Below, piece by piece: positions 1-64,000 of a stretch of 64,000 bases of DNA. A program made the translations under genes and the position numbers. Source of the DNA: Psychrobacillus psychrodurans (GTDB taxonomy: Bacteria; Bacillota; Bacilli; Bacillales_A; Planococcaceae). The notes below the pieces were generated by a model. It ran no database searches and was not told the origin of the DNA. It saw only the letters and a list, made by a program, of their open reading frames with translations. Location: assembly GCA_900114885.1 (NCBI GenBank), contig FOUN01000006.1, forward strand, positions 124,001-188,000, given 5' to 3'. Positions within the stretch are counted from its first letter, which is position 1. Each line of letters opens with the position of its first letter.

Positions 1-60
1 TTCATTTACTTTGTCTGTTTTACCTTCATTCACTCTAAACCTTGTGCATTCAATATTCAT
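1..60 (-). CDS. DUF6176-like protein, 5' end only
   Basis: An ATG at 60-58 opens a frame that runs off the left edge of the window. The 20 visible residues begin MNIECTRFRVNEGKTDKVNE, which resembles the N-terminus of the small DUF6176 proteins of Bacillus. A weak ribosome site (GGATGG) lies about 8 nt upstream. Function is unknown for the family. It follows the GIY-YIG gene on the same strand with about 30 nt between them, so it may be the third gene of that unit. The identification rests on a short stretch only. Confidence 0.5.
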   Translation of the reverse strand, partial: MNIECTRFRVNEGKTDKVNE

Positions 61-89
61 GGTTAAACCATCCAGTCTTCGTTAGCTTG

Positions 90-437
90 TTAACACGAAT
101 GGTACCCCTCTTCCCCATAGGGCTGCAGCTTTTGCAACCATTTCTCCAGTAACTTTTGTAATTCTTTCTTTTCATCCATGTATTGATTTTCTGATTTCTT
201 TAAAACTTCCACTTGCTCAATGGTGAAATTATCTTTGCCATATTCAAACCATTCTTTTTGTAGCTCTTTATTTGTATGTGTCCCGCTTTCTAACGTAAAT
301 CTAGTTCCGTTCAATGTCTTAAAATTAGGTGTTGATGACACAAATATTTTACCGTTTTGTTTATTTGTGATGACGTAAATCCCTCCTTCTATTTTTATTT
401 CTTTATATTCTTGTTTTAGCTCTTTCTTACGATCCAT
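90..437 (-). CDS. GIY-YIG nuclease-family protein
   Basis: This 115-aa protein carries the start of a GIY-YIG fold: GGIYVITN at about residues 18-25 followed by a KIFVSS segment. The second half is a lysine/glutamate-rich helical tail. In the family this fold cuts DNA, but small Bacillus members like this one have no assigned role. The second motif is IFVSS rather than a clear YIG, so activity cannot be assumed. It starts at an ATG with AAGGATGG 8 nt upstream and lies 21 nt behind the DUF2087 regulator gene, so the two are probably co-transcribed. Confidence 0.7.
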   Translation of the reverse strand: MDRKKELKQEYKEIKIEGGIYVITNKQNGKIFVSSTPNFKTLNGTRFTLESGTHTNKELQKEWFEYGKDNFTIEQVEVLKKSENQYMDEKKELQKLLEKWLQKLQPYGEEGYHSC

Positions 438-458
438 TTGTATTCCATCCTTCTTAGT

Positions 459-1226
459 TTATTTTTTTACCCAATATTCGCTACCATCATCTTTCCTATC
501 TAAAAACCCATATTCTATTAAGTAACGTCTTAATGTTACGAAGTCTTCGTATGCTTTCTTTAAGACATGATTTATTTCTTTTTCTGTGTATGTTTTTTCT
601 TTTTCAAATCTTTGTATAAGAACCCTCAAAGTTGCTAGTTTTTGCTTTTCTTTCTTCGGGAATTTCATAAGAGGGCCATCAATTCCATTAGGAAAAAATT
701 TCGCTTCTACATCTTCCTGTTCTTCTTGGGTAATGTTATAACGATCGTCCACCATCGTTGCTGTTTTATGAAGAGGCAAAAATGCGGGAGCGTGATCGTC
801 TTTTTCCTTTAACAATTCCATCATTGCAAGAAATACTTTTGCTTGTCGCTCTTTTTCTTTTAGCACAAAACGATGATTACGAATCGTCGATGAGCTTCCA
901 ATATCCAATTCTTTCTGTACTTCTGCATCACTTCTACCCTCATAAAATAGACGTAATAAGCTATTTTGATGATCAGTTAACCCAGTCAGCTTTTTGTTTA
1001 ATCCTATTAAATAATGAAAAACAGATTCATGCTCCGCTTCAATATGGAATTTCATGAATTTTTCTGCTTCATATAACATATTATTCTTTGGATAAATGAA
1101 TCCTTTTTCTACTTTATTTCCACATAAAAGACACACATACATGTCTTCCTTTTCGATATAACCCTTCTTTAACTGTTCTGAAGATGCATTCCATAATAAT
1201 TCCGATAACTCCATATACAAACACAA
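459..1226 (-). CDS. DUF2087 transcriptional regulator
   Basis: This 255-aa protein has an N-terminal segment with a CxxC pair (CLLCGNKV) and a later EHES histidine, a central LuxR-like helix-turn-helix (LTDHQNSLLRLFYEGRSDAE..., about residues 100-135), and a C-terminal DUF2087 domain (FPKKEKQK...RYLIEYGFLDR, about 190-255). DUF2087 proteins are treated as DNA-binding regulators. The frame opens at TTG 1226, and an ATG four codons in (1214) is an alternative; neither has a strong ribosome site. It is divergent from the M3 peptidase gene and upstream of the GIY-YIG gene, so it may regulate either. No target is evident. Confidence 0.75.
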   Translation of the reverse strand: MCLYMELSELLWNASSEQLKKGYIEKEDMYVCLLCGNKVEKGFIYPKNNMLYEAEKFMKFHIEAEHESVFHYLIGLNKKLTGLTDHQNSLLRLFYEGRSDAEVQKELDIGSSSTIRNHRFVLKEKERQAKVFLAMMELLKEKDDHAPAFLPLHKTATMVDDRYNITQEEQEDVEAKFFPNGIDGPLMKFPKKEKQKLATLRVLIQRFEKEKTYTEKEINHVLKKAYEDFVTLRRYLIEYGFLDRKDDGSEYWVKK

Positions 1227-1373
1227 CCATTCTTTGTTTATTAATTTACAAACATTATATAATAACGTTTATTTTTTATCAACCTGTAAAAATGTGGTTG
1301 CAATTTTTCTGAAAATAATAAACAATATGAATAAGACGTTTCGTAAAGCGAAACGATAGAGAGGGGAATTTAA

Positions 1374-3071
1374 ATGGTCACATTCAAGGACTACGAATAC
1401 AAACGTCCAAATTTAGAACAAGATAAGGCTACGTTCCAAGAGTTATTAACAAAGTTTAAGGAAGCCACAACAGTTGAAGAACAAAATACTGCGATAGAGA
1501 ATATCAATTCATTTCGCAATGATTACTCTACACATGCAAACTTAGTTTATATTCGTGCATCTATCGATACTAATGATGAGTTCTATCAAAAAGAGCGTGA
1601 TTATTTTGATGAGACCAACCCTGAAATAGAAGAGATGGTTACGGAATATTACAAGGAGTTAGTTGCATCACCGTTCCGAAATGAACTGGAAGCGAAATGG
1701 GGCAATCAGCTTTTTGACTTGGCGGATTATCAAATCAAGGCATTTTCTCCGGAAATCATTTCTCTTATGCAAAAAGAAAATAAGCTTTCTTCCGACTACT
1801 CAAAGCTTGTTGCTTCTGCACAGGTAGAATTTAATGGTGAGACATTAACACTTGCACAGCTAGGACCATATGCAGAATCAACAGATCGTGATACTCGTAA
1901 GAAGGCTAAGGAAGCAAGTAGTGGATTTTTTCATGAAAATGAAGCGAAATTTGATGACCTTTATGATCAACTGGTAAAAGTACGTCATGAAATAGCTACG
2001 ACGCTTGGATACAAGAACTTTGTAGAGCTCGGTTATATTCGTATGAACCGAATCGATTACAATGCGGAAATGGTTAAAAAGTTCCGGGACCAGGTGCGTG
2101 ATTTTATTGTTCCTGTTGCGACTAAGCTTTATGAACGCCAAGCAAAACGTATTGGGGTAGACAGTCTGAAATATTACGATGAACCTTTTAACTTCCTCAG
2201 TGGGAACGCTACGCCACAAGGTTCTCCTGAATGGATTGTGGAAAATGGAAAGAAAATGTATGAGGAGTTATCTCCTGAAACCGCTGAATTCTTCCAATTT
2301 ATGATTGACCGCGATCTTATGGATTTAGTTGCGAAAAAAGGGAAAGAGGCTGGTGGTTATTGTACATTTATCGATAATTACGAATCTCCTTATATATTCT
2401 CTAATTTCAATGGAACTTCCGGAGATATAGATGTACTAACTCATGAAGCAGGTCACGCTTTCCAAGTGTACACAAGTCGCAATATAGGGATCCCAGAATA
2501 TGTATGGCCAACATTTGAATCCTGTGAGATTCATTCTATGAGTATGGAATTCTTTACATGGCCTTGGATGGAGTTATTCTTTAAGGATCAAACCGACAAA
2601 TATAAGTTTGCCCATTTAAGTAGCGGACTTCTCTTCCTCCCATATGGAGTTGCAGTTGACGAATACCAGCATGTTGTATATGAAAATCCGGAGATGACTC
2701 CTACTGAACGCAAGGATGCTTGGAAGAAAATTGAGGAGATTTATTTACCTCACCTCGATTATGACGGAAATAGTTATTATGAGTCTGGTGGGTTCTGGCA
2801 ACGTCAAGGACATATTTATGCTAGTCCGTTCTATTATATCGACTACACACTTGCTCAAATTTGTGCATTTCAATTTTGGAAACGCTCAAGAGAGGATCAC
2901 GAAGCTGCTTGGAAAGATTATTTACACCTTTGTCAGCTAGGTGGCTCGAAATCTTTCACTAAACTAGTAGCTGAAGCTAATTTGATCTCACCATTTGAGG
3001 ATGGTTGTGTAGAATCAGTTATTGGTTCGATTGAGGAATATTTAAATAGTGTGGATGACTCTGTACTATAG
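1374..3071 (+). CDS. M3 family oligoendopeptidase
   Basis: This 565-aa cytosolic metallopeptidase cleaves short peptides. The zinc-binding HEAGH motif lies at residues 357-361, and an ESCEIHSMSMEF stretch about 20 residues later should supply the third zinc ligand. There is no signal peptide. Length and motif spacing fit the roughly 565-residue M3 oligoendopeptidase group rather than the roughly 600-residue PepF group. The ATG has GAGAGGGG upstream. The RDD gene follows almost immediately, so the two may share a transcript ending at the hairpin near 3507. Physiological substrates cannot be read from sequence. Confidence 0.9.
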   Translation: MVTFKDYEYKRPNLEQDKATFQELLTKFKEATTVEEQNTAIENINSFRNDYSTHANLVYIRASIDTNDEFYQKERDYFDETNPEIEEMVTEYYKELVASPFRNELEAKWGNQLFDLADYQIKAFSPEIISLMQKENKLSSDYSKLVASAQVEFNGETLTLAQLGPYAESTDRDTRKKAKEASSGFFHENEAKFDDLYDQLVKVRHEIATTLGYKNFVELGYIRMNRIDYNAEMVKKFRDQVRDFIVPVATKLYERQAKRIGVDSLKYYDEPFNFLSGNATPQGSPEWIVENGKKMYEELSPETAEFFQFMIDRDLMDLVAKKGKEAGGYCTFIDNYESPYIFSNFNGTSGDIDVLTHEAGHAFQVYTSRNIGIPEYVWPTFESCEIHSMSMEFFTWPWMELFFKDQTDKYKFAHLSSGLLFLPYGVAVDEYQHVVYENPEMTPTERKDAWKKIEEIYLPHLDYDGNSYYESGGFWQRQGHIYASPFYYIDYTLAQICAFQFWKRSREDHEAAWKDYLHLCQLGGSKSFTKLVAEANLISPFEDGCVESVIGSIEEYLNSVDDSVL

Positions 3072-3093
3072 TTAGTTGAAGGGAGTTGGAGCA

Positions 3094-3498
3094 TTGAATC
3101 CAGCTGGTTTTTGGATTAGGCTTGGTGCCAATCTTTTAGATGGCATTATTATGAGCCTGCCGCTTGCCATTATTAGTTACCTTATTCTTGGAGAAAGTGA
3201 TACGTGGTTTACTACTTTAGGAACGTATTTATATTTCATATTACTCCCTGTATTTTGGGTAGGGTATACTGTAGGAAAGAAAATTCTTGGTATCCGCATC
3301 GTGAATTTGGATGAGACCGATGTCAGTTTATGGACAATGATTAAACGACAATTAATTGCTAATATTTTTTACATTTTAACCTTAGGAATTGGTGTTATTA
3401 TTAGTGCAGTTATGGTGGGGATTCGCGAGGATAAACGAGCAATTCATGATTTTATAGCGGGTACTTATGTAACTTTCCATCCTCCATGGCAAAAATGA
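3094..3498 (+). CDS. RDD family membrane protein
   Basis: This is a small integral membrane protein of about 134 aa. The RDD signature is visible as RLGANLLDG near the N-terminus, followed by three hydrophobic helices and a conserved GKKILGIRIV segment. RDD proteins are poorly understood; some act in Na+/H+ exchange. I chose TTG 3094 because GGGAG sits 8 nt upstream; TTG 3076 is in frame but has no ribosome site. It lies about 20 nt after the M3 peptidase gene and ends just before a terminator, which suggests a two-gene unit. Confidence 0.8.
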   Translation: MNPAGFWIRLGANLLDGIIMSLPLAIISYLILGESDTWFTTLGTYLYFILLPVFWVGYTVGKKILGIRIVNLDETDVSLWTMIKRQLIANIFYILTLGIGVIISAVMVGIREDKRAIHDFIAGTYVTFHPPWQK

Positions 3499-3506
3499 AT
3501 TTTAAA

Positions 3507-3537
3507 ACAAGCATTCAGCAGGATGCTTGTTCTTTTT
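3507..3537 (+). terminator. Intrinsic terminator after RDD gene
   Basis: An 8-bp perfect stem (ACAAGCAT/ATGCTTGT) with an 8-nt loop is followed by TCTTTTT. It ends the peptidase-RDD transcript. Confidence 0.8.
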
Positions 3538-3570
3538 CACATTGAGTTGAAGAATGTACTGTTATTAAAA

Positions 3571-3615
3571 ACATATCCGCTTCTTACTCCAAAATGGAAT
3601 AAGAAGCGGATATGT
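3571..3615. terminator. Strong bidirectional hairpin
   Basis: A 16-bp perfect stem (3571-3586 with 3600-3615) extends into TCC/GGA pairs around an AAAA loop. T-rich DNA lies on the plus side and an A-run on the minus side. It once served the chemotaxis-receptor gene whose remnant lies next to it on the minus strand. Confidence 0.75.
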
Positions 3616-3626
3616 TATTTTGTTTA

Positions 3627-3857
3627 TTAATATTTAAATTGCGAGATTACATCTTTTAGTTCCTGAGCCATGGAAGAAAGAGATTGAGCAGATGCTGAAA
3701 TCTCTTCCATTGAAGCTAGTTGTTCCTCTGCAGAGGCTGCTACTTCTTCTGAAGTTGCCGCATTTCCTTGCGCAAGGATAGCTATATCATTGGCGATATG
3801 AGAAGTTTCCTGAACAGATGCAGATACCTGTTGTGCTGTTGCAGAAACGTCTTCCAT
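3627..3857 (-). pseudogene. Methyl-accepting chemotaxis protein, 3' remnant
   Basis: The last 76 residues match the end of a chemotaxis-receptor signalling domain. They are alanine/serine/glutamate heptads such as AATSEEVAASAEEQ, which is the C-terminal methylation-helix region, ending in ELKDVISQFKY. Complete receptors are usually over 400 aa, with sensor, transmembrane and HAMP parts. None of these can be found upstream, where the DNA becomes AT-rich and unrelated. The gene therefore looks truncated by deletion, leaving its tail and terminator. Confidence 0.8.
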
Positions 3858-3960
3858 TTATGGTGTGTACAATACATGAAATAATAATAATAATGTTATT
3901 ATAATTTTTCATTAAAAGCTGTAGTAAATAAAACTTTAACCATTAGCAATAGTATTATTG

Positions 3961-4074
3961 GTGAAAAAAGACCTAATGATGATTCTTCAAAATCTTGATT
4001 GTTCATGTGAGGGAATGAAAGGAATTGCATTAGTAGGAGCTAATCAAGTGCTCGAGGAAACGGGTATTAATTAG
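3961..4074 (+). CDS. Possible 37-aa ORF, unknown
   Basis: A GTG-started frame encodes about 37 residues (VKKDLMMILQNLDCSCEG... ending LEETGIN) and is followed 30 nt later by a good plus-strand terminator. There is no clear ribosome site. It could be the tail of a lost gene, since its terminator needs a plus-strand transcript, or a real small peptide. I do not recognise it. Confidence 0.25.
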   Translation: MKKDLMMILQNLDCSCEGMKGIALVGANQVLEETGIN

Positions 4075-4103
4075 AACACGTTACAATAACTAGTAGCGGT
4101 ATT

Positions 4104-4138
4104 AAGAACAAGAACGCATAGATTTCTTGTTCTTTTTT
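4104..4138 (+). terminator. Intrinsic terminator, plus strand
   Basis: An 11-bp stem (AAGAACAAGAA/TTCTTGTTCTT) with a 9-nt loop is followed by TTTT. It points rightwards and has no recognised plus-strand gene in front of it except the 37-aa ORF. Confidence 0.75.
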
Positions 4139-4151
4139 CTAAATATTATCT

Positions 4152-4730
4152 TTATCTTCCCGTAGTTACATTTAAAGTTTCAACTAAATGTAGATTCATA
4201 ACATCTACCGATTCTTCAAAGTCATTTCTATACCATTCAATAATTAATCCTATGATTGCATTTGTCATAAAGGAATATACGAATTTTTTAGATTCATCAT
4301 ATTTCCCTATTTTACTATCCTCCATGAAGTTTGAACGAATCGCATCAAAAAACATATAATAGTATGTTGTCGATACATTATCTGATAAAATGATTCGATA
4401 AAAATCTTCATACTTTTTGACATGATGAAAAATACGAACTGTTTTTGGATCTAAATTTTTTAAAGCTGAATTTTTTAATTGTAGTGCAGAAATATATTTG
4501 TATGGCTCTTTATAGGATTCTTCTAAATCAACGATTACCTCTTCAAAAAATTCCTTAAAAACATCGCCAACTTCTTCATAGTGAAAGTAAAAAGTCCCTC
4601 TATTTATACTAGCTTCTCTACACAACTCTGACACTTTGATATCCGTAAGACGTTTATCTTTCAATAAATGAGTTAAGGCCTGATAGATAGCTTTTTTTGT
4701 CTTCACGACCCTTAGATCTTTTGCTCTCAA
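4152..4730 (-). CDS. TetR/AcrR family repressor
   Basis: This 192-aa protein has the classical N-terminal TetR helix-turn-helix (residues about 8-55, ending SINRGTFYFHYEE) and a variable C-terminal ligand domain. The start is TTG 4730, supported by AAGGAGAG 7 nt upstream. It is divergent from a short-chain dehydrogenase gene. The intergenic region holds two copies of TATTGTACAACT exactly 60 bp apart, one overlapping the dehydrogenase promoter. It therefore most likely represses itself and the dehydrogenase until an unknown inducer binds. Confidence 0.85.
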   Translation of the reverse strand: MRAKDLRVVKTKKAIYQALTHLLKDKRLTDIKVSELCREASINRGTFYFHYEEVGDVFKEFFEEVIVDLEESYKEPYKYISALQLKNSALKNLDPKTVRIFHHVKKYEDFYRIILSDNVSTTYYYMFFDAIRSNFMEDSKIGKYDESKKFVYSFMTNAIIGLIIEWYRNDFEESVDVMNLHLVETLNVTTGR

Positions 4731-4773
4731 TAATATCTCTCCTTATCGAACATATACATCAAAACATGTTTAA

Positions 4774-4855
4774 TATTGTACAACTATTGTGAAAACTGTT
4801 GATTGAATGCGTTTCTATTTTAAATTATACTGTTATTGTACAACTGTATAATAAC
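4774..4855. promoter_or_regulatory. Probable TetR operators and SDR promoter
   Basis: TATTGTACAACT occurs at 4774-4785 and 4834-4845, and both copies centre on the palindrome TTGTACAA. A TATAAT -10 element lies at 4847-4852, directly after the second copy, so a bound repressor would block it. The -35 region is poor. Confidence 0.6.
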
Positions 4856-4874
4856 ATATGAGGAGGAAATAATA

Positions 4875-5633
4875 ATGAGATTACAAGACAAAGTAGCTAT
4901 CGTTACAGGCGCAGCTTCTGGGATGGGAAAAGCAATCGCTGAAGCTTATGCAAAACAAGGTGCAAAGGTCGTTGTTTCCGACTACAATTTGGAAGGTGCA
5001 GAAACTGTAGTAGCAGCTATTAAAGCGTCAGGTGGCGAGGCAATTGCTAACCGCACAAACGTAGCAGAACTTGCTGACTTAGAAAACTTATTCGCTGAAA
5101 CAAAAACAGCATTCGGTAAATTAGATATTTTAGTAAACAATGCAGGTATTATGGATGGAATGGAGCCAGTTGGTGAAATTTCAGATGAAAAATGGGATCG
5201 TTTATTCGCAGTAAATACTACTGGTGTTATGCGTGCAATGCGCATCGCAACTAATATCTTCTTAGAACAAGGCCACGGAGTTTTCGTTAACAATATCTCT
5301 GCAGGTGGTTTACGTGGAGCTCGTGCTGGTGCAGCGTACACCGCTTCTAAACATGCAGTTACAGGTTTAACTAAAAATACAGCTTATATGTATGCAAACT
5401 CAGGAATTCGTTGTAACGGAATTGCTCCAGGTGGCGTAATGACAAATATTCAAGCTTCTATGACTAGCCTTTCTGAATTTGGTATGGGTCGCCAGCAAAC
5501 CGGTAGCGGGACAATGCCACGTGTTGGTCAACCTGAAGAAATTGCACAACTTGCAGTATTCTTAGGTTCCGACGAGTCAAGTTTTGTTAATGGACAAATT
5601 ATTGCTGCTGATGCTGGTTGGACTGCTTACTAA
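4875..5633 (+). CDS. Short-chain dehydrogenase/reductase (SDR)
   Basis: This 253-aa classical SDR has the Rossmann motif TGAASGMG near the N-terminus, NNAG near residue 90, and the catalytic YTASK with Tyr155 and Lys159. These enzymes use NAD(P)H to oxidise or reduce alcohols, ketones or sugars; the substrate cannot be read here. The start is ATG 4875 with a perfect AGGAGG 9 nt upstream, not the earlier in-frame TTG. It is single-gene, controlled by the divergent TetR protein, and ended by a hairpin at 5681. Confidence 0.88.
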   Translation: MRLQDKVAIVTGAASGMGKAIAEAYAKQGAKVVVSDYNLEGAETVVAAIKASGGEAIANRTNVAELADLENLFAETKTAFGKLDILVNNAGIMDGMEPVGEISDEKWDRLFAVNTTGVMRAMRIATNIFLEQGHGVFVNNISAGGLRGARAGAAYTASKHAVTGLTKNTAYMYANSGIRCNGIAPGGVMTNIQASMTSLSEFGMGRQQTGSGTMPRVGQPEEIAQLAVFLGSDESSFVNGQIIAADAGWTAY

Positions 5634-5680
5634 TACTTCTTAAAAAGCAAGACAAAATTATATAAATATGAACTTAAATA

Positions 5681-5717
5681 AACCAGTTACCGATATTCAA
5701 TCGGTGACTGGTTTTTC
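5681..5717 (+). terminator. Terminator after SDR gene
   Basis: A 14-nt stem with one mismatch (AACCAGTTACCGAT with ATCGGTGACTGGTT), a 5-nt loop, then TTTCTT. Confidence 0.85.
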
Positions 5718-5749
5718 TTAAAAGATAAGAAAGTATATAAAAAAGCGGC

Positions 5750-5985
5750 ATGAATACTAGGTTTACAGAATTTTGGAATAACACTACTGATTTCCGTTTC
5801 AGGTGGGGTACAAAGGCTAAAAGTGCCACCTCGTGTGGCAACGCCTTCGTGACCAACATCCTGTTGGCCTCCTGGGTGAGAGCTGAACCATCACCGCCTC
5901 TACGGGTGCGTTGTGATGATTCAGCTGCCTCACTCATCCCGCCGGAGTCGCCACCTTTCACTACAATCAATATAAAGTGTAGTTC
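5750..5985. repeat. Dispersed intergenic repeat, copy 1
   Basis: GC-rich DNA bounded by inverted ends (TGATTTCCGTTTCAGGTGG on the left; CCACCTTTCACTACAATCA on the right). Inside, read on the minus strand, is GGCGACTCCGGCGGGA, the hallmark of the element also found near 18.0, 22.7, 38.6 and 55.5 kb. Open frames across it on both strands are not genes. No transposase is present, so it is probably a non-autonomous miniature element or a structured RNA repeat. Confidence 0.65.
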
Positions 5986-6230
5986 TCAACTTGGAGATAA
6001 AGCAAAGCAAATCGCTGAGATACTAAAATTAATCAAAATTTTATAGGGATAAAACTGTCTACTTAGATAGGTATACTATTTTTATCTTGAAAGAAGAAAG
6101 TGGATATTCTTTTATCTGAGTCCATTTCATCTTTATTTTTTTAAAAGATGGCTATGTTAAAATTAATGGTTGATTTTGAATAACAATACGGTCTATCTAC
6201 TACAGACCCCACTTACGTATATCCTTCAAC
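5986..6230. other. Intergenic, no gene seen
   Basis: AT-rich DNA between the dispersed repeat and the first cassette-type repeat. I find no coding frame, strong terminator or promoter worth naming. Confidence 0.5.
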
Positions 6231-6326
6231 CTTGTTCAACTAACCTACTTCGTAGTTATTAAGAAAAGCTACCTTAACAGGCAACTACTGGTTTAACTAA
6301 ACACCCGTTATTTGAGTAAAAATAAT
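6231..6326 (-). repeat. Cassette-type repeat C1
   Basis: Begins TTGTTCAACTAACCTACTTCG and ends ACACCCGTTATTTGAG. It is the leftmost copy of the repeat that separates genes across 6.2-17.9 kb and lies at the 3' side of the GNAT gene. The middle is degenerate and lacks the usual GCTTTACT hairpin. Confidence 0.65.
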
Positions 6327-6346
6327 AATTAAAGTGTAAAACTGGA

Positions 6347-6787
6347 TTACAATGTTTTCCTAAAGGAATAACACCATTTGTCATAGTTTAATTTATCTTC
6401 ATAAAATCGGTGTGCATCACTTCTTTGTAAACCTGACTCTAAAGCTACATACTCTGCACCATTTTCTTTAGCCCAATCATGTATGTACTTTAACAATTTC
6501 TCACCATAACCAAATGATCTTTGAGACACATCAGTTACTAAATCATAAATAAAAATATGACGCTTGTTATAAAAGTTAATTCTCCAACTTAAGCCAACTA
6601 ATGCAACTATTTTATCTTCTACGGACATTGCGTATAGCTTGTATCCATCTTTACTCATATCTTGAAGTAACTCTATGTATGTTTCTTCTGTTAAATCAGT
6701 TCGTAATTGTTTCATAATAGGAAAAGCTTCTAACCACTGTGTGGTATTTGTTAACTCAGATATAGTTTCTAATATAGAATTCGCCAC
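6347..6787 (-). CDS. GNAT family N-acetyltransferase
   Basis: This 146-aa protein has a GNAT fold. The acetyl-CoA binding segment reads VSQRSFGYGEKLLKYIHDWA, followed by ENGAEYVALESG and the RSDAHRFYE motif typical of the family. The acceptor is unknown. The start is GTG 6787, with GGAGG 9 nt upstream. It sits alone between repeats C1 and C2, as one cassette-like unit, and shares no function with its neighbours. Confidence 0.85.
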   Translation of the reverse strand: MANSILETISELTNTTQWLEAFPIMKQLRTDLTEETYIELLQDMSKDGYKLYAMSVEDKIVALVGLSWRINFYNKRHIFIYDLVTDVSQRSFGYGEKLLKYIHDWAKENGAEYVALESGLQRSDAHRFYEDKLNYDKWCYSFRKTL

Positions 6788-6849
6788 AAATCAATTCCTC
6801 CAATTTTTAAAATTCCCTCAAATTGTTCCATCTATTATTGTAATATTTA

Positions 6850-6929
6850 CACTTCAACAAAACTGCCCCTCAAGATCAATAAAAAAGCTTTACACTTTCT
6901 TGAAGTAAAGCACACCTTTAGTTGAATAA
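6850..6929 (-). repeat. Cassette-type repeat C2 with terminator
   Basis: Reads TTCAACAAAACTGCC at the left, contains the hairpin GCTTTAC (6887-6893)/GTAAAGC (6905-6911), and ends ACACCTTTAGTTGAA. On the minus strand the hairpin is followed by a T-run, so the repeat also terminates the 93-residue gene to its right. Confidence 0.75.
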
Positions 6930-6935
6930 CTTCGC

Positions 6936-7217
6936 TTATTTTTGATCCTCAATAGTTTCAATATCACTAAGAAAAATTAAACCTTTTCTTTTTATAGTGT
7001 ATCTTACGAAGTATGTCTTATCTTTCTGAATTAAATTCATTACCCTTGGTTCCCTAACAATTACTTTAATCTCTTCTCGATGTCCCACAGGGGCATTAGG
7101 GTTAAATCCCTTTATCCATGCGTCATTGTTATCGTTAGAATACCCTTTTTCAGTGACAGTAAAATCAGTTACAGTTAACACAGACGAAAAAGAATTATAA
7201 ATTAAAAAAACAATCAA
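6936..7217 (-). CDS. Small membrane-anchored protein, unknown
   Basis: The frame from TTG 7217 gives 93 residues starting inside a hydrophobic stretch (IVFLIYNSF). The same frame stays open further upstream to about 7270 and adds a basic start and more hydrophobic residues (KSKRILLSAITISIAF). The true protein therefore very probably has a full N-terminal membrane helix and begins at a non-standard codon near 7262 behind a GGAAGAGG-like ribosome site. The rest is a soluble domain (EEIKVIVREPRV, TYFVRYTIKRKG). No family is recognised with confidence; a DUF3139-like lipoprotein or anchor is one possibility. Confidence 0.55.
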   Translation of the reverse strand: MIVFLIYNSFSSVLTVTDFTVTEKGYSNDNNDAWIKGFNPNAPVGHREEIKVIVREPRVMNLIQKDKTYFVRYTIKRKGLIFLSDIETIEDQK

Positions 7218-7280
7218 AAAGGCAATAGAAATTGTTATAGCCGATAATAAAATTCTTTTACTCTTGATAAAATTCCTCTT

Positions 7281-7395
7281 CCTTCACTGTCCTGCGACGT
7301 TAGTTTAAGTGTAACATTTCACAATACATATGCGGAATCAACCAAATTTTTTAGACATACAAATAGACCACCGAAATGATAGCTATATTTTGCTA
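7281..7395 (-). repeat. Cassette-type repeat C3, long form
   Basis: Starts CTGTCCTGCGACGTTAGTTT and continues about 100 nt with GTGTAACATTTCACAATAC and AATAGACCACCG. The same extension recurs at 11270-11380, with roughly three quarters of positions alike by eye. The left arm TTCAACTAA is missing or degenerate here. Confidence 0.55.
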
Positions 7396-7722
7396 AAGCA
7401 TCCATTACTATAAGTACATTATCAGTAACACTATCTTTTTACAGATTAATGTCTATTCACTCAATGCTTAATATAGGTTGTTTATTCAAGAAAGACGCTT
7501 TCTTATTAAAGAAAGCGCGCTTTTATGAAATAACTAGAACATTATCTCAGTCTCAAAATTACTTACTTATATTTTCCTAAAGCTCCTTTTTCTTGAATAA
7601 CATTACTTCTAAATGAATAAGTATTATTTTAAAAGTCAGTATCTAAGATGCGTTGCAAAAGAGACATCGATTTAGCATTTAATTCAGTAGTATATATAAG
7701 AACTCCACCGTAATTTCAGCAC
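7396..7722. other. Intergenic, decayed sequence
   Basis: No gene is seen. A hairpin GACGCTTTC/GAAAGCGCGC near 7494-7522 is followed by TTTT on the plus strand and is terminator-like. The rest is AT-rich and probably decayed cassette DNA. Confidence 0.4.
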
Positions 7723-8328
7723 TTATAACGCTTTTCGCTGGTAAATGATATTGGTAAGTCCCCAAGAGATAGCATAGACTATCATGATGCTAAGTGTCGC
7801 TCCTGTATATAAAGACGTGACAGTTAAATTAACAATGAAATCAGTTATTGCATTTAAATGTTCAGTTAAAAACGTGACAATAGCCGGACCTATAGCTGAC
7901 AAAAGGAGAAAGCAAATGAGTACTACCGGAAAAATATAGCCTGGTTTAAATATATAAAATAATGGAAAGGTAAATGCTGCAAATAATAAGAATAAGCCAC
8001 AGCCAATCGCAATGTCAGTCATAGTAAAAGGTTTATTGAAAACCAATAATGTTAGACTAGTCACCCCGATTGCTAAAATCATGTAAATAATAGCACCGAG
8101 GTAGCGTGAAGCGATAATTTCCGTACGTGTATATGGTAAGGAATTTAATAATATGTTTGTTTCTGCTTTTTCATCGTAAGCATATGTGTTAAAGGGAATA
8201 AAAATACTGGCAACGAGAAAAGTAAAAGCTGGGTGTTTACCCATAATAATAAAGAATAAGATAAAAGGAATAAAGAGTAATAGCTGCCTCTTCTGCAGAA
8301 TGACGTCACGTCTGATTAAATTAAACAT
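7723..8328 (-). CDS. ABC-2 type transporter permease
   Basis: This 201-aa integral membrane protein has about six hydrophobic helices and the short N-terminal cytosolic stretch (MFNLIRRDVILQKRQ) seen in ABC-2 permeases. It overlaps the end of the ATPase gene by 8 nt and is the third gene of a GntR-ATPase-permease operon of the YtrA/YhcF layout. Such exporters in Bacillus are linked to cell-envelope antibiotics. The substrate here is unknown. Confidence 0.8.
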   Translation of the reverse strand: MFNLIRRDVILQKRQLLLFIPFILFFIIMGKHPAFTFLVASIFIPFNTYAYDEKAETNILLNSLPYTRTEIIASRYLGAIIYMILAIGVTSLTLLVFNKPFTMTDIAIGCGLFLLFAAFTFPLFYIFKPGYIFPVVLICFLLLSAIGPAIVTFLTEHLNAITDFIVNLTVTSLYTGATLSIMIVYAISWGLTNIIYQRKAL

Positions 8329-9196
8329 GGTGTATTCCTCCTTTCAAATGATACATGATATCTTCCAGAGAGGCACGATCAATGGCAACTGAGTTTCCAA
8401 AGATATTTTGCACTGCTTTAGTATTGTCCGTTAATGCTTCAAATCCTGTTGTTGCACGATGAACATGAATAAATGCCTTTTCAGTATCTCTATCCAGAAG
8501 ATCCAATCTTCCTTTAACGATGGCATAGTTCTCAGCAACGTCGTGAATTGACTGATTAAATACTAATTCGCCACTCTGCATAAAAGCTATATAATCTGCG
8601 ATACGATCTAAATCTGTTGTAATATGCGTTGAGAAGAAAATAGTTCGATTTCCATCAATCATTAATTCTTGTAAAATGCCCAACAGTTCTCGTCTAAAAA
8701 TGGGGTCTAAACCTGCTGTTGGCTCGTCCATAATGATTAGTTCTGCATGATGTGATAGTGCTATCGCCAATGACGCCTTCATTTGCATCCCTTTTGAGAA
8801 AGTTTTTATTGCTTTATTAAGTGGTAATTCGAATTTTTCGATATATTGATAAAATACTTTATCATCCCAGTGTTTGTATGCTGGTGCTACAATCCGCTTT
8901 ATATCTTTCATGTTTAGCCCTTCAAAAAACACATTGCCATCATACACAAATCCAATGCGTTCCTTAATCGCCTTCTCATGTTTCTTGTAATCCAACCCGA
9001 AAAGCTTAATTTCCCCAACATCTGGTCTTAAGAGATTCATCATCATTTTTATCGATGTCGATTTACCAGCACCATTTGCTCCAATGAATCCCGTTACAAA
9101 GCCTTGCTTCACTTGTAAATCAATATTTTTTACCGAAAAATCTTTAAACTTTTTCGTTACATTTGTAAATTCAACCACATTCTCCATTCCATTCAC
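8321..9196 (-). CDS. ABC transporter ATP-binding protein
   Basis: This protein of about 288-291 aa has Walker A GANGAGKST near residue 40, the signature-like FSKGMQMKAS, Walker B LIIMDEPTAGLDP and a switch-histidine region (FFSTH). The domain is followed by a roughly 70-residue C-terminal tail typical of ABC-2 exporters. The frame opens at a GTG overlapping the GntR stop; ATG 9187, three codons in and 8 nt after GAGGGG, is the better start. It is translationally coupled to both neighbours and energises the 201-aa permease. Confidence 0.9.
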   Translation of the reverse strand: MNGMENVVEFTNVTKKFKDFSVKNIDLQVKQGFVTGFIGANGAGKSTSIKMMMNLLRPDVGEIKLFGLDYKKHEKAIKERIGFVYDGNVFFEGLNMKDIKRIVAPAYKHWDDKVFYQYIEKFELPLNKAIKTFSKGMQMKASLAIALSHHAELIIMDEPTAGLDPIFRRELLGILQELMIDGNRTIFFSTHITTDLDRIADYIAFMQSGELVFNQSIHDVAENYAIVKGRLDLLDRDTEKAFIHVHRATTGFEALTDNTKAVQNIFGNSVAIDRASLEDIMYHLKGGIHHV

Positions 9197-9564
9197 CCCT
9201 CATATAAAATCTTTAATAAGTCCTGCAGCTCATCAAGTGACAGTCCAATTTCTCTGCTATTTGTTATGACTGCACTGAGTTGCTCCTCAATGACCTTCAG
9301 CTTCTTCTCTCTTATAACCTCTAGATTTTGCTCCGCAACAAAAGACCCTTTTCCGACAATGGAATATATAAAGCCCGCCTTCTCCAATTCCTCATAGGCA
9401 CGCTTCGTCGTTATAACGCTAATTTGAAGTTCCTTTGCGAGGTTACGCATAGAAGGTATTGTTGCACCCTCCTGTAGTTCACCTGCTAAAATAAGCGATT
9501 TAATTTGACTGGTAATTTGTTCATAAATCGGTTCCTTTGAACTGTTGGAAATAATTATTTGCAT
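9193..9564 (-). CDS. GntR family regulator, YtrA subgroup
   Basis: This 123-aa protein has an N-terminal winged helix (EPIYEQITSQIKSLILAGEL...SMRNLAKELQISVITTKRAYEEL, residues about 10-75) and only a short helical tail. That is the YtrA-type architecture that accompanies ABC exporters. It starts at ATG 9564 with AAGAGG about 8 nt upstream and is the first gene of the operon, so autoregulation is expected. TAATAACGT (9640-9648) and its inverse ACGTTATTA (9683-9691) lie in the leader and are candidate operator halves. Confidence 0.88.
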   Translation of the reverse strand: MQIIISNSSKEPIYEQITSQIKSLILAGELQEGATIPSMRNLAKELQISVITTKRAYEELEKAGFIYSIVGKGSFVAEQNLEVIREKKLKVIEEQLSAVITNSREIGLSLDELQDLLKILYEG

Positions 9565-9973
9565 GCCAATACCTCTTCTTTACTTTTTTGAAAACATACT
9601 TTACAAAATGTCCTGTACCTCTTGCTTAAAACAGTATAGTAATAACGTGAATTGTCATCGAAGACCTTGCATATAATCACTTACGTTATTATATAATGTA
9701 TATATACTATATTCACATTATACACACATAACAAACACCCGTGCAACCACTTTATTTGAAATTGCAGAAAATTTTATATTATACAGTTATAAAGCAATAG
9801 AATAGAAACCTGAACAAGCATATTTACAATAAAGTATCAACTATCTAAAAGATGTTATAGTATTCATTTCTAACTATTTGATTGAATTACCACCGTCTGT
9901 TTTGAAATAACAAATAGAAAGAGCTTGTTTTGATAAAAGACTTATCAATACATGCTCTTAAGATTTAAAAGTT
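9565..9973. promoter_or_regulatory. Leader of GntR-ABC operon
   Basis: No gene is seen. A 9-bp inverted pair, TAATAACGT (9640-9648) and ACGTTATTA (9683-9691), and an AT-rich palindromic tract around 9690-9712 probably hold the operon promoter and the GntR operator. The left half, to about 9970, is featureless. Confidence 0.4.
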
Positions 9974-10060
9974 ATGGAACTACGTCAAGATTCTGGACAC
10001 AAAAGTATACCGCACAATACGGCAAGATACAAAGCATGGCGTAATCTACTTGAACCTCAC
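9974..10060 (+). pseudogene. Possible integrase C-terminal fragment
   Basis: A short plus-strand frame reads MELRQDSGHKSIPHNTARYK followed by AWRNLLEPH. The LRQDxGHKSI...TARY pattern resembles the C-terminal box of tyrosine recombinases (LGHxSIxTTxxY), with the last Tyr as nucleophile. It is only about 29 residues and is cut by the IS110 remnant, so this is a tentative call. Confidence 0.3.
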
Positions 10061-10610
10061 TTAGTAATAAGATTGGTTGTAGCAGTGAACTTTCCGGATG
10101 AGTGAACACTGGGATCTACTCCTGCAAAGGCAACCAGTTTTTTGGGATGACTAAACCGATCGATTTCACCAATCTCAGAGATGATCGTGGCAGCGATTTT
10201 TTCTCCGACTCCTGGAATCGATTGGACAATCCTGTAATCTTCTAATTCATTTGCCAAGGTCACTATACGAATTTCCAACTCTGAAAGATGTCCTTGTTAC
10301 TGAAAAAGCATTTCAATATACATTTGAAGGTTGATCAAGTGACTGTGATACACCACTTTTTGAAATGGATTTCGAGATGCGGAATCCATTAATTTTTTTG
10401 CCTTTTCCAATGCCCATAGACTAGACCTTCTTGGACAAAACTCCATCACACATTCCGCTAGTACATCTTCTGAAGAAGGATTTCCTCTGACTTCACTCAC
10501 CAGTACCCCTATTCCTCCATGAAGTATCATAGCTTCGCTTGTTATACGAGATCTATGTCCCAACCAGCCTTAAACATGTTTCTACAAGTAAGGGTGGACA
10601 GTTTAGTTCA
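10057..10610 (-). pseudogene. IS110 family transposase, broken
   Basis: Two frames on the minus strand belong to one IS110-type transposase. The piece at 10297-10563 has a central helical region. The piece at 10057-10278 has the transposase_20 helix-hairpin-helix region (SIPGVGEKIAATIISEIGEI, then LVAFAGVDPS and SGKF). They are separated by a stop and frame change near 10280-10297. The N-terminal RuvC-like DEDD domain and the end after ITK are missing, so the element is dead. It interrupts the cassette region. Confidence 0.85.
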
Positions 10611-10677
10611 CGGGATCATAGTCCCATGCACCCGTACGTCCTACCCTGGCTACTGATATATTAAATCCTATAAAAAT

Positions 10678-10710
10678 AAGGTCAACCAGTAAAATAAACT
10701 GGTTAACCTT
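10678..10710 (-). terminator. Terminator after DUF1569 gene
   Basis: A 13-bp stem with one mismatch (10678-10690 with 10698-10710) and a 7-nt loop is followed on the minus strand by TTATTTTTAT. Confidence 0.65.
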
Positions 10711-10720
10711 ATAATACGAA

Positions 10721-10750
10721 GTACCCGTTAGTGAAAAGTCTCCGCTTTGG
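10721..10750 (-). repeat. Cassette-type repeat C4, partial
   Basis: Only the right-hand end of the repeat (TACCCGTTAGTGAAAAG) is recognisable at the 3' side of the DUF1569 gene. The left part is probably lost with the IS110 insertion. Confidence 0.4.
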
Positions 10751-10754
10751 TTTA

Positions 10755-11204
10755 CTAAACACCAAACTGTTTTAAATGATGATCAAGGTGCTTATAAATT
10801 CCTTTTCCCCATTCCTCGGAAGTAAGTTTACCGAAAAAAGGATGTGGATGATTTGTACACTTCTGTGGTCCATTACTTTGAAATGTTATAATTTTTTGTT
10901 TTAGTTTTTTCTTTTCTGTTTCAAATTCTTTTTCATCTACAATCAAAATAGTAGGGATTGTTGACATGTTTTTCGCTAAGGGCTTGTCATTATATAAAAT
11001 TGGTTTCACAAACTTCCCAATTAATATCCCTAACCAACCTCTCGGAGGAAAAGCATTTCCCATTGCAATGTCTTGAAAAGATGAACAATGTGCCAGCATT
11101 TTGGCAACATCCATTTTACCCCACTGCGGTTTTGAATCTCGGGTTAAATTGTCAATTCGGTTTAAAATTTCCTCTGCGTGCGATTGATTAAAAATATCCT
11201 TCAT
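10755..11204 (-). CDS. DUF1569 protein (DinB-like fold)
   Basis: This 149-aa protein matches DUF1569: WGKMDVAKMLAHC near residue 28, then GWLGILIGKFVKP and the C-terminal HPFFGKLTSEEWGKGIYKHL with DHHLKQFGV. Histidines at the MLAHC, HPFF and DHHL positions could bind metal, as in related DinB-like four-helix proteins. Function is unknown. It starts at ATG 11204 with AAAGGGGG 8 nt upstream. It is a stand-alone gene between C4 and C5. Confidence 0.85.
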   Translation of the reverse strand: MKDIFNQSHAEEILNRIDNLTRDSKPQWGKMDVAKMLAHCSSFQDIAMGNAFPPRGWLGILIGKFVKPILYNDKPLAKNMSTIPTILIVDEKEFETEKKKLKQKIITFQSNGPQKCTNHPHPFFGKLTSEEWGKGIYKHLDHHLKQFGV

Positions 11205-11249
11205 CTTTGTGCCCCCTTTGCATATTTATTACCACATGTCCCTAAATGA

Positions 11250-11380
11250 AATTTCAACTAACCTGCCGCTTTAGTTTAAGTGTAACATTTCAAAATGCAT
11301 ATCCGAGAACAACTTAATATTTTGGACATAAAAATAGACCATCGTAATAATTTCTATATTTTTCCAAAGTATCCATTAGC
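11250..11380 (-). repeat. Cassette-type repeat C5, long form
   Basis: The core TTTCAACTAACCTGCCGCTT pairs with TTAGTTTAAG, followed by the same roughly 100-nt extension seen in C3 (GTGTAACATTTCAAAATGC, AATAGACCATCG, ATCCATTAG). Confidence 0.7.
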
Positions 11381-11392
11381 TTAATAAGCCTT

Positions 11393-12187
11393 TTATGTAT
11401 TAGATAGACTTTCATTTTCCAATTCAACTTCCTGATTGCAATACTCAACATAAAGTAATTTCATTGCTTCAATAATTATTTCATCTGCTAATTTCTCTTT
11501 ATATCGATTTGGTAACTCCTTTGCACCCAAAACAAATAATAATGGATTTTTAGAAAACTCACCCATTATCCCAATATCAACTACTACATTATCTAATCCG
11601 CCAGTCATATGATTTAAGAAATGGCTTGGTATTCCTTCTATATCACCTCGTTGCCTAACTAAACCATTAATAACTGGAATCCATAAATCAGGATTAGTTT
11701 TGTATCCTTGATGTATTAATTGTAAAAGTTCTAACATCTCACTCAATTCTCCATTGTTGTCCAAGTCTCTTGGATTTTGAGTAATATTTATGCTTTTAAA
11801 ATATGATTTTATTCTATTCTTAACCCTTTCCCATCCACCACAAAATTGAACAACTCTCTCTGCGACAAAGCTATCGTGACAGGCAATCATAACTTCCACC
11901 GCATCTTGGAGTGCCAAGTTTTCTCTACTTTGAAAGTGAGGATACACTTCGTTGCTATCTTCTTCTGGATTTAAAATTACATCATCAACAATGTCAGTCC
12001 ATTTATAGTGTCTTTCTTCAACCAATTTTGCAATACAAAAGGCAATAGCAATTTTTGCAGCAGAAGCAAGAGGTACTAATAGCTCTTTATTTAATGAAAG
12101 TACTATATCCTGTTTTACTTGAGAATAAATAATAATTCCAACTTCACCCGACTTTAGTTCCTCCAATTTTTCAAGAACTTTCTCCAT
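11393..12187 (-). CDS. Serine hydrolase, class A beta-lactamase-like
   Basis: This protein of about 264 aa has an SxxK motif in PLASAAKIAIAF near residue 43, which is the nucleophile/general-base pair of penicillin-binding enzymes. HDSFVAE downstream could be the SxN-equivalent region. There is no signal peptide or lipobox, unlike secreted beta-lactamases, so a cytosolic esterase or peptidase-like role is as likely as antibiotic resistance. A frame from GTG 12205 exists, but ATG 12187 behind TGGGGTTCGGAA fits better. It is one cassette-like unit between C5 and C6. Confidence 0.7.
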   Translation of the reverse strand: MEKVLEKLEELKSGEVGIIIYSQVKQDIVLSLNKELLVPLASAAKIAIAFCIAKLVEERHYKWTDIVDDVILNPEEDSNEVYPHFQSRENLALQDAVEVMIACHDSFVAERVVQFCGGWERVKNRIKSYFKSINITQNPRDLDNNGELSEMLELLQLIHQGYKTNPDLWIPVINGLVRQRGDIEGIPSHFLNHMTGGLDNVVVDIGIMGEFSKNPLLFVLGAKELPNRYKEKLADEIIIEAMKLLYVEYCNQEVELENESLSNT

Positions 12188-12243
12188 TTCCGAACCCCAC
12201 TTCACAGTATTTTTCTATTCACTTGTTCTCTCTGTAAACTTGT

Positions 12244-12346
12244 CCTTGTTCAACTAAACTGCCCAGTTAGTAAGACAAAAGAGTTCCCTAAGCAAGCAAC
12301 CCTATGATTTTTACTAAAGCACACCGTTAGTTTAAGAATAATTCAC
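12244..12346 (-). repeat. Cassette-type repeat C6
   Basis: The left module TTGTTCAACTAAACTGCC with AGTTAGTAAG is followed by a diverged middle and the right end AAAGCACACCGTTAGTTTAAG at 12316-12336. The GCTTTACT hairpin is not intact. Confidence 0.75.
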
Positions 12347-12465
12347 AACCTAAACCGATTTCTTTAAAAAAGGTCTCTGTTAAATTATATTGTTAATTTC
12401 AGATAACTGTTTATATATGTTAAGATTCGGGATATAACAGCTGATGAAATAAGGGGAGAGAAATA

Positions 12466-12879
12466 TTGGAAGCAAAGAAAAAATTTTTAATAGAACTTCA
12501 CAGTATCATTAAAGAACGTTCAATGATTGGAAATCTAATTAGTAACCCTCCACTAGATTCCGTTTTGGAAGAATTTAATTTAACAGTTACAGAATTAAAT
12601 GCTTTAAAGGCTCAACAATTTACTCCTGAAAGTATTAGTGGCATTGAAAAGATTGTACGTGATAATCTAATGACGACGTTTTTTGAAGTGTTTTGTATAC
12701 TTGATGGAGTTGGCGACCCTAATGAATCATTCTCATTAATGGAACCAGATGAAGTATGGCTTGGGTTAAAGTTAACCGAGGTTGAATACAACGAAGAAGA
12801 GGAAGAAGTAACAGAGTTCTTACACGACGAATTCTTTAGTACATATCAGGAATGGAAAGAATTGCAAAGAAAGAACTAA
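12466..12879 (+). CDS. Unknown acidic protein, reversed in array
   Basis: This 137-aa protein begins at TTG 12466 behind AAGGGGAG. It has no membrane segment or signal. The N-terminal half is helical (LIELHSIIKERSMIGNLI), and the C-terminal half is rich in Glu (NEEEEEVTEFLHDEFF). I do not recognise a family; small acidic proteins of this kind are often immunity or regulatory proteins, but nothing here proves it. It is the only plus-strand intact gene inside the cassette region, between C6 and C7, and lacks its own terminator. Confidence 0.6.
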   Translation: MEAKKKFLIELHSIIKERSMIGNLISNPPLDSVLEEFNLTVTELNALKAQQFTPESISGIEKIVRDNLMTTFFEVFCILDGVGDPNESFSLMEPDEVWLGLKLTEVEYNEEEEEVTEFLHDEFFSTYQEWKELQRKN

Positions 12880-12928
12880 TCTTTTCAAAGAAAACATATG
12901 ACTTTAAAATTTCATAAAAGTTCCAATT

Positions 12929-13016
12929 GTTGTTCAACTAATCTGCTGCTTTAGTTCAATAAGAAAAAAGGCTTTACTCCTTCTTGAAGCAAAGCACACC
13001 ATTAGTTGAAGAAGAA
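12929..13016 (-). repeat. Cassette-type repeat C7, full form
   Basis: One of the most complete copies: TTGTTCAACTAATCTGCTGC with TTAGTTCAATAAG, then a GGCTTTACTCC...GCAAAGC hairpin and ACACCATTAGTTGAAGAAG. Read on the minus strand, the hairpin plus TTTTTTCTT is an intrinsic terminator. Confidence 0.85.
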
Positions 13017-13117
13017 AAATGATGCTTTAATCAATAATCGCTCCCGATTGTGGCAAATGTATTTAATATTTGTTATAGCCATGCTCTGGAAGTAACAGTG
13101 AAAAAGAGATGACATTA

Positions 13118-13393
13118 TTATAAATTTGAACTCCTTGAGATAGCTCCAATAACAGTACCTACCCATGTTCCTACTAAAATAGTAACCGTAAATAAACCCA
13201 GTCCCATACCTTCCCAACCACCCACTCCAATTACGCTATAAATAATTACCCCGATACAAATTAGACTTAATACAGTAGAGGTGGAAAATAAATATTTTCT
13301 TGAAACTTTACGGGATGTAATAAACATCCCAAATGCAAACACAATTCCGCAAAGCAATATAGGAGTCCATCCCTCTAACATCAAAGCATCCAT
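13118..13393 (-). CDS. YesK-like small membrane protein
   Basis: This 91-aa protein has three hydrophobic helices, a short basic loop (SRKVSRKYLF) and the glycine-rich GVGGWEGMGLG before the last helix. The pattern resembles the Bacillus YesK family, whose role is unknown. The ATG at 13393 has a perfect AGGAGG 8 nt upstream. It lies between C7 and C8 with no co-transcribed partner. Confidence 0.7.
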   Translation of the reverse strand: MDALMLEGWTPILLCGIVFAFGMFITSRKVSRKYLFSTSTVLSLICIGVIIYSVIGVGGWEGMGLGLFTVTILVGTWVGTVIGAISRSSNL

Positions 13394-13491
13394 TTAATTA
13401 CCTCCTGTTATGTTTTTCCACAAACTGATCCAATTGTTTTTGTTTAAAAATTTACATATATTAACTTATTCAACGTAATCGCAAAAAAACC

Positions 13492-13569
13492 TTCTTCTTC
13501 AACTAAACTGCCGAGTTAGTACAATAAGAAAAGGCTTTACTCCTTCTTGAAGTAAAGCACACCGTTAGC
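13492..13569 (-). repeat. Cassette-type repeat C8, full form
   Basis: TTCAACTAAACTGCCGAGTT precedes AGTACAATAAG, then the hairpin GGCTTTACTCC...AGTAAAGC and ACACCGTTAG. A second small hairpin (GCAGCA/TGCTGC) follows at about 13576-13597. Confidence 0.85.
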
Positions 13570-13766
13570 CATCCATGCAGCACAAAAAAATGCTGCACCA
13601 CAGAGGATGAAAATGGTTAGGAAGTGTTATATACTGATATTAACCTTAATCCAGTCAACCGTAATCCATAGACTTATTTACGCTCTCCTCTTTTTTTAAC
13701 GATTAAGTAGGGGTCTTCTTAGTATTGTCATTTTTCATTTCTTGAAGAACTAATTTTCATGGGAGT
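13570..13766. other. Intergenic, no gene seen
   Basis: Apart from the GCAGCACAAAAAAATGCTGC hairpin at its left end, I see no gene or signal. It may be a decayed cassette. Confidence 0.4.
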
Positions 13767-13979
13767 TTAAGAAGAATTTTTTCCTTCTTTCTTCTGTTTC
13801 TTCCTGTAAAAAAAACGCCATATATAAAAGATAGTCCAAAACACGAATAAAGGAATATACTGATAGTTTTGTTCACCATAATATATAATTATAATTCCTA
13901 TAATAAGCGTTGGTACAGCCAAATAAAACCACATTCTTACTTCCTTGTTTTTAAAACTTAATTCAAATCGTTCACTCAT
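13767..13979 (-). CDS. Small two-helix membrane protein, unknown
   Basis: About 70 aa from ATG 13979, which follows GGGGTGG; the ATG three codons earlier has no better site. Two hydrophobic helices (WFYLAVPTLIIGIIIIYYG and YIPLFVFWTIFYIWRFF) are followed by a very basic tail (YRKKQKKEGKN), which suggests both termini lie inside the cell. No family is recognised. It is a single gene between C8 and C9. Confidence 0.6.
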   Translation of the reverse strand: MSERFELSFKNKEVRMWFYLAVPTLIIGIIIIYYGEQNYQYIPLFVFWTIFYIWRFFYRKKQKKEGKNSS

Positions 13980-14078
13980 ATACTCCACCCCGTTTATAAC
14001 TTTCTTTTACTACGTTTGAAACAAATTGAGGTTCCTATTTTCGTAATTTTCCTATTTTTATTAAACAAAATCCATTTT

Positions 14079-14165
14079 CTTGTTCAACTAAACTGCTTCT
14101 TTAGTTCAATAAGAAAAAAGGCTTTACGTCCTTCTTAAAGAAAAGCACCCTTGAGTTCAAGAAGA
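14079..14165 (-). repeat. Cassette-type repeat C9, full form
   Basis: TTGTTCAACTAAACTGCTTC with TTAGTTCAATAAG, then GGCTTTACGTCCTTCTTAAAG with AAAAGC and GAGTTCAAGAAG. The minus-strand hairpin plus T-run terminates the gene to its right. Confidence 0.85.
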
Positions 14166-14175
14166 GTAACTTATA

Positions 14176-14433
14176 TTATTTCTTTTTATTAGGATAAATT
14201 AAGTTATTTTCAACAAATATCCTACAGTTAATTTTAAAAAACCCACCCAAAGCTACTTTAATACTTTTTCTATCGTCATTACTTTTTAGTTCACCATTTA
14301 ATACAGCTCTTACAGCAAGTCCAAGATTTTCATCCTGTAATTGTCCGTTTACATATAGTTTTTCACCTGTAAACCAGCTGTTCACCACTTTAATATGGTA
14401 ACCATCGTGCATAACTTCAAATGTTTTTTTCAT
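14176..14433 (-). CDS. Hypothetical 85-aa protein
   Basis: A short soluble protein with a beta-rich look: FEVMHDGYHIKVVNSWFTGE, KLYVNGQLQDENLG and VALGGFFKINCRIFVENNLI. It has an excellent start, ATG 14433 behind AGGAGG. It resembles small conserved Bacillus proteins of unknown function; I cannot name a family. It lies between C9 and C10, and its stop is only 10 nt from C9. Confidence 0.6.
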   Translation of the reverse strand: MKKTFEVMHDGYHIKVVNSWFTGEKLYVNGQLQDENLGLAVRAVLNGELKSNDDRKSIKVALGGFFKINCRIFVENNLIYPNKKK

Positions 14434-14481
14434 ATTGAACTTAACCTCCTAAAAGTATCTTCAAGTAAAAATATTAAATTT

Positions 14482-14530
14482 CCTTGTCAAACTTTCCTGC
14501 TGCGTTAGTAAAAACACACCCTTTGTCTAT
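14482..14530 (-). repeat. Cassette-type repeat C10, degenerate
   Basis: TTGTCAAACTTTCCTGCTGC with GTTAGTAAAAACACACCC. Both arms are worn, and the hairpin is absent. Confidence 0.5.
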
Positions 14531-14579
14531 AATTCTATTAAGTTGGCAATAATCCTTTTAATATTACTATATTAGGGGG

Positions 14580-14880
14580 AATGCAATTGTTACTGTCAAA
14601 AGCATGGTCTTCGTTTGAAGCGGATACACCTTAGTATTTAACTGAGCGGGAGATTGAACACCTTCGTGAGTCCTGTCATTCTGCTATTGAAAAAGCGATA
14701 TTTGAATTCATGTTTTCTACAGGTTGTCGAATTGGAGAAATAGTTTAGTTAGAAAAGAACCATAAATTGGTCCAATCAATCTGCAATCGTGAGAGAGACG
14801 CTTCTTAAAACAATCGTGCCCGATTGTCGAACATATTCAACTATTTGCCCCGTTTGTATAAGAGTGACTGTATCTTTCGA
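14580..14880 (+). pseudogene. Tyrosine recombinase/integrase remnant
   Basis: The plus-strand translation reads MQLLLSKAWSSFEADTP, stop, YLTEREIEHLRESC, then AIFEFMFSTGCRIGEIV, stop, and after a frame change INWSNQSAIVRE. The STGCRIGEI block, with its Arg, is box I of tyrosine recombinases, preceded by the expected helix. NWSNQSAIVR matches the beta-strand that normally precedes the GKGxKER turn. In-frame stops and a frameshift show the gene is dead, and box II (HxxR and Tyr) is lost. It is the only recombinase trace clearly inside the cassette-like region. Confidence 0.75.
14811..14826. repeat. Short palindrome CAATCG-TGCC-CGATTG
   Basis: A perfect 6-bp inverted repeat around TGCC. Related copies are at 13036-13049 (AATCG-CTCC-CGATT) and 15611-15627 (CAATAAGAGCCCGATTG). 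All three lie inside the cassette region, near but outside the C repeats. Confidence 0.5.
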
Positions 14881-14897
14881 AATAATTCCTTAGTAAA

Positions 14898-15512
14898 TTA
14901 ACCGAATTCACATAAACTTGATATTACAAACTCAGGAAGAGTTTTTGTTATATTTTCATAAGTTGAAAAGTACGATTGATTTGAAAGAACATCAATACTG
15001 TTCCCATCGTGACCAATCACAAAAATACTCATATCTACTTTTGGCTCGATGACCATTGTTTTTTGAACATAACCTTTCGATTTTCCTCCCCATTCCCTTT
15101 GTTCAACACTAAAGACATCCTCTTCTGTACTCCAAACAACAGTACTCCCTACGCATCCAAGTGTAATGCAAAAAGGAAAAGTTGTTAAAAGTTGCTCTAT
15201 ATCTTGAATCTTTGCGACAGATACGGACGATTTCTTATCCTCTGTTAAGTAGCGATTTTCAATCTGCGATGTATTTAAAATCTCTTCATACTCATTCTTG
15301 AGGAAGGAATCAATATCCGCATAAAAATAGAGAGGAAATGCTTTAATATTATCCATCCAGCTAGGCACAAAATTATCATCACACTTTGGTAAATAAACCC
15401 CTACTGACAATACATAAGGAAATGTATTATCTACTGCAAATGGAAAATGTCCGTCCTCATCTTGTGTAAACTCACGATATCTATTTGGTAAATATCCAAT
15501 AGAAATATTCAA
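14898..15512 (-). CDS. Unknown soluble protein, 204 aa
   Basis: A TTG-started frame (AAAGAGG 7 nt upstream) encodes a protein without signal peptide or membrane helices. It contains aromatic-rich stretches (FPYVLSVGVYLP, FPLYFYADIDSF) and a beta-rich C-terminal half (GYVQKTMVIEPKVDMSIFVI). I do not recognise the family. It lies between the recombinase remnant and C11. Confidence 0.55.
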   Translation of the reverse strand: MNISIGYLPNRYREFTQDEDGHFPFAVDNTFPYVLSVGVYLPKCDDNFVPSWMDNIKAFPLYFYADIDSFLKNEYEEILNTSQIENRYLTEDKKSSVSVAKIQDIEQLLTTFPFCITLGCVGSTVVWSTEEDVFSVEQREWGGKSKGYVQKTMVIEPKVDMSIFVIGHDGNSIDVLSNQSYFSTYENITKTLPEFVISSLCEFG

Positions 15513-15648
15513 TTTAAAACCTCTTTCTGTCAGTTACTTTAAGTAGAAATCTTCACAATCTCTTCTAAAATGTAACATAGATATCCAACTTTCTTTAAGG
15601 TGTTTTGCGGCAATAAGAGCCCGATTGTTGAACACCAGTTAAACATCA

Positions 15649-15745
15649 CACTTAAACTAACCTGCCGCTTTAGTTCAATAAGAAAAAAAGCTTTACTCCT
15701 TCTTGAAGTAAAGCCCTCGTTAGTTTAAGTGTAACTCTTCACAAA
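15649..15745 (-). repeat. Cassette-type repeat C11, full form
   Basis: TTAAACTAACCTGCCGCTTT with AGTTCAATAAG, the hairpin GCTTTACTCC...AGTAAAGC, then CTCGTTAGTTTAAGTGTAAC, the extension shared with C3, C5 and C13. Confidence 0.85.
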
Positions 15746-15858
15746 GTTACAATATATTTGTGTTAGTTAATAAGCAACTTATGTTTGAAATTTTACGAAG
15801 GTTTAGATACATATAACTTAATAAAGAGAGAAGTAAATACTTCTCTCTTTATTATATA

Positions 15859-17070
15859 TTATTCTAACTCAGTCGTTTTCCTAAATAAATCCTGTTTCTT
15901 TAAAGCCATAATACTAACTATTGCAAGTAAAATACCAGAAAGAATAAAAACACTACGAACACCGAAATAATCAGAAACAATACCCGTTGTTAGTGAGGCA
16001 ATTCCAAACGTGCCTGTTCCAATAGTGCCAAGAGAAGTATAAACAGTTGCTAATTGGTCTTTGGGTACGCTTGTTTGAATTAATGTTTGTTGAGGTATAT
16101 TTTTCAATTGTCCAAAAAGCCCAATTAGGGCGGATAGCACCATTGCGATTACAGGGAAACTCGTCAATCCAAATACAACCGTAAAAATGCACGTCATAAT
16201 CGCTCCTGTAATGATAAAAACATGCCGTTTATTATCTACAAGTAAGGAAAACTTAATGCACAATAAACTTCCTACTACTAAGCCTATAAAAAAAGCTGCA
16301 TTAATATAACCCCACCAATATTCTTGTGCCTTTAGTGCCTGCTCGACATAAACCAATATTATCGCTGCTATCCAAACGGATCCAGCAATAGTTTCAAAAA
16401 AATCCATACAGACCACTGTTTTTAATAACGGTGTCCGTTTAATAGTTTGCCATCCTTTTGTTAATTGAGACCATTTTTTTTCTTGTCGTTCTTCTTTGTG
16501 CTCTACATTTTTTAACAAACTTAAGATAATGCTAGAAAAAACAAATAGTACAGTAACTATCCATATAAGTTGGTATGGATTGAATACAATCAACAGCATA
16601 CTTCCAAAAAACCAAGTCCCTATTTGGATAGACTGAGTAACTGTTTCTGCTACTCCGTTTGCTTTTACTAAGCTGTCCTCCTGTACATAATGAGGAATTA
16701 AAGTCTGTCTTATTGGATTGGCACAACCATCAAGAAGAGCAATCAAACCAATCACGACAAATATGAATATATAGTTACTTGAATCAAACGCTGTCATCAA
16801 AAAAATTCCTAAGCCAAATAAAAATAATGTTTTTCCTATTTGTGAACCAACTAATAAATGTTTCAAATTATACTTGCCAATTAGCAGTGGTGTTAAAATA
16901 CTTGAAATAAACATAGAAAAAGTAATGGTAAACGGAACGAAAGCTGATGCGGTTGCTGACTCGGTTAAACTGTATATAACGCTAATAACACCGACAATGT
17001 ACAACACATCACCTATATTAGCTAATGATTGACCAATCATTAAAAAAAGAAAATTACGATTTGATTTCAA
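15859..17070 (-). CDS. MFS transporter, MFS_3-like exporter
   Basis: This 403-aa protein has about 12 hydrophobic helices and the short N-terminal MKSNRNFLFLMIGQSLANIG typical of the MFS_3/macrolide-exporter group. It probably exports a drug or small metabolite by proton antiport; the substrate is unknown. The start is TTG 17070 after GGGGGAT. It is the largest single-gene unit of the cassette region, between C11 and C12, and has no linked regulator. Confidence 0.85.
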   Translation of the reverse strand: MKSNRNFLFLMIGQSLANIGDVLYIVGVISVIYSLTESATASAFVPFTITFSMFISSILTPLLIGKYNLKHLLVGSQIGKTLFLFGLGIFLMTAFDSSNYIFIFVVIGLIALLDGCANPIRQTLIPHYVQEDSLVKANGVAETVTQSIQIGTWFFGSMLLIVFNPYQLIWIVTVLFVFSSIILSLLKNVEHKEERQEKKWSQLTKGWQTIKRTPLLKTVVCMDFFETIAGSVWIAAIILVYVEQALKAQEYWWGYINAAFFIGLVVGSLLCIKFSLLVDNKRHVFIITGAIMTCIFTVVFGLTSFPVIAMVLSALIGLFGQLKNIPQQTLIQTSVPKDQLATVYTSLGTIGTGTFGIASLTTGIVSDYFGVRSVFILSGILLAIVSIMALKKQDLFRKTTELE

Positions 17071-17241
17071 TATTATCCCCCGTTTTTTTCTAAATTGTCT
17101 GAAAAATGAGGGGGTGTTAAATTGGACTATTATGCATGAAACTTCGCCCCTTTATGTACGCAGTATGACAAAAATCACTGGGGGGATAACGTGACTTATC
17201 ATTTTACGTTTGAATATTAACCAGATTGCACCTTAAATCTT

Positions 17242-17276
17242 TATTAAACTAAACTGCCCGCATTAGTTGAAGAAGA
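17242..17276 (-). repeat. Cassette-type repeat C12, minimal form
   Basis: Only the core palindrome is present: TTAAACTAA-ACTGCCCGCA-TTAGTTGAAG. It has no embedded terminator. This copy shows the smallest conserved unit, two 9-nt inverted arms around a roughly 10-nt centre. Confidence 0.8.
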
Positions 17277-17780
17277 TTATTTTTTTATTTTTAAGAGGTA
17301 TACTTTCAAAATTTCTACTTTTACGTCTTCCTCCATTTGCTCATCATCTCTAACTTCTTCAAGCAGAAATCCATCGTGATATGGAAATCCTAGAAACTCC
17401 TCAATAATAGGCTCAAGTTTATGTATAACTTCGATTTCACACCCGAATAGTATGTTAGTGTCATAATCTGATATCAAACTAAACTTGATTTGTGCAGATT
17501 GCCAATCAAACCATATATAAAAAAGCATTCCATCTGGATTATTTGAACATCTAATTTGCTCAAGTCTATTCGTCATCACTCTGCGGAAAAAATCCATGAA
17601 ATCTTCCACTACTATCTCAGTCGCTAATTCCTTGCTAATAGACATTGACCAAGTGTTGTTTGCTGTTTCTTCGGCTATGTCTTGCATACTATCACCAAAA
17701 AACAAAGAGTCAACAACTATTTCTTCAAGGGATTGAAAAAACTCATTTTTATCCATGATTTCTTCTTCTACAAATCGCAT
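17277..17780 (-). CDS. Unknown acidic cytosolic protein
   Basis: A 159- to 167-aa acidic protein, with no membrane or signal segments. Its stop abuts C12. ATG 17756 (MDKNEFFQSLEE) follows a GAAGAAG-like site and may be the true start rather than ATG 17780. Segments such as DGMLFYIWFDWQSAQIKFSL and a charged C-terminus (VRDDEQMEEDVKVEILKVYL) give no family I can name. SMI1/immunity-type proteins can look like this, but the evidence is too thin. Confidence 0.5.
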   Translation of the reverse strand: MRFVEEEIMDKNEFFQSLEEIVVDSLFFGDSMQDIAEETANNTWSMSISKELATEIVVEDFMDFFRRVMTNRLEQIRCSNNPDGMLFYIWFDWQSAQIKFSLISDYDTNILFGCEIEVIHKLEPIIEEFLGFPYHDGFLLEEVRDDEQMEEDVKVEILKVYLLKIKK

Positions 17781-17803
17781 TTAATAAGATTTATTTTCTA
17801 CTT

Positions 17804-17852
17804 CTTGTTCAACTAAACTCCTTCGTTAGTTTAAGTGTAAACCTTCACTAAC
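17804..17852 (-). repeat. Cassette-type repeat C13
   Basis: TTGTTCAACTAAACTCCTTC with GTTAGTTTAAGTGTAAACC. This rightmost copy lacks the hairpin. It lies just upstream of the 167-aa gene, so the gene is bracketed by C12 and C13. Confidence 0.75.
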
Positions 17853-18015
17853 TTTTCCTTGTTTTAACACAAATATCCAGTTAAGTGAATATACTATAAA
17901 CTGATGTAAGGTATGTGTCAACATACCATTCACTATAAATCAACCTTTACCTTTAACATAGTCTAAAACATAAAACACGCATTTCGGTGGTTTTATACCT
18001 AATTATCCGATTATA
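17853..18015. other. Intergenic, no gene seen
   Basis: AT-rich spacer between the end of the cassette-like region and the dispersed repeat. No gene or clear signal. Confidence 0.4.
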
Positions 18016-18018
18016 TAA

Positions 18019-18158
18019 AGTCGATCTAGTTGATTGGAGCGTAGAGCGGCGACTCCAGTGGGAACAGCACGAGCTGAAGACCCTGGACTGAGCAGCGCGA
18101 GGGAAGCGGCTGAAGCCGTGCCCACGGAAAGCGTCCGCTATCAGCGGAAATCAACGGC
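18019..18158 (+). repeat. Dispersed intergenic repeat, copy 2
   Basis: Ends TTGATTGGAGCG and CGGAAATCAACGG are imperfectly inverted. The interior reads GGCGACTCCAGTGGGAACAG, AGCTGAAGACCC and GTGCCCACGGAAAGCGTCCG, the fullest version of this element here. It is GC-rich against its surroundings. The open frames in it are not genes. Confidence 0.75.
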
Positions 18159-18316
18159 ATATCTACATTATAAATTTTATATAGGACCGGGCGTCTTTTA
18201 CCTGGTTTTTCTTTAATTTGAAATTTGACCTGTATTTTTAACATATAAATTTGTACAATGTGGAGGAAGTTTCACCTCTAGTAACGAATCATAAGGAAAG
18301 GGGAGTGTTTGTTTTT

Positions 18317-18964
18317 ATGTGGAGTAAAATTATTGGGGTATTAATAGGAGTTATGGGAATCATTTATATTTTCTTCATACCAGGTGACCCTGTTTCAACG
18401 AAGATTCTTTTTAAGCTTATTCCGATGCTGCTTATTATATTGTTTGCGTTTCTTCAACCCGTCGGAGAATCTAGAAAATATAAGACCCTTATTTTAATCG
18501 GTCTTACGGTATGTATGCTTGCTGATGGATTAATATATTGGTTTATAGTCGGACTTATCACATTTTTAATCGGTCATATTTGGTATATCTTTGCATTTAA
18601 ACAAATCAAACAAACGTCTATTCCGAAATGGGCTATTGTATTACTCCTAGCATATGGGTTTGCAATGGTTATTTGGCTTGCAGGAACCCTTTTGTCTCAA
18701 GGAGATACAATATTGGCATTTGCAGTCGTTATTTATATTGCTGTTATTTTGATGATGGGATGGAATGCTTTTCAAACAGCCAATAAGTTCGCAATTATCG
18801 GTGCTATTTTATTTATATTTTCGGATTCTACACTCGCCATCAATAAATTCATAGTAGATGTCCCTTTCTCTGATGCTCTTATTATGATCTCCTATTACGG
18901 AGCGCAATTTATGTTTGCTCTTAGCATTCATTATTCCGTATCTCGAAAGAATCTGTTAAAATAA
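18317..18964 (+). CDS. YhhN family protein (lysoplasmalogenase-like)
   Basis: This protein of about 215 aa has seven to eight hydrophobic helices and conserved segments (CMLADGLIYWF, FLIGHIWYIFAF, LFIFSDSTLAINKF) matching the YhhN family. Animal members hydrolyse lysoplasmalogen; the bacterial role is open. ATG 18317 lies 11 nt after AAAGGGGAG and begins a normal membrane protein; the frame extends to TTG 18251 without a ribosome site. pepT follows 36 nt after its stop. Confidence 0.8.
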   Translation: MWSKIIGVLIGVMGIIYIFFIPGDPVSTKILFKLIPMLLIILFAFLQPVGESRKYKTLILIGLTVCMLADGLIYWFIVGLITFLIGHIWYIFAFKQIKQTSIPKWAIVLLLAYGFAMVIWLAGTLLSQGDTILAFAVVIYIAVILMMGWNAFQTANKFAIIGAILFIFSDSTLAINKFIVDVPFSDALIMISYYGAQFMFALSIHYSVSRKNLLK

Positions 18965-19000
18965 GAAGTAGCTTTTCAAATCGAAAGGAGATTTAATCTC

Positions 19001-20227
19001 ATGAAAGAAACTTTAGTCGAGCGTTTAGTACGCTACGCAAAAATAGATACACAATCAGATGCTTCAAGTAAAAACTGCCCATCTACTGAAGGTCAATGGG
19101 ATTTACTTCATGAGCTTCAAAAAGAATTAGCAAATGTAGGCTTAGAGGAAATTACATTAGACGAGAATGGGTATCTTTTCGCAACCTTACCTGCTAATAC
19201 AGACAAAGATATACCAACTATTGGTTTCTTAGCTCATGTTGATACAGCTACAGATTACACAGGAAAAAATGTTAAGCCCCAGAGAATCGACAGTTATGAC
19301 GGACAAGATATCACCCTAAATGAACAGACAATCATGACAGTTCAAGACTTCCCTGAATTAAAAAATTATGTAGGTCACACACTTTTAACTACAGACGGAA
19401 CTACACTTCTTGGTGCAGACGATAAAGCTGGAATTGCTATCATCATGACCGCAATGGAATATTTCATCCAACATCCAGAAGTAAAACACGGGAAAATTCG
19501 TGTTGCATTCACACCTGACGAAGAAATCGGCCGTGGTCCACATAAATTTGATGTAGAAAAATTTGGAGCGAAATTCGCTTATACAATGGATGGCGGTCCT
19601 TTAGGAGAATTACAATTTGAAAGCTTTAACGCAGCTGGTGCCAAGGTTATAACTAATGGTAAAAGTGTTCACCCAGGTTCTGCAAAGGACAAAATGGTGA
19701 ACTCCATTACTATGGCTACAAAATTCCAATCTCATATGCCAACAGATGCTGTTCCTGAAAAAACGGACGGTTATGAAGGTTTTATACATTTGATGAATAT
19801 TACTGGAGACACAGAAAAAACAGAGCTTAGTTATATCATTCGGGATCATAATCGTGAAAAGTTTGAAGCAAAAAAACAATTGTTCATAGACACAGCAGAG
19901 AAGATTAAAGCAGAGTATGGAGAAAATGCAATAACTGTAGAACTAAACGATCAATATTACAATATGGGTGAAAAAATCACACCTGTAATGGAAATTGTAA
20001 ATGTAGCAAAAGATGTAATGATTGCACTAGATATCGAACCACTTATTATTCCAGTCCGTGGTGGAACAGATGGCTCTCAGCTTTCCTATATGGGAATGCC
20101 TACACCTAACGTATTTACAGGTGGAGAAAACTATCATGGGAAATACGAGTTCATCTCTGTAGATGTCATGGAAAAATCAACCGAGGTAGTAAAAGGGATT
20201 ATTCAATCGTTTGAAAAACAAGCTTAA
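19001..20227 (+). CDS. pepT: Peptidase T (tripeptide aminopeptidase)
   Basis: This 408-aa cytosolic M20 zinc peptidase removes the N-terminal residue from tripeptides. [14 protein letters not shown] holds the first metal His and Asp (about residue 80), LGADDKAG the bridging Asp, TPDEEIGRG the catalytic Glu pair and [18 protein letters not shown] the substrate loop. The length equals that of Bacillus PepT. ATG 19001 has AAAGGAG upstream. A drug/metabolite exporter gene begins 6-12 nt after the stop. Confidence 0.95.
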
Positions 20228-20239
20228 GTTGGTGTGAAT

Positions 20240-21205
20240 ATGCGTGAAATATTACTAGGAGTTTTAGCTTCTTTGTTTTTTGCTGTTACCTTTATACTTA
20301 ATCGTTCTATGGAAATATCGGGAGGGAGCTGGATTTGGAGCTCCTCCCTTCGATATTTTTTCATGTTGCCCTTTTTATTCTTCATTGTTTATTATCGAAA
20401 AGGTTTATCTACTACTTTCAAAGAAATAAAATCTGCTCCAGCCGCTTGGTTACTATGGAGCTTTGTAGGTTTTGTATTATTTTATGCACCACTCACTTTT
20501 GCAGCAGCATATGGACCTGGTTGGTTAATATCTGGTATGTGGCAATTCACGATTGTCGCAGGGGTTCTACTTGCACCATTATTTATGATGAAAGTAGAAG
20601 ACAGAGTCATTAAACAAAAAATCCCAGTCGTCTCACTATTTATTTCTCTCCTCATTTTAATAGGTATCATCCTTATACAAATTCCAAATACCGAATCAGT
20701 AAATTTGCAAATGTTTTTTTTAGGGATTTTACCTGTACTGATTGCAGCATTCGCCTACCCTTTGGGTAATCGTAAAATGATGGGACATTTAAATGGACGT
20801 TTAGATACATTTCAGCGCGTTTTAGGAATGACTGTAGCGTCTATGCCAGCTTGGATTTTACTGGCGATTTACGCTGTATTCACTGTAGGCTTACCATCTT
20901 CAGGTCAAGTATTTCAATCCTTTATTGTAGCTATTAGCTCGGGTGTTATTGCTACTATATTATTCTTCATGGCAACCGATCGGGTTCGAGATCATCAAGG
21001 TAAATTAGCAGCCGTAGAAGCAACACAGTCAACTGAAATCATTTTCGTTATTATTGGAGAAATGTTTTTATTGCATGTGCCTCTACCAACACCTATTGCA
21101 CTTATAGGACTTGGAATTATTATTTTAGGTATGTTCTTGCATAGTTACTATACGAAAATATTAAATACAAAAGCTCTAACAGTACAAACAAAAACAGAGC
21201 AATAG
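20240..21205 (+). CDS. EmrE-type multidrug/metabolite exporter
   Basis: This protein of about 321 aa has ten hydrophobic helices in two repeats, typical of the drug/metabolite transporter superfamily, and fits the PF13536 multidrug-resistance efflux family of Bacillus. ATG 20240 and GTG 20234 are both possible starts. It is probably co-transcribed with pepT. The transcript ends at the shared hairpin at 21217. Substrate unknown. Confidence 0.8.
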   Translation: MREILLGVLASLFFAVTFILNRSMEISGGSWIWSSSLRYFFMLPFLFFIVYYRKGLSTTFKEIKSAPAAWLLWSFVGFVLFYAPLTFAAAYGPGWLISGMWQFTIVAGVLLAPLFMMKVEDRVIKQKIPVVSLFISLLILIGIILIQIPNTESVNLQMFFLGILPVLIAAFAYPLGNRKMMGHLNGRLDTFQRVLGMTVASMPAWILLAIYAVFTVGLPSSGQVFQSFIVAISSGVIATILFFMATDRVRDHQGKLAAVEATQSTEIIFVIIGEMFLLHVPLPTPIALIGLGIIILGMFLHSYYTKILNTKALTVQTKTEQ

Positions 21206-21216
21206 AAAAGATAAAG

Positions 21217-21252
21217 TGGAGTGCCGTGAAAATTCGCGACACTCCATTTTAA
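21217..21252. terminator. Shared terminator, exporter and malic enzyme
   Basis: TGGAGTGCCGTG pairs with CGCGACACTCCA (two wobble or mismatch positions) and is followed by TTTT on the plus strand. It separates two convergent genes. Confidence 0.7.
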
Positions 21253-21253
21253 A

Positions 21254-22450
21254 TTAGCTCTTTAACACCGGCTGATAAAGTAGAGACACTCCCGAAGAAA
21301 TTGCTGCTTCACTTACTGCTGCAGCCACTACTTGAACGACTCTCTCATCTAAAGCTCTTGGAATGATGTAGTCATCTCTAAGTTCGTTTTCATCAACTAG
21401 CGATGCAATTGCCTCGACAGCAGCTAACTTCATACGCTCATTAATATCCGTTGCTCTTACATCTAGTGCTCCTCTGAATATCCCTGGAAAAGCCAACACA
21501 TTATTTACTTGGTTTGGATAATCAGAGCGCCCAGTAGCTATCACTCTAACTCCCCATTCTTTTGCAAGTTCATATGAAACTTCCGGAGTAGGATTGGCAA
21601 GAGCGAAAATAATGGAGTCGTTATTCATTGATTGAACTAGATCTTTTGTAAGTAGTTTAGCTACGGATACACCGATAAATATATCCGATTTATCCATCGC
21701 ATCTTTTAGCGAACCAGTTAAACCAAGTGGATTTGTTAAATTTGCGATTGATTGTTTAACAGGATTCATGCCTCGTTCTCGACCTTCATAAATAATTCCT
21801 GTTGAATCACACATAATAATATTAGTATATCCTAACTGAAGAAGTACTTTTAGAATTGCCATTCCCGCAGCACCAGCTCCATTAATCACAACTTTAACAT
21901 TATTATTTGTTTTATTTACTAGTTTCATCGCATTTTTAAGCCCAGCACCTACGACAATCGCTGTCCCGTGTTGATCATCATGAAATACAGGTATATCTAG
22001 CTCCATGCGAAGTCGATCTTCTATTTCAAAACAACGTGGAGCCGAGATGTCTTCTAAGTTTATAGCACCAAAAGTTGGACTAAGTGCTTTTACGATCTGG
22101 ACTATTTCATCTACATTTTTTGTGTCCAAACAAATCGGAAACGCGTCAACCCCAGCAAACCTTTTTAATAATATTGCTTTTCCTTCCATGACAGGTAAAG
22201 CAGCTCCTGGCCCAATATCACCGAGTCCTAATACGGCAGTACCATCAGTTACTACAGCAACTAAATTCCCTTTTGCAGTATAATCGTAAATAGTGGATGG
22301 ATTGTTATGAATTTCAATACACGGTTCTGCAACACCTGGTGAGTAGGCCAAACTTAAATCCTCCATGCTATCCATTGGAACTTTAAAGACAACCTCCATC
22401 TTTCCCTTACTTTCACGATGCAATCGTAGCGCTCTTGATTTCAAATCCAT
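21254..22450 (-). CDS. NAD(P)-dependent malic enzyme
   Basis: This protein of about 398 aa converts malate to pyruvate and CO2. It has the N-terminal malic domain (SPGVAEPC, LGDIGPGAALPVMEGKAILL, DAFPICLDTKN), the metal site DDQHGTA and the Rossmann motif INGAGAAGMAI. Size and architecture fit the YtsJ-like group. ATG 22450 behind GGGATGGTG is chosen; 21 extra residues upstream lack similarity to the family. Cofactor preference cannot be fixed by eye. It is monocistronic. Confidence 0.93.
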   Translation of the reverse strand: MDLKSRALRLHRESKGKMEVVFKVPMDSMEDLSLAYSPGVAEPCIEIHNNPSTIYDYTAKGNLVAVVTDGTAVLGLGDIGPGAALPVMEGKAILLKRFAGVDAFPICLDTKNVDEIVQIVKALSPTFGAINLEDISAPRCFEIEDRLRMELDIPVFHDDQHGTAIVVGAGLKNAMKLVNKTNNNVKVVINGAGAAGMAILKVLLQLGYTNIIMCDSTGIIYEGRERGMNPVKQSIANLTNPLGLTGSLKDAMDKSDIFIGVSVAKLLTKDLVQSMNNDSIIFALANPTPEVSYELAKEWGVRVIATGRSDYPNQVNNVLAFPGIFRGALDVRATDINERMKLAAVEAIASLVDENELRDDYIIPRALDERVVQVVAAAVSEAAISSGVSLLYQPVLKS

Positions 22451-22687
22451 CTTCACACCATCCCTTTCATATTTTCCCCTTTGATAAGGATTATTAGAGT
22501 TTCCACTCAACAATCTTTATATTCTGAAAATTATAGATATTCTCCAACTGGATGTCAATGGTTAATACTTAGTGAATATCTTCACAAATAAATTCCTATG
22601 ATTATATTTTATTGGAAAATAAAGTTTAATTTTTAGGTGAGAATCAATAATCAAATTCATAAAAAATATTATATTGTTAAATGCGAA

Positions 22688-22862
22688 CAACGCTAATTTC
22701 CGCTTTCGGCAGGCACGGCTTCAATCTCCTCGTAACTACGAAAACATATGCTCCTGCGGTTACTCGTCGCAAAGACATTGGTCAAACAAATCTTTCTGCG
22801 AGCTTTCAGCAAGGGCTGTTCCCGCTGGAGTCGCCGCCTGCAACTCCAATCAACGGGATCAT
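22688..22862 (-). repeat. Dispersed intergenic repeat, copy 3
   Basis: This is a minus-oriented copy. AACGCTAATTTCCGCTTTCG lies at the left and CGCCTGCAACTCCAATCAAC at the right, with TGTTCCCGCTGGAGTCGCCG inside. The middle has an unrelated stretch compared with copy 2. The open frames in it are not genes. Confidence 0.7.
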
Positions 22863-22945
22863 TGCATATTAAGTAAATATTGCATTTTTAAATGAAACAA
22901 GTAATTATGAAACTTACTCATGTAAATTTTAATTAAAAATTTGCA

Positions 22946-22979
22946 CAAAAAAATCGGCAACCACTTTTTGGCTACCGAC
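22946..22979 (-). terminator. Terminator of the small RNA candidate
   Basis: TCGGTAGCC pairs with GGTTGCCGA (two G-U type pairs) and is followed on the minus strand by TTTTTTT. No protein gene reads into it. Confidence 0.75.
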
Positions 22980-23077
22980 ATAGTAATGCACTATCTCAAC
23001 TTTGAGGGGGTTAAGGTGTGCCTTGCATCAGCTACAATTTGGAGAAAAGTCGCTGTTTAGAATTTCTCAATTAGGAG
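22946..23077 (-). ncRNA. Candidate Fur-regulated small RNA, FsrA-like
   Basis: A minus-strand promoter (-35 TTGAAA at 23111-23106, 16-nt spacer, -10 TATAGA at 23089-23084) is overlapped by a Fur box. It would start an RNA near 23077 that contains no coding frame. The RNA has a C-rich stretch (ACCCCCUC at about 23010) able to pair with ribosome sites and two small hairpins (CTCAAAGTTGAG; ATAGTGCATTACTAT). It ends in a terminator (22953-22979) with seven U's. Iron-starvation RNA FsrA of B. subtilis has this logic and C-rich tract. Homology is not proven, and the predicted length of about 130 nt is longer. Confidence 0.6.
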
Positions 23078-23089
23078 AAACTTTCTATA

Positions 23090-23111
23090 TGGTAATGATA
23101 ATCATTTTCAA
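23090..23111. promoter_or_regulatory. Fur box between fhuF-like gene and sRNA
   Basis: GGTAATGATAATCATTTTC matches the 19-bp Fur consensus at about 16 positions. It lies across the spacer of the minus-strand sRNA promoter and about 45 nt upstream of the FhuF-like start, so iron-loaded Fur should repress both. Confidence 0.75.
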
Positions 23112-23154
23112 TTAAAAAGTCAACTATTTGTATAAAAAAATGTATACTACATGT

Positions 23155-23847
23155 ATGACAATTTTATCGAATGACCAAATCCAACAACTAAATAACTACA
23201 GTGTTTATACTCAGGCTAATGGAACAACGCTTTTTCACGGTAATAACGTTGCTAACGCGCTCCCTACTATTAAGCTAATTTCTTCTGCACCTAATGAAAC
23301 GGTTGCCGCTTCTTACTTTATGAGAAGAGTTGGCATGTTCATCTCTATGCAGTTTTACATGATGACTATGTATGATGAAATTTGGGATGGCCCGTTAGAG
23401 CAGCTTCAGTTTTTTGGCACGACTGAATATGGAAATAAAACAATTAGTACATTTATTCCTCTAGAATACTTCCGAGATGTACAAGAAAATCGCGGAGTGG
23501 ATATTCAGCTTATTTGGGAACTACAATGTTCTCCTATTATTCAACAGCTTCGTTCAGTATGCAGTATTTCTCCTCTTACTCTTTGGGAAAACGTTTTTGG
23601 ATACTTGCTATGGCATTACTATATGTTTTTTGAAAATCCAGTGTTAGAAGAAAAAGCGAGACATGACTGGTATTTGTTAAAGGATCCATCAATTTGGAAG
23701 GCGTTTTCTTCAAAAGAATATTTACAATTATATTTAAAAGACCAAAATCCTTCAGAGCTCATAAATACAACAGTCAGAACCACTTGTTGCTTTTCAATGG
23801 ATATACCTGGATTACAAAAATGTGGTTTTTGCCCACAAATAAAATAA
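23155..23847 (+). CDS. FhuF-like ferric-siderophore reductase
   Basis: This protein of about 230 aa ends in CC-x10-C-x2-C (TCCFSMDIPGLQKCGFCPQ), the four-cysteine [2Fe-2S] signature of the FhuF family. FhuF proteins reduce ferric iron on siderophores in the cytosol. A Fur box lies about 45 nt upstream. The start is uncertain: ATG 23155 begins a family-like sequence but lacks a ribosome site, and TTG 23128 is also in frame. It stands alone without a siderophore transporter nearby. Confidence 0.8.
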   Translation: MTILSNDQIQQLNNYSVYTQANGTTLFHGNNVANALPTIKLISSAPNETVAASYFMRRVGMFISMQFYMMTMYDEIWDGPLEQLQFFGTTEYGNKTISTFIPLEYFRDVQENRGVDIQLIWELQCSPIIQQLRSVCSISPLTLWENVFGYLLWHYYMFFENPVLEEKARHDWYLLKDPSIWKAFSSKEYLQLYLKDQNPSELINTTVRTTCCFSMDIPGLQKCGFCPQIK

Positions 23848-23926
23848 TTATATTAAAGAAATTATGCATGTTTGCTCACTCTTTGGACATACCTAAGAAG
23901 AGTTCAATAAAAAGGAGTGAGGAAGA

Positions 23927-24238
23927 TTGGGAAACAATATAGATGAACGTGTCGAAGCTAAACTTGAAAGTATTGGTCAAGAAGAAAAAGAAGAAATTCT
24001 AAAAAACTTTTCTAGCTTTAAATCGTACTTATCTGGAAAAGTTGCAGCTGGCGAAAAAATGGGACTTAGTGATGAAACCTTAGCTAAAGCTACTGAAAAA
24101 GTAGCTGGTTATTTAGCTAACCATGAAGAACCGCGTAATCGAGAAGAACATGTTCTTCAACAATTATGGAAAAGTGGAGACAAAGAACAGCAACAAGCTC
24201 TTAGCCATATGCTTTTAAACATGGTTAAAAATGGCTAA
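23927..24238 (+). CDS. DUF3243 protein (YmfJ-like)
   Basis: This 103-aa helical protein matches DUF3243: VEAKLESIGQEEKEEILKNF, SSFKSYLSGKV and the conserved EEPRNREEHVLQQLWKSGDK. Function is unknown. It starts at TTG 23927 behind AAAGGAGTGAGGAAG and overlaps the next small gene by 8 nt, so they form a two-gene unit. Confidence 0.85.
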   Translation: MGNNIDERVEAKLESIGQEEKEEILKNFSSFKSYLSGKVAAGEKMGLSDETLAKATEKVAGYLANHEEPRNREEHVLQQLWKSGDKEQQQALSHMLLNMVKNG

Positions 24239-24440
24239 TACTCGCAAGGATGCAACTGGAAGGTTCCTCGACAATCCCGATGGTGTTCGCACCACCAAGG
24301 AAAGTTTGTTTGATATGCATGAGGACATGCAAACGGTAGATGCCCTACCTGTCGAGGATATAAATATTGAGTTTCTAGATGAAAAAGACCACAACCACAC
24401 AAAAAATCGTTCACTCAGTTCAGAACGATACCCCAAATAA
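24231..24440 (+). CDS. Hypothetical 69-aa protein
   Basis: A short, hydrophilic, acidic protein (RKDATGRFLDNPDGVRTTKE, MQTVDALPVEDINIEFLDEK). Its ATG lies inside the end of the DUF3243 gene, so it is translationally coupled. It ends a few nucleotides before a strong terminator. I do not recognise a family; coupling and terminator argue that it is real. Confidence 0.6.
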   Translation: MANTRKDATGRFLDNPDGVRTTKESLFDMHEDMQTVDALPVEDINIEFLDEKDHNHTKNRSLSSERYPK

Positions 24441-24447
24441 AAAAACG

Positions 24448-24479
24448 CTTGCTCCATCCACGCAGGAGCAAGTTTTTTT
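24448..24479 (+). terminator. Terminator after DUF3243 unit
   Basis: CTTGCTCC/GGAGCAAG stem with a 9-nt loop, then TTTTTTT. Confidence 0.85.
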
Positions 24480-24532
24480 ATGCGACGAGCTTTGCGCAGG
24501 AGCAAGTCTTTTATGCCACGAGCTTCTGTATT
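24461..24532 (+). repeat. Tandem pair of a dispersed repeat
   Basis: CGCAGGAGCAAGTTTTTTTA plus TGCGACGAGCTTTG is followed by a second copy, CGCAGGAGCAAGTCTTTTA plus TGCCACGAGCTTCTG, with a period of about 34 bp. The motif GACGAACTTTGCGCAGGAGC recurs at about 42081-42100. Confidence 0.6.
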
Positions 24533-24538
24533 CTAACC

Positions 24539-25079
24539 TTATATAAGTTTTGCTGCTACCAGTCTTGTGCGAATAATAATGCCTATTAGTGCAGCAACAA
24601 CTGCTTTTGCTAGGTCAGGAAGGACAAATGGTAGCATTCCACCTTTGAAAGCTGCACCCCAAGGAAGTTCAGCAGCTACCTTTAGCCAAATTGAGCCAAC
24701 TATTAATATGATAAATACAGCTAATATATTTGCAATAATTGCTTGTATCTTTGAATACTGAAATGTATCTAAATACCAGCCGACAAATAGAGCAGCTGGA
24801 ATTATAGCTACAAGGTATCGACCTGTTGGTTCAAGTATAATACCAAATCCACCCTTCATTCCAGCAAATACCGGAATTCCAATTCCACCCATTAATACTA
24901 TACACTTACAGCCAGTGTGCCATACTTCGCTCCTAATATGGTGGCCGTTAGCATTACCGCTATCGTCATTAATGTAAATGGTACTGGTGGCATATTAATC
25001 ATAATTTGTGCAGCAACCGCTATGATTGCAGCAAACAATGCGGCTACAATCATCATTTTTAAACGTTTATTTCTCATAG
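24539..25079 (-). pseudogene. bioY: Biotin transporter BioY, frameshifted
   Basis: BioY is the substrate-binding membrane subunit for biotin uptake. The ATG at 25079 (GAGGTGG upstream) gives MRNKRLKMMIVAALFAAIIA... to KYGTLAVSV and then a stop. The rest continues in another frame as MGGIGIPVFAGMKGGFGI to the end. Adding one base near 24893-24900 restores a continuous protein of about 180 aa with the conserved VPFT and GMKGGFG segments. It is a recent single-base deletion or a sequencing error. A BirA-type operator lies upstream. Confidence 0.85.
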
Positions 25080-25099
25080 GTATTCCACCTCATTAATAT

Positions 25100-25130
25100 A
25101 AGTTAACTTATTAAGATTTTAAGTTAACTC
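25100..25130 (-). promoter_or_regulatory. BirA (biotin repressor) operator candidate
   Basis: GTTAAC at 25102-25107 and 25123-25128 are separated by 15 bp, as AAGTTAACTTA and TTAAGTTAACT arms. This matches the layout of Bacillus BirA boxes (GTTAAC-N15-GTTAAC) and sits just upstream of bioY. Confidence 0.7.
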
Positions 25131-25200
25131 ATTTATATTTAGTTAGTAATGTAACTCTCGTCAATATAAATATTTGGGAGATGCTATAACTGGCATTAAA

Positions 25201-25236
25201 AATGCATCACACTTCCCTGGGGAGTGTGATGCATTC
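25201..25236 (-). terminator. Terminator after DUF1992 gene
   Basis: A 13-bp perfect stem (AATGCATCACACT/AGTGTGATGCATT, loop TCCCTGGGG), followed on the minus strand by TTTAATG. Confidence 0.75.
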
Positions 25237-25240
25237 ATTA

Positions 25241-25627
25241 TTACCATCTACTACTAGCATTATCTATTGTTTCTAATCTCACTGTTCCTTTCTGCAAAGG
25301 TGGTGGACAAGCTTTATTGTACTCCATTATTTTCTCATTCACTTTTGTCACTCTAAATTGTAAACCTTCTTTTTCACCAACTGTAAATTTTCGAGCAATC
25401 TCAGCCAATTCATCTTTTATCTCATGTTGCAGTTTTAACCAGTGGGGTTTAAAGCCTGCATCCTTCGCAATCTTTTGAAAGTGCTGAAAAATATCACCAG
25501 AGAAGTACTCTTCTGATATCGGCTTACCTGCTCCCTTTAAATTATCCATACCACCTGTTTTGGTGTACTCCTTTAAAATATCTCCTATCAAATCACTACT
25601 TGGCTTATTGAAGCTGTCATTATCCAT
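25241..25627 (-). CDS. DUF1992 (DnaJ-related) protein
   Basis: This 128-aa protein contains the DUF1992 domain: IGDILKEYTKTGGMDNLKGAGKPI (about residues 14-37), then a helical region with GFKPHWLKLQHEIKDEL. The domain also occurs in eukaryotic DNAJC28, but no J domain is present. Function unknown. It is monocistronic, between a biotin transporter and a PH-domain protein gene. Confidence 0.85.
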   Translation of the reverse strand: MDNDSFNKPSSDLIGDILKEYTKTGGMDNLKGAGKPISEEYFSGDIFQHFQKIAKDAGFKPHWLKLQHEIKDELAEIARKFTVGEKEGLQFRVTKVNEKIMEYNKACPPPLQKGTVRLETIDNASSRW

Positions 25628-25716
25628 AGTGCACCTCTCTCATGAATGATTGGTTCCATCTGGGAATGCGCTTGTAAATTATCCTATACGAAAGTGACTG
25701 TTGTATATTTGAGCCA

Positions 25717-26172
25717 TCATGCTTTTCCATGATTAATATGTGCTGCTTTTTCTATTAATACTTTTACAAACTGTTCTTGATTGTCGGGAGAAATTATTAT
25801 ACTCCCCATTAACGAGTGTTTATAATGAATTTCTAGTGCATCCTTGGAAGAAAGTATACGATATCCAACTAATATATTGGATGATTTATTTACCTTTGTC
25901 ATGTCCTTATACTTTATTTTACTCCGAAAAGGACCACCTTTGACATACAAATAATCATCGTAAAACGTGTAATGGATGTCTACGAAAATCCAAAGAAGCA
26001 TACCAGTAATTACTAAAAATAGAGCAATCATTATCCAAATTGCAGGATATTCAGGGTGCTTTGTAAAAAACAGCTCATATACTACCGGCCATAACGTTGC
26101 AACCGCAATAATTATGAGAGCAATTACTAGCAAAATTATAAATGTCCAGTCCCTTTTTGAACGGAACGTCAT
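25717..26172 (-). CDS. PH-domain membrane protein (YyaB-like)
   Basis: This 151-aa protein has two N-terminal membrane helices (about residues 11-32 and 45-65), then a cytosolic bacterial PH-like domain beginning IHYTFYDDYLYVKGGPFRSKI and ending SLMGSIIISPDNQEQFVKVL. This is the DUF1200/YyaB layout; function unknown. It ends 12 nt from the neighbouring exporter gene's stop on the same strand, so they are likely co-transcribed, exporter first. Confidence 0.75.
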   Translation of the reverse strand: MTFRSKRDWTFIILLVIALIIIAVATLWPVVYELFFTKHPEYPAIWIMIALFLVITGMLLWIFVDIHYTFYDDYLYVKGGPFRSKIKYKDMTKVNKSSNILVGYRILSSKDALEIHYKHSLMGSIIISPDNQEQFVKVLIEKAAHINHGKA

Positions 26173-26184
26173 AACTGTTCCCCC

Positions 26185-27264
26185 CTATACCGATTTCGTA
26201 GCTGCACTCTTTATGCCTTCCCGATGCGCATAAATATTTTTTAAAATTACTTTAATCACTGCATAGGTAGGAATAGCTAGTATAATTCCCCATAATCCAG
26301 CGATATTCCCTGCTGCCAAAATAACTGTAATAACCGTTAGCGGATGAATATCTAATGATTTCCCCATAACGTTTGGCGTGATAAAATTACTTTCAATTTG
26401 CTGTGCTACTAACATTATTATTGCAACATAAATTGCCAGCTTTGGCTCTTGGAAAAGTGCAATTATGATTGCTGGAACAACCGAAATATACGGACCTAAA
26501 AAAGGGATGACATTCATCACCATTCCAAATATAGCTAGTAATAAAGCATATTCTAAACCAATAACAAAATACCCAATCAACAACATTAGTCCAACTAAGA
26601 AACTAACAAATAATTGACCCTGAATATACGAACGGAGCGTATCATCGATATCCCCTAATGTCTTCCGTATCCAAGTCTTTTTCTCCCCTTTAACAAAGCT
26701 AGAAACAAACGGCGCAAACTTTTCATGGTCTTTTAACATATACACCAGGAAAAACGGTACTAATACAAGCAGGAAAATGCCTTGGAATACATTTTGAATA
26801 AATTTAAAAAGTAAAGAACCAGCGGAAACAGCTATATCATTAATCTTGCCTGTAGCATCATTTACTGTGTCTTGTAACGTTTCTGGTAAAAGATTCTTTT
26901 GAGAAAGTAAATCTTTTGTAAAATGCTCGAAGTCTTTTACAATTACCGGAGTGTTTTTAACTAATTTATTCACTTGCTCCGTTAGCGGAGGACCGATTAA
27001 CGCATAAAATAGCCACCCAATTAGACCAATCACAACAAACACGGAAATAATGCTTGCCCATCTTGGAAATTTGACTGACTCCAGCAAATTTAGGAGCGGA
27101 CGTGATAGATAAAAAAGTACACCACCTATAAGTAAAGGTAAAAAAATCGTTTGTCCAATTATCAAAAGTGGTGAAAAAATACCTTTGACTTCCATGAACA
27201 TACGAATAATAACTAATGTCAGTAGTATAGCTACTCCTGTTTGAAACCATAGTTTCTTTGTCAT
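26185..27264 (-). CDS. AI-2E/PerM family membrane exporter
   Basis: This 359-aa protein has seven to eight membrane helices and the family's conserved C-terminal segments (FGMVMNVIPFLGPYISVVPA, SNFITPNVMGKSLDIHPLTV). Family members include the AI-2 exporter TqsA and Na+/H+-linked PerM proteins of Bacillus; which applies here is not decidable. The ATG at 27264 begins KKLWFQTGVAILL. It is first in a likely two-gene unit with the PH-domain gene. Confidence 0.85.
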   Translation of the reverse strand: MTKKLWFQTGVAILLTLVIIRMFMEVKGIFSPLLIIGQTIFLPLLIGGVLFYLSRPLLNLLESVKFPRWASIISVFVVIGLIGWLFYALIGPPLTEQVNKLVKNTPVIVKDFEHFTKDLLSQKNLLPETLQDTVNDATGKINDIAVSAGSLLFKFIQNVFQGIFLLVLVPFFLVYMLKDHEKFAPFVSSFVKGEKKTWIRKTLGDIDDTLRSYIQGQLFVSFLVGLMLLIGYFVIGLEYALLLAIFGMVMNVIPFLGPYISVVPAIIIALFQEPKLAIYVAIIMLVAQQIESNFITPNVMGKSLDIHPLTVITVILAAGNIAGLWGIILAIPTYAVIKVILKNIYAHREGIKSAATKSV

Positions 27265-27398
27265 GTGATGCTCACATCCTCTATTATTAATAACTACTAC
27301 ATGGTACGGTTTTAGCGACTTAAAGTTTCATTTATTACATATCGTACCATTATTAAGGTACACTTTTAAATAAATTGTTATCGGAAGGATGATTTAAT

Positions 27399-27839
27399 AT
27401 GGAGTACTATAAGCAAATCAGAAAATACGTTGGCCATCAGCCCCTTATATTACCAGGCTCGAATGTACTTATATTGAATGCGGAAGGGCAAGTACTACTG
27501 CAAGAACGGGAACCAGGCATTTATGGTCTACCTGGCGGATTAATGGAACTAGGCGAAAGTTTCGAGGATACAGCTATACGTGAAGTACTTGAGGAAACTG
27601 GACTACATATAGGAGCACTTCAGCTTTGCAATGTATATTCTGGTCCAGACTATTATATTGAAAATCCAAACGGAGATAAGTTCTACTCAGTTTCTGCAGT
27701 TTACAAAACATCTGAATACAGCGGGGATATTTTAGCAGATGAAATTGAATCTCTTAGCCTTCAATTCTTCCCTCCTACTCAATTGCCTGATGGTATTATG
27801 GGTAGTTATCGCACGTTTATTGAGGATGCTTTGCTTTAA
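27399..27839 (+). CDS. NUDIX hydrolase
   Basis: This 146-aa protein has a complete Nudix box (G-x5-E-x7-REVLEETGL) at about residues 48-70, starting GLMELGE. It hydrolyses a nucleoside diphosphate linked to another group; the preceding LILPGSNVLILNAEGQVLLQ strand is typical of ADP-ribose/nucleotide-type members. ATG 27399 follows GGAAGGATG. It is monocistronic and divergent from the PerM-like gene. Confidence 0.9.
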   Translation: MEYYKQIRKYVGHQPLILPGSNVLILNAEGQVLLQEREPGIYGLPGGLMELGESFEDTAIREVLEETGLHIGALQLCNVYSGPDYYIENPNGDKFYSVSAVYKTSEYSGDILADEIESLSLQFFPPTQLPDGIMGSYRTFIEDALL

Positions 27840-27894
27840 TCTTTACTGTTCCTTAAATTTATCCTTTTAGAAAGCGGAAGTCCCTTTTTGAATT

Positions 27895-28020
27895 TTACTT
27901 GCTCTCATTTATCGTTTATTTGTGTTCAACAGAAGATTACTTGCGATAGTAAAGAAGTTACTTGCTCTATGTCTCTATTTACTTGCGGTCGATTACATTT
28001 TACTTGCTAAAGGGATAATT
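27895..28020. repeat. Six 21-bp phased TTACTTGC repeats
   Basis: TTACTTGC occurs at 27895, 27937, 27958, 27979 and 28000, with a degenerate copy (TTATTTGT) at 27916. All six are spaced by exactly 21 bp. Only the first 8 bp of each unit are conserved. One frame is open across it, but it has a stop just upstream, no start and no ribosome site, so it is probably not coding. Confidence 0.8.
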
Positions 28021-28098
28021 TTCCCATTTTTTTAGTTTACACCTCAGATTGTAACCTCGAATATGTATTAGGTATCAGATCAAACGATTAAACGGAGA

Positions 28099-28130
28099 GA
28101 GGCTATCCTATGTAGGATAGCCTCTTTTCT
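28099..28130 (+). terminator. Hairpin between Nudix and dbpA
   Basis: GAGGCTATCCTA/TAGGATAGCCTC, a near-continuous 12-bp stem, followed by TTTTCT on the plus strand. It also ends the convergent dbpA gene. Confidence 0.8.
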
Positions 28131-29565
28131 ATTTATTGGCGATATGAACTTTCAGCAGTTTACCTTTGACTGTTGTATTTCTCATCTTTTTCAATACAAG
28201 TGGACCTTTGCCATTTAATATCTCAACATAAGATACGGTGTCTTGAATAGTGATAATTCCTATATCGTCTGCGGAGACTCCTTCGATTTTAGCAATAGTT
28301 CCAACAAAATCTACCGCACGGATTTTCTTTTTCTTTCCACCATTGAAATACAGTTTTGTAATATTCATATTTAGTTGCTCACCCTTAGATTTTTTAACCT
28401 CGGGTTGCTCCTGCATTTTCTCATCAAATGAAGCACGGCTTTTTACAACATCTTCTTTAGTAGGATCTGATTCTGAAGGAATTTCAAAACCAATAAATGT
28501 CTCAATTTCTCTTACAAACTTATCCTCAAATGGAGTTGCCAGCATAATCGATTTACCACTTCGCCCAGCTCGCCCTGTTCTACCTGTACGATGTACATAG
28601 CTTTCTTGCTCCAATGGTACATCATAATGAATTACATGTGTAATATCATCAATATCAATCCCACGAGCTGCAACATCAGTCGCAATTAAGTAACGGAACT
28701 CTCCTTTACGGAAATCATCCATCACCTCGAAGCGATCTTCCTGCATCATGCCACCATGTATTTTGTCCGCAGTATAACCTTTCTCATCTAATACATCCAC
28801 AAGCTGCTCTACGCGCTCCTTGGTACGACAGAAGATAATACAACTGTCCGGGTTCTCGACAATTGTTAGCTTTTCAAGTAATGAAAGCTTTAGCTCCTCT
28901 ACTACAACATACTTCACATGTTCTATATCCGGTGCATTTTCTTCAGAGGCATCAATTTCAATGGATACTGCTTGTTTCATATACTTAGTACTTAACTTTT
29001 TTATTTGTTCGGAAAGAGTTGCCGAAAATAACATGGTCGTACGCGTTTTCGGAAGTAATTTAATAATGGACTCCACTTGCTCTAAAAAGCCCATATTTAG
29101 CATCTCATCTGCTTCATCAATAACAAGATACTCTATTTTAGATACATCTAATGTCCCTTTTTCTATATGGTCTAATACTCTACCGGGTGTACCTACAATG
29201 ATATGCGTCTTCTGCTTTAGGGCTAACTTTTGTCTAGCGAAAGGTGATTTACCGTATAAGGCAAGTCCTTTTATACGTTTGTAACGTCCGATATTTGTAA
29301 TATCCTCTTGAACTTGAACTGCCAATTCTCGTGTAGGCGTTAATACTAGCGCCTGTGGTTTGTTTTCTTCCCAATCTACAAGCTCACATAATGGTGTAGC
29401 AAAAGAAGCTGTTTTCCCGCTGCCTGTTTTAGATTTTACTAAAACATCCTGTTTTTCTAAAACAACAGGTATTACTTTTTGTTGCACTTCTGTCGGCTCT
29501 GTATAACCTAATTGTTCTATGGCACGCAAAATCTTCTCTTCTAACTTAAACTCTTTAAAATGCAC
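28129..29565 (-). CDS. dbpA: DEAD-box RNA helicase DbpA/YxiN
   Basis: This 478-aa helicase acts on the 50S ribosome by binding 23S rRNA hairpin 92. Motifs in order: SKTGSGKT (near 45-52), PTRELA, GTPGR, DEAD (DEADEML), [11 protein letters not shown] and [11 protein letters not shown]. The C-terminal 75 residues ([20 protein letters not shown] ... [15 protein letters not shown]) form the DbpA RNA-binding domain that directs it to the ribosome. Start GTG 29565 behind AGGAG. Monocistronic. Confidence 0.93.
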
Positions 29566-29581
29566 TATGCATAATCTCCTC

Positions 29582-29880
29582 TTACAAACTAATTTTAGTC
29601 ACAACTATATCCGAATCTTCTAATGCTTTTAAGGCATGTTTTTCTAATGGTTTCATTTGCAAAATGTTCCCGGTTGTAACAGTATGCTCCGCACCATCCA
29701 CTGTAAACTGTACTTTTCCTTTTCTTACAACAATCAAAACATTTGCGTTGGCATGATGTTCTTCCACTTTTTCCCAGCTCGTAATTGAATATTCATCAAG
29801 TCAAAATCTTCTGTTTTAAGAACGCTTGTTATTTCCTTCTCTGTATCGTCCAATACATAAGGTGTTTCGACTAAATTCAT
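29582..29880 (-). pseudogene. Cupin protein with a frameshift
   Basis: ATG 29880 (AAGGGGAG upstream) gives MNLVETPYVLDDTEKEITSV... through QLRAGKK, and the frame then breaks. The remainder in the next frame reads VEEHHANANVLIVVRKGKVQ...GNILQMKPLEKHALKAL. The cupin metal ligands (HHA, later EKHA) are split across the break. One more A in the A5 run near 29770 would restore a protein of about 98 aa. The homopolymer position suggests a sequencing or slippage event. Confidence 0.8.
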
Positions 29881-29949
29881 CTTACATTACTCCCCTTCAT
29901 ACTAGGTCACAAAATTCTCTTTATACCTTATCATATACGTAGTTTCTCC

Positions 29950-30003
29950 ATTATATCGAAAATATTCGACAAGATGCCCTTGTATTCGAGTATTTAAAAT
30001 CTA
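29950..30003. promoter_or_regulatory. Inverted repeat in divergent promoter region
   Basis: AAATATTCGACAAG and CTTGTATTCGAGTATTT form an imperfect inverted repeat between the divergent cupin and DUF2187 genes. It is a candidate operator; no matching regulator is nearby. Confidence 0.35.
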
Positions 30004-30083
30004 TTTTTCAGAATTTCAACCTAATCTATGGTATAATTAAACTATCGCTAATCGCGTAATAAAACTAGAAAAGAGGCAGACAC

Positions 30084-30305
30084 ATGAGTTTCCAACGACA
30101 ACCTAAGGAAGTTTCACCCTTTGTGGCAGCTAGGAAAATTGATGAGAAGATCTCTTTCACTCGTAATGATCACGAGGTACAAGGTACTATTTTTAAAATT
30201 TTAGAGCAATCGGTAATTGTTGAAATTTCTACCGAAGATGCTAAAAAGATTAATGTTCCTTCGAATCTTACAGTAGTGTCTCATAAAAACTACACGGTAA
30301 TATAA
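30084..30305 (+). CDS. DUF2187 protein (YkvS-like)
   Basis: This 73-aa small beta-rich protein ends in VVSHKNYTVI, the typical end of DUF2187/YkvS proteins, after VQGTIFKILEQSVIVEIS, a KOW-like SH3 barrel pattern. Function unknown. ATG 30084 follows AAAGAGGC. Its last 16 nt overlap the end of the convergent recQ gene. Confidence 0.8.
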   Translation: MSFQRQPKEVSPFVAARKIDEKISFTRNDHEVQGTIFKILEQSVIVEISTEDAKKINVPSNLTVVSHKNYTVI

Positions 30306-32056
30306 TTGTGAATTTCCTCGAGAAAAGCTTGTCCATATTTTTCTCGTTTATTTTCGCCTATTCCGTGAATTTCTAACAATTGTTCTTCGGTTTGCGGACG
30401 CTCTGCACACATATGCTGTAGAGTCTTATCTGAAAAAATAACAAATGGTGGTACACCTGCTTCGTCCGCAATTTTTTTCCGAAGTATCCTTAGTTTTTCA
30501 AACAATGGATCATTATTAGCAATTTGCTTTGTTACAGCTACGCCTTTGCGCTCCACTAATCTATTCCCCAGTAGTACTTCTTTTCCTGCATCTGATACAT
30601 AAATGGTTGGTAAGCTTCCATGATCCACTGAAAGTAATCCTTCCGCAATCATAAACTCCATTAACCCTGACACTTCTTTTAATGATTTACCCTTTAATAT
30701 GCCATATGTTGATAATTTCGTAAAACCAAAATCGACTACTTTTTTGTTTTGAGAACCAGTCAATACTTGAGCAGTAATTGTCTTGCCAAATCTTTGTCCC
30801 ATTCGAACAACACATGAAAGAACCATTTGTACTTCCTTTGTTACGTTTTGGACTTCTCTTGAATCTGTACAGTTTCCACAACGACCACATTTTGTAGCGT
30901 TTTGCTCTCCAAAATAAGTAACAACAAACTGCTGCAGGCAATTTTCGGTATGGCAATAATCTACCATGCCCTGTAGTTTTTCTAGTTCTTGAGGAATCCG
31001 TTCACGATCCAATGCTTGGTCTATTAAAAATCGCTGCGTTTGAACGTCTTGTGATGCATACAAAACGATACATTCACTTGGCAGTCCATCTCGACCTGCT
31101 CTTCCAGCTTCCTGATAGTAGCTTTCCATATTTTTCGGCAATTGATAGTGAATCACATAACGGACATTGGATTTATCAATCCCCATCCCAAATGCATTGG
31201 TTGCAACCATTACTTGTGCTTCATCTGTTAGAAAACGTTCTTGTTCTTTGTTTCGAAATGCTTCTGGAAGACCTGCATGATATTTAGCAGTCTGGATACC
31301 CGCTCTATTTAGCAAATCATATAAAAGGTCTACAGCTTTTCTTGTTGCTGCGTAAATAATTCCAACTTCGTTCGTATTTTTTTTAATAAATTCTTTTAAA
31401 AACTTATTTTTATCCTGTCCTAATACGACTGAAAATGCCAGGTTCGATCTTGCGAACCCAGTAATAACTGTATTATCTTCTTGGATTTGCAGTAATCGAC
31501 ATATATCATCACGCACAGCTGGAGTTGCGGTTGCAGTTAGGGCAAGTACCGTTGGTTGCTCTTTAAATACATCCTTTAATCGATGAATAGCACGATAGCT
31601 TGGCCGGAAATCATGGCCCCATTGTGAAATACAATGTGCCTCGTCCACTGCTATTAATGGAACCTTAACTTTTTTTAATTGATTTAAAAAAGTAGGAGAT
31701 TCTAAACGCTCTGGGGCAATATAAAGTAAACGATATTGACCATTTTGTACTTCTTCCATCGTTTCTCTTACTTCTTCTGCAGTTAGCGTACTGTTTATGA
31801 AGGTTGCAGGAATACCAGCTTGAATTAGAGTATCTACCTGGTCTTTCATAAGGGAAATCAATGGAGAGATAACAATCGTAGTGCCTTCTAACATCAACGC
31901 CGGGATTTGGTAACAAAGAGACTTCCCTCCCCCAGTCGGCATAACACATAAACTAGAGTTCTCATCTAATACATAGTTTATAACAGTTTCTTGACCCTCT
32001 CGAAAAGAATCATATCCAAAATAAGTCTGTAATAATTGACGTGCTTTATCTAACAC
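30290..32056 (-). CDS. recQ: ATP-dependent DNA helicase RecQ
   Basis: This 588-aa 3'-5' helicase acts in recombination and repair. Motif I is MPTGGGKSLCYQ, motif II VDEAHCISQWGHDFRP, followed by the second RecA fold with GRAGRDG. Zinc cysteines (KCGRCGNC, preceded by C about 16 residues before) open the RQC winged helix. The C-terminal HRDC domain ends EIHGIGENKREKYGQAF. Start GTG 32056 behind AAAGGAGTGA. The full-length three-domain form is shorter than the E. coli enzyme by only about 20 aa. Confidence 0.95.
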   Translation of the reverse strand: MLDKARQLLQTYFGYDSFREGQETVINYVLDENSSLCVMPTGGGKSLCYQIPALMLEGTTIVISPLISLMKDQVDTLIQAGIPATFINSTLTAEEVRETMEEVQNGQYRLLYIAPERLESPTFLNQLKKVKVPLIAVDEAHCISQWGHDFRPSYRAIHRLKDVFKEQPTVLALTATATPAVRDDICRLLQIQEDNTVITGFARSNLAFSVVLGQDKNKFLKEFIKKNTNEVGIIYAATRKAVDLLYDLLNRAGIQTAKYHAGLPEAFRNKEQERFLTDEAQVMVATNAFGMGIDKSNVRYVIHYQLPKNMESYYQEAGRAGRDGLPSECIVLYASQDVQTQRFLIDQALDRERIPQELEKLQGMVDYCHTENCLQQFVVTYFGEQNATKCGRCGNCTDSREVQNVTKEVQMVLSCVVRMGQRFGKTITAQVLTGSQNKKVVDFGFTKLSTYGILKGKSLKEVSGLMEFMIAEGLLSVDHGSLPTIYVSDAGKEVLLGNRLVERKGVAVTKQIANNDPLFEKLRILRKKIADEAGVPPFVIFSDKTLQHMCAERPQTEEQLLEIHGIGENKREKYGQAFLEEIHNYITV

Positions 32057-32084
32057 TTAGGTCACTCCTTTAATTAGAAACCCT

Positions 32085-32330
32085 CTACTTTCTTCTACTG
32101 TTTTTCTTCAGTGTCTTATTTACTGTGTTATTAGTTGGTTTAGGGTCGACTTTATCCACATCTGCTCCTAGTAGAAAATAACCGATCACAGAAGATACGA
32201 TAGCCGCTCCTACAGTAATAAGTAATTTATTTATAAATGTTACTTCTGAATATTCCTCTTGGTTTAGAATAATGGTTGCCAATACTGCCACAACTACCAT
32301 AATCGGCAGGATTATTTTTGACTTTTTCAT
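32085..32330 (-). CDS. Small membrane protein, unknown
   Basis: About 81 aa from ATG 32330, which follows AGAGGAAGG; the longer frame to 32384 has no ribosome site. Two hydrophobic helices (ILPIMVVVAVLATIIL and LLITVGAAIVSSVIGYFLLG) and a hydrophilic basic tail (NNTVNKTLKKNSRRK). No family is recognised. It lies directly upstream of recQ on the same strand with 28 nt between, so may share its transcript. Confidence 0.6.
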   Translation of the reverse strand: MKKSKIILPIMVVVAVLATIILNQEEYSEVTFINKLLITVGAAIVSSVIGYFLLGADVDKVDPKPTNNTVNKTLKKNSRRK

Positions 32331-32440
32331 AGCAAACTTCCTTCCTCTGCACATGTATAGTATATTGTACCATAAGACTATCAAGGGTTTTTACCCATAC
32401 GTATGAGATACTATATAAAAAAACATATAAGGATGAATAC

Positions 32441-33634
32441 ATGATGCGAAATGAATTAGATATCAAAGTAACTGAAGCACTTGCGCAAGATTTACAAAAA
32501 GGCGTTCCAATTTTAATGAAAGATGGCTTCCACGAAAAAGAATCTCCTGAGGAAGGAAGCATTTTAAAGTTGCAAAACCCATCTGGTAAATTTATCGGAA
32601 AAGGGTATGTCGGTAAACAAAATAAAGGCATCGGTTGGCTGTTAACGAAAAATGAAAACGAAAAAATTGATAAATCATTTTTCCAAAAGAAAATCGAGAT
32701 GGCAATTCAACTTCGTAACGATTTCTACACTAGTACCGATACAACAGCCTTTCGTGTATTTAACGGTGAAGGAGACGGTATCGGTGGTTTAATCATTGAC
32801 TATTTTGATGGATTCTATTTAATCAGCTGGTATAGTGAAGGAATTTATTCCTTTAAAGATATAATTTTAGAGGCATTAGAAGCTTCAGTTTCTTATAGAG
32901 GGGTTTATGAAAAGAAACGATTTGATACAAAAGGACAGTATGTAGAAGACGATGATTTTGTTAAAGGCGAACGCGGAGAATTCCCACTCATCGTTAAAGA
33001 AAATGGACAAAAATTTGCAATTTACTTAAATGACGGGGCGATGGTCGGGGTGTTTTTAGACCAACGTGATGTTCGTAAAACAATTCGAGATAACTATTCA
33101 AAAGGAAAAACAGTATTGAATACATTTTCATATACTGGTGCTTTTTCTGTATTTGCTGCAGCTGGTGGTGCTACGAAAACAACCAGTGTGGATTTAGCCA
33201 AACGAAGCTTAAGTAAAACAGCCGAGCAATTTGAAGTTAATGGAATCGATATCGAAGAGCAAGACATAATCGTGATGGATGTATTTGATTACTTTAAATA
33301 TGCGAAACGTAAGGAACTATCCTTCGATATGGTCATTCTCGACCCACCTAGCTTTGCCCGTTCTAAAAAATATACTTTTAGTTCTGCCAAAGACTACACA
33401 AAATTACTTTTGGATGCCATTAATATTACAGAAAAAAACGGTGTTATTGTAGCATCTACTAATAATGCAACCTTTGGGATGAAAAAGTTCAAAACGTTTG
33501 TGGAAAAAGCTTTCAAGGAAAGCAATCGAAACTACACAATCGAGGAAGAGTTTTCACTTCCAAACGATTTTAAAACTTCTCCTCTCTTTAAAGAAGGTAA
33601 TTATTTGAAGGTTTTATTTATACGTGCAAAATAA
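32441..33634 (+). CDS. Class I rRNA methyltransferase (RlmI-like)
   Basis: This 397-aa S-adenosylmethionine-dependent methyltransferase has an N-terminal PUA domain (about residues 1-75, SGKFIGKGYVGKQNKGIGW). A middle domain follows, then the Rossmann core with VLNTFSYTGAFSVFAAAGGA (motif I) and the catalytic DPPSFARSK (motif IV). RlmI modifies C1962 of 23S rRNA; the B. subtilis equivalent is YwbD-like. A second ATG lies one codon downstream. It is divergent from the small membrane gene. Confidence 0.88.
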   Translation: MMRNELDIKVTEALAQDLQKGVPILMKDGFHEKESPEEGSILKLQNPSGKFIGKGYVGKQNKGIGWLLTKNENEKIDKSFFQKKIEMAIQLRNDFYTSTDTTAFRVFNGEGDGIGGLIIDYFDGFYLISWYSEGIYSFKDIILEALEASVSYRGVYEKKRFDTKGQYVEDDDFVKGERGEFPLIVKENGQKFAIYLNDGAMVGVFLDQRDVRKTIRDNYSKGKTVLNTFSYTGAFSVFAAAGGATKTTSVDLAKRSLSKTAEQFEVNGIDIEEQDIIVMDVFDYFKYAKRKELSFDMVILDPPSFARSKKYTFSSAKDYTKLLLDAINITEKNGVIVASTNNATFGMKKFKTFVEKAFKESNRNYTIEEEFSLPNDFKTSPLFKEGNYLKVLFIRAK

Positions 33635-33652
33635 ATGAGTAATAATATAAAA

Positions 33653-33688
33653 AAACAAAGGAGGACGCACTTGCGCCCTTCTTTGTTT
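33653..33688. terminator. Shared hairpin, methyltransferase/YqeY
   Basis: AAACAAAG-AGG-CGC pairs with GCG-CCT-CTTTGTTT, interrupted by three single mismatches, between two convergent genes. A-run before and T-rich after serve both directions. Confidence 0.8.
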
Positions 33689-34112
33689 ATATCATACTTT
33701 TCACTACTTTAGACATCGTTGATCCATCTGCTTTACCAACAAGTAATGGTTTAGCAATTTTCATTGCCTCTCCCATGTTCATACCTTTTGTAACTCCAGC
33801 TTCTGTTAAGACTGACACAATTTCATCTTCATTTAATTGTGTTGGTAAGAAGCTAGCAAGTAGTTTTAGTTTTGCATTTTCTTTTTCTATTAAATCCTCA
33901 CGATTGGCTTCTTTTGCACCTTCTAAAGCTTGATTTGTTTGTTTTACTTCCCTATTTACGATCGCAATTTCTTCTTCTGGTGTAAGGGCAGACCCTTTTT
34001 CTTTTTCCGCATTATCGAGTGCAGATTTTAGTATGGTTAATACTCCTTTAGCTAGCACGTCTTTCTCTTTCATGGCGCGTTTTATTTGGTCAAAAACTAT
34101 CGTTTTCAACAT
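33687..34112 (-). CDS. yqeY: GatB/YqeY domain protein
   Basis: This 141-aa all-helical protein matches YqeY: VLTILKSALDNAEKEKG, LTPEEEIAIVNREVKQTNQA and the conserved C-terminal GMNMGEAMKIAKPLLVGKAD. It resembles the tail domain of GatB that binds tRNA, so a tRNA-related role is suspected but unproven. The start ATG 34112 follows GAGAGGAAG. Monocistronic here. Confidence 0.9.
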   Translation of the reverse strand: MLKTIVFDQIKRAMKEKDVLAKGVLTILKSALDNAEKEKGSALTPEEEIAIVNREVKQTNQALEGAKEANREDLIEKENAKLKLLASFLPTQLNEDEIVSVLTEAGVTKGMNMGEAMKIAKPLLVGKADGSTMSKVVKSMI

Positions 34113-34231
34113 AATTTATACTTCCTCTCTTTTATATTTACTTATTTATTAATGGTATAGATAATAAAACGTTTAGTCTAGAATCTTTTCTCGGTCTTGC
34201 TTCTCGGATACCCTAGTCCACCAAAAATAAG

Positions 34232-34277
34232 AAAAGCTCAAGTGGATGAAGAAAACTTCAGAACACAAGAGCTTTTT
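34232..34277. terminator. Hairpin downstream of ferritin
   Basis: AAAAGCTC (34232-34239) pairs with GAGCTTTT (34269-34276), with inner pairs GAAG/CTTC, between ferritin and yqeY. T-rich on both sides. Confidence 0.6.
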
Positions 34278-34334
34278 AGAAAAGTTATATTAACTTATCT
34301 CGCATTAACGAGCAGATTGGATCAAAATTATGTA

Positions 34335-34841
34335 TTATGCTTCATCCGGAGTGAAAGTTCTGGATGCTAACTCAGAATCTAGCATAAACATAGCATTGGA
34401 ATCACTTTCAATACGTTTAATTTTGTTAATCAGCGTGTCAAATGATGCCTCTTCCTCTACTTGCTCATCAATGAACCATTTTAAGAATGCCATCGTTGCA
34501 TGTTCACGTTCATCTAATGCAATATCAGAGAGATGATAAATACGACGTGTCACTTCTTTTTCATGTTTTAAGGAAGTTTCAAAAACATCTAAAGTCGAAG
34601 TAAATTCATTGCGCGGCTCGGCAAATCCATCAATTGTAGCTCGGTAGCCTAAATCACTTAAAAAGTTATAAAACTTCATAGCATGGAAACGTTCTTCTTC
34701 TGCCTGAACTAAAAAGAAATTAGCAAATCCATCGTATGCTTCAGCGGTACAATAAGCGGCAGCAGCAAGGTACGTATGTGCAGAATAAAATTCAAAGTTC
34801 ATTTGATCGTTTAATGCTTCATGTAAATTTTTAGACAACAT
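34335..34841 (-). CDS. Ferritin
   Basis: This 168-aa four-helix iron-storage protein oxidises Fe(II) and stores it inside a 24-mer. The ferroxidase ligands are visible as NFEFYSAHTYLAAAAYC (Glu17), AEEERFHAMKFYNFL (Glu-Glu and His near 50-53) and the later EKEVTRRIYH and DEQVEEEASF helices. ATG 34841 follows GAGAGGAG. The promoter (-35 TTGTTT 34913-34908, -10 TATACT 34889-34884) lies about 40-70 nt upstream. A Fur box sits just beyond the -35, not on it. Confidence 0.93.
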   Translation of the reverse strand: MLSKNLHEALNDQMNFEFYSAHTYLAAAAYCTAEAYDGFANFFLVQAEEERFHAMKFYNFLSDLGYRATIDGFAEPRNEFTSTLDVFETSLKHEKEVTRRIYHLSDIALDEREHATMAFLKWFIDEQVEEEASFDTLINKIKRIESDSNAMFMLDSELASRTFTPDEA

Positions 34842-34921
34842 TGTAAAACTCCTCTCATATTAGCAAGATTGAATTGCACTTTAAGTATACAACTTTATCC
34901 ATTTTAAAAACAAATAATAAG

Positions 34922-34940
34922 TGATAATGATTATCATTTA
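34922..34940. promoter_or_regulatory. Fur box upstream of ferritin promoter
   Basis: TGATAATGATTATCATTTA is nearly perfect. Its edge is 9 nt upstream of the -35, so its centre is near -54. A repressor would normally overlap the promoter; this place suits activation or anti-repression by Fur. No other promoter is apparent between ferritin and the prenyl-synthase gene. Confidence 0.75.
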
Positions 34941-34992
34941 AACAAAGCATTAAGAGGAGTTTCTTCTTTCACTTGGAGTTTTAAGTATACTT

Positions 34993-35814
34993 TTAAACTT
35001 CTGCTTGTACTTCCTCGACAGTTTGCTCTACTTCTGATCGGGTCATTTTTTCCTTCCCGTTCTTTAGTGCTTTCAATGTTTTGTGAGCAAGTGCAAGAGG
35101 TAATTTACAGAATAATAATATACTCTTCCGATTAATACTTTTGATGTATTCATCGGCTTGCGCTAAATTGCCTGCTGCGTACTCGAACATATCCGACCGT
35201 GTCCATCCTTCTGGGAAGAATTGTACACCTCGCTGACTATCTTCGTCTTTATTTCGCAATATATTTACTGCTTGAAGTCCACGGCCGTATGCAATTGCCA
35301 ATTCACGGTCCGTTTCAATATCTGCATTCCATTTCCACAAATCCGAAAGCATCACTCCAACAAGACCAGCTACGTAATAGGTATACTCATCGAGATCTTC
35401 TTTTGTCTTCACTTGCCAATTTTTACCTACCCATTTAGCCATTCCTTCTGCCATTTCACTAGTATAGGTTTTTACAGTTTCTAATAAGTCAGTAGGACAA
35501 ATTTCCAGCCAATCTCCTAATCTAAGGGACACAGGAGGAAGTATGTCTTGATAGTCCTCTACCAGTTTCGCATACGCCTGCTTATCAAAATCTGCTAACA
35601 AGAGCTTACTTGTGGATAACAGTATTTCTTGTTTATCTTTTGGATCTAATGATTCATGATCTTCAATCTCGTCTATTGCTCGCATGCATAAATAAGCAGA
35701 GGCAACCGCTTTTTTTAGTTTGGGTTCTAAAAAGGTGATTGGGATATAAAAAGTTCTACTTGTTTTCTTTAGCATGTCCATCGCTTCTTTTTGTAACGTT
35801 GCTACATCATGCAC
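34993..35814 (-). CDS. Squalene/phytoene synthase family, YisP-like
   Basis: This 273-aa protein of the trans-isoprenyl synthase head-to-head family has SRTFYIPITFL near the N-terminus and a first acidic motif AIDEIEDH. The second acidic motif region reads QAVNILRNKDEDSQRG. Active squalene/phytoene synthases have DxxxD at the second site (LRDxxED); here the first Asp is Asn. The B. subtilis YisP relative also lacks intact Asp motifs and acts as a farnesyl diphosphate phosphatase, so a similar role is more likely than squalene synthesis. Start GTG behind GGGGGAC. Confidence 0.75.
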   Translation of the reverse strand: MHDVATLQKEAMDMLKKTSRTFYIPITFLEPKLKKAVASAYLCMRAIDEIEDHESLDPKDKQEILLSTSKLLLADFDKQAYAKLVEDYQDILPPVSLRLGDWLEICPTDLLETVKTYTSEMAEGMAKWVGKNWQVKTKEDLDEYTYYVAGLVGVMLSDLWKWNADIETDRELAIAYGRGLQAVNILRNKDEDSQRGVQFFPEGWTRSDMFEYAAGNLAQADEYIKSINRKSILLFCKLPLALAHKTLKALKNGKEKMTRSEVEQTVEEVQAEV

Positions 35815-35831
35815 GATTAGTCCCCCGTTTC

Positions 35832-35998
35832 AATCAATTACGCCTCGGCGTAATTGCGTCCAGAAATTGAATTGAGCTTTGGCCTGCTTGGTTGCAGGTT
35901 AGGTAGCCGTTGTCGCATGGAAGCGACCCACATGGGCTAACACCCTTCAAAATCTATGACATCCGCCGGAGGCTTAACTTAAATTCTGCTGATTCAAG
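35832..35998. repeat. GC-rich structured intergenic element
   Basis: It begins with a perfect palindrome, AATTACGCCTCGGCGTAATT (35838-35857), and continues GCGTCCAGAAATTGAATTG, TTTGGCCTGC and CATCCGCCGGAGGCTTAAC, ending TCTGCTGATTCAAG. No coding frame. It differs from the other repeats in this window but resembles sequences I associate with Planococcaceae intergenic regions. It is probably a dispersed repeat or a conserved RNA. Confidence 0.5.
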
Positions 35999-36094
35999 TT
36001 AAATCTTATACACTCTATTGTATAGGATTTTCACAAAAAGATAAAATGACTACCGTTTATGCGTAAGACAACTATAAAAGGTACAGCTATGTTG

Positions 36095-37279
36095 TTATTT
36101 TACTGTTTCCTTAAATACTATTTTTTGCTCCTTCCAAAATAACGAAATTACAAAGCTAATTGCGAGTATAAACATTGCCAATACATATGGATAATCAATA
36201 TGAACGTCAAATAAAATCCCTGCAATACTTGGCCCGATGATATTTCCTATACTCGTAAACGTAGAGTTTAGTCCTCCAACAAAGCCCTGCTCATTTCCAG
36301 CTATTTTAGATAAATACGTGGTCAGCGCAGGTCTCATTAAGTCGAACAACAAGAAAATCACAAAGGTCACGAGTAATATAGACCAGTAAGCTGAGACCTT
36401 AATCATCGCAAAAATGAATATCGTAGATACACCTATACAAATTTGTATCAATCTAATTTCCCCAATTTTTCCTACAAGACGATCAAAGGTAAGTACCTGG
36501 AATATTATTCCTAGAACGCCACTTACAGTAATGATTAACGCAATATCCTTTGGCGTGAATCCATATTTATGATCTACAAATAGTGAATAAACTGTTTCAA
36601 AAGCAGCTAATCCAAAGCTAGATACTAGAATGATAATCATTGGAATCAAATAAATTGGTTCCAATACTTTTCGAAAACGTGGTTTAGCTACTCCTTCTTT
36701 TTCTTCCCGCTCTCTTTCAGGCTCCTTCAAAATAACAAGCGAAAATACTCCTCCTATTAATCCTAGAGCCGCAGCAACAAAGAAAGGAAGTCTAGTTCCA
36801 TATTCGGCTAAAAAGCCCCCAATTCCTGGTCCGATTATAAACCCAGCACTGATTGCTGCTGCAACATAGCCCATCGCTTTTGGTCGATCTCTTAAAGAGG
36901 TAACATCTGCAACAAAAGCCGTCACGGCTGGCATAATGAATGCCGCACTAATACCTCCTAATATTCTAGAAATATATAATACCTTCACATCTTGGCCAAG
37001 ACCGAAGAGCATTTCCGACACCCCAAATATAAACATACCAATTACAATAATTTTTTTTCGACCAATTGAATCTACCCATTTACCTGCAATTGGAGAAATT
37101 AACAATTGTGCGAATGCGAATGCCGCTACTAAATAACCCATTGTAGAACCTTCTAAGCTCATTTCACGCATTAATGTAGGCATTACAGGAATAATTAGTC
37201 CCATTCCTAAAAATACAATAAATAAATTTATTAATACAAAATAAATCACCTTATTTAAACCACTTCTTTGTGCAACCAT
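36095..37279 (-). CDS. MFS multidrug efflux transporter (DHA1)
   Basis: This protein of about 394 aa has 12 helices and the drug-antiporter motif A GKWVDSIGRKKIIVIGMF (residues about 65-82), with the motif C-like FIIGPGIGGFLAE in helix 5. That is the Bmr/NorA/TetA-type export family. ATG 37279 lies 7 nt after AAGGAG. The MerR gene lies upstream on the same strand but is separated by a terminator, so MerR probably activates it in trans at the 37300-37430 promoter. Confidence 0.88.
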   Translation of the reverse strand: MVAQRSGLNKVIYFVLINLFIVFLGMGLIIPVMPTLMREMSLEGSTMGYLVAAFAFAQLLISPIAGKWVDSIGRKKIIVIGMFIFGVSEMLFGLGQDVKVLYISRILGGISAAFIMPAVTAFVADVTSLRDRPKAMGYVAAAISAGFIIGPGIGGFLAEYGTRLPFFVAAALGLIGGVFSLVILKEPEREREEKEGVAKPRFRKVLEPIYLIPMIIILVSSFGLAAFETVYSLFVDHKYGFTPKDIALIITVSGVLGIIFQVLTFDRLVGKIGEIRLIQICIGVSTIFIFAMIKVSAYWSILLVTFVIFLLFDLMRPALTTYLSKIAGNEQGFVGGLNSTFTSIGNIIGPSIAGILFDVHIDYPYVLAMFILAISFVISLFWKEQKIVFKETVK

Positions 37280-37431
37280 CTTCAAACTCCTTATAATTCT
37301 GATTCAGCATATTCAGTCAATTACATAATGTCCACTTTAAGTAAACGGATAATTAAATATGATTTCATATAATTATTCGAATTTTATTTTTAAATAAGTA
37401 ATTATGAATTTGACTCTAATAATAAAAATAA

Positions 37432-37452
37432 ACCCTATAGTTACTATAGGGT
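37432..37452 (-). terminator. Terminator after MerR gene
   Basis: ACCCTATAG-TTA-CTATAGGGT, a 9-bp perfect stem with TTTATTTTTATT after it on the minus strand. It overlaps the MerR stop. Confidence 0.8.
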
Positions 37453-38291
37453 CAAGTAGTTTGAATTGGTATTTTAAGCTCCACTAAGAATTCATCCTCT
37501 TTGGAAGCTGTATAATTTATGGGCATCCATATATCATATACAATCGGGTTTACGACTATTTGGTGTTTTTCTATATAGCCGATTAACTTCTGGTAGCATA
37601 CTTCATATTCATCGTTCTCTAAAACAAAAGAAATGCTAAGATACTCTCCAGCTGGTAATGTGCTAATTTCTACATCTTCATATTTTTCTTTAAAATCCTT
37701 GTCTGTCACAATATATGCAAATAGATAATCATAGTTAATATCGTATAAGAATTCATACCTCTGCAAAGGAAATGCTCCACCATATAACGTATCAAATATA
37801 CTACCTTCATCCTCTAACACCTTACTTATACGTCCAAATTCTCTATTTGGGATATCATCCACTTTCATATTATCGGTTTTTATCTTCACTATTTTTTGAG
37901 CTGGTTCTTTCTTAATTGATATGGTCATCATATTCGGATCCAATGCAAAAGCTTGTATTTGCTCTTTTTTCCTTTGCAGTACCTGCTTCGTCTTCTTAAG
38001 CCGTTGAAATTGTTCTTCAATTCTTTTCTCTTGGTTCTCAAGATATACAACTAGCTCTTCTGGCTTTAATGTTAAGGCAGATTGAACTTCCTCTAACGAT
38101 AACCCAAGATACTTTAATGATTTTATAATATCCAAATAATACAATTGTGTATTACGGTAATATCTATATTGATTACTTGGATTTATCTCAATAGGTTTGA
38201 ACAAGTTTATCCGGTCATAGTATCGTAAGGTTTGAACGGATATATTACTTAGCTTTGCAACTTCACCTATCGTCAAATAATGAATTTTCAA
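37452..38291 (-). CDS. MerR regulator with GyrI-like effector domain
   Basis: This 279-aa BmrR/BltR-type activator has an N-terminal MerR winged helix (YLTIGEVAKLSNISVQTLRY, residues 5-24) and a dimer coiled coil (about 80-125). A C-terminal ligand-binding domain of the GyrI/BmrR class ends NPIVYDIWMPINYT. TTG 38291 is the start, GGGGAG 6 nt upstream. Next to a drug-efflux gene, it most likely senses a cationic or lipophilic compound and activates that pump. Confidence 0.88.
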   Translation of the reverse strand: MKIHYLTIGEVAKLSNISVQTLRYYDRINLFKPIEINPSNQYRYYRNTQLYYLDIIKSLKYLGLSLEEVQSALTLKPEELVVYLENQEKRIEEQFQRLKKTKQVLQRKKEQIQAFALDPNMMTISIKKEPAQKIVKIKTDNMKVDDIPNREFGRISKVLEDEGSIFDTLYGGAFPLQRYEFLYDINYDYLFAYIVTDKDFKEKYEDVEISTLPAGEYLSISFVLENDEYEVCYQKLIGYIEKHQIVVNPIVYDIWMPINYTASKEDEFLVELKIPIQTT

Positions 38292-38506
38292 GTAATCTCC
38301 CCGTTTCTTCTCAAGAAATTTCTTGTGTCTACATTTTCATTATATAGCTCTCCCAATACAACCTCTAGTATCAACGGCGTATTCCAATAATATCTGAGTA
38401 AAGTGAATTGATTACTAAATAGATAGAAGGATACATAACTTTAGTAGATTGATCAAATGAAGAGTTCGGGATGTATATAGATAAAATAACCGAGAGAAAA
38501 TAGACC

Positions 38507-38742
38507 CTGGGACAGAACCCAAAACAGCATTTTTCTCTGTGGGAAAAATGCTGTTTTTTTTGCTGTGCACAAAATTGATTTCCATTCCAGGGACGCTTTC
38601 CACGGGCGTTGCCTGAGCCTGTAGTCTAAGGCGTCACGCTATCCCCGTAGGAGTCGCCCCTCCATTCCAATCAATTTCATTAAATATCCATTATTTGGTA
38701 AATATTTCTCCTTATTCAATAAAATTTCTATTTCTGTCCCAG
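38507..38742. mobile_element. 236-bp element with 11-bp terminal inverted repeats
   Basis: CTGGGACAGAA (38507-38517) and its perfect inverse TTCTGTCCCAG (38732-38742) bound a non-coding segment. Inside are a terminator-like hairpin (AACAGCATTTTTC/GAAAAATGCTGTT, T-run) and a nested copy of the dispersed repeat. No target duplication or transposase is evident. It looks like a miniature inverted-repeat element or composite of two. Confidence 0.65.
38572..38677 (-). repeat. Dispersed intergenic repeat, copy 4 (nested)
   Basis: AAATTGATT (38572-38580) and AATCAATTT (38669-38677) are perfect inverted ends. The interior reads GGGACGCTTTCCACGGGC and CCCCGTAGGAGTCGCCCCTC, the minus-oriented form of the copy near 18.0 kb. 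Confidence 0.75.
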
Positions 38743-38877
38743 CCCCTTAACGATACTATACAAAATAGTAGCCTTCTTAATTCAAATTGGATTACAAATA
38801 ATTGGATCACTCTTTAAAACCCGACCAATTTCATCTAAGCAATACCTAGTGTTCACCGGAAATTTTTATTTTTCTTC
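38743..38877. other. Intergenic, no gene seen
   Basis: The DNA between the inverted-repeat element and the terminator of the 552-aa gene shows no supported feature. Confidence 0.4.
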
Positions 38878-38915
38878 AAAAAATCTACCCCTAAATTACG
38901 GGATAGATTTTTTAA
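38878..38915 (-). terminator. Terminator after 552-aa gene
   Basis: AAAAAATCTA/TAGATTTTTT with inner CCC/GGG, a strong stem flanked by A- and T-runs. Confidence 0.85.
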
Positions 38916-38923
38916 ATTGTACT

Positions 38924-40582
38924 CTATTCAATTCCTTGAATTATTACCTCTTTTACCGGCAAGAAAAGTTCTCCTGTATTTAAGAAAGTCACTTGTACTT
39001 TATCTCCTTCTTGCATATAAACTGCAAGAGGTGCTACTTCTGAAGATACGATATAGCTTTGTTTGTTATCCAATAGGAACGACACTTGTGTAAAGTCACC
39101 TACACGTTCCTTAAAGACACGTACAACTGTACCGGCTATCGACTTCTCTTCAGCATCGGAGCTACCGTCTACGGAGCTTCCTCCACGTTGAATTGCTGTT
39201 TTATATAGTTTTAACGCTTCGTTTGGCGTATTGCCATAGACAGAGATCTCTGGATTTGCAGCTGATACTATAAAGTAATTTTGCAGGAATCCATTAGAGT
39301 CTAATACTGGTGTTAACCAGCTTGCTTCTCCGTAAAAATTGTACAATACCGGCATTTCGCCAGACCATTTTTTTTCGATAAATTTCTTTTCAATAATTTG
39401 CAGTGCTCCTTGAGAGTCCATATAAGAATCCTCTAGGTTTCCTGTGTAGAAAGTAGCTTCACCAGTTCGCCCGTCTGTTAAAGAGTAACCTAGCATCGAA
39501 TCTACTCCCTCCTTCGGACTCGTAAAGTCTGTAAAGTAATACATTTGTCCGTCTTCACCAAATATTGGACTTACATTCGCTTCGGTTCCTTCATCTGACG
39601 GTAATCTCACATCTTTTTTACCAAATAGACTGTTGATGAATCCATGAACGTACTTACCAAAATAGCTATTTTGCAAGCTCACTGTTTCAGGAGATACTGC
39701 CCCATCTATAAACGTTGGTACGTCTGCTATTTCATAGGAATCTGTCTGACCTGTAGCTGGATCGACCGCCACGATTCCTTTTACTTCAAATCCATTACGT
39801 GCAGAGATGAAGCTACCGTAAGATCTGATGTAATATGGTTTTCCATCCTCGTCAATTTCTAATTGAGGGTCTCCATAGAAAATTTTAGTTGGATGCTTCA
39901 TACGCATATGTCTTTCTAAGTTTTTATGGAAATAAGAAGATGGTGTATAACTCATTTCAGCCTCTACAAATTTTGGATTATCCGATGAGTCGGTTGCACT
40001 CATTGTAAAATAACCCGGTGTAACGTCTCCATTCCACCACTTGAAAAGTCCTGAAAATTCTACTGGAGCAATGTATACATACTCATCTTTTACTTTTTGA
40101 ATTTGTAAGCTTCCTAATTCATAATAACTCGTATTTGGTACTTGCCCAAAAGCTTTTTTCATCTTATTGCGTGCAAACTTTGGCGGTACACTAGCAGGTG
40201 TCTTCGTTTCGTCAAATGCTTCAATTTCAACCTCTTGCTGCATTTCTGCCACTTTGTATTTTTCGTCTGCATTCCAAAAAGACGCTGTTAACATGAAGAT
40301 AGTCAATACCAGACTTCCTAAAAACAGAATACCTTTTGCTTTTTGCTCTTTACCTTTTGCAAGCACCATCCCTGCTAATGTTGCAATAACTAGTAATGGC
40401 CATAACGCTGTCCAATTACGATCTAAGTTCGTTACATAATATATAATCGCAAGTACGATAAAAGTTAAAACCGATAGACCAATGATGGAAGTTACCATGT
40501 CTTTTCTTTTAGCTGTCAACGGGACTACTAACAATGCGGTAAGTATCGCTGCAACTGCCGAAATAATAAATACGCTGGTCAT
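38924..40582 (-). CDS. Large membrane-anchored protein, unknown
   Basis: This 552-aa protein starts with four hydrophobic helices in the first 100 residues (FIISAVAAILTALLVVPL, then three more). About 450 hydrophilic residues follow, with aromatic repeats such as GSLQIQKVKDEYVYIAPVEF, GFEVKGIVAVDPATGQ and FGEDGQMYYFTDF. These look like paired beta-rich modules. The last 60 residues form a compact beta domain (GTVVRVFKERVGDFTQVSFL). It reads like a cell-surface or membrane-bound sensor/assembly protein, but I recognise no family. ATG 40582 follows AGAGAGGG; monocistronic. Confidence 0.7.
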   Translation of the reverse strand: MTSVFIISAVAAILTALLVVPLTAKRKDMVTSIIGLSVLTFIVLAIIYYVTNLDRNWTALWPLLVIATLAGMVLAKGKEQKAKGILFLGSLVLTIFMLTASFWNADEKYKVAEMQQEVEIEAFDETKTPASVPPKFARNKMKKAFGQVPNTSYYELGSLQIQKVKDEYVYIAPVEFSGLFKWWNGDVTPGYFTMSATDSSDNPKFVEAEMSYTPSSYFHKNLERHMRMKHPTKIFYGDPQLEIDEDGKPYYIRSYGSFISARNGFEVKGIVAVDPATGQTDSYEIADVPTFIDGAVSPETVSLQNSYFGKYVHGFINSLFGKKDVRLPSDEGTEANVSPIFGEDGQMYYFTDFTSPKEGVDSMLGYSLTDGRTGEATFYTGNLEDSYMDSQGALQIIEKKFIEKKWSGEMPVLYNFYGEASWLTPVLDSNGFLQNYFIVSAANPEISVYGNTPNEALKLYKTAIQRGGSSVDGSSDAEEKSIAGTVVRVFKERVGDFTQVSFLLDNKQSYIVSSEVAPLAVYMQEGDKVQVTFLNTGELFLPVKEVIIQGIE

Positions 40583-40696
40583 TTTCTCAAACCCTCTCTT
40601 TTTTCTGTCTAGTTATACTACGGATGAAAAGGAATATGGTTTCATAAATACAACACGAAAACGATAGCATTTTATACTTCAAGCAAAAATAACTAA

Positions 40697-41926
40697 CTAA
40701 GCATTTGCTATGACCTTACAATCTTTTTCTTTTACTTTAAAACCTTTTTTCCATGATACAACTACGAAGAACAAAGAAAGTAATAAAATTGCACTTAATA
40801 CTATGAAACAATAAATGATGAGCTCTGAAGATACCATTTCAGTAAAGAGAGCAAGTAAAAGGATCCTGATTAAAAGACCTAATGTACGAAACAAGCTATC
40901 GACCCTCCCTATTATATTATTAGGAATAGAGTCCATTAAGAAAGAGTTTCTAGCAACTCTAGTACTGCTGTTACCTATTGCCAAAAATAACATAAGTGAT
41001 AGATATACAGGTAAATCTACGAACACGATTAATGATATAGCAATCGTATAAACGAATACTCCCAAGATAATCGTTTTCTCATTTCCTAATTTACTTGATA
41101 ATGTTGGTACGAAGACCCCTGCAATTATTGCTCCTATTGCATAAATCATCCCTTGAATTCCATAAACACTCGCGTCTGCTTTAAGTACATCCACTAAATA
41201 GACAGGGAATAAATAATTCGTTAGCATCACACCAATGAAAGGCATGAAAGAAAATAATAAAAAAATAAACATGGAAGGACGCGTTATCATATATCTAAGT
41301 CCTTCGCTTACTTGCGATTTAACGACTTTCCCTGTCTTTTCAATGGATAATCTCACATACGGTAGCTTCAAGTAAAAATAGATGGCAGCGCCGTAAGACA
41401 TCGTATCCAGTAATAAAATATAGTGTAAATCCCATTTTAACAATAAGATACTAGCTAAAGCACCCGCAATCATACTGGAAAGCTGTCCTTGCACCTCCAT
41501 CGTTCCGTTTAGTGATTTATATTGGTCCTTCGTAAATATTTCTTGATTTAAAGCAAACATTGTCGGATAAAAAATGGTGTAGTATAAACTACCAATCATA
41601 TAAATAATCATATAATGCCAAATTTCATATGATAGGCCAAGAAATCCTATGAGGGAAAACATAAACAATAGAGTAAAGCATATGATTTCACTTGTTACTA
41701 ATAATTTTTTTCGAGATACTTTGTCCACCAAGTTCCCTACAAATGGTGTAAGGATAAAACTTAAAATGGTCATACCAATCGTTATATACCCAAATACCTT
41801 ATTGCCATTATCACTGGATACAAGCATCCATGGTATCGCAATCATCGTTATTCCCGAACCAATAGAGGAAGCAATATTAGCGAAAATAATGAGGCGGAAT
41901 CGGGAGTCTTTGTATAGATTTTTCAT
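40697..41926 (-). CDS. MFS transporter, macrolide-efflux type
   Basis: This protein of about 409 aa has 12 helices and an MFS_3-like layout: NLYKDSRFRLIIFANIASSIGSG at the start, GNLVDKVSRKKLLV as motif A. It probably exports a drug or lipid-like compound. ATG 41926 lies 8 nt after AAGGGG. It is monocistronic and has no adjacent regulator. It is a different subfamily from the DHA1 pump at 36-37 kb. Confidence 0.85.
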   Translation of the reverse strand: MKNLYKDSRFRLIIFANIASSIGSGITMIAIPWMLVSSDNGNKVFGYITIGMTILSFILTPFVGNLVDKVSRKKLLVTSEIICFTLLFMFSLIGFLGLSYEIWHYMIIYMIGSLYYTIFYPTMFALNQEIFTKDQYKSLNGTMEVQGQLSSMIAGALASILLLKWDLHYILLLDTMSYGAAIYFYLKLPYVRLSIEKTGKVVKSQVSEGLRYMITRPSMFIFLLFSFMPFIGVMLTNYLFPVYLVDVLKADASVYGIQGMIYAIGAIIAGVFVPTLSSKLGNEKTIILGVFVYTIAISLIVFVDLPVYLSLMLFLAIGNSSTRVARNSFLMDSIPNNIIGRVDSLFRTLGLLIRILLLALFTEMVSSELIIYCFIVLSAILLLSLFFVVVSWKKGFKVKEKDCKVIANA

Positions 41927-42049
41927 TTGTAGCACCCCTTAACTTTATCTTATTATTTCACTATAATTGAAAATTCAGCAATTTAGTTCAGTCATTGGTC
42001 TTGAGTCTTTCTCATACATTTGACGGAAGAAAAGAACAAAAGCGCAAGT

Positions 42050-42120
42050 CTCTAAGTAAGCACTGACAACGTTCTTCTGCGACGAACTTTGCGCAGGAGC
42101 AAGCGTCAGAGTTGGACGGA
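42050..42120 (+). repeat. Fragment of dispersed repeat
   Basis: GCGACGAACTTTGCGCAGGAGCAAGC matches the tandem units near 24.5 kb in a shorter context. Non-coding spacer upstream of the MFS gene. Confidence 0.5.
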
Positions 42121-42176
42121 TAATCACTTGTAAGTAGTTATCCACCTGTAATAGATTTATAATTCCTAAACACTAA

Positions 42177-42210
42177 AAAACACTCGGTGAATTTAATCAC
42201 CGAGTGTTTT
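42177..42210 (-). terminator. Terminator after GNAT gene
   Basis: AAAACACTCGGTGA/TCACCGAGTGTTTT, a perfect 14-bp stem followed on the minus strand by a T-run. Confidence 0.9.
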
Positions 42211-42213
42211 CGT

Positions 42214-42903
42214 TTAGATGTATGATCCTTTTCCTTCATAGGTTACATGCCAGTTATTATCTTTTTGTAAAATTGCTGTCCCAATCCAACCATCTGCAAT
42301 TAGTTGCTGTTGTTTTTCAATCGCATCCATAGGAACTTCTATAAACGTTTCTTCGTTATTACGATCTACATGAATTTTTTTATAAAATACATATCGTAGC
42401 ATGTCTCCGTATTTCTTCTTTAATGCACCTATTACCATTCCTTGGCTTAGTTTGTCCTTTAAGCTTGCAATGTTAAATGGTGCAACTGTTGCACATACAT
42501 GTGTATACGGTGAAGCGTCTAGTAGTTCCATGACAATAACCCCGAGTTTCTTTTGCAATCCAAATCCACGGTAATTAGGATGAACATTTGTTATTTCTTG
42601 ATAAACGACCTTCTCGAGTTGATCTTTTGAAAGACCAATATCATATCCTAAATGTTGATCATCAATTGGTGGTAATGCCAATGCACGGAAGGCGATTAGT
42701 TCATTGTCTACAAATGCTCCAATCATTAGGTTACGATCTATCGAATCCTCATATTCTCCTATTGTTAATGGAGATAAGAAATTATCATTTTCCATTGCTC
42801 CAAGGACCACATGCTGCAAACGTAAAATGCTATCCAGATGTTCTTGCGTCAATTGACGAACAATATATTCTTTCACACCAAGTTTACCTTTCCATTCTTT
42901 CAC
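42214..42903 (-). CDS. GNAT acyltransferase, amino-acid acylation candidate
   Basis: This 229-aa protein is a larger-than-usual GNAT: VYQEITNVHPNYRGFGLQKKLGVIVMELL holds the acyl-CoA pyrophosphate loop (RGFGLQKKL), followed by CATVAPFNIASLKDKL. GTG 42903 with AAGAGGAAG upstream starts 14 nt after the enolase-superfamily gene, so the two are co-transcribed. In the described Geobacillus pathway, a GNAT uses succinyl-CoA to succinylate D-amino acids before racemisation; this gene fits that role by position. Function is inferred. Confidence 0.75.
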   Translation of the reverse strand: MKEWKGKLGVKEYIVRQLTQEHLDSILRLQHVVLGAMENDNFLSPLTIGEYEDSIDRNLMIGAFVDNELIAFRALALPPIDDQHLGYDIGLSKDQLEKVVYQEITNVHPNYRGFGLQKKLGVIVMELLDASPYTHVCATVAPFNIASLKDKLSQGMVIGALKKKYGDMLRYVFYKKIHVDRNNEETFIEVPMDAIEKQQQLIADGWIGTAILQKDNNWHVTYEGKGSYI

Positions 42904-42917
42904 GCAAACACTTCCTC

Positions 42918-44030
42918 TTATTTTGTTACTTTTGTAGAGAACTTAGTTAACTCTTGTAAAGTTTCTTCATCAATATCAATCCCTAGTCCAGGACGTTCAT
43001 TTAATTGAATAAATGGTACGTCATAATGTAAATTTCCAACGTCTTTAGAGAATTTTAGAGGACCTGTTAACTCTACACTCGTAAACACTTTTTTAGAAAA
43101 TGCTACTTGAAATCCTGCTGAAGAACCAATAGAGGATTCCACCATGGAACCGATTTGACACTCGATGCCTGCCATCTCTGCCATATGAGCCAGCTTCATC
43201 GCTGGATATATCCCACCACACTTCATCAGTTTAATATTTACTTTATGTGCTGCTTGTTTCTCGATCAACTCTCGCATATCACGTAAGTTTCGCAAGCCTT
43301 CGTCCATCATAAGAGGGGTACTTGTCTTAGCTTTTACTTCTACCATACCATTAAAGTCATCTGCGATTACCGGTTGCTCTAGCCAGTCTAATCCCTCTTT
43401 TTCCAACTGCCGCATAGCCACAATAGTAGTAGCGCTATTTTTCCAACCTTGATTTACATCTACACGAATAGCAATTTCTTCTCCGACTTTTGCGCGCACT
43501 GCTTGAATACATTTAACATCAACTTGCACGTCTGTCCCGACCTTCATTTTAAAGGAGGAATACCCTTCTTTCATCCTTCTTTCTGCTTCTTCTGCCATGT
43601 CAGCTGGCTTTCCTATACTTAATACATGAGTGACAGGGAACTTTTCGTGATAGCGCCCACCTAATAATTGGTACACAGGAACACCAAGTTTTTTCCCTGC
43701 CAAATCATAACAAGCAATATCTATCGCTGCTTTTGCTGCAGGTGCCTGGTAAACCGCTTTATTCATTTTCTCATGTAAACGCTCAAACTCCATAGGATTT
43801 TCTCCAATAACAGCTGGAGCTAGCGTTTCTTTCAATAATGCATATGTACTTTCCCAAGTCTCACCTGTCACATGCTCATCTGCAACTGCTTCCCCATAAC
43901 CTACTATACCCTCATCCGTTGTTATTTTTACAATAATAGATGGCATATCATCATAAGTGTGATAACTTATGATAAAAGGATCTACTAATGGTAAACGGAT
44001 TGCATAAATATCAATTTCTTTAATTTTCAT
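42918..44030 (-). CDS. Enolase-superfamily racemase/epimerase
   Basis: This 370-aa protein has the muconate-lactonizing-enzyme fold with the full racemase set: Lys161 and Lys163 (FKMKVG), metal ligands Asp191 (VDVNQGW), Glu218 (LEQP), Asp243 (MMDEG) and Lys267 (NIKLMKCGG). The arrangement fits L-Ala-D/L-Glu epimerases and N-acyl amino-acid racemases. The DxD motif that binds a dipeptide ammonium near residue 320 appears as VELTGPL, which argues against a dipeptide substrate. Beside a GNAT, an M20 deacylase and a transporter, an N-acyl amino acid is the likely substrate. It starts at ATG 44030. Confidence 0.8.
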   Translation of the reverse strand: MKIKEIDIYAIRLPLVDPFIISYHTYDDMPSIIVKITTDEGIVGYGEAVADEHVTGETWESTYALLKETLAPAVIGENPMEFERLHEKMNKAVYQAPAAKAAIDIACYDLAGKKLGVPVYQLLGGRYHEKFPVTHVLSIGKPADMAEEAERRMKEGYSSFKMKVGTDVQVDVKCIQAVRAKVGEEIAIRVDVNQGWKNSATTIVAMRQLEKEGLDWLEQPVIADDFNGMVEVKAKTSTPLMMDEGLRNLRDMRELIEKQAAHKVNIKLMKCGGIYPAMKLAHMAEMAGIECQIGSMVESSIGSSAGFQVAFSKKVFTSVELTGPLKFSKDVGNLHYDVPFIQLNERPGLGIDIDEETLQELTKFSTKVTK

Positions 44031-44059
44031 TTGAATTTCCTACTTTCTTTACATTTTGG

Positions 44060-44098
44060 ATTAAGTTCGTTATAGTTGTCGTTAAATAGTCGTTAAAA
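44060..44098. promoter_or_regulatory. Shared operator: repeated TCGTTAA sites
   Basis: TCGTTA(A) recurs at 44067, 44079 and 44090 (11-12 bp apart) between the divergent racemase and regulator genes. The same unit recurs upstream of the NhaC gene at 46922-46939. It is a likely binding site of the regulator at 44121. Confidence 0.6.
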
Positions 44099-44120
44099 AG
44101 ATAAAAAAAGAGGTGACCAT

Positions 44121-45362
44121 ATGTTAACACGTATTGCAGTTCTAGGATCGGCCACTTTCATCGAACGTTTAAGAAGTTTTGAACATGAACTTCCATCCAC
44201 TCGATTGGATTATTATACATATAATATACCTTTTGATGCAAAGGATATAATACCGACGATAAAACCTTGTGATGCAGTATTTTTTTCAGGTTCATTTCCA
44301 TTTACTTATGCAAAGGACTCAATCGCAAGGCTACCAATTCCAACTTTTTATTTGAAACAAGATGAAAACGCTATCATGACTACTCTACTTTCACTTAGTC
44401 TCACTAACCCAACAGCTGTACATAAGCTTTCCATTGATCTAGTCCATCCAGAGGGGGTAAAAAATGTTTTGGAGGATATCGGATTAACCGATCAAACACC
44501 GTTTTTAATGAAAATAGATACCTCTTTCAATCTGGAAGAAATAGTTGCATTCCATACAGTTTTACAAAAGAACGGCGCCACTTTGCTAGCGATTACTAGT
44601 ATTCATGCAGTGTATCAAAGATTGCGAGACAATGGTTTATCTGTCATTCGAATGATTGATCCGAAAAGCTCCATTATTAAGGCAATAGAGGATACAAAAT
44701 CTCTTGCCCTTCTATTCAAAAGTCAGTCCGCTAAAATTGCAGTTGGTTATATCCAAACAAATAAAGAGCTTTCCATTGCAGAAGAAAAAGTTAAACAAAT
44801 TGCAGCCTCTATTCAAGCAAATACCGTAAAAGAAGCCGACAATTTATATACCTTATTTTCAACTCAAGGTGATGTGCAGGAAGCTTTAAACAATAACTTG
44901 ATTACTTCTTGGATAAACTCCTCTCCCGCGGTTAAAATTGCATTTGGCTATGGAAAAACAGTTTTGGAAGCTACTCAAAATGCAAGGGATGCTTTATCTT
45001 ATGCAACTGATAATACAGCCTATCTATTAACCGATTCTAAGGAACTGCTTGGGCCATATCCATATAGTGATAAGCAAGTGCTTTTAAAAAATGTTGAACC
45101 ACAGTTTGTGCAAATTGCGAAAGAGACTACATTAAGTCCAGCGAACTTATCTAAAGTCATACAGTTTAGTCGTTCTAGAAAGTCCACAGAGTTTACTGCA
45201 TATGACTTAGAAGTCTATTTACAAGTTAGTAGACGTACAACTGAACGAATACTAAAAAAACTAGCAGATCATGGATATGCACAAATCATAGGGGAAGAAA
45301 TGACCTATCAGCAAGGTCGCCCACGCGCTATTTATGAGTTGAACTTTCCAACCTACAATTAG
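44121..45362 (+). CDS. Transcriptional regulator of racemase module
   Basis: This 413-aa protein has a C-terminal winged helix (TAYDLEVYLQVSRRTTERIL and KLADHGYAQIIGEE, about residues 345-395) and a long N-terminal part made of two or three alpha/beta domains. GSATFIERLRSF near the N-terminus and IAVGYIQTNKELSIAEEKVK near 245 belong to it. I recognise no named family for the sensor part. It is divergent from the racemase gene and convergent with the transporter gene. Tandem TCGTTAA sites flank both targets, so it probably controls the whole module in response to a metabolite. Confidence 0.75.
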   Translation: MLTRIAVLGSATFIERLRSFEHELPSTRLDYYTYNIPFDAKDIIPTIKPCDAVFFSGSFPFTYAKDSIARLPIPTFYLKQDENAIMTTLLSLSLTNPTAVHKLSIDLVHPEGVKNVLEDIGLTDQTPFLMKIDTSFNLEEIVAFHTVLQKNGATLLAITSIHAVYQRLRDNGLSVIRMIDPKSSIIKAIEDTKSLALLFKSQSAKIAVGYIQTNKELSIAEEKVKQIAASIQANTVKEADNLYTLFSTQGDVQEALNNNLITSWINSSPAVKIAFGYGKTVLEATQNARDALSYATDNTAYLLTDSKELLGPYPYSDKQVLLKNVEPQFVQIAKETTLSPANLSKVIQFSRSRKSTEFTAYDLEVYLQVSRRTTERILKKLADHGYAQIIGEEMTYQQGRPRAIYELNFPTYN

Positions 45363-45384
45363 AAGATACGTATCAATAGGACTT

Positions 45385-45424
45385 ATAACAAAAGGGAGTT
45401 CCATATGAACTCCCTTTTGTTATT
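45385..45424. terminator. Shared terminator, regulator and NhaC gene
   Basis: ATAACAAAAGGGAGTTC/GAACTCCCTTTTGTTAT, a perfect 17-bp stem with a 5-nt loop, between two convergent genes. Confidence 0.9.
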
Positions 45425-45444
45425 CAGGCTTGCACATTTCCTTT

Positions 45445-46881
45445 TTATGCTTCTACAGTTTCTTTATTTAATATCGCTAGTTTTTCAGCCTCAGAGATTT
45501 TTTGAATCGTGAAGCCTGTCATTGCATAGATAATTGATATAATTGGTACTATAAAGTTTAATACGGCAAATAATGCATACTCTGCTACTCCTACACCTAA
45601 TGTCGCTAAAATAAATACTCCACACGTATTCCAAGGAATAAAGACCGAAGTAAGTGTACCTCCATCTTCTAAAGCACGCGAGAGATTTTTAGAATGTAGT
45701 CCCATTTTTGTATATGTTTTTGAGAACATTCGAGCTGGCACAACGATAGAAATGTATTGCTCTGAACAAGAGGCATTTGTTGCAATACACGCAACAATTG
45801 TTGAAGCAATAAGTGATCCTGCTGTTTTAGCAAACTTTAAAATTTGATCCATAATGGATTGCAGCATTCCGGAGTATTCCAATATACCACCAAATGTCAT
45901 GGCAACAATCGTCATGGAGACCGTATACATCATCGAATCTAATCCACCACGATTAAATAATTCATCAACCATTGCATTTCCAGTATCGATAACATATCCA
46001 CTTTGCAAAGCTCCAACTGCCTCTGCAACGCTTCCACCTTGGATGAGTATTTGAGATAAGAAGCCAAATAAAATTCCAACAATCAATGCTGGTATAGCTG
46101 GAACTTTAAGTGCTACTAAGACAATTACTGCTAGAGGTATTAACAATAACCATGGAGAAATGACAAAGCTTTGATCTAACATTGATATTGTTTGGTTGAT
46201 ACCCTCTTGGTCAATATTACTTGATTTATATCTGTTTCCTAGGAAGCCATATACACCAAGAGCTATTAGAATTCCTGGTATCGTCGTAAATAACATATGT
46301 TTAATATGTACAAAAAGATCTGTTCCTGTTAGTCCTGCTGCAAGGTTTGTTGTATCGGATAATGGGGACATCTTATCTCCAAAGTATGCTCCTGAAATTA
46401 CGGCTCCAGCGATCATTCCAGCTGGAATTCCCATGCTAAGTCCAATACCCATTCCCGCAACACCGATTGTCCCCATAGTTGACCAAGAACTACCGATTGC
46501 AAGTGCAACAATTGCACAAATAATACAAATAGCCACTAAGAAGAAAGCAGGAGTAATAATTTTTAGGCCATAATAGATCATCGTTGCGACAATTCCGCCA
46601 CCTATCCATGCACCAATGATTAGTCCTACTAAAATAATTATGACTACTGCAGGTAATGCTAGTTTTATACCTTTATACATCATTTCTTCAATTTGAGACC
46701 ATTTAAATCCATGTTTCCATGCAACAATAGCTGCAACTGTTGTTCCAACGATCAATGGAATATGCGGCCCCTGTTCTAAATAAATAATTGTAATAACCAT
46801 AGTAATAACCATGAGTAGTAGCGGCATAATCGCCCATATTAAAGACATCTCTTTTTTAGTAACCGCTTTCTTTTCCTCCAA
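45445..46881 (-). CDS. NhaC family Na+/H+ antiporter or co-transporter
   Basis: This 478-aa protein has about 12 helices and family blocks GSSWSTMGTIGVAGMGIG and SGAYFGDKMSPLSDTTNLAAG, the ion-binding core of NhaC proteins. Related NhaC members take up organic acids or amino acids with sodium, which fits its place beside amino-acid enzymes. TTG 46881 lies 7-8 nt after AAGGAGG. Two TCGTTAA-like sites lie 40-60 nt upstream, shared with the racemase promoter. The M20 gene lies about 100 nt upstream on the same strand. Confidence 0.85.
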   Translation of the reverse strand: MEEKKAVTKKEMSLIWAIMPLLLMVITMVITIIYLEQGPHIPLIVGTTVAAIVAWKHGFKWSQIEEMMYKGIKLALPAVVIIILVGLIIGAWIGGGIVATMIYYGLKIITPAFFLVAICIICAIVALAIGSSWSTMGTIGVAGMGIGLSMGIPAGMIAGAVISGAYFGDKMSPLSDTTNLAAGLTGTDLFVHIKHMLFTTIPGILIALGVYGFLGNRYKSSNIDQEGINQTISMLDQSFVISPWLLLIPLAVIVLVALKVPAIPALIVGILFGFLSQILIQGGSVAEAVGALQSGYVIDTGNAMVDELFNRGGLDSMMYTVSMTIVAMTFGGILEYSGMLQSIMDQILKFAKTAGSLIASTIVACIATNASCSEQYISIVVPARMFSKTYTKMGLHSKNLSRALEDGGTLTSVFIPWNTCGVFILATLGVGVAEYALFAVLNFIVPIISIIYAMTGFTIQKISEAEKLAILNKETVEA

Positions 46882-46921
46882 AATATTTCCTCCTTACAAC
46901 TATAGAGACAATTCTAAATTG

Positions 46922-46939
46922 ACGTTTAATAGTCGTTAA
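46922..46939 (-). promoter_or_regulatory. TCGTTAA operator copies before NhaC gene
   Basis: ACGTTTAA and TCGTTAA lie 11 bp apart, about 40-60 nt before the NhaC start. The spacing and sequence match the sites at 44067-44096. Confidence 0.55.
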
Positions 46940-46977
46940 TAAAGTAATATTAAATGGAAATCAGATGCTAGTCAATA

Positions 46978-48075
46978 CTATTTCGAAACATTTGTAAGCG
47001 TTTTCGATATAACTTTAGCCCCCAAAATTAATGCATCTCTGTTAAAAGTCATATTTGGATGATGCAATCCCGGTGACAAGTCAGCTCCGATACCAATCAT
47101 TGCTGCCTTCACTTCAGGATGTCTAATTGTATAAAAATGAAAATCATCGCTTCCCGAAGTAATTACTTCATCTGCAAGGTTTTCCATACCTACGGTTTCA
47201 ATTATTGCAGCTTTAGAAATTGCCGCCGCTTCCTTCGATACTTCAGCACCTGGTGTAATATCTTGAAATTCCCACTCGATTTCTATATCAAATAATTGTT
47301 GAATAATATTTAAATCTTTGTCAATGCGATCTTTCAATTGTGATAATATGCTATTCTTTGCTGCTCTTACATCAATTGAAAATGTTGCAATACCAGGAAT
47401 AATATTCGCATTCTCTCCACCTGCTTGAATTTTTGTTAGCTTTGCAGAATATGATTCAGATGGAGAAAAATACATATTTTTCAGTGCTTGTTGAATGGCA
47501 ATTACTACGTCAATCGCATTGTTTCCTTGATGTGGTCTAGCTCCATGAGCATCGATTCCTTTTATTTTGCCCTCTACAAATAAAGCCGCTCCATGATGTA
47601 TAGCTGGTGCTACTTTGCCGAAAGGAAGTTCCTCAATCGGTCGTAAATGCACACCAAAAAGATGTGTTACGTCGTCGAGAGCCCCACGGTCTATCATGGA
47701 ATTCGCTCCGTTACCTTTTTCTTCTGCTGGTTGAAAGATAAAGCGAATTCGTTTGTTTAATTTCTCATCCTTTAATAGCAATAACGCTCCTAGTACCATA
47801 GAGATATTGGCATCATGCCCACAGGAATGATTGGCACGGAACTCACCATCTACTTCTTGCCAAAGAGCATCAATATCTGCACGTACAGCTATTACTTCTG
47901 GCCCTTCTCCGATTTCTGCTAGTAATCCAGTTACATCATCAAATCTTCGATAGGAAATACTTAAACCATCCAATATTTCCGCAAGCTTATTTGTAGTTTC
48001 ATATTCCTTCCAGCTAACTTCTGGATACTGGTGAAAGTGGTTAAACCACTGTAAAATTTGATTTTCTACTTGCAT
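46978..48075 (-). CDS. M20 family amidohydrolase/deacylase
   Basis: This 365-aa metallo-amidohydrolase has AVRADIDALW (metal Asp), HSCGHDANISMVLGA (metal His and Asp), QPAEEKGNGANSM (catalytic Glu pair) and HGARPHQGNNAID in the lid domain. Family members remove acyl groups from N-acyl amino acids such as N-acetyl- or N-succinyl-L-amino acids. In the Geobacillus D-to-L amino acid route an M20 L-desuccinylase performs the last step. ATG 48075 follows AAGGGAG. It is followed by the NhaC gene after about 100 nt. Confidence 0.88.
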   Translation of the reverse strand: MQVENQILQWFNHFHQYPEVSWKEYETTNKLAEILDGLSISYRRFDDVTGLLAEIGEGPEVIAVRADIDALWQEVDGEFRANHSCGHDANISMVLGALLLLKDEKLNKRIRFIFQPAEEKGNGANSMIDRGALDDVTHLFGVHLRPIEELPFGKVAPAIHHGAALFVEGKIKGIDAHGARPHQGNNAIDVVIAIQQALKNMYFSPSESYSAKLTKIQAGGENANIIPGIATFSIDVRAAKNSILSQLKDRIDKDLNIIQQLFDIEIEWEFQDITPGAEVSKEAAAISKAAIIETVGMENLADEVITSGSDDFHFYTIRHPEVKAAMIGIGADLSPGLHHPNMTFNRDALILGAKVISKTLTNVSK

Positions 48076-48105
48076 TTCACTTACACTCCCTTTTTACGCG
48101 GTAAT

Positions 48106-48300
48106 TTATCCTATGATTTCACAGACTCGTCCTATTTGTCCATCTGTTAATCGTACTTTTATGCCATGTGGATGAAATGACGAATTCGTTAATAAGTCTT
48201 TCACAACTCCTTTTGTTTTCTCCCCTGATCGTTGATCTTTTTTTAATACTATATATACCTCTAATCCAGGTTTTACATCTTTTCTATTTTGACCATTCAT
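48106..48300 (-). CDS. ywbE: YwbE family protein
   Basis: This 64-aa protein is nearly the whole YwbE (DUF2196) family: RKDVKPGLEVYIVLKKDQRSGEKTKG, VVKDLLTNSSFHPHGIKVRL and a final GRVCEIIG. A small beta-barrel of unknown role, probably nucleic-acid binding by its shape. ATG 48300 follows AAGAGGTG. It lies 30 nt upstream of the M20 gene on the same strand and may be co-transcribed. Confidence 0.88.
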   Translation of the reverse strand: MNGQNRKDVKPGLEVYIVLKKDQRSGEKTKGVVKDLLTNSSFHPHGIKVRLTDGQIGRVCEIIG

Positions 48301-48448
48301 TTAGCTTCACCTCTTTTTGTATCGTACCACTTTCATGGTTTGGTTTCAGTATTTTGCTTCATAAATTGTAACTGTAGAATATGTTTGGTCCAACAAAGGA
48401 ACAGGAATAATAATAGGAAGGATATTCGTGGAGAAAGAGGTGATAAGA

Positions 48449-48963
48449 TTGGAAATATACACAATTGGACATTCTAGCCACACACAGAAATTTTTCGGAA
48501 GCATGCTAAAAAAGAATAACATCGAGTTTTTGCGGATGTAAGGGCATTTCCAGGTAGTAGAAAATGGCCGCAATTTTCAAAGGATGATTTTCCAAAATGG
48601 CTTATAAGAGAAGACATTTCATATGAACACCTCTCCAAATTAGGTGGTAGACGTAGAAAGTCTAAAAAAGTTAGTGAAGAAGTGAACGCAGGGTGGAACA
48701 ACCAATCATTTCATAATTATGCGGATTATACTCTGACGGAAGAGTTCCAAATAGGTATAAATGAACTTTTGGAAAAAGCAGCAAATAAAAAAACTGCCTA
48801 TTGTTGTTCGGAGCGTCATCCTTCCCGTTGTCATCGTTTGCTTATCAGCAACTTTCTCGTAGCAAACGGGCATGACGTGAAGCATATTATTGACGTAAAT
48901 GATAATGAAATTGAAATTGTAAATCACGAAGTTGGGATGTGGGGAGCTCCTGCACAAGGTTAA
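48449..48963 (+). pseudogene. DUF488 protein with a frameshift
   Basis: TTG 48449 (AGAGGTGA 6 nt upstream) encodes LEIYTIGHSSHTQKFFGSML to KKNNIEF, and then a stop. The next frame continues ADVRAFPGSRKWPQFSKDDF to LGGRRRK, TAYCCSERHPSRCHR and the end. Both halves are typical DUF488 (IYTIGHS; DVRxFPGSRxxPQF; CxExxPxxCHR). The break lies in a run of five T's at 48532-48536, and one more T restores about 171 aa. Function of DUF488 is not settled. Homopolymer slip or assembly error is likely. Confidence 0.85.
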
Positions 48964-49045
48964 TGAGGATCGAATTGTAACATACCCTTCTTGTTAATCT
49001 ACCAAATTAATAGACAAGGGATATGAATAAAAAACAACAAAAATA

Positions 49046-49089
49046 GGGCTATCCTAGAGTGATTTAATATCACTTACGAGATAGCCCCA
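49046..49089. terminator. Terminator between DUF488 and DHA2 genes
   Basis: GGGCTATC/GATAGCCC outer stem with an inner AGTGAT/ATCACT stem. It lies between convergent genes. Confidence 0.7.
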
Positions 49090-49092
49090 TGA

Positions 49093-50577
49093 TTAACTTT
49101 TCACTTCTTTTTCAATGTCAGCAAGTGCATTTGCGCTTACGTCCACACGTTTTAAGAAGAACGATAATACTAATGCAACACATGTTACAACAGCGGCAAC
49201 GATGAATGATAGTTGAACACCATGTAATAAGCTTTGTGCCTGTATTTGTTTCATTGCTTCTTCTGTCATGGATGCAGGGTCCATTGATGCAGCTAACTCC
49301 TTACCACGAGTAGCCGCAGCACTAGTCATAATCGTAACAAAAATAGCTGTCCCGATTGAACCAATCACTTGTTGCGCTGTATTGTTAACAGCTGTACCAT
49401 GTGGGTTTAAACGTGTAGGTAATTGGTTTAAACCATTCGTCATAATCGGCATCATAACCATCGACATACCAAACATACGTATTGTGTAAATACCAATAAT
49501 GTAAGCATAGGAAGATTCAAGATCTAAACCTGCAAGCATGAATGTTGATATAGCGGTAATACCTAAACCAATAACCGCTAAAATTCGGGGTCCAAATTTA
49601 TCGAATAATTTCCCTGTGATTGGCGACATAACTCCCATAATAATAGCACCAGGTAACATCATTAAACCAGATTCTAAAGGGTCAATACCTCGCACGTCTT
49701 GTACGTAGGCAGGCGTTAAAATCATCCCAGAGAATAATGCCGCGGCATTTACCATTGAAATAACAGAACCAAGTGCGAACATTGGATATTTATAAACTCG
49801 CAAGTCCAATAATGGTTCCTCTAATTTGAATTGGCGTGTAATGAACAAGAACAATGCAACAGCACCAACTATAATTGTTGTCAAAACAACTGTGTCTCCC
49901 CAACCATTTGAACTAGCCATTGAACAACCATATAAAATACCACCAAAACCAATTACAGATAACACAATTGAGAAGTAATCAAGAGATACTTTACGTGTAT
50001 CCATCACATTTTCAAGTTTCCAAAACGCTAGAATAATGGAAAGAATCGCAAAGGGTAAAATCATCTCAAACAGTACGCGCCAATCGTAGTATTGTACGAT
50101 ATATCCTGATAATGTTGGCCCAATTGCTGGAGCTGTAATCATAACTAAACCGAAAACACCCATAGCTGCACCACGTTTTTCACGTGGGAAGCTAACTAGC
50201 ATAACATTCATTAACAATGGTCCCATAACTGCCGAACCGGCTGCTTGTACCATACGCCCTGCTAAGAGGAATCCAAAGTTTGGTGCCAGAGCAGCCATTG
50301 CTGTACCAATTGTAAATAAAATCATCGATACAATAAATAATGTTCGGTTTTTAAAGCGTGTAATTAAAAATGCTGAAACAGGTATTAACACTCCACTTAC
50401 TAGCATGTAACCTGTGGCTAACCATTGTACCGTTGAATAGTCTTTGCCAAAATCATCACGAATTGATGGTAATGCTACGTTTAATAATGAGTTATTTAAG
50501 AAAGAAACAAAGGCACCGAAAAATAAAATTGCAAGCATTAAATATGGTGGTTTCTTCTCTATCGTCGAAGTATTCAT
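49093..50577 (-). CDS. DHA2 family MFS multidrug exporter
   Basis: This 494-aa protein has 14 helices of the EmrB/QacA type: LNNSLLNVALPSIRDDFGKD (motif D1) in helix 1, GRMVQAAGSAVMGPL after helix 4 and GVFGLVMITAPAIGPTLSGYIV (motif C) in helix 5. It exports drugs by proton antiport; the substrate is unknown. The divergent TetR gene starts 163 nt away and is the probable repressor. ATG 50577 follows AAGGAG. Confidence 0.9.
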   Translation of the reverse strand: MNTSTIEKKPPYLMLAILFFGAFVSFLNNSLLNVALPSIRDDFGKDYSTVQWLATGYMLVSGVLIPVSAFLITRFKNRTLFIVSMILFTIGTAMAALAPNFGFLLAGRMVQAAGSAVMGPLLMNVMLVSFPREKRGAAMGVFGLVMITAPAIGPTLSGYIVQYYDWRVLFEMILPFAILSIILAFWKLENVMDTRKVSLDYFSIVLSVIGFGGILYGCSMASSNGWGDTVVLTTIIVGAVALFLFITRQFKLEEPLLDLRVYKYPMFALGSVISMVNAAALFSGMILTPAYVQDVRGIDPLESGLMMLPGAIIMGVMSPITGKLFDKFGPRILAVIGLGITAISTFMLAGLDLESSYAYIIGIYTIRMFGMSMVMMPIMTNGLNQLPTRLNPHGTAVNNTAQQVIGSIGTAIFVTIMTSAAATRGKELAASMDPASMTEEAMKQIQAQSLLHGVQLSFIVAAVVTCVALVLSFFLKRVDVSANALADIEKEVKS

Positions 50578-50740
50578 TTGTAATATCTCCTTAGTTTATA
50601 TATTCCTTTTTTTAGTCACTTGAAAGATTTTATACCAGCAGTCCAATTTTGTCTATAAAAAAGTCTCGCCAGTACAAATAGTGCATTTTGAACAAAAATA
50701 TGTTGTATAATGATCGTAACAAGTTAAAGAAGGAGTCATT

Positions 50741-51622
50741 ATGAATAAACGTAAAAAAGCAGTGGTCGACCATGCAATATCTTTATTTGTAGAGCAAGGA
50801 ATCGCTAATACATCGATACAAGATATTTTAGAAAGGGCAAGTATCTCTAAGGGAACCTTTTATAATTATTTTTCATCTAAAAATGATTGTGTAGAAGCAA
50901 TTTTAGAACAGGCACGCTACGATGCTACATTAATGCGAAGCGGGCAAATGTTAGGTAAGGATGCTAAGGATCGGGATGTATTAGTAGAACAAATTACAGT
51001 TTTATTACTAATTAACCAGTCTAGAGGATTAGATATGATTTATGAAGAAATCTTACATTCAGGCGACAAAGAGTTAAAGAAATTAGTACTAAAATCAAGA
51101 GTACTTGAGCTACAGTGGTTAGGTCAGCGTTTTATCGAAGTATTTGGGGAAGAAATACGAAGCCATTCATTTGAAGCAGCAGTCATTTATTATGGCATAT
51201 TACAGCACTTAACATTCACAGGTCGATTAATGAATCAGCAGGATTTTAAGTTTGAAATTGTTATAAAAAACGCATTACGTTATATAGAAAAAATTGTGGA
51301 GATGCTCATGCATGAACAGACGAGCGTTTTAAATACAGATGACTTACATAAATTCATAAGTTCATTTGTAGCTATTGAATTGACTCGTAAGGAAGTCGTT
51401 GAACAATTAGAACAGTTTAAAAAAAGTAACGATTTCACCAAAAATCAGCAGGAGATTATGGAAGCCGTTACACAGGAGCTTGAGCAACAGCCAATACGAA
51501 ATATTGTACTAGAATCATTATTACGAACAATGACCAATGAATTTAGCGATAGCGAAATGATACAAGTAGTAAAAGAACTTACTAGTGGGCTTTGGTATTT
51601 AATGAAGCAACAGAAATTATAA
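50741..51622 (+). CDS. TetR family regulator of the DHA2 pump
   Basis: This 293-aa protein has a TetR helix-turn-helix at residues 1-55 (AVVDHAISLFVEQGIANTSI, ISKGTFYNYFSSK). The long C-terminal part (about 240 aa, against the usual 150) carries a second helical segment, possibly a duplicated ligand or dimerisation domain. ATG 50741 follows GAAGGAG; a TATAAT -10 lies about 40 nt upstream. Divergence from the exporter argues that it represses that gene. Confidence 0.88.
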   Translation: MNKRKKAVVDHAISLFVEQGIANTSIQDILERASISKGTFYNYFSSKNDCVEAILEQARYDATLMRSGQMLGKDAKDRDVLVEQITVLLLINQSRGLDMIYEEILHSGDKELKKLVLKSRVLELQWLGQRFIEVFGEEIRSHSFEAAVIYYGILQHLTFTGRLMNQQDFKFEIVIKNALRYIEKIVEMLMHEQTSVLNTDDLHKFISSFVAIELTRKEVVEQLEQFKKSNDFTKNQQEIMEAVTQELEQQPIRNIVLESLLRTMTNEFSDSEMIQVVKELTSGLWYLMKQQKL

Positions 51623-52120
51623 AGTAATGTTCTTAAATATGTTTTCATTATTTATGCCCATGTACTGAAAAAATTAGAAGTAAATACAGGTGATTTATTT
51701 CTGGTAAATTTAGCACATTGGGTCATTATTAAACTAGTTCTTTTTTATGAAGAGACCACAAACTCCTGGACAGCTTATCTATGTACGCTTTAAGTATTGT
51801 TAAGGATGGTTATCGATAGTTAGAAATTTCAAATTTGTATCAATGATGACAGATATAACAAAATTAAAACTCGAAACAAAGCAATTAACCATCCCTAAAT
51901 TAAATGGCTAGTATACCGGATGATTTTGCGGAAAAACTATTATATTGATTCTAGTGAAGGGGCGGTGAAGGTTCATTCCTCCCCGTGCAGAATGCGGACA
52001 CCTATTCAACTAACTAAAGCTCATTATCATAAAAAGAACTTTTTACACTTTTCCTTCTTTTAACCACTTCCCAATTTAGTTGATTAAAGAAACTAGCTGT
52101 TTCCGATTTAGTTTACTTTT
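51623..52120. other. Intergenic, long inverted repeat, no gene
   Basis: No gene is seen. TTAAGGATGGTTA near 51799-51811 and TAACCATCCCTAAA near 51887-51900 form an inverted repeat with a roughly 75-nt loop. A worn copy of the cassette-repeat arm (TTCAACTAACTAAAGC) lies at about 52003-52018. Confidence 0.5.
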
Positions 52121-52130
52121 CCCATTAAAG

Positions 52131-52166
52131 TAGAGGGTCGTGACTGTTGTCATAACCCTCTTGTTA
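52131..52166. terminator. Hairpin downstream of SLH protein gene
   Basis: AGAGGGT-CG-TGAC pairs with GTCA-TA-ACCCTCT. The following TTGTTATAATG is moderately T-rich. Confidence 0.5.
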
Positions 52167-52194
52167 TAATGTTGATTATTTAATTGGTTGGGAT

Positions 52195-54405
52195 TTAGTA
52201 ATCGTACCTGAAATCTCTTCCCTTATTGGCGATTTCATATGCTAGGCGGATAGAGGACACTGCTAAATCCGCATAGGTTACTTCTTTTGTTGGATTAAAC
52301 TGGTTTTTTTCTGCCTTTACTAATCCAAGTGAGTTTGCCAAAACCACGTATCCTGTGTTTTCCACTTTCACTTTTTTGCTGTCTGTAAATTCATTTTTAA
52401 AAATATTGTTTTGTTTTGCTGCTTGCTCAAGACCTAGTGCCCGAATATACCATACTGCTAGCTCTTCTTTCGTAATAGGACTATTTACATCAAAGGTCTT
52501 CTGGTCAGTTTTCAAAATCCCCGCTTCCACTGCACGCTCAATTGCTTGATAGGAGGCATGTTTAGGGTCAACGTTTGTATAGGATTGTTTTATACTCTCT
52601 GAATCTCTATGATTGCTTGTCTCATAAATATACGTTAAGGAATTCATCATAATCTTAATTGCTTCCCCTCTAGACACTGTTGCATCCCCGTTAAAGGTTT
52701 TTGGATCATTAACTGTCAATACCTTTGCCTTAATCAAATAGTTCAGCTCTGCAGCTGCAGTTGGATGAGAAACCTCAGGAGTCACTTCCATATTGTACTG
52801 GTTAATCCAATTGCCCGAATCGGCTTCTAACACATTAAAGGCAGTTTCATTAAATGTTGGAGAGTATATTAAATTATAATGTTTATTTTCTTTCTTTTGA
52901 TTTTCTTTCCAATAGCTCATTTTTATACTTAACGCTTTACTCAAAATATCCTCAGCTTCTTTTGTAGAGATTACCCCCTCTAAAGACGGCCACTCCTCAA
53001 TCTGTGGTCTAACTACATTTAAATTGTCTAAAGAACCATCTTTATGAATATTTACACTAATTTGATCTCCCATAACCATAACTCCATTAACTATTCGAGG
53101 GAAGGTTATATAGTAATTGCCCATTGTTTCATCGTGATAACCTTCCTCTAAAGGCATAGCGTATTCATGAAGGTATGAAGGTACCAAATCCTTTAAATAC
53201 TTAACTGCTTGAGCAATCACCTCTTCTTTAGAAATTGTGACCTCCTCTTTAGTCTCATCCATTTCGACCAATAAACCATTTTGAGTATTATGATACTGGA
53301 GCAGCTCCCCAGTTTTCTTATCAAATTCTAATGTAGACCCACTTCCACTATTACCGTAATTATACATATAGTGAACACTAAATATTTCTTGGCCATTACT
53401 GTTTTTTAATTCTTCAACGGATTGAATGCTTAACTTAATTTTGTTTGATTTCACTTGTAATAACTTTTCTGCTGCTTTCTTTGCATCTTCCTTTGTTATC
53501 CCATTTTGTTTGGCTGGCAATGCAGTTTCTGTAACCTTTACATATTTCTTTTTATTTGGTTGTTCTACTACAAAGTCTTTACCGTTAAACCACTCACCTG
53601 TAATAGCATTTATGCTTAGAACATCAGGCACATAAACCAGCTTCACATCATTTTCACCAGTTTCATAGTTAGTGTTAACTTGATATTGAAGTTTCGCAGT
53701 GAGATTTCCTTTAACTTTTTCTAATGCTTCTTTTCGATCTTTTACTTTTTTTACATCTTCAAAAGTAGGAGATTTAGTTATATGTGAACCAGAGAAGCCT
53801 ACAATTTCTCCGTTTCCGAGAACGGTTACGCTTACACTTTGGTCAGCAATTTCAACATCATCCTTCATACGATTAAAAGAAAAGGAATAACTTATGGGCC
53901 TAGTTAAAATTTGCTTTGAATAATTATAGTAATCATTATAATCCTCACCTAGTTTATAATTGCCATCTTTGAGGAATTTCTTAACGAAATCGGTTGCAAC
54001 TTTTTTTGCTTCCTCTTTAGAGAACTTAGCTGGAAACAACGCGTCTGGAGTGCTAACAGGGTCGTAGTTAAATGATTCTATCTCGAAATCTTCTCCATAA
54101 AATCCTATGCTTCCATGAATATCCTTCCCATTTTGCAGCTTATTAAAAAATAAATGAAACCTTGTCGTCTCATCACCAGGATACGTATTAGAACTCATAT
54201 GAAAATCACTAGCATTCACAAAGTCGAAAATCCCAGGAAAAGTAGAACGAAACTTTTTAAGCAAGTCCTCCTTAGTAACAATCTCTCCTGTAGCGGCCAC
54301 CTGCGCTACAAGTTGCTCTTCTACTGTACTTACTGCACTAGTAGCCGATGAAAACATACCAATTGATAAAACTGATGCTGTTAATATAATTCCTATCTTC
54401 TTCAA
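52195..54405 (-). CDS. YcdB/YcdC protein with S-layer homology domains
   Basis: This 736-aa protein has a Sec signal peptide (MKKIGIILTASVLSIGMFSS, cleavage after about residue 24) and two long YcdB/YcdC (DUF4901) repeat regions with PepSY-like segments (TKEEAKKVATDFVKKFL..., VGFSGSHITK). The last 190 residues carry three S-layer homology domains (KTFNGDATVSRGEAIKIMMN, KTFDVNSPITKEELAVWYIR, NQFNPTKEVTYADLAVSSIR). The SLH part anchors it to cell-wall polymers; the domains before it are thought to restrain proteases, but the role is not established. Monocistronic. Confidence 0.88.
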   Translation of the reverse strand: MKKIGIILTASVLSIGMFSSATSAVSTVEEQLVAQVAATGEIVTKEDLLKKFRSTFPGIFDFVNASDFHMSSNTYPGDETTRFHLFFNKLQNGKDIHGSIGFYGEDFEIESFNYDPVSTPDALFPAKFSKEEAKKVATDFVKKFLKDGNYKLGEDYNDYYNYSKQILTRPISYSFSFNRMKDDVEIADQSVSVTVLGNGEIVGFSGSHITKSPTFEDVKKVKDRKEALEKVKGNLTAKLQYQVNTNYETGENDVKLVYVPDVLSINAITGEWFNGKDFVVEQPNKKKYVKVTETALPAKQNGITKEDAKKAAEKLLQVKSNKIKLSIQSVEELKNSNGQEIFSVHYMYNYGNSGSGSTLEFDKKTGELLQYHNTQNGLLVEMDETKEEVTISKEEVIAQAVKYLKDLVPSYLHEYAMPLEEGYHDETMGNYYITFPRIVNGVMVMGDQISVNIHKDGSLDNLNVVRPQIEEWPSLEGVISTKEAEDILSKALSIKMSYWKENQKKENKHYNLIYSPTFNETAFNVLEADSGNWINQYNMEVTPEVSHPTAAAELNYLIKAKVLTVNDPKTFNGDATVSRGEAIKIMMNSLTYIYETSNHRDSESIKQSYTNVDPKHASYQAIERAVEAGILKTDQKTFDVNSPITKEELAVWYIRALGLEQAAKQNNIFKNEFTDSKKVKVENTGYVVLANSLGLVKAEKNQFNPTKEVTYADLAVSSIRLAYEIANKGRDFRYDY

Positions 54406-54507
54406 ATCAAATTGCCCCCTTTTACGGTAATAATTATATTGTAAAGCAAATTCTGGAAATTTGGAATTAATATATTTTAATTATTATAACTATTCTTTGA
54501 ATTTAGA

Positions 54508-54533
54508 GACCATACTTTATAAAGTATGGTCTG
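54508..54533. promoter_or_regulatory. 26-bp perfect palindrome
   Basis: AGACCATACTTTA is followed at once by its exact inverse complement. It lies between the divergent SLH-protein and ppiB genes, with no T-run after it, so an operator is as likely as a terminator. Confidence 0.5.
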
Positions 54534-54724
54534 CATATATTAGTGGTGTTTAACTATTTCTTCTTGTTCAACTTGCCTTTACTTTTATTAGATAAGCATT
54601 TGAGAACATTAGGCTCGTTCTTCACAACATTATATAAAATTATTGTACAGTCTCTGTTTTTGGAAAATGCTCCGGGTACATGCTATACTAATGAAGGATT
54701 TATACGAAAAAGGAGTGTTTTTAA

Positions 54725-55165
54725 ATGACAAAAAAAGGTTATTTCTTAATGGATTCTGGAGAAAAAATTGAATTTGATTTATTCCCTAATGAGGCACCAA
54801 ACACAGTAGCAAACTTCGAAGAGTTAGCAAACAGTGGATTTTATAACGGAGTAGTTTTCCATCGCGTAATTCCTGGTTTCGTAAGCCAAGGTGGAGACCC
54901 AACTGGTACAGGTATGGGTGGAAGCGGAAAAACAATTAAATGTGAAACTGAAGGAAACCCACACAAACACCAAGCAGGAAGTCTTTCTATGGCGCATGCT
55001 GGTAAAGATACAGGTTCTAGCCAATTTTTCATCGTTCACGAGCCACAGCCACATTTAAACGGTGTTCATACTGTTTTTGGACAAGTTACAAGTGGTCTTG
55101 AAGTAGCAAAAGCTATGAAAAATGGCGCTAAAATGGAAAAAGTAGAAGTTTTCGACGCTGAATAG
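54725..55165 (+). CDS. ppiB: Peptidyl-prolyl cis-trans isomerase B (cyclophilin)
   Basis: This 146-aa cyclophilin catalyses proline isomerisation in the cytosol. Active-site segments are [22 protein letters not shown] (Arg, Phe, Gln) and [22 protein letters not shown]. No signal peptide is present. The size is the normal bacterial one. ATG 54725 follows AAAGGAG at a good distance. It is a single gene ended by a strong hairpin. Confidence 0.96.
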
Positions 55166-55167
55166 AA

Positions 55168-55288
55168 AAGCGGCAGACTCCGCATTGTAGCGAAAAGAGC
55201 TGGAAGACTTGGAGTAAAAGGCACTTTTTGCCTTTTTCCAAGTCTGAAGCGGACGAGCTACTGGTGTCTAGAGCTAGACAGTATTAAA
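55168..55288 (+). repeat. Repeat-derived terminator region of ppiB
   Basis: AAGCGGCAGACTCCGC and GCTACTGGTGTCTAGAGC belong to a second dispersed family. AGACTTGG...CCAAGTCT with AAAGGC/GCCTTTT forms a strong terminator stem at 55209-55247. Confidence 0.6.
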
Positions 55289-55307
55289 AAAAATATCTTT
55301 TTTTAAA

Positions 55308-55341
55308 AAGCAGCTACCCAATAACTTGAGTAGCTGCTTAA
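55308..55341 (+). terminator. Hairpin, copy A of a duplicated terminator
   Basis: AAGCAGCTACCCA pairs with TGAGTAGCTGCTT (one mismatch). Almost the same hairpin occurs at 55626-55656. Confidence 0.6.
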
Positions 55342-55458
55342 GCTTGACGACAAAAATATTTTTATAAACTGCTATGAGTAATAATAAATATCTTTAAAGA
55401 GGTTGCTTTATCTAAATAAAAGTATATATAGTAGAAACCTTTAAGGAGTTGTTTATAA

Positions 55459-55574
55459 GGCAAGGACCACCACGAAGACTCCTGTGGGAACAGCTTGAGC
55501 AGAAGACCCCGCAGGAACGCAGTGACGAGGAGGCTGAAGCCAAGCCCACGGAAAGCGAAGTGGTGGTCCTTGCC
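55459..55574 (+). repeat. Dispersed repeat, copy 5, with 15-bp inverted ends
   Basis: GGCAAGGACCACCAC (55459-55473) and GTGGTGGTCCTTGCC (55560-55574) are perfect inverted ends. The interior reads ACTCCTGTGGGAACAGCTTG, AGACCCCGCAGGAACGC and AAGCCCACGGAAAGC, a plus-oriented member of the family seen at 18.0 kb. It lies between two copies of a terminator. Confidence 0.85.
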
Positions 55575-55625
55575 GATTTTAGTATACAACTCTATGCACC
55601 AAAAATTGAGTTTGTCTACAGTCTG

Positions 55626-55657
55626 AAGCAGCTACCCAATAACTTGGGTAGCTGCTT
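55626..55657 (-). terminator. Hairpin, copy B, ends DUF1648 gene
   Basis: AAGCAGCTACCCAA/TTGGGTAGCTGCTT, a perfect 14-bp stem with loop TAAC, just after the DUF1648 stop. It is nearly identical to copy A. Confidence 0.75.
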
Positions 55658-55660
55658 TTC

Positions 55661-56767
55661 TTATAATACAATCGATATTCCAACTATAAGAATTAGAGGT
55701 ACTAGTAAGACAATCCAACTGATAGGATGAGCAAAATTTAACGTCCAACCTACACCAAATCGCTTTTCTACCATAATACTTGGATCATTTTTGTTCATGT
55801 AAAATAATCCACCCTTCCAGTATTGGTCGTCGTCAATAGCAATTTTGTTTTCTATGGTTACACTATTTCTTTCAGCTTTTAGTCGTGATCCGCTTTGCCC
55901 CACTTTTAGAGCATAAATACCAACAACCGCAAATGTTAATACTAAAAAGCTCAGAGGTAGGGTCCACATGATTATCGGTGATGATATTTCTGGATGAATT
56001 GTTTGTAAGTGAAAGTAACCCATCATAAGCGTTATACCAATTGTGATAAAGAGCGCTAATAAACTTGTATATTTTCGAAACGCGAGTTGCTGTGCAAGGG
56101 AAGATTTTTTATTGGTCGGATTAATTCGAGCACCTGAAAATTTCATACCTTCACTCACTGAAAGGAACAAAACCTGCATAACTAGTAAAATTAGTGGCAG
56201 TGCAATTACACTAAAATATGTTTTTTTGCTAAATGCATCTGCTTCCCCAGTAGGTCCCCAATGAGTAGGAATCATCTCTGGCATTTGATCATATTTCATA
56301 AATGTATAAATGATTAACCCTACGGTAACTATCATAGGAATGATAAAGATTACACGAGGTATTAGTTTGAGCTTTTCTTGAAACTTTACATCGACTACTC
56401 TCACTTCGCTTTTACCACTTAACCACCTTTGCGTTTCTTTCCTTTTTTTAACCCCAAGGTGCATTATAAAATAATAACCAATGCTCACGAATAACGTTGT
56501 AAACTGAACACTTACGCCTGCTAGAGCCAGTGTTTCCTCTGTTGGTTTTTGTGTCGTTCCCCACCACAGATAGCTTATCAATACGATCAAACCAAATGTT
56601 AACACAAACGTAGTGTATTTACTTTTCAGCTTCATCACTACCGGATCTTTTACGTGGCTATCCGGTACATACACTCCAAATGCTTCTGTTGGCTTTAAAA
56701 ACTTTGGTGTAAATGCTTGTAAAACTGTGATAAAAAATAGGATGAATCCAAACAAAACAATAGTCAT
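55661..56767 (-). CDS. DUF1648/DUF5808 membrane protein
   Basis: This 368-aa protein has about nine helices. It has an N-terminal membrane region and a central DUF1648 segment (MPEMIPTHWGPTGEADAFSKKTYF). Its C-terminal DUF5808 stretch reads YWKGGLFYMNKNDPSIMVEKRFGVGWTLNF. DUF1648 occurs in SdpI-type immunity proteins, but the function here is unknown. Its start overlaps the GntR stop by 4 nt, so the pair is translationally coupled. That layout (YtrA-type GntR plus membrane protein) fits envelope-stress or peptide immunity. Confidence 0.8.
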   Translation of the reverse strand: MTIVLFGFILFFITVLQAFTPKFLKPTEAFGVYVPDSHVKDPVVMKLKSKYTTFVLTFGLIVLISYLWWGTTQKPTEETLALAGVSVQFTTLFVSIGYYFIMHLGVKKRKETQRWLSGKSEVRVVDVKFQEKLKLIPRVIFIIPMIVTVGLIIYTFMKYDQMPEMIPTHWGPTGEADAFSKKTYFSVIALPLILLVMQVLFLSVSEGMKFSGARINPTNKKSSLAQQLAFRKYTSLLALFITIGITLMMGYFHLQTIHPEISSPIIMWTLPLSFLVLTFAVVGIYALKVGQSGSRLKAERNSVTIENKIAIDDDQYWKGGLFYMNKNDPSIMVEKRFGVGWTLNFAHPISWIVLLVPLILIVGISIVL

Positions 56768-57153
56768 TCGTTCCCCTCCTCAATATTTTGCACAAGCTTA
56801 CGTACCATAACCACTAGTTCTTCTTCCGAGAGCTTTAGGACTAACCCCTCTGTTACAAATGGTCGTAGTTGTGCTTCTAATTTATGCTTTTCTTCCTCTG
56901 AAGCCTTCGGAATACCATTCGGCTGAATTATTACTCCCGATTTTGCCACTATTTGTATAAACTCTTTTTCCTCTAGATAGTGATAAGCCTTATTTACTGT
57001 ATGCATATTCATTCCTAAATCGCTCGCAAATGCTCTTACAGATGGTAGCGAGTCACCTGGTTTTAATTCACCTCGTACCATACCCTCCATAAGTTGGTGG
57101 GCTAGCTGCAAATAGATGGGGACATCAGAATCAGATTTTATTTCAATAAACAT
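56764..57153 (-). CDS. GntR regulator, YtrA subgroup
   Basis: About 129 aa. The winged helix occupies residues 8-70 (VPIYLQLAHQLMEGMVRGEL, SVRAFASDLGMNMHTVNKAY) with only a short helical tail. ATG 57153 is preceded by a perfect AAGGAGGGTG; the frame extends upstream to 57198 without a site. Direct repeats of TTGTTCTATRTATAG lie at 57174 and 57199, just upstream, so autoregulation is likely. It is coupled to the DUF1648 gene. Confidence 0.88.
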   Translation of the reverse strand: MFIEIKSDSDVPIYLQLAHQLMEGMVRGELKPGDSLPSVRAFASDLGMNMHTVNKAYHYLEEKEFIQIVAKSGVIIQPNGIPKASEEEKHKLEAQLRPFVTEGLVLKLSEEELVVMVRKLVQNIEEGNE

Positions 57154-57173
57154 GAAGTCACCCTCCTTAGTTT

Positions 57174-57213
57174 TTGTTCTATATATAGCATAACACATTT
57201 GTTCTATGTATAG
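57174..57213 (-). promoter_or_regulatory. GntR operator candidate, direct repeats
   Basis: TTGTTCTATATATAG (57174-57188) and TTGTTCTATGTATAG (57199-57213) are 15-bp repeats 25 bp apart, differing at one base. They lie 20-60 nt before the GntR start. Confidence 0.65.
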
Positions 57214-57347
57214 TAGAGCAAAATTAAAAAATCCTACTTTTAAATATAAGTAGGATCAGAATATACTTCGTCCCGCATTAACTAGCAGGATTATTAAAAT
57301 CGCCTCGACTTGTATGTCGTGAGACTCTAACTACAAGGCTTGTAGTT

Positions 57348-58652
57348 TTATTTCCCAAGAAATTGCTTTCCTTTTTCATAATAAACCTTCATTTCCTGAG
57401 AAGGAACCATTCCTCCTCCTGTTGCCCACACAATATGTGTTGCATTTTGTATGGAAACTCCTAGTTTCTTAAGTTGAATTGGTCCTGTCATACCTGCCAA
57501 TGCAGATGGCTCTAATAGAATATTCTCTGCGTCTGCCAATAAGGCAAGTAGCTCATACATGGTTTGATCACTTATAGTAATACTTCCGCTAATTAGCTGC
57601 TCAAGATTTTTACCTACAAATCCAGATGGTCGCCCCACCGCTAATCCGTCCGCATCCGTTTTGTTATCTAGCCCAATATCAGCCACTGATATTTTTTCAT
57701 GTAGCCCCGTCATTAACCCAAGTAGCATGCAAGGCGAGTTCGTAGGCTCCGCAAAAAAACAATGCACATGATCTCCGAATAAAAGCTTTAGTCCAAATGC
57801 AACTCCACCTGGTCCACCACCAACTCCGCAAGGTAAGTATACAAACAATGGGTGTTCGGCGTCGACAATGGTTTGCATTTGTTCCAGTTGAGTTTTCAAT
57901 CTACTTGCTGCAACGGCATACCCGACAAATAAGTCAACAGAATTTTCGTCGTCGATAAAAAAGCAAGACGAATCCTTGTCCGCTTGTTTTCTGCCTTCCT
58001 TTACCGCAATACTATAATCAAAATCGTACTCTACGACTGTTACACCTTTTGCACGGAGCATATCTTTTTTCCATTGCTTCGCATCACTAGACATATGCAC
58101 AGTCACTTGAAACCCAAACTTAGCACTGATTATCCCGATGCTAAGTCCTAAATTTCCAGTCGACCCTACTGCAATTGAATAGTTAGAAAAAAATTGTGTG
58201 AATTTTTCTGTTGTGAGTAGTGCATAATCATCTGTTATTTTCAATAAATCCTCTTGTATAGCAATTTGCTCTGCAATTTTAAGTACCTCATAGATACCAC
58301 CACGAGCCTTTATAGATCCTGATATCGGTAAGGCATTATCACATTTTAATAATAATTCTCCATCAAAATCTGTGTGAAAGAATTCCTTTAAGCTGGATTC
58401 CATAGTTGGAATTTTTACAAGCGGTGACTCAATAATCCCTTTTGCTTTTGCAGTCTCTGGAAAAGCAATACGCAAATAAGATGCAAAACGATCTAAACGA
58501 TCGCTTGCATCTTGTACCATTTCAGCAGTAATAAATACGTTTTTCAACGCATCCTCTGAATTTATTTTGTTTGGATTGAACCATATTATTTCTTCCTTGT
58601 TTTGCATATTGGAGATTAAGGGAAATCTCCCTTCTAATTGCTGTTTATCCAT
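57348..58652 (-). CDS. dsdA: D-serine ammonia-lyase (D-serine dehydratase)
   Basis: This 434-aa PLP enzyme converts D-serine to pyruvate and ammonia. The PLP lysine lies in [14 protein letters not shown] (about residue 115), the phosphate-binding loop is [12 protein letters not shown], and the C-terminal [13 protein letters not shown] is characteristic of DsdA. The length is normal. ATG 58652 lies 14 nt after a GNAT gene, so the two are co-transcribed. It shares a D-amino-acid theme with the racemase module at 42-48 kb, but no regulator or transporter is adjacent. Confidence 0.93.
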
Positions 58653-58666
58653 TAATATAACCCTTT

Positions 58667-59113
58667 CTACTCTAAGCTCATCACATGAGTGACATCTGGC
58701 GAACGCTCGTCAAACAAAAATCCATTTGCACGATAAAATGAATCTGCTTTTGCGGATTCTGTTTTAGTCGTTATTTCTTTAAAGTGTCCTTTGGCATTTT
58801 CAGAAACAACCTTTAAGAGTTCACTTCCTACACCTTTCCTACGGTATTCCGGTAAAGTATAAAATCGGTATAGTCGAGCAGAGTTGTCAGCTTCACTAGC
58901 GTTATTTCGAAACAAACCGCCAATCGCCACTAGCTCATCTTCATCCCATGCTCCATAGATTGCCTCTCCCTGTTCACTGAAGCGATGCGTTCCGTCCTCA
59001 TATTCTGATGCTAACCTTGATACGAAACGATAACCTTCTTTTTCACTTTCTTGAATTAGTTTGGATACGTTGACTGCATTCAAATCTGAAATATTTTTCA
59101 CTTCGATTGACAT
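58667..59113 (-). CDS. GNAT family N-acetyltransferase
   Basis: This 148-aa GNAT has [22 protein letters not shown] (residues about 82-103, acetyl-CoA loop RRKGVG) and [10 protein letters not shown] near the end. The acceptor is unknown. It precedes dsdA in one transcript, which suggests an amino-acid or related small-molecule substrate, but this is weak. ATG 59113 follows AATGGAGGAACG. Confidence 0.85.
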
Positions 59114-59347
59114 ATACGTTCCTCCATTCTATTTTTGAAAAATGAACTCTTTGTTACTTTCTATACAGGGTGGCGAATCCCCTCTATACGTTTAATATAT
59201 TTCAATCACCCATTTATTATACTGTGACGTCTTTGTTACAAATAATTAATAGAATAGCTAAACTAACTAAGTTTAACCACTTATTGTTTTAACGAGACTA
59301 CACTTCATTATAAAGAGTTAACCCCGTTGAAATTCAGCCAAAAAATA

Positions 59348-59376
59348 AGCCCATGCTAAAAATTAGCATGGGCGGA
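59348..59376 (-). terminator. Terminator after trhO
   Basis: GCCCATGCTAA/TTAGCATGGGC, an 11-bp perfect stem with a TTATTTT run on the minus strand. Confidence 0.85.
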
Positions 59377-59378
59377 AC

Positions 59379-60326
59379 TTATTTTATAGCAGCTAGTCTA
59401 ACTTCTACTTCTTCTTCTGATAATTTATGTTCTACGATGTAGCGGTTGCGTGGATGTTCACGGCATTCATCGGAACAGCTTCGTAAATACTTATGTTCGT
59501 TTTCTTCTGAGCAAAGAATTTTATCATTACAATCAGGGTTTGCGCAGTTAACATAACGCTCACATGGCTCTCCTGTGAAATGGTCCTTTCCAACAACGAC
59601 ATGCTCTACTTGGTTGATTGGCACAGCTATGCGCTCATCAAATACGTACATTTGACCATCCCAAAGCTGGCCGCGCACTTCTGGATCTTTGGCGTAAGTT
59701 GCGATTCCGCCGTGTAGTTGACCCACACCTTCAAAACCTTCTCTAACTAACCAACCCGAGAATTTTTCACAACGTATCCCACCAGTACAATAGGTAAGTA
59801 CTTTTTTACCTTCGAACATTTCTTTGTTCTCTAGCATCCAGTCTGGCAGGTCACGGAAGTTGCGAATTTCTGGACGGATTGCTCCGCGGAAGTGACCTAG
59901 GTCAAATTCATAATCATTACGAGCATCAATAACAACCGTATCTTCTGCTTGCATTTGTTCAAAGAACTCTTTTGGAGAAAGGTATTGTCCTGTTATTTCA
60001 TTTGGATTAATATCATCAGCTAATCCTAAATGCACAATCTCTTTCTTAGGACGAACATGCATTTTCTTGAAGGCATGTCCTTCTGTTTCATCTATTTTAT
60101 ACACCATGTCGGCAAAGCGTTCATCTGCCTTCATCATGTTCATGTATGCGTCAGTTTGTTCTATCGTTCCTGAGCAAGTTCCGTTTATTCCTTCGTCTGA
60201 TACTAAAATACGCCCTTTTAACCCAAGTTCCTTACATGCAGCAAGATGTTCTTGTGCAAATGTTACTGGATCTTCAATCGGGACATATTTATAGTAAAGT
60301 AATACTCTGTATGCATTTGTTTCCAT
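59379..60326 (-). CDS. trhO: tRNA uridine-34 hydroxylase TrhO (rhodanese-like)
   Basis: This 315-aa protein has an N-terminal ferredoxin-like domain ([20 protein letters not shown]), a rhodanese domain with catalytic [14 protein letters not shown] (residue about 181), and a cysteine-rich C-terminal zinc site ([18 protein letters not shown]). TrhO uses oxygen to hydroxylate U34 of tRNAs, the first step of 5-methoxyuridine formation; YbfQ is the B. subtilis equivalent. ATG 60326 follows AAGGTGGAG. Monocistronic. Confidence 0.92.
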
Positions 60327-60349
60327 TTTTTACTCCACCTTTTCTAATT

Positions 60350-60513
60350 TTGTCCACCGTCTAATATACCAAAAAACACGTCTAATGTTAAATAGATTGT
60401 TTCTTTTAAAATATACCAGTTTTAAAAACAATTCAGTTTTTTCAAAACTGCTCCCTTACAGTGGATTCGCAACTCTCAATCTATAGTTCAGGTAGCACGC
60501 CCGGAGCACAAAG
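60350..60513. other. Leader of trhO, no gene
   Basis: No gene is seen. On the minus strand it reads CTCCGGGCGTGCTACCTGAA, GCGAATCCACTGTAAGGGAG and AACTG...CAGTT hairpins, so it may be a structured leader of trhO. I could not match it to a known riboswitch. Confidence 0.35.
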
Positions 60514-60548
60514 AAAGTCAGTATCCGTCTCTCGGACACTGACTTTTT
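60514..60548 (-). terminator. Terminator after cax
   Basis: AAAGTCAGT-TCCG pairs with CGGA-ACTGACTTT, then a TTTG run on the minus strand. Confidence 0.8.
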
Positions 60549-60559
60549 AACTTGCACTC

Positions 60560-61612
60560 TTAAAGCAGATAAAATCCAATTCCCATGATCAAATATGCCG
60601 CGAAAAGAGTTAATCCTTCAAACCAATTCGATTCCCCATCATTTGAAAGGTTAATGACAAGAAGTGCTGCGGTAACCATCGCCACAAGTTCAGGCCATGT
60701 GAAAACGAGCGACATCGGTTCAGGCATAAACAAAGAGACAATTACTAATATCGGCGCTACGAACATGGCAACCTGCAGTGTTGAACCTACTGCAATTTCC
60801 ACAGATACATCCATTTTGTTTTTAACGGCCATCGTAATGGCTGAAACATGTTCAGCCGCATTACCAACAATCGCTACAATAATGACACCGATAAACAACT
60901 CTGTCCATCCAAACTTTTCACCGAGCATTTCAAATGTATGTACTAGTTGTTCAGATACAAAAGCAACTACTACTGTGGCTAACAGTAGTATTAAAATGGA
61001 CTTACCTTTCGTCCATTCCGGTACTTCTGTTTCCTTTTCAGGTTGGTCAGAGGAAGCGAATACGCCTCGATGCGTAACGAGTTTGAAAAATAGTCCGGCT
61101 AGATACAGTGTAATTAATATAATGGCTATTCCAATGCTCAAATACAATGTTTTTGGCGGATTCATACTCATTGAAAATACTTCAGGAATTACAAACGCGA
61201 TGATCACAGCAAAAATAAGCAACCCTGCATTATATCTGGAATCATGAACACTAAATTTTTGACGTTTAAACTTGATGCCTCCTGCAAAAAATGAAAGTCC
61301 AAGTACAAGCAGTAAATTACCGAGAACCGATCCAGTCAGTGAAGCTAGAACGATTCCAACCATTCCAGCCTTCAATGTAAATATAGAAATAATAAGTTCA
61401 ACTGCGTTTCCAAAGGTAGCATTTAACAATCCGCCAATCCTTGGTCCGCTTACAATCGCCAGGCTTTCCGTTGCCCTCCCTATATACCCTGAGAGCCCAA
61501 TAATACTTGTGCAGCAAAGAAAGAACATAACCATATCTGACCAATTGAAAAAGGCACCCACTAGAACTAAGGGTACACCCACAAAAACAAGAACTGCAAA
61601 GAGTTTATCCAA
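60560..61612 (-). CDS. Calcium/proton antiporter (CaCA family)
   Basis: This 350-aa protein has about 11 helices in two inverted halves, each with the acidic helix of the CaCA exchangers: GLLNATFGNAVELIISIFTL (about 61-80) and FIGVIIVAIVGNAAEHVSAI (about 239-258). It exports calcium in exchange for protons across the membrane. B. subtilis ChaA (YfkE) is similar in size. The start is TTG with AGAGGTGA upstream. Monocistronic. Confidence 0.92.
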   Translation of the reverse strand: MDKLFAVLVFVGVPLVLVGAFFNWSDMVMFFLCCTSIIGLSGYIGRATESLAIVSGPRIGGLLNATFGNAVELIISIFTLKAGMVGIVLASLTGSVLGNLLLVLGLSFFAGGIKFKRQKFSVHDSRYNAGLLIFAVIIAFVIPEVFSMSMNPPKTLYLSIGIAIILITLYLAGLFFKLVTHRGVFASSDQPEKETEVPEWTKGKSILILLLATVVVAFVSEQLVHTFEMLGEKFGWTELFIGVIIVAIVGNAAEHVSAITMAVKNKMDVSVEIAVGSTLQVAMFVAPILVIVSLFMPEPMSLVFTWPELVAMVTAALLVINLSNDGESNWFEGLTLFAAYLIMGIGFYLL

Positions 61613-61719
61613 AAAATCACCTCTTCATTAAAACGACCCTCTCCTGAGTCTCTACTCTATCTTTCCCTTTTCTAATAAATAAGAAACACTACTTCCAATT
61701 ATTCATTATGAAAAAAATT

Positions 61720-61772
61720 AAATGCTCTTTCACCGCAACCTTCATAATATGTGTAGTGAATGGAAAAGAGCG
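61720..61772. terminator. Hairpin between sugar-binding gene and cax
   Basis: GCTCTTTC and GAAAAGAGC form a long imperfect stem near 61723-61771. A second, better hairpin lies at 61784. One or both end the 61850 gene. Confidence 0.35.
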
Positions 61773-61783
61773 ATATATAATGA

Positions 61784-61834
61784 AAGGTACCCGGTACTAA
61801 TACAATTCAGAATTGTTTTAGTACCGAGTACCTT
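61784..61834 (-). terminator. Long hairpin after sugar-binding protein gene
   Basis: AAGGTACCCGGTACTAA pairs with TTAGTACCGAGTACCTT (one mismatch), loop containing AATTCAGAATT. No strong T-run on the minus strand. Confidence 0.6.
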
Positions 61835-61849
61835 AATGTGTGTTCTTGT

Positions 61850-63217
61850 CTATTTTGTTTTATTAGCAATTTCTATTGCACGATTGGTTCCTTCTGCTGC
61901 TGTATCTAGTACTTCTTGTGGGTCCATTCCCTGATATAGATTTTCTAATGCCGTTACAATTTGTTGACGGGATTCAGGGAATACAGATATTAAAGCACCT
62001 TGTGTTGCGATAGAAGGCTCAGTACTTTGCAATTGATCTACAGTTACTTTTAACTGTGGTGTAACCTCCCATGCATCTTTGACGATTTGTTCGTCGTATG
62101 CAGATGGGTTGATCGCAAAGTAACCTGTTTCTAAATGCCATTTTGCTTGAACTTCAGGAGTAGTTAAGTATTTCATAAATTCCCATGCTGCCTCTTGCTC
62201 TGCCTCCGCAATTCCTTTAGACATCCATAGTGATGCTCCACCTATAACAACGCCATTACGCTTTACTTCATCTGCGTATGGGATATATGCTGCACCTACT
62301 TCAAATGGAGCGTTATCAATAATACCTTTTATACCCGCAGAGGAATCCATATACATTGCAACTTTTCCAGATTGGAATGCTGCACGGATATCATCCCAGT
62401 TTGTTCCGAAGTTTCCGAAAGTCCCTGCTTTGTTCATAGTATCTAGGAACCTAAATACATTAAGTCCTTCTGGTCCATTGAAAGTAGCTTTTGTTGCATC
62501 TCCTGCACGACCATTTTCTTCATCTACATATAGTCCACCTTGCGTTGCCACTAACTCTTCAAAAAACCATCCGTATGTTAGCATGGAGAAGCCCTTCATA
62601 TCATCTGTTTTCAATTTTGCAGCTGCATCAATAACCTCCGAAAATGTTTCTGGGGCTTTTTCTGGATCAAGACCTGCTGCTTTAAATGCATCTTTGTTGT
62701 ATAGCATTACTGGTGTGGATGAGTTAAACGGCATAGAGTATAACTGATCATCTACTGTGTAGTAATTTAAAATATTTTCTTCAAGTTGAGAAATGTCGTA
62801 TTTATCTTTATCAATAAATTTCTGAATCGGCTCTACAAAGCCACTATCAATCATATATTTTGTTCCAACTTCAAACACCTGCGTTATGGCAGGGGCATCT
62901 TTTGTACCTCCAACACTACGAAGCTTTGTTAATGATTCTTCATATGACCCTTGGAATTCTGCCTGCACTTCGTATTTATCTTGAGATGTATTAAAGTCTG
63001 CAACAATTGCATCTAAGGAAACTTGACCTGCTCCAGACATTGCATGCCAAAAAGAAATGACAGTTTTGCCTTCTTCATTGGTTACTACTTCTTTTTCGGT
63101 TTCCGCCTCATTACCGTCCGTTTCAGACGAACTACTCTCACTGTTTGTACATGCTACTAAAGCAAAAAGACTAAGTAATAATAAAGCTAATAATGCAAAT
63201 TTTGATGAGTTCTTCAT
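61850..63217 (-). CDS. ABC transporter substrate-binding lipoprotein, UgpB-like
   Basis: This 455-aa lipoprotein has a signal peptide and the lipobox LVAC at residue about 23 (LLLLSLFALVACTNSES), followed by a Ser/Glu linker. The mature part fits the extracellular solute-binding family 1: TVISFWHAMSGAGQVSLDAI, PFNSSTPVMLYNKDAFKAAGL and ITPQL-type segments. It most resembles glycerol-3-phosphate/sugar binding proteins (UgpB). It lies 37 nt downstream of the permease gene on the same strand, so the operon runs permease then binding protein. Confidence 0.88.
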   Translation of the reverse strand: MKNSSKFALLALLLLSLFALVACTNSESSSSETDGNEAETEKEVVTNEEGKTVISFWHAMSGAGQVSLDAIVADFNTSQDKYEVQAEFQGSYEESLTKLRSVGGTKDAPAITQVFEVGTKYMIDSGFVEPIQKFIDKDKYDISQLEENILNYYTVDDQLYSMPFNSSTPVMLYNKDAFKAAGLDPEKAPETFSEVIDAAAKLKTDDMKGFSMLTYGWFFEELVATQGGLYVDEENGRAGDATKATFNGPEGLNVFRFLDTMNKAGTFGNFGTNWDDIRAAFQSGKVAMYMDSSAGIKGIIDNAPFEVGAAYIPYADEVKRNGVVIGGASLWMSKGIAEAEQEAAWEFMKYLTTPEVQAKWHLETGYFAINPSAYDEQIVKDAWEVTPQLKVTVDQLQSTEPSIATQGALISVFPESRQQIVTALENLYQGMDPQEVLDTAAEGTNRAIEIANKTK

Positions 63218-63254
63218 ATTTAAAATACACCTCTTTTTTAGTTTTGAACAACCG

Positions 63255-64000
63255 TTATTTTAGAGCTCCTTGCGTTAACCCTTTTTGTAATTGCTTTTGA
63301 CCTAAAAATAATAATAGTAGTGTTGGTATAATAACTACAATTACCCCCGCCATAACCACCCCCCATTCTGTAGCTACTTCTTGCGATTGAAGTTGCTTTA
63401 AACCAATTTGGACGGTTCGAACGGAATTATTAGTAGTCACTAGAAGTGGCCATAAATACATATTCCATGTCGTCAAAAACCCATAAGCACCTAATGTAAC
63501 AAGACTTGTCTTAGAAACAGGCAAAACTACGCGAAAGAAAAATCCAAACTTACTTAGTCCTGCTATTTGTGAAGCCTCATGGAGCTCTTTTGGAATAGTT
63601 TTAAAATGCTGTCTCAGTAAAAAAGTACCAAATGCCAAAGCAAAAAACGGTAATGTCATTCCTTGATAAGTATTAATCCAGTCTAGTTTTTGAATGGTGA
63701 AGAAGTTAGGAATCATCGTAGCTTCCCATGGAATCATCATTGTTGATATAAATAAGAAAAAGATAAAATCTCTACCCTTAAACGGGATAAATACAAATGC
63801 ATATGCAGCCAAACTACAAACGACTAACTGACCAAGCATTACACCGAGTGAAACGACAAAACTATTTATCAAATAATTAAATAAAGGAAGTCGCTCAAAT
63901 ACCTTTACATAATTATCTAGACTAAAGGTAGACGGCAGTAACTTACCGGATAAAATCTCACCGCCAGTCATGAAACTTATCATAAATGCATAAATGATAG
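63255..64000 (-). CDS. Carbohydrate ABC permease UgpE-like, partial
   Basis: The reading frame continues to the right edge, so the 5' end is missing. The visible residues begin IIYAFMISFMTGGEILSGKL. It has four to five helices, and the binding-protein-dependent permease loop reads IPKELHEASQIAGLSKFGFF, the EAA motif that docks on the ATPase. It ends QKQLQKGLTQGALK, as do UgpE/MalG-type permeases. It works with the 61850 lipoprotein; the partner permease and ATPase should lie beyond the window. Confidence 0.9.
   Translation of the reverse strand, partial: IIYAFMISFMTGGEILSGKLLPSTFSLDNYVKVFERLPLFNYLINSFVVSLGVMLGQLVVCSLAAYAFVFIPFKGRDFIFFLFISTMMIPWEATMIPNFFTIQKLDWINTYQGMTLPFFALAFGTFLLRQHFKTIPKELHEASQIAGLSKFGFFFRVVLPVSKTSLVTLGAYGFLTTWNMYLWPLLVTTNNSVRTVQIGLKQLQSQEVATEWGVVMAGVIVVIIPTLLLLFLGQKQLQKGLTQGALK

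Follow-up and report, generated by a model that had tools for sequence, protein, structure and literature searches.

What keeps a run of short, functionally unconnected genes apart, and what has brought them together, when the same short sequence recurs between them along one strand of Psychrobacillus psychrodurans DNA? In the stretch of DNA analysed here (64,000 nucleotides, hereafter the window) an initial annotation, made from the letters alone, had proposed an integron-like array of gene cassettes. We find that the locus is very probably a Bacillales integron-like cassette array in which a Xer-like tyrosine recombinase, here called int, recombines double-stranded, dif-like core sites. Relatives of the system occur in many Bacillales genera, and no description of such a system was found in the literature searched.

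At about 12.5 kb, the window array is an insertion that relatives lack. Homology to the relative G078 stops near position 5716 on the left and restarts near 18202 on the right, and the distance from flank to flank is 376, 162, 173 and 148 bp in G117, G078, G057 and G004, respectively, where the window has 12,667 bp. The array is likewise missing from a further 12 of the 18 other genomes in the genus, as a piece of DNA from farther out in the left flank (window positions 3000-3540) lies in them at most 0.9 kb from the right flank. The fixed flanks that the initial annotation had named as a check are thus found, adjacent to each other where the array is missing. Twelve R-type and ten L-type cores, several of them degenerate, were placed by eye on the minus strand between 6235 and 17834; they are given here with the genes, in the reading order of the cassette strand.

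5717..18201, strand not assigned: whole insertion relative to the empty site of relatives, repeat elements at both edges included
17808..17834, minus: R core, first in cassette-strand reading order (pattern match and matrix)
17277..17780, minus: cassette gene, 167 aa, without Pfam match
17244..17271, minus: R core, longer by one base
15859..17070, minus: cassette gene, MFS transporter (PF07690, 85 bits)
15703..15728, minus: L core (matrix)
15679..15702, minus: L-to-R spacer, forming with the L core a terminator-like stem (15718-15686)
15652..15678, minus: R core (pattern match and matrix)
14898..15512, minus: cassette gene, 204 aa, without Pfam match
14587..14817, plus: degenerate int, residues 1-13 and then from 105 on, with internal stops, on the strand opposite to the cassettes (tblastn)
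14487..14513, minus: degenerate R core 5' of the int remnant, the attI position (matrix)
14176..14433, minus: cassette gene, 85 aa, without Pfam match
14135..14160, minus: L core (matrix)
14083..14109, minus: R core (pattern match and matrix)
13547..13573, minus: L core, variant with 8-nt spacer
13498..13524, minus: R core (pattern match and matrix)
13118..13393, minus: cassette gene, YesK-like (PF14150)
12984..13010, minus: L core (pattern match)
12933..12959, minus: R core (pattern match and matrix)
12466..12879, plus: cassette gene, reversed, 137 aa, without Pfam match
12309..12335, minus: L core (pattern match)
12249..12275, minus: R core (pattern match and matrix)
11393..12205, minus: cassette gene, serine hydrolase of the Beta-lactamase2 family (PF13354, 65.5 bits)
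11360..11385, minus: L core, degenerate, belonging to a long site of about 105 nt (extent by eye)
11253..11279, minus: R core (pattern match and matrix)
10755..11204, minus: cassette gene, DUF1569 (PF07606, 31 bits)
10711..10737, minus: L core, followed by an IS110-family remnant on the cassette strand (extent by eye)
7723..9564, minus: three-gene unit in the array: ABC permease, ABC ATPase, GntR regulator
7386..7412, minus: degenerate L core of a long site (matrix)
7282..7309, minus: degenerate R core (matrix)
6936..7217, minus: cassette gene, 93 aa, without Pfam match
6900..6926, minus: L core (pattern match)
6853..6879, minus: degenerate R core (matrix)
6347..6787, minus: cassette gene, GNAT acetyltransferase (PF00583, 47.7 bits)
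6292..6316, minus: degenerate L core
6235..6261, minus: degenerate R core, the array's last

All ten bounded genes tested are on the minus strand except 12466-12879, in agreement with the nine of ten first counted, and Pfam bears out the GNAT, DUF1569, serine hydrolase, YesK and MFS assignments, the other five having no Pfam match. The first reading had overlooked the ABC-transporter/GntR unit (7723-9564) within the array, the IS110-type remnant and the degenerate recombinase on the plus strand (14587-14817). Four window cassettes have relatives elsewhere. The YesK-like cassette has a homologue on contig C37 of the same genome (89.8%), the serine hydrolase is 93.4% identical to a Sporosarcina limicola cassette, and the 93-aa cassette matches cassettes in another genome of the genus (96.6%) and in Solibacillus palustris (95.4%); in each case the neighbours differ.

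Comparison of the loci resolves two related core types of 25-28 bp: R, CTAACG-NNGCAG-KTTAGTTGAA, with a centre of 8 nt, and L, CTAACGGGTGC-TTTAGT, with a centre of mostly 7 nt. The pattern TTCAACTAA-N9-TTAGTTGAA has ten window matches with at most three mismatches, all between 6900 and 17834, against a mean of 0.15 and a maximum of 2 in 100 shuffles, none of which reached ten; the "about 13" copies reported at the outset were right in kind, although they mixed the two core types. Position-weight matrices found 326 R and 220 L cores at a score of at least 10 in 757 kb and none of either in the reversed sequence, counts with some circularity, since these loci had also served to train the matrices. 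The reversed control was also zero in each of 45 loci examined, of 78 later loci. Up to 233 matches to the R-core pattern occur in one genome. Cores often stand in L-R pairs, their starts about 50-110 nt apart; single genes are bounded by cores, and a terminator is frequent in the short L-to-R spacer. Consecutive R cores lie on the same strand in 728 of 785 pairs and on different strands in 57, and the longest ORF of 667 cassettes is on the core strand in 549, opposite in 100 and absent in 18, some DNA being counted twice in both tallies.

Int, the dedicated Xer-like tyrosine recombinase of the arrays, is 279-280 aa long and is encoded within them, in most cases flanked by an L core and an R core. 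The co-occurrence of arrays with a tyrosine recombinase, a check named at the outset, is seen at 16 of 16 clade-A loci in a first set and at 32 of 32 in a second, a few loci being the same DNA, and at these loci most R cores are opposite to the int strand. An R core lies 76-82 nt upstream of the int start in 24 of the 32, and the matrix places an L core 58-73 nt past the int end in 14. Among 13 clade-B loci, ten have R cores, most of these on the int strand, and some clade-B int genes have no cores nearby. Modules with int between L and R were found by eye in both clades; the module is kept as a unit from L to R, with a conserved leader, while its flanks differ. Intact int genes stand within arrays in many genera, with several copies or pieces per genome. 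In 14 of 200 genomes of the family, judged by eye, there are at least 11 R-pattern matches with only int fragments, or no int, among the matches listed. No intact int was seen in the draft genome studied here, and the window array has only the remnant, whose 5' leader resembles that of intact int modules; the window array would be old and partly decayed.

An alignment of 17 int proteins shows little or no variation at the residues that we take to be catalytic in tyrosine recombinases. Int scores 219.5 bits against the XerA model NF040815 (cut-off 220) and falls below the cut-offs for both XerD (203.2 bits; 329.6) and XerC (199.7 bits; 335.15). Its best PDB matches are XerA-like 4a8e and XerD 1a0p, and a small tree sets it apart from three Xer-like proteins encoded in the same genome. 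Against the IntI model TIGR02249 it scores 88.4 bits in two stretches (cut-off 265), against NF011946 56.2 bits (cut-off 435), and the match to IntI4 in the PDB (2a3v) is limited to residues 197-267.

The proposal of a cassette array is borne out by changes of neighbours. Of 56 homologous cassette pairs outside the largest family, 46 have other neighbours on both sides, and different neighbours are seen in 33 of the 42 families concerned; the largest family has 13 members, 7 of them carrying the int leader motif, and all 47 of its pairs differ on both sides. Where homologous stretches lack that motif, their borders fall at cores in both copies for 196 starts and 265 ends of 1477, with about 0.12% expected, the counts not being independent and some DNA counted twice. 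Beside int in clade A there is an attI-like R core with cassette insertion at that place; clade B differs. L102, with one extra cassette between int and the shared next cassette, is distinguished by it from L070, and L070 and L071 differ by a 2.5-kb insertion at the same place. The gene-by-gene change that the initial annotation had asked for is seen for a single cassette in the first of these comparisons, but few indels lie at cores in G153 and G158, the closest genomes (about 98%), where four of five examined indels were no cassette events and the fifth, of 2.5 kb, had a core at one side only. Among 302 candidate junctions, two of which were examined closely, many lay away from cores or were due to site similarity.

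Homology switches inside the cores, within about 15 nt of the 25-28 bp: the left arm goes with the gene before it, the right arm with the gene after it, and the R centre largely with neither. This was mapped at R cores and at L cores. The R centre has some one-sided excess (offset 6 in 3' cores, 0.53 against 0.34; offset 12 in 5' cores, 0.65 against 0.43). Conservation of the L centre is too high to show which side it follows. A true integron, in which an IntI-type integrase acts on attC sites formed by folding of the bottom strand, L half pairing with R half round an unpaired spacer and a variable loop, would account for the attC-like anatomy of paired outer and inner arms, and for the attI-like core adjoining an int that runs opposite to most cores in clade A. 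It is nevertheless improbable, if the least so of the alternatives: summed L/R arm pairing in 438 natural sites equals that of shuffled combinations (inner 8.80 against 8.83, outer 6.32 against 6.30), 480 of 887 strong R cores have no matrix L core 30-130 nt upstream (variant L cores being missed by the matrix), exchange takes place at L cores too, and int is far from the IntI models. One of 25 L/R position pairs was about 3.5 sd above the shuffles and one well below, with no overall covariation of the arms at the 438 sites; in single R cores the largest z among 16 position pairs was 3.1. Because homology switches within cores, the L and R arms do not covary overall and both core types exchange, the data favour double-strand, dif-like exchange over attC hairpins, as the initial annotation had held. 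L and R cores are sometimes interchanged (38 ends, 13 starts) despite their differing centres, which is hard to explain by a double-strand model.

A tyrosine-recombinase transposon (L-int-R) with short, MITE-like L-spacer-R derivatives strewn among resident genes comes next in probability and is also very unlikely. The L-to-R int module is indeed conserved between differing flanks and the short L-R elements resemble internal deletions of it, but homologous stretches that lack the int leader motif likewise have borders at cores in both copies, gene and site are present or absent together, and the cores are mostly on the same strand as each other and as the genes. Neighbours change for the gene and not just for the element; the same gene context with and without the element was not found, gene-bearing segments ending at cores with differing neighbours. 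Less probable again is cassette shuffling by homologous recombination between dispersed repeats with no dedicated enzyme: the repeats are plentiful and alike, and arrays persist in the 14 genomes mentioned above, yet the switch is confined to about 15 nt of a core and intact int genes lie within arrays of many genera. That the repeats are ordinary terminators next to unrelated genes is the least probable of all, and close to negligible. Stems do occur in four window L-R spacers, and positions 6100-18000 hold 18 terminator-like sites against 5.0 expected; many cores, however, have neither spacer nor stem, and the core is the most conserved part. Genes changing neighbours at cores contradict this explanation. 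Of the check on terminators first suggested, what remains is that some spacers hold terminators; the cores themselves are not terminators.

In the int-driven cassette array that we prefer, int would recombine short double-stranded cores, mainly R with R and L with L, by exchanging strands around some 7 nt in the middle of the core. What leaves as a circle would be a unit, as a rule a single gene with its L-spacer-R tail and often a terminator; it would insert at another core, the R core 5' of int among them. The int gene is itself a module, in most cases with an L core on one side and an R core on the other. Comparison of genomes shows the cores, the arrays, their link with int, the changes of neighbours and the homology switch within cores; we infer int as the enzyme, circles as intermediates, double-stranded strand exchange and the mode of cassette expression. 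Integrons have a cassette promoter, Pc, in the integrase module; here promoter-like sites in 6100-18000 number 48 against 51.0 expected, and the leader of the int module is conserved.

Integrons and the pdif modules of Acinetobacter are the closest concepts. In pdif modules, adjacent sites alternate in orientation and are of the dif type on which XerC and XerD of the host act. The Bacillales modules are likewise bounded by short Xer-type sites, but their arrays encode a dedicated recombinase, their cores point the same way in most consecutive pairs (728 of 785), and the pattern reaches 233 matches per genome in Bacillales, not Acinetobacter. A passage of PMC12907356 describes the pdif modules as bounded by short Xer-type sites and grouped into islands on plasmids and chromosome. 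The closest sequence relatives of int lie in the XerA/XerC/XerD/XerH group of tyrosine recombinases with dif, and the core size is near that of dif, given as 28 bp in a section of PMC3025954; int differs in scoring far below the XerC and XerD cut-offs and in having many sites, not one.

It is reasonably likely that the system is an independently evolved platform, in which a Xer-derived int, encoded in a module of its own, reshuffles genes, terminators and itself as exchangeable parts between two double-stranded core classes. Exchange of R with R and of L with L would move gene and terminator together, and exchange of L with R would remove the terminator, leaving a single core. Such a platform would add a third kind of gene capture to IntI integrons and XerCD pdif modules. 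What is known of cassette arrays comes mainly from IntI integrons, whose best-studied hosts are Gram-negative; a Bacillales system of this kind, with its own recombinase, would be a channel of gene flow that has attracted little attention. It would also point to an origin of cassette capture in Xer recombinases that did not need folded attC sites, and its cores would offer a way of finding uncharacterised accessory genes. Judged from sequence, these arrays of environmental bacilli, with their own recombinase, look like a separately evolved counterpart of integrons. They differ in the Xer-like recombinase, far under the IntI cut-off, in sites without overall hairpin selection and with two core classes that both exchange, and in an int that lies mostly between two cores, is on the cassette strand in clade B and occurs in several copies or pieces per genome. 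They resemble chromosomal "superintegrons" in their long, mostly one-strand arrays of mostly single, unrelated genes with a recombination site, and in a recombinase gene inside the array with, in clade A, a core at its 5' side and cassette insertion beside it. As a further likeness, one Bacillales array is plasmid-borne and one cassette is carried on a small plasmid.

The repeated core that the initial annotation had proposed proved real, its pattern being found at 10 positions in the window at up to three mismatches, as against 0.15 expected. By eye, 12 R and 10 L cores, the two related core types of 25-28 bp, were placed on the cassette (minus) strand between 6235 and 17834. The consensus of the R core is TTGAACTAACGNNGCAGKTTAGTTGAA and that of the L core is CTAACGGGTGCTTTAGTTCAA, and the two often flank a spacer of about 20-80 nt. 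Terminator-like stems are found in four of the L-R spacers of the window, and the array region holds 18 terminator-like sites versus 5.0 expected, with no excess of promoter-like sites (48 versus 51.0 expected). The distance from CTAAC to TTA was 8 nt in 609 of 612 measured R cores and 7 nt in 419 of 428 L cores, a narrow spread that is partly a product of the matrices, whose training set was the first arrays and which, allowing no gaps, overlooked several 8-nt L cores of the window. No Rfam family describes the site; the sole weak match on it, MIR7993 (30.7 bits, gathering threshold 100), was taken as chance.

The array consists of about 11 units. Pfam searches of the ten bounded open reading frames agree with the unconnected products originally proposed, namely GNAT, DUF1569, a Beta-lactamase2-family serine hydrolase, YesK and MFS, the other five of the ten having no match, and none of the ten cassette proteins was matched by PADLOC. 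A three-gene ABC/GntR unit also lies inside the array, as does a remnant of int, the dedicated recombinase of these arrays:

14587-14817, + strand, recombinase (int) remnant: residues 1-13 followed by residues from 105 on, containing stops

A degenerate IS110/IS116-family transposase (PF02371, 63.6 bits, one open piece) was further observed at 9976-10600, inside the array and after an L core near 10711-10737.

The window genome carries the array as an insertion, along with repeat elements on either edge, since the sequences that flank it adjoin or nearly adjoin in relatives. The left flank ends at about 5716 and the right flank starts from about 18202, and the two adjoin in four genomes compared (G117, G078, G057 and G004), where the distance between the search anchors is 376, 162, 173 and 148 bp, respectively, versus 12,667 bp in the window. 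For 12 further genomes, out of the 18 others in the genus, a piece farther out in the left flank (window 3000-3540) lies at most 0.9 kb from the right flank; among the matches listed, G068 had a short piece only and G087 none. Within the insertion, 5801-5867 at the left edge matches the Rfam Bacillaceae-1 RNA (61.7 bits, gathering threshold 35), and 18042-18143 at the right edge gives a below-threshold match to tsr24 (30.2 bits, gathering threshold 50). A similar-looking G+C-rich stretch is present in G117, whose site is otherwise empty.

In the same genome as a whole, of which 17 stretches were read, a 15-nt core occurs 29 times at no more than one mismatch and the R pattern 62 times. The array recombinase was represented in this draft genome by broken or partial copies only, among the matches listed. 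Pieces of an int pseudogene lie on the same contig about 37-44 kb before the window (G000:C27:80156-86704), and suggest another decayed array there.

Intact int is a protein of 279-280 aa. Among the best 80 of 93 homologues, clade A (77-98% identity) is found in Psychrobacillus, Sporosarcina, Lysinibacillus, Solibacillus, Viridibacillus, Litchfieldia, Metabacillus, Neobacillus, Domibacillus, Jeotgalibacillus and others, and clade B (57-66% identity) in Peribacillus, Robertmurraya, Cytobacillus, Heyndrickxia and others. Profile scores (bits, with the cut-off) were 219.5 (220) for XerA, 203 (330) for XerD, 200 (335) for XerC and 88 (265) for the integron integrase; by profile int is thus a predicted Xer-like recombinase, and matches in the PDB agree. 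In 17 int proteins the Arg, Lys, His, Arg, His and Tyr that are catalytic in tyrosine recombinases are invariant or nearly so, the putative nucleophile tyrosine being at position 263 of the aligned protein. An AlphaFold model of int was set aside as too weak (mean pLDDT 68.9, falling below 50 over much of the C-terminal part).

The suggestion that a full-length tyrosine recombinase accompanies the arrays is borne out by clade A int, which in all 16 loci of a first set and all 32 of a second (45 of 78 loci examined; some loci are the same DNA) is accompanied by R cores that lie mostly on the other strand. In the second set an R core lies 76-82 nt 5' of the int start in 24 of the 32 loci, and the matrix placed an L core 58-73 nt beyond its end in 14. 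Among 13 clade B loci, 10 had R cores, in every case mostly on the same strand as int, and three had none. By eye, int is in both clades mostly flanked by an L core and an R core, its direction being reversed in A and forward in B. The tree also contains another group (L083, L085-L088, L122 and L124; 280 aa, 54-64% identity), near which no array could be recognised: R matches were absent from four of its five loci in the first set, L083 having two, and from L122 and L124. When other repeated cores were sought at the core-less loci L085, L087 and L122, no array-like family stood out.

Exchange of cassettes was followed in 971 distinct R-core contexts and 683 cassettes, those outside 200-4000 or 200-4500 bp being left out, and yielded 103 homologous cassette pairs. 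The pairs are not independent, and some DNA is counted twice under two locus names. The largest family, of 13 members (seven with an int leader motif), contributes 47 pairs, in all of which both neighbours are different. Among the remaining 56, both neighbours differ in 46 pairs, one only in four and neither in four, with one side not judged in two. A pair different on both sides occurs in 33 of 42 families (largest excluded), and the three families with 'same' pairs only all come from G153 and G158, genomes about 98% identical. These 46 of 56 pairs, together with the adjoining flanks in four relatives, support the proposal that the gene between cores differs and the flanks stay. Relatives with other neighbours exist elsewhere for four window cassettes, one having its relative in the same genome (89.8%), one in Sporosarcina limicola (93.4%), one both in another genome of the genus (96.6%) and in Solibacillus palustris (95.4%), and one in Peribacillus frigoritolerans. 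Additions next to int were also seen. In locus L102, int and a cassette that in L070 directly follows int are separated by a 112-aa gene, which has an L-R site of its own; between int and a cassette that in L071 directly follows int, L070 has about 2.5 kb containing several cores.

Some observations blur this picture. Four of five indels examined between the two closest genomes (G153 and G158) were not at cores, nor were many of 302 listed candidate junctions, and an indel between L198 and L201, considered as a cassette event, was rejected, being a deletion within one gene. Interchange of L and R cores was also seen at times (38 ends, 13 starts). A 2.5-kb insertion (L202:11981-14519 versus L199:8742-8747) has a core at its right end and an AT-rich, half-site-like sequence as its left target; non-core targets may have been used here.

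The position of the crossover was mapped on segments that recur at more than one location (copies at least 92% identical; R-core pairs, including those of int modules: 40 on the 5' side and 115 on the 3' side). In the 3' R core, agreement is high in the left arm (0.94 versus a background of 0.30 at offset -3; 0.76 versus 0.55 at offset 4), drops in the centre (0.53 versus 0.34 at offset 6; 0.48 versus 0.39 at offset 7) and is near background beyond it (0.42 versus 0.43 at offset 12; 0.46 versus 0.32 at offset 22). In the 5' R core, the left arm and early centre are near background (0.17, 0.35 and 0.35 at offsets -3, 6 and 7), and agreement climbs to 0.65 versus 0.43 at offset 12, 0.78 versus 0.34 at offset 19 and 0.93 at offset 22. 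Leaving out the largest family and admitting pairs of 88% identity or more (19 and 5 pairs) gave a similar picture. Homology thus switches within about 15 nt inside the R core, whose central nucleotides travel reliably with neither side, as expected if two staggered cuts leave the centre mixed. L cores show the same arm change (65 and 34 pairs), their centre being too conserved to resolve the switch.

The L-spacer-R anatomy had first given the idea of attC folding, which was dropped as a covariation test of L and R and the crossover map were both against it. In 438 natural sites the summed pairing of L and R arms was no better than shuffled, one of 25 position pairs standing about 3.5 sd above the shuffles, and the matrix placed no L core shortly upstream of 480 of 887 strong R cores; both findings speak against attC hairpins. 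Sites of a double-stranded type and not classical attC, as initially proposed, accord with this pairing and with the switch in the core centre. Judged from sequence comparison, the Bacillales arrays would work like an integron, which has an IntI-type integrase and hairpin selection, but by the tests run they have neither, the former by score. Firmicutes are named among the phyla with reported integrons (PMC8618304), the bottom strand is described as involved in attC recombination (PMC2117344), and the comparable pdif modules are known in Acinetobacter (PMC12907356). No description of such Bacillales cassette arrays was found in the open-access literature, which is weak evidence of absence as most subscription papers lie outside that search.

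At least one match to the R pattern was present in 109 of 200 genomes of the family, the reversed pattern giving 0 or 1 per strand and genome. All of 31 genomes chosen by eye for an int match of at least 79% identity had R matches (1 to 233). Fourteen genomes, again by eye, had at least 11 R matches with only int fragments or none among the matches listed; array-rich examples without intact int among those matches are G072 (128), G005 (121), G068 (76), G120 (46) and G169 (46). Among 299 genomes of the class (28 of them in the family) 31 had an R match, with mostly none or one outside the family and a maximum of 12. In virus collections the exact R pattern occurred in 2 stretches and int was not found; the 1121 phage matches to int were all below 60% identity, the best among those listed being 36%. 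Of 72,556 plasmid records 5 match one site. In Sporosarcina psychrophila, int and an array are carried on a 266-kb plasmid, and a 6-kb MobV plasmid holds one ASCH-gene cassette followed by a complete L-R site (L090:96-671), so that this small MobV-relaxase plasmid is a possible cassette vehicle. Integron attC sites are known targets of a subgroup of IS110 elements. A Sporosarcina plasmid that carries int (L089:10001-10840) has one site (L089:6827-8452) whose L and R cores enclose an IS110-family transposase gene (6992-8194).
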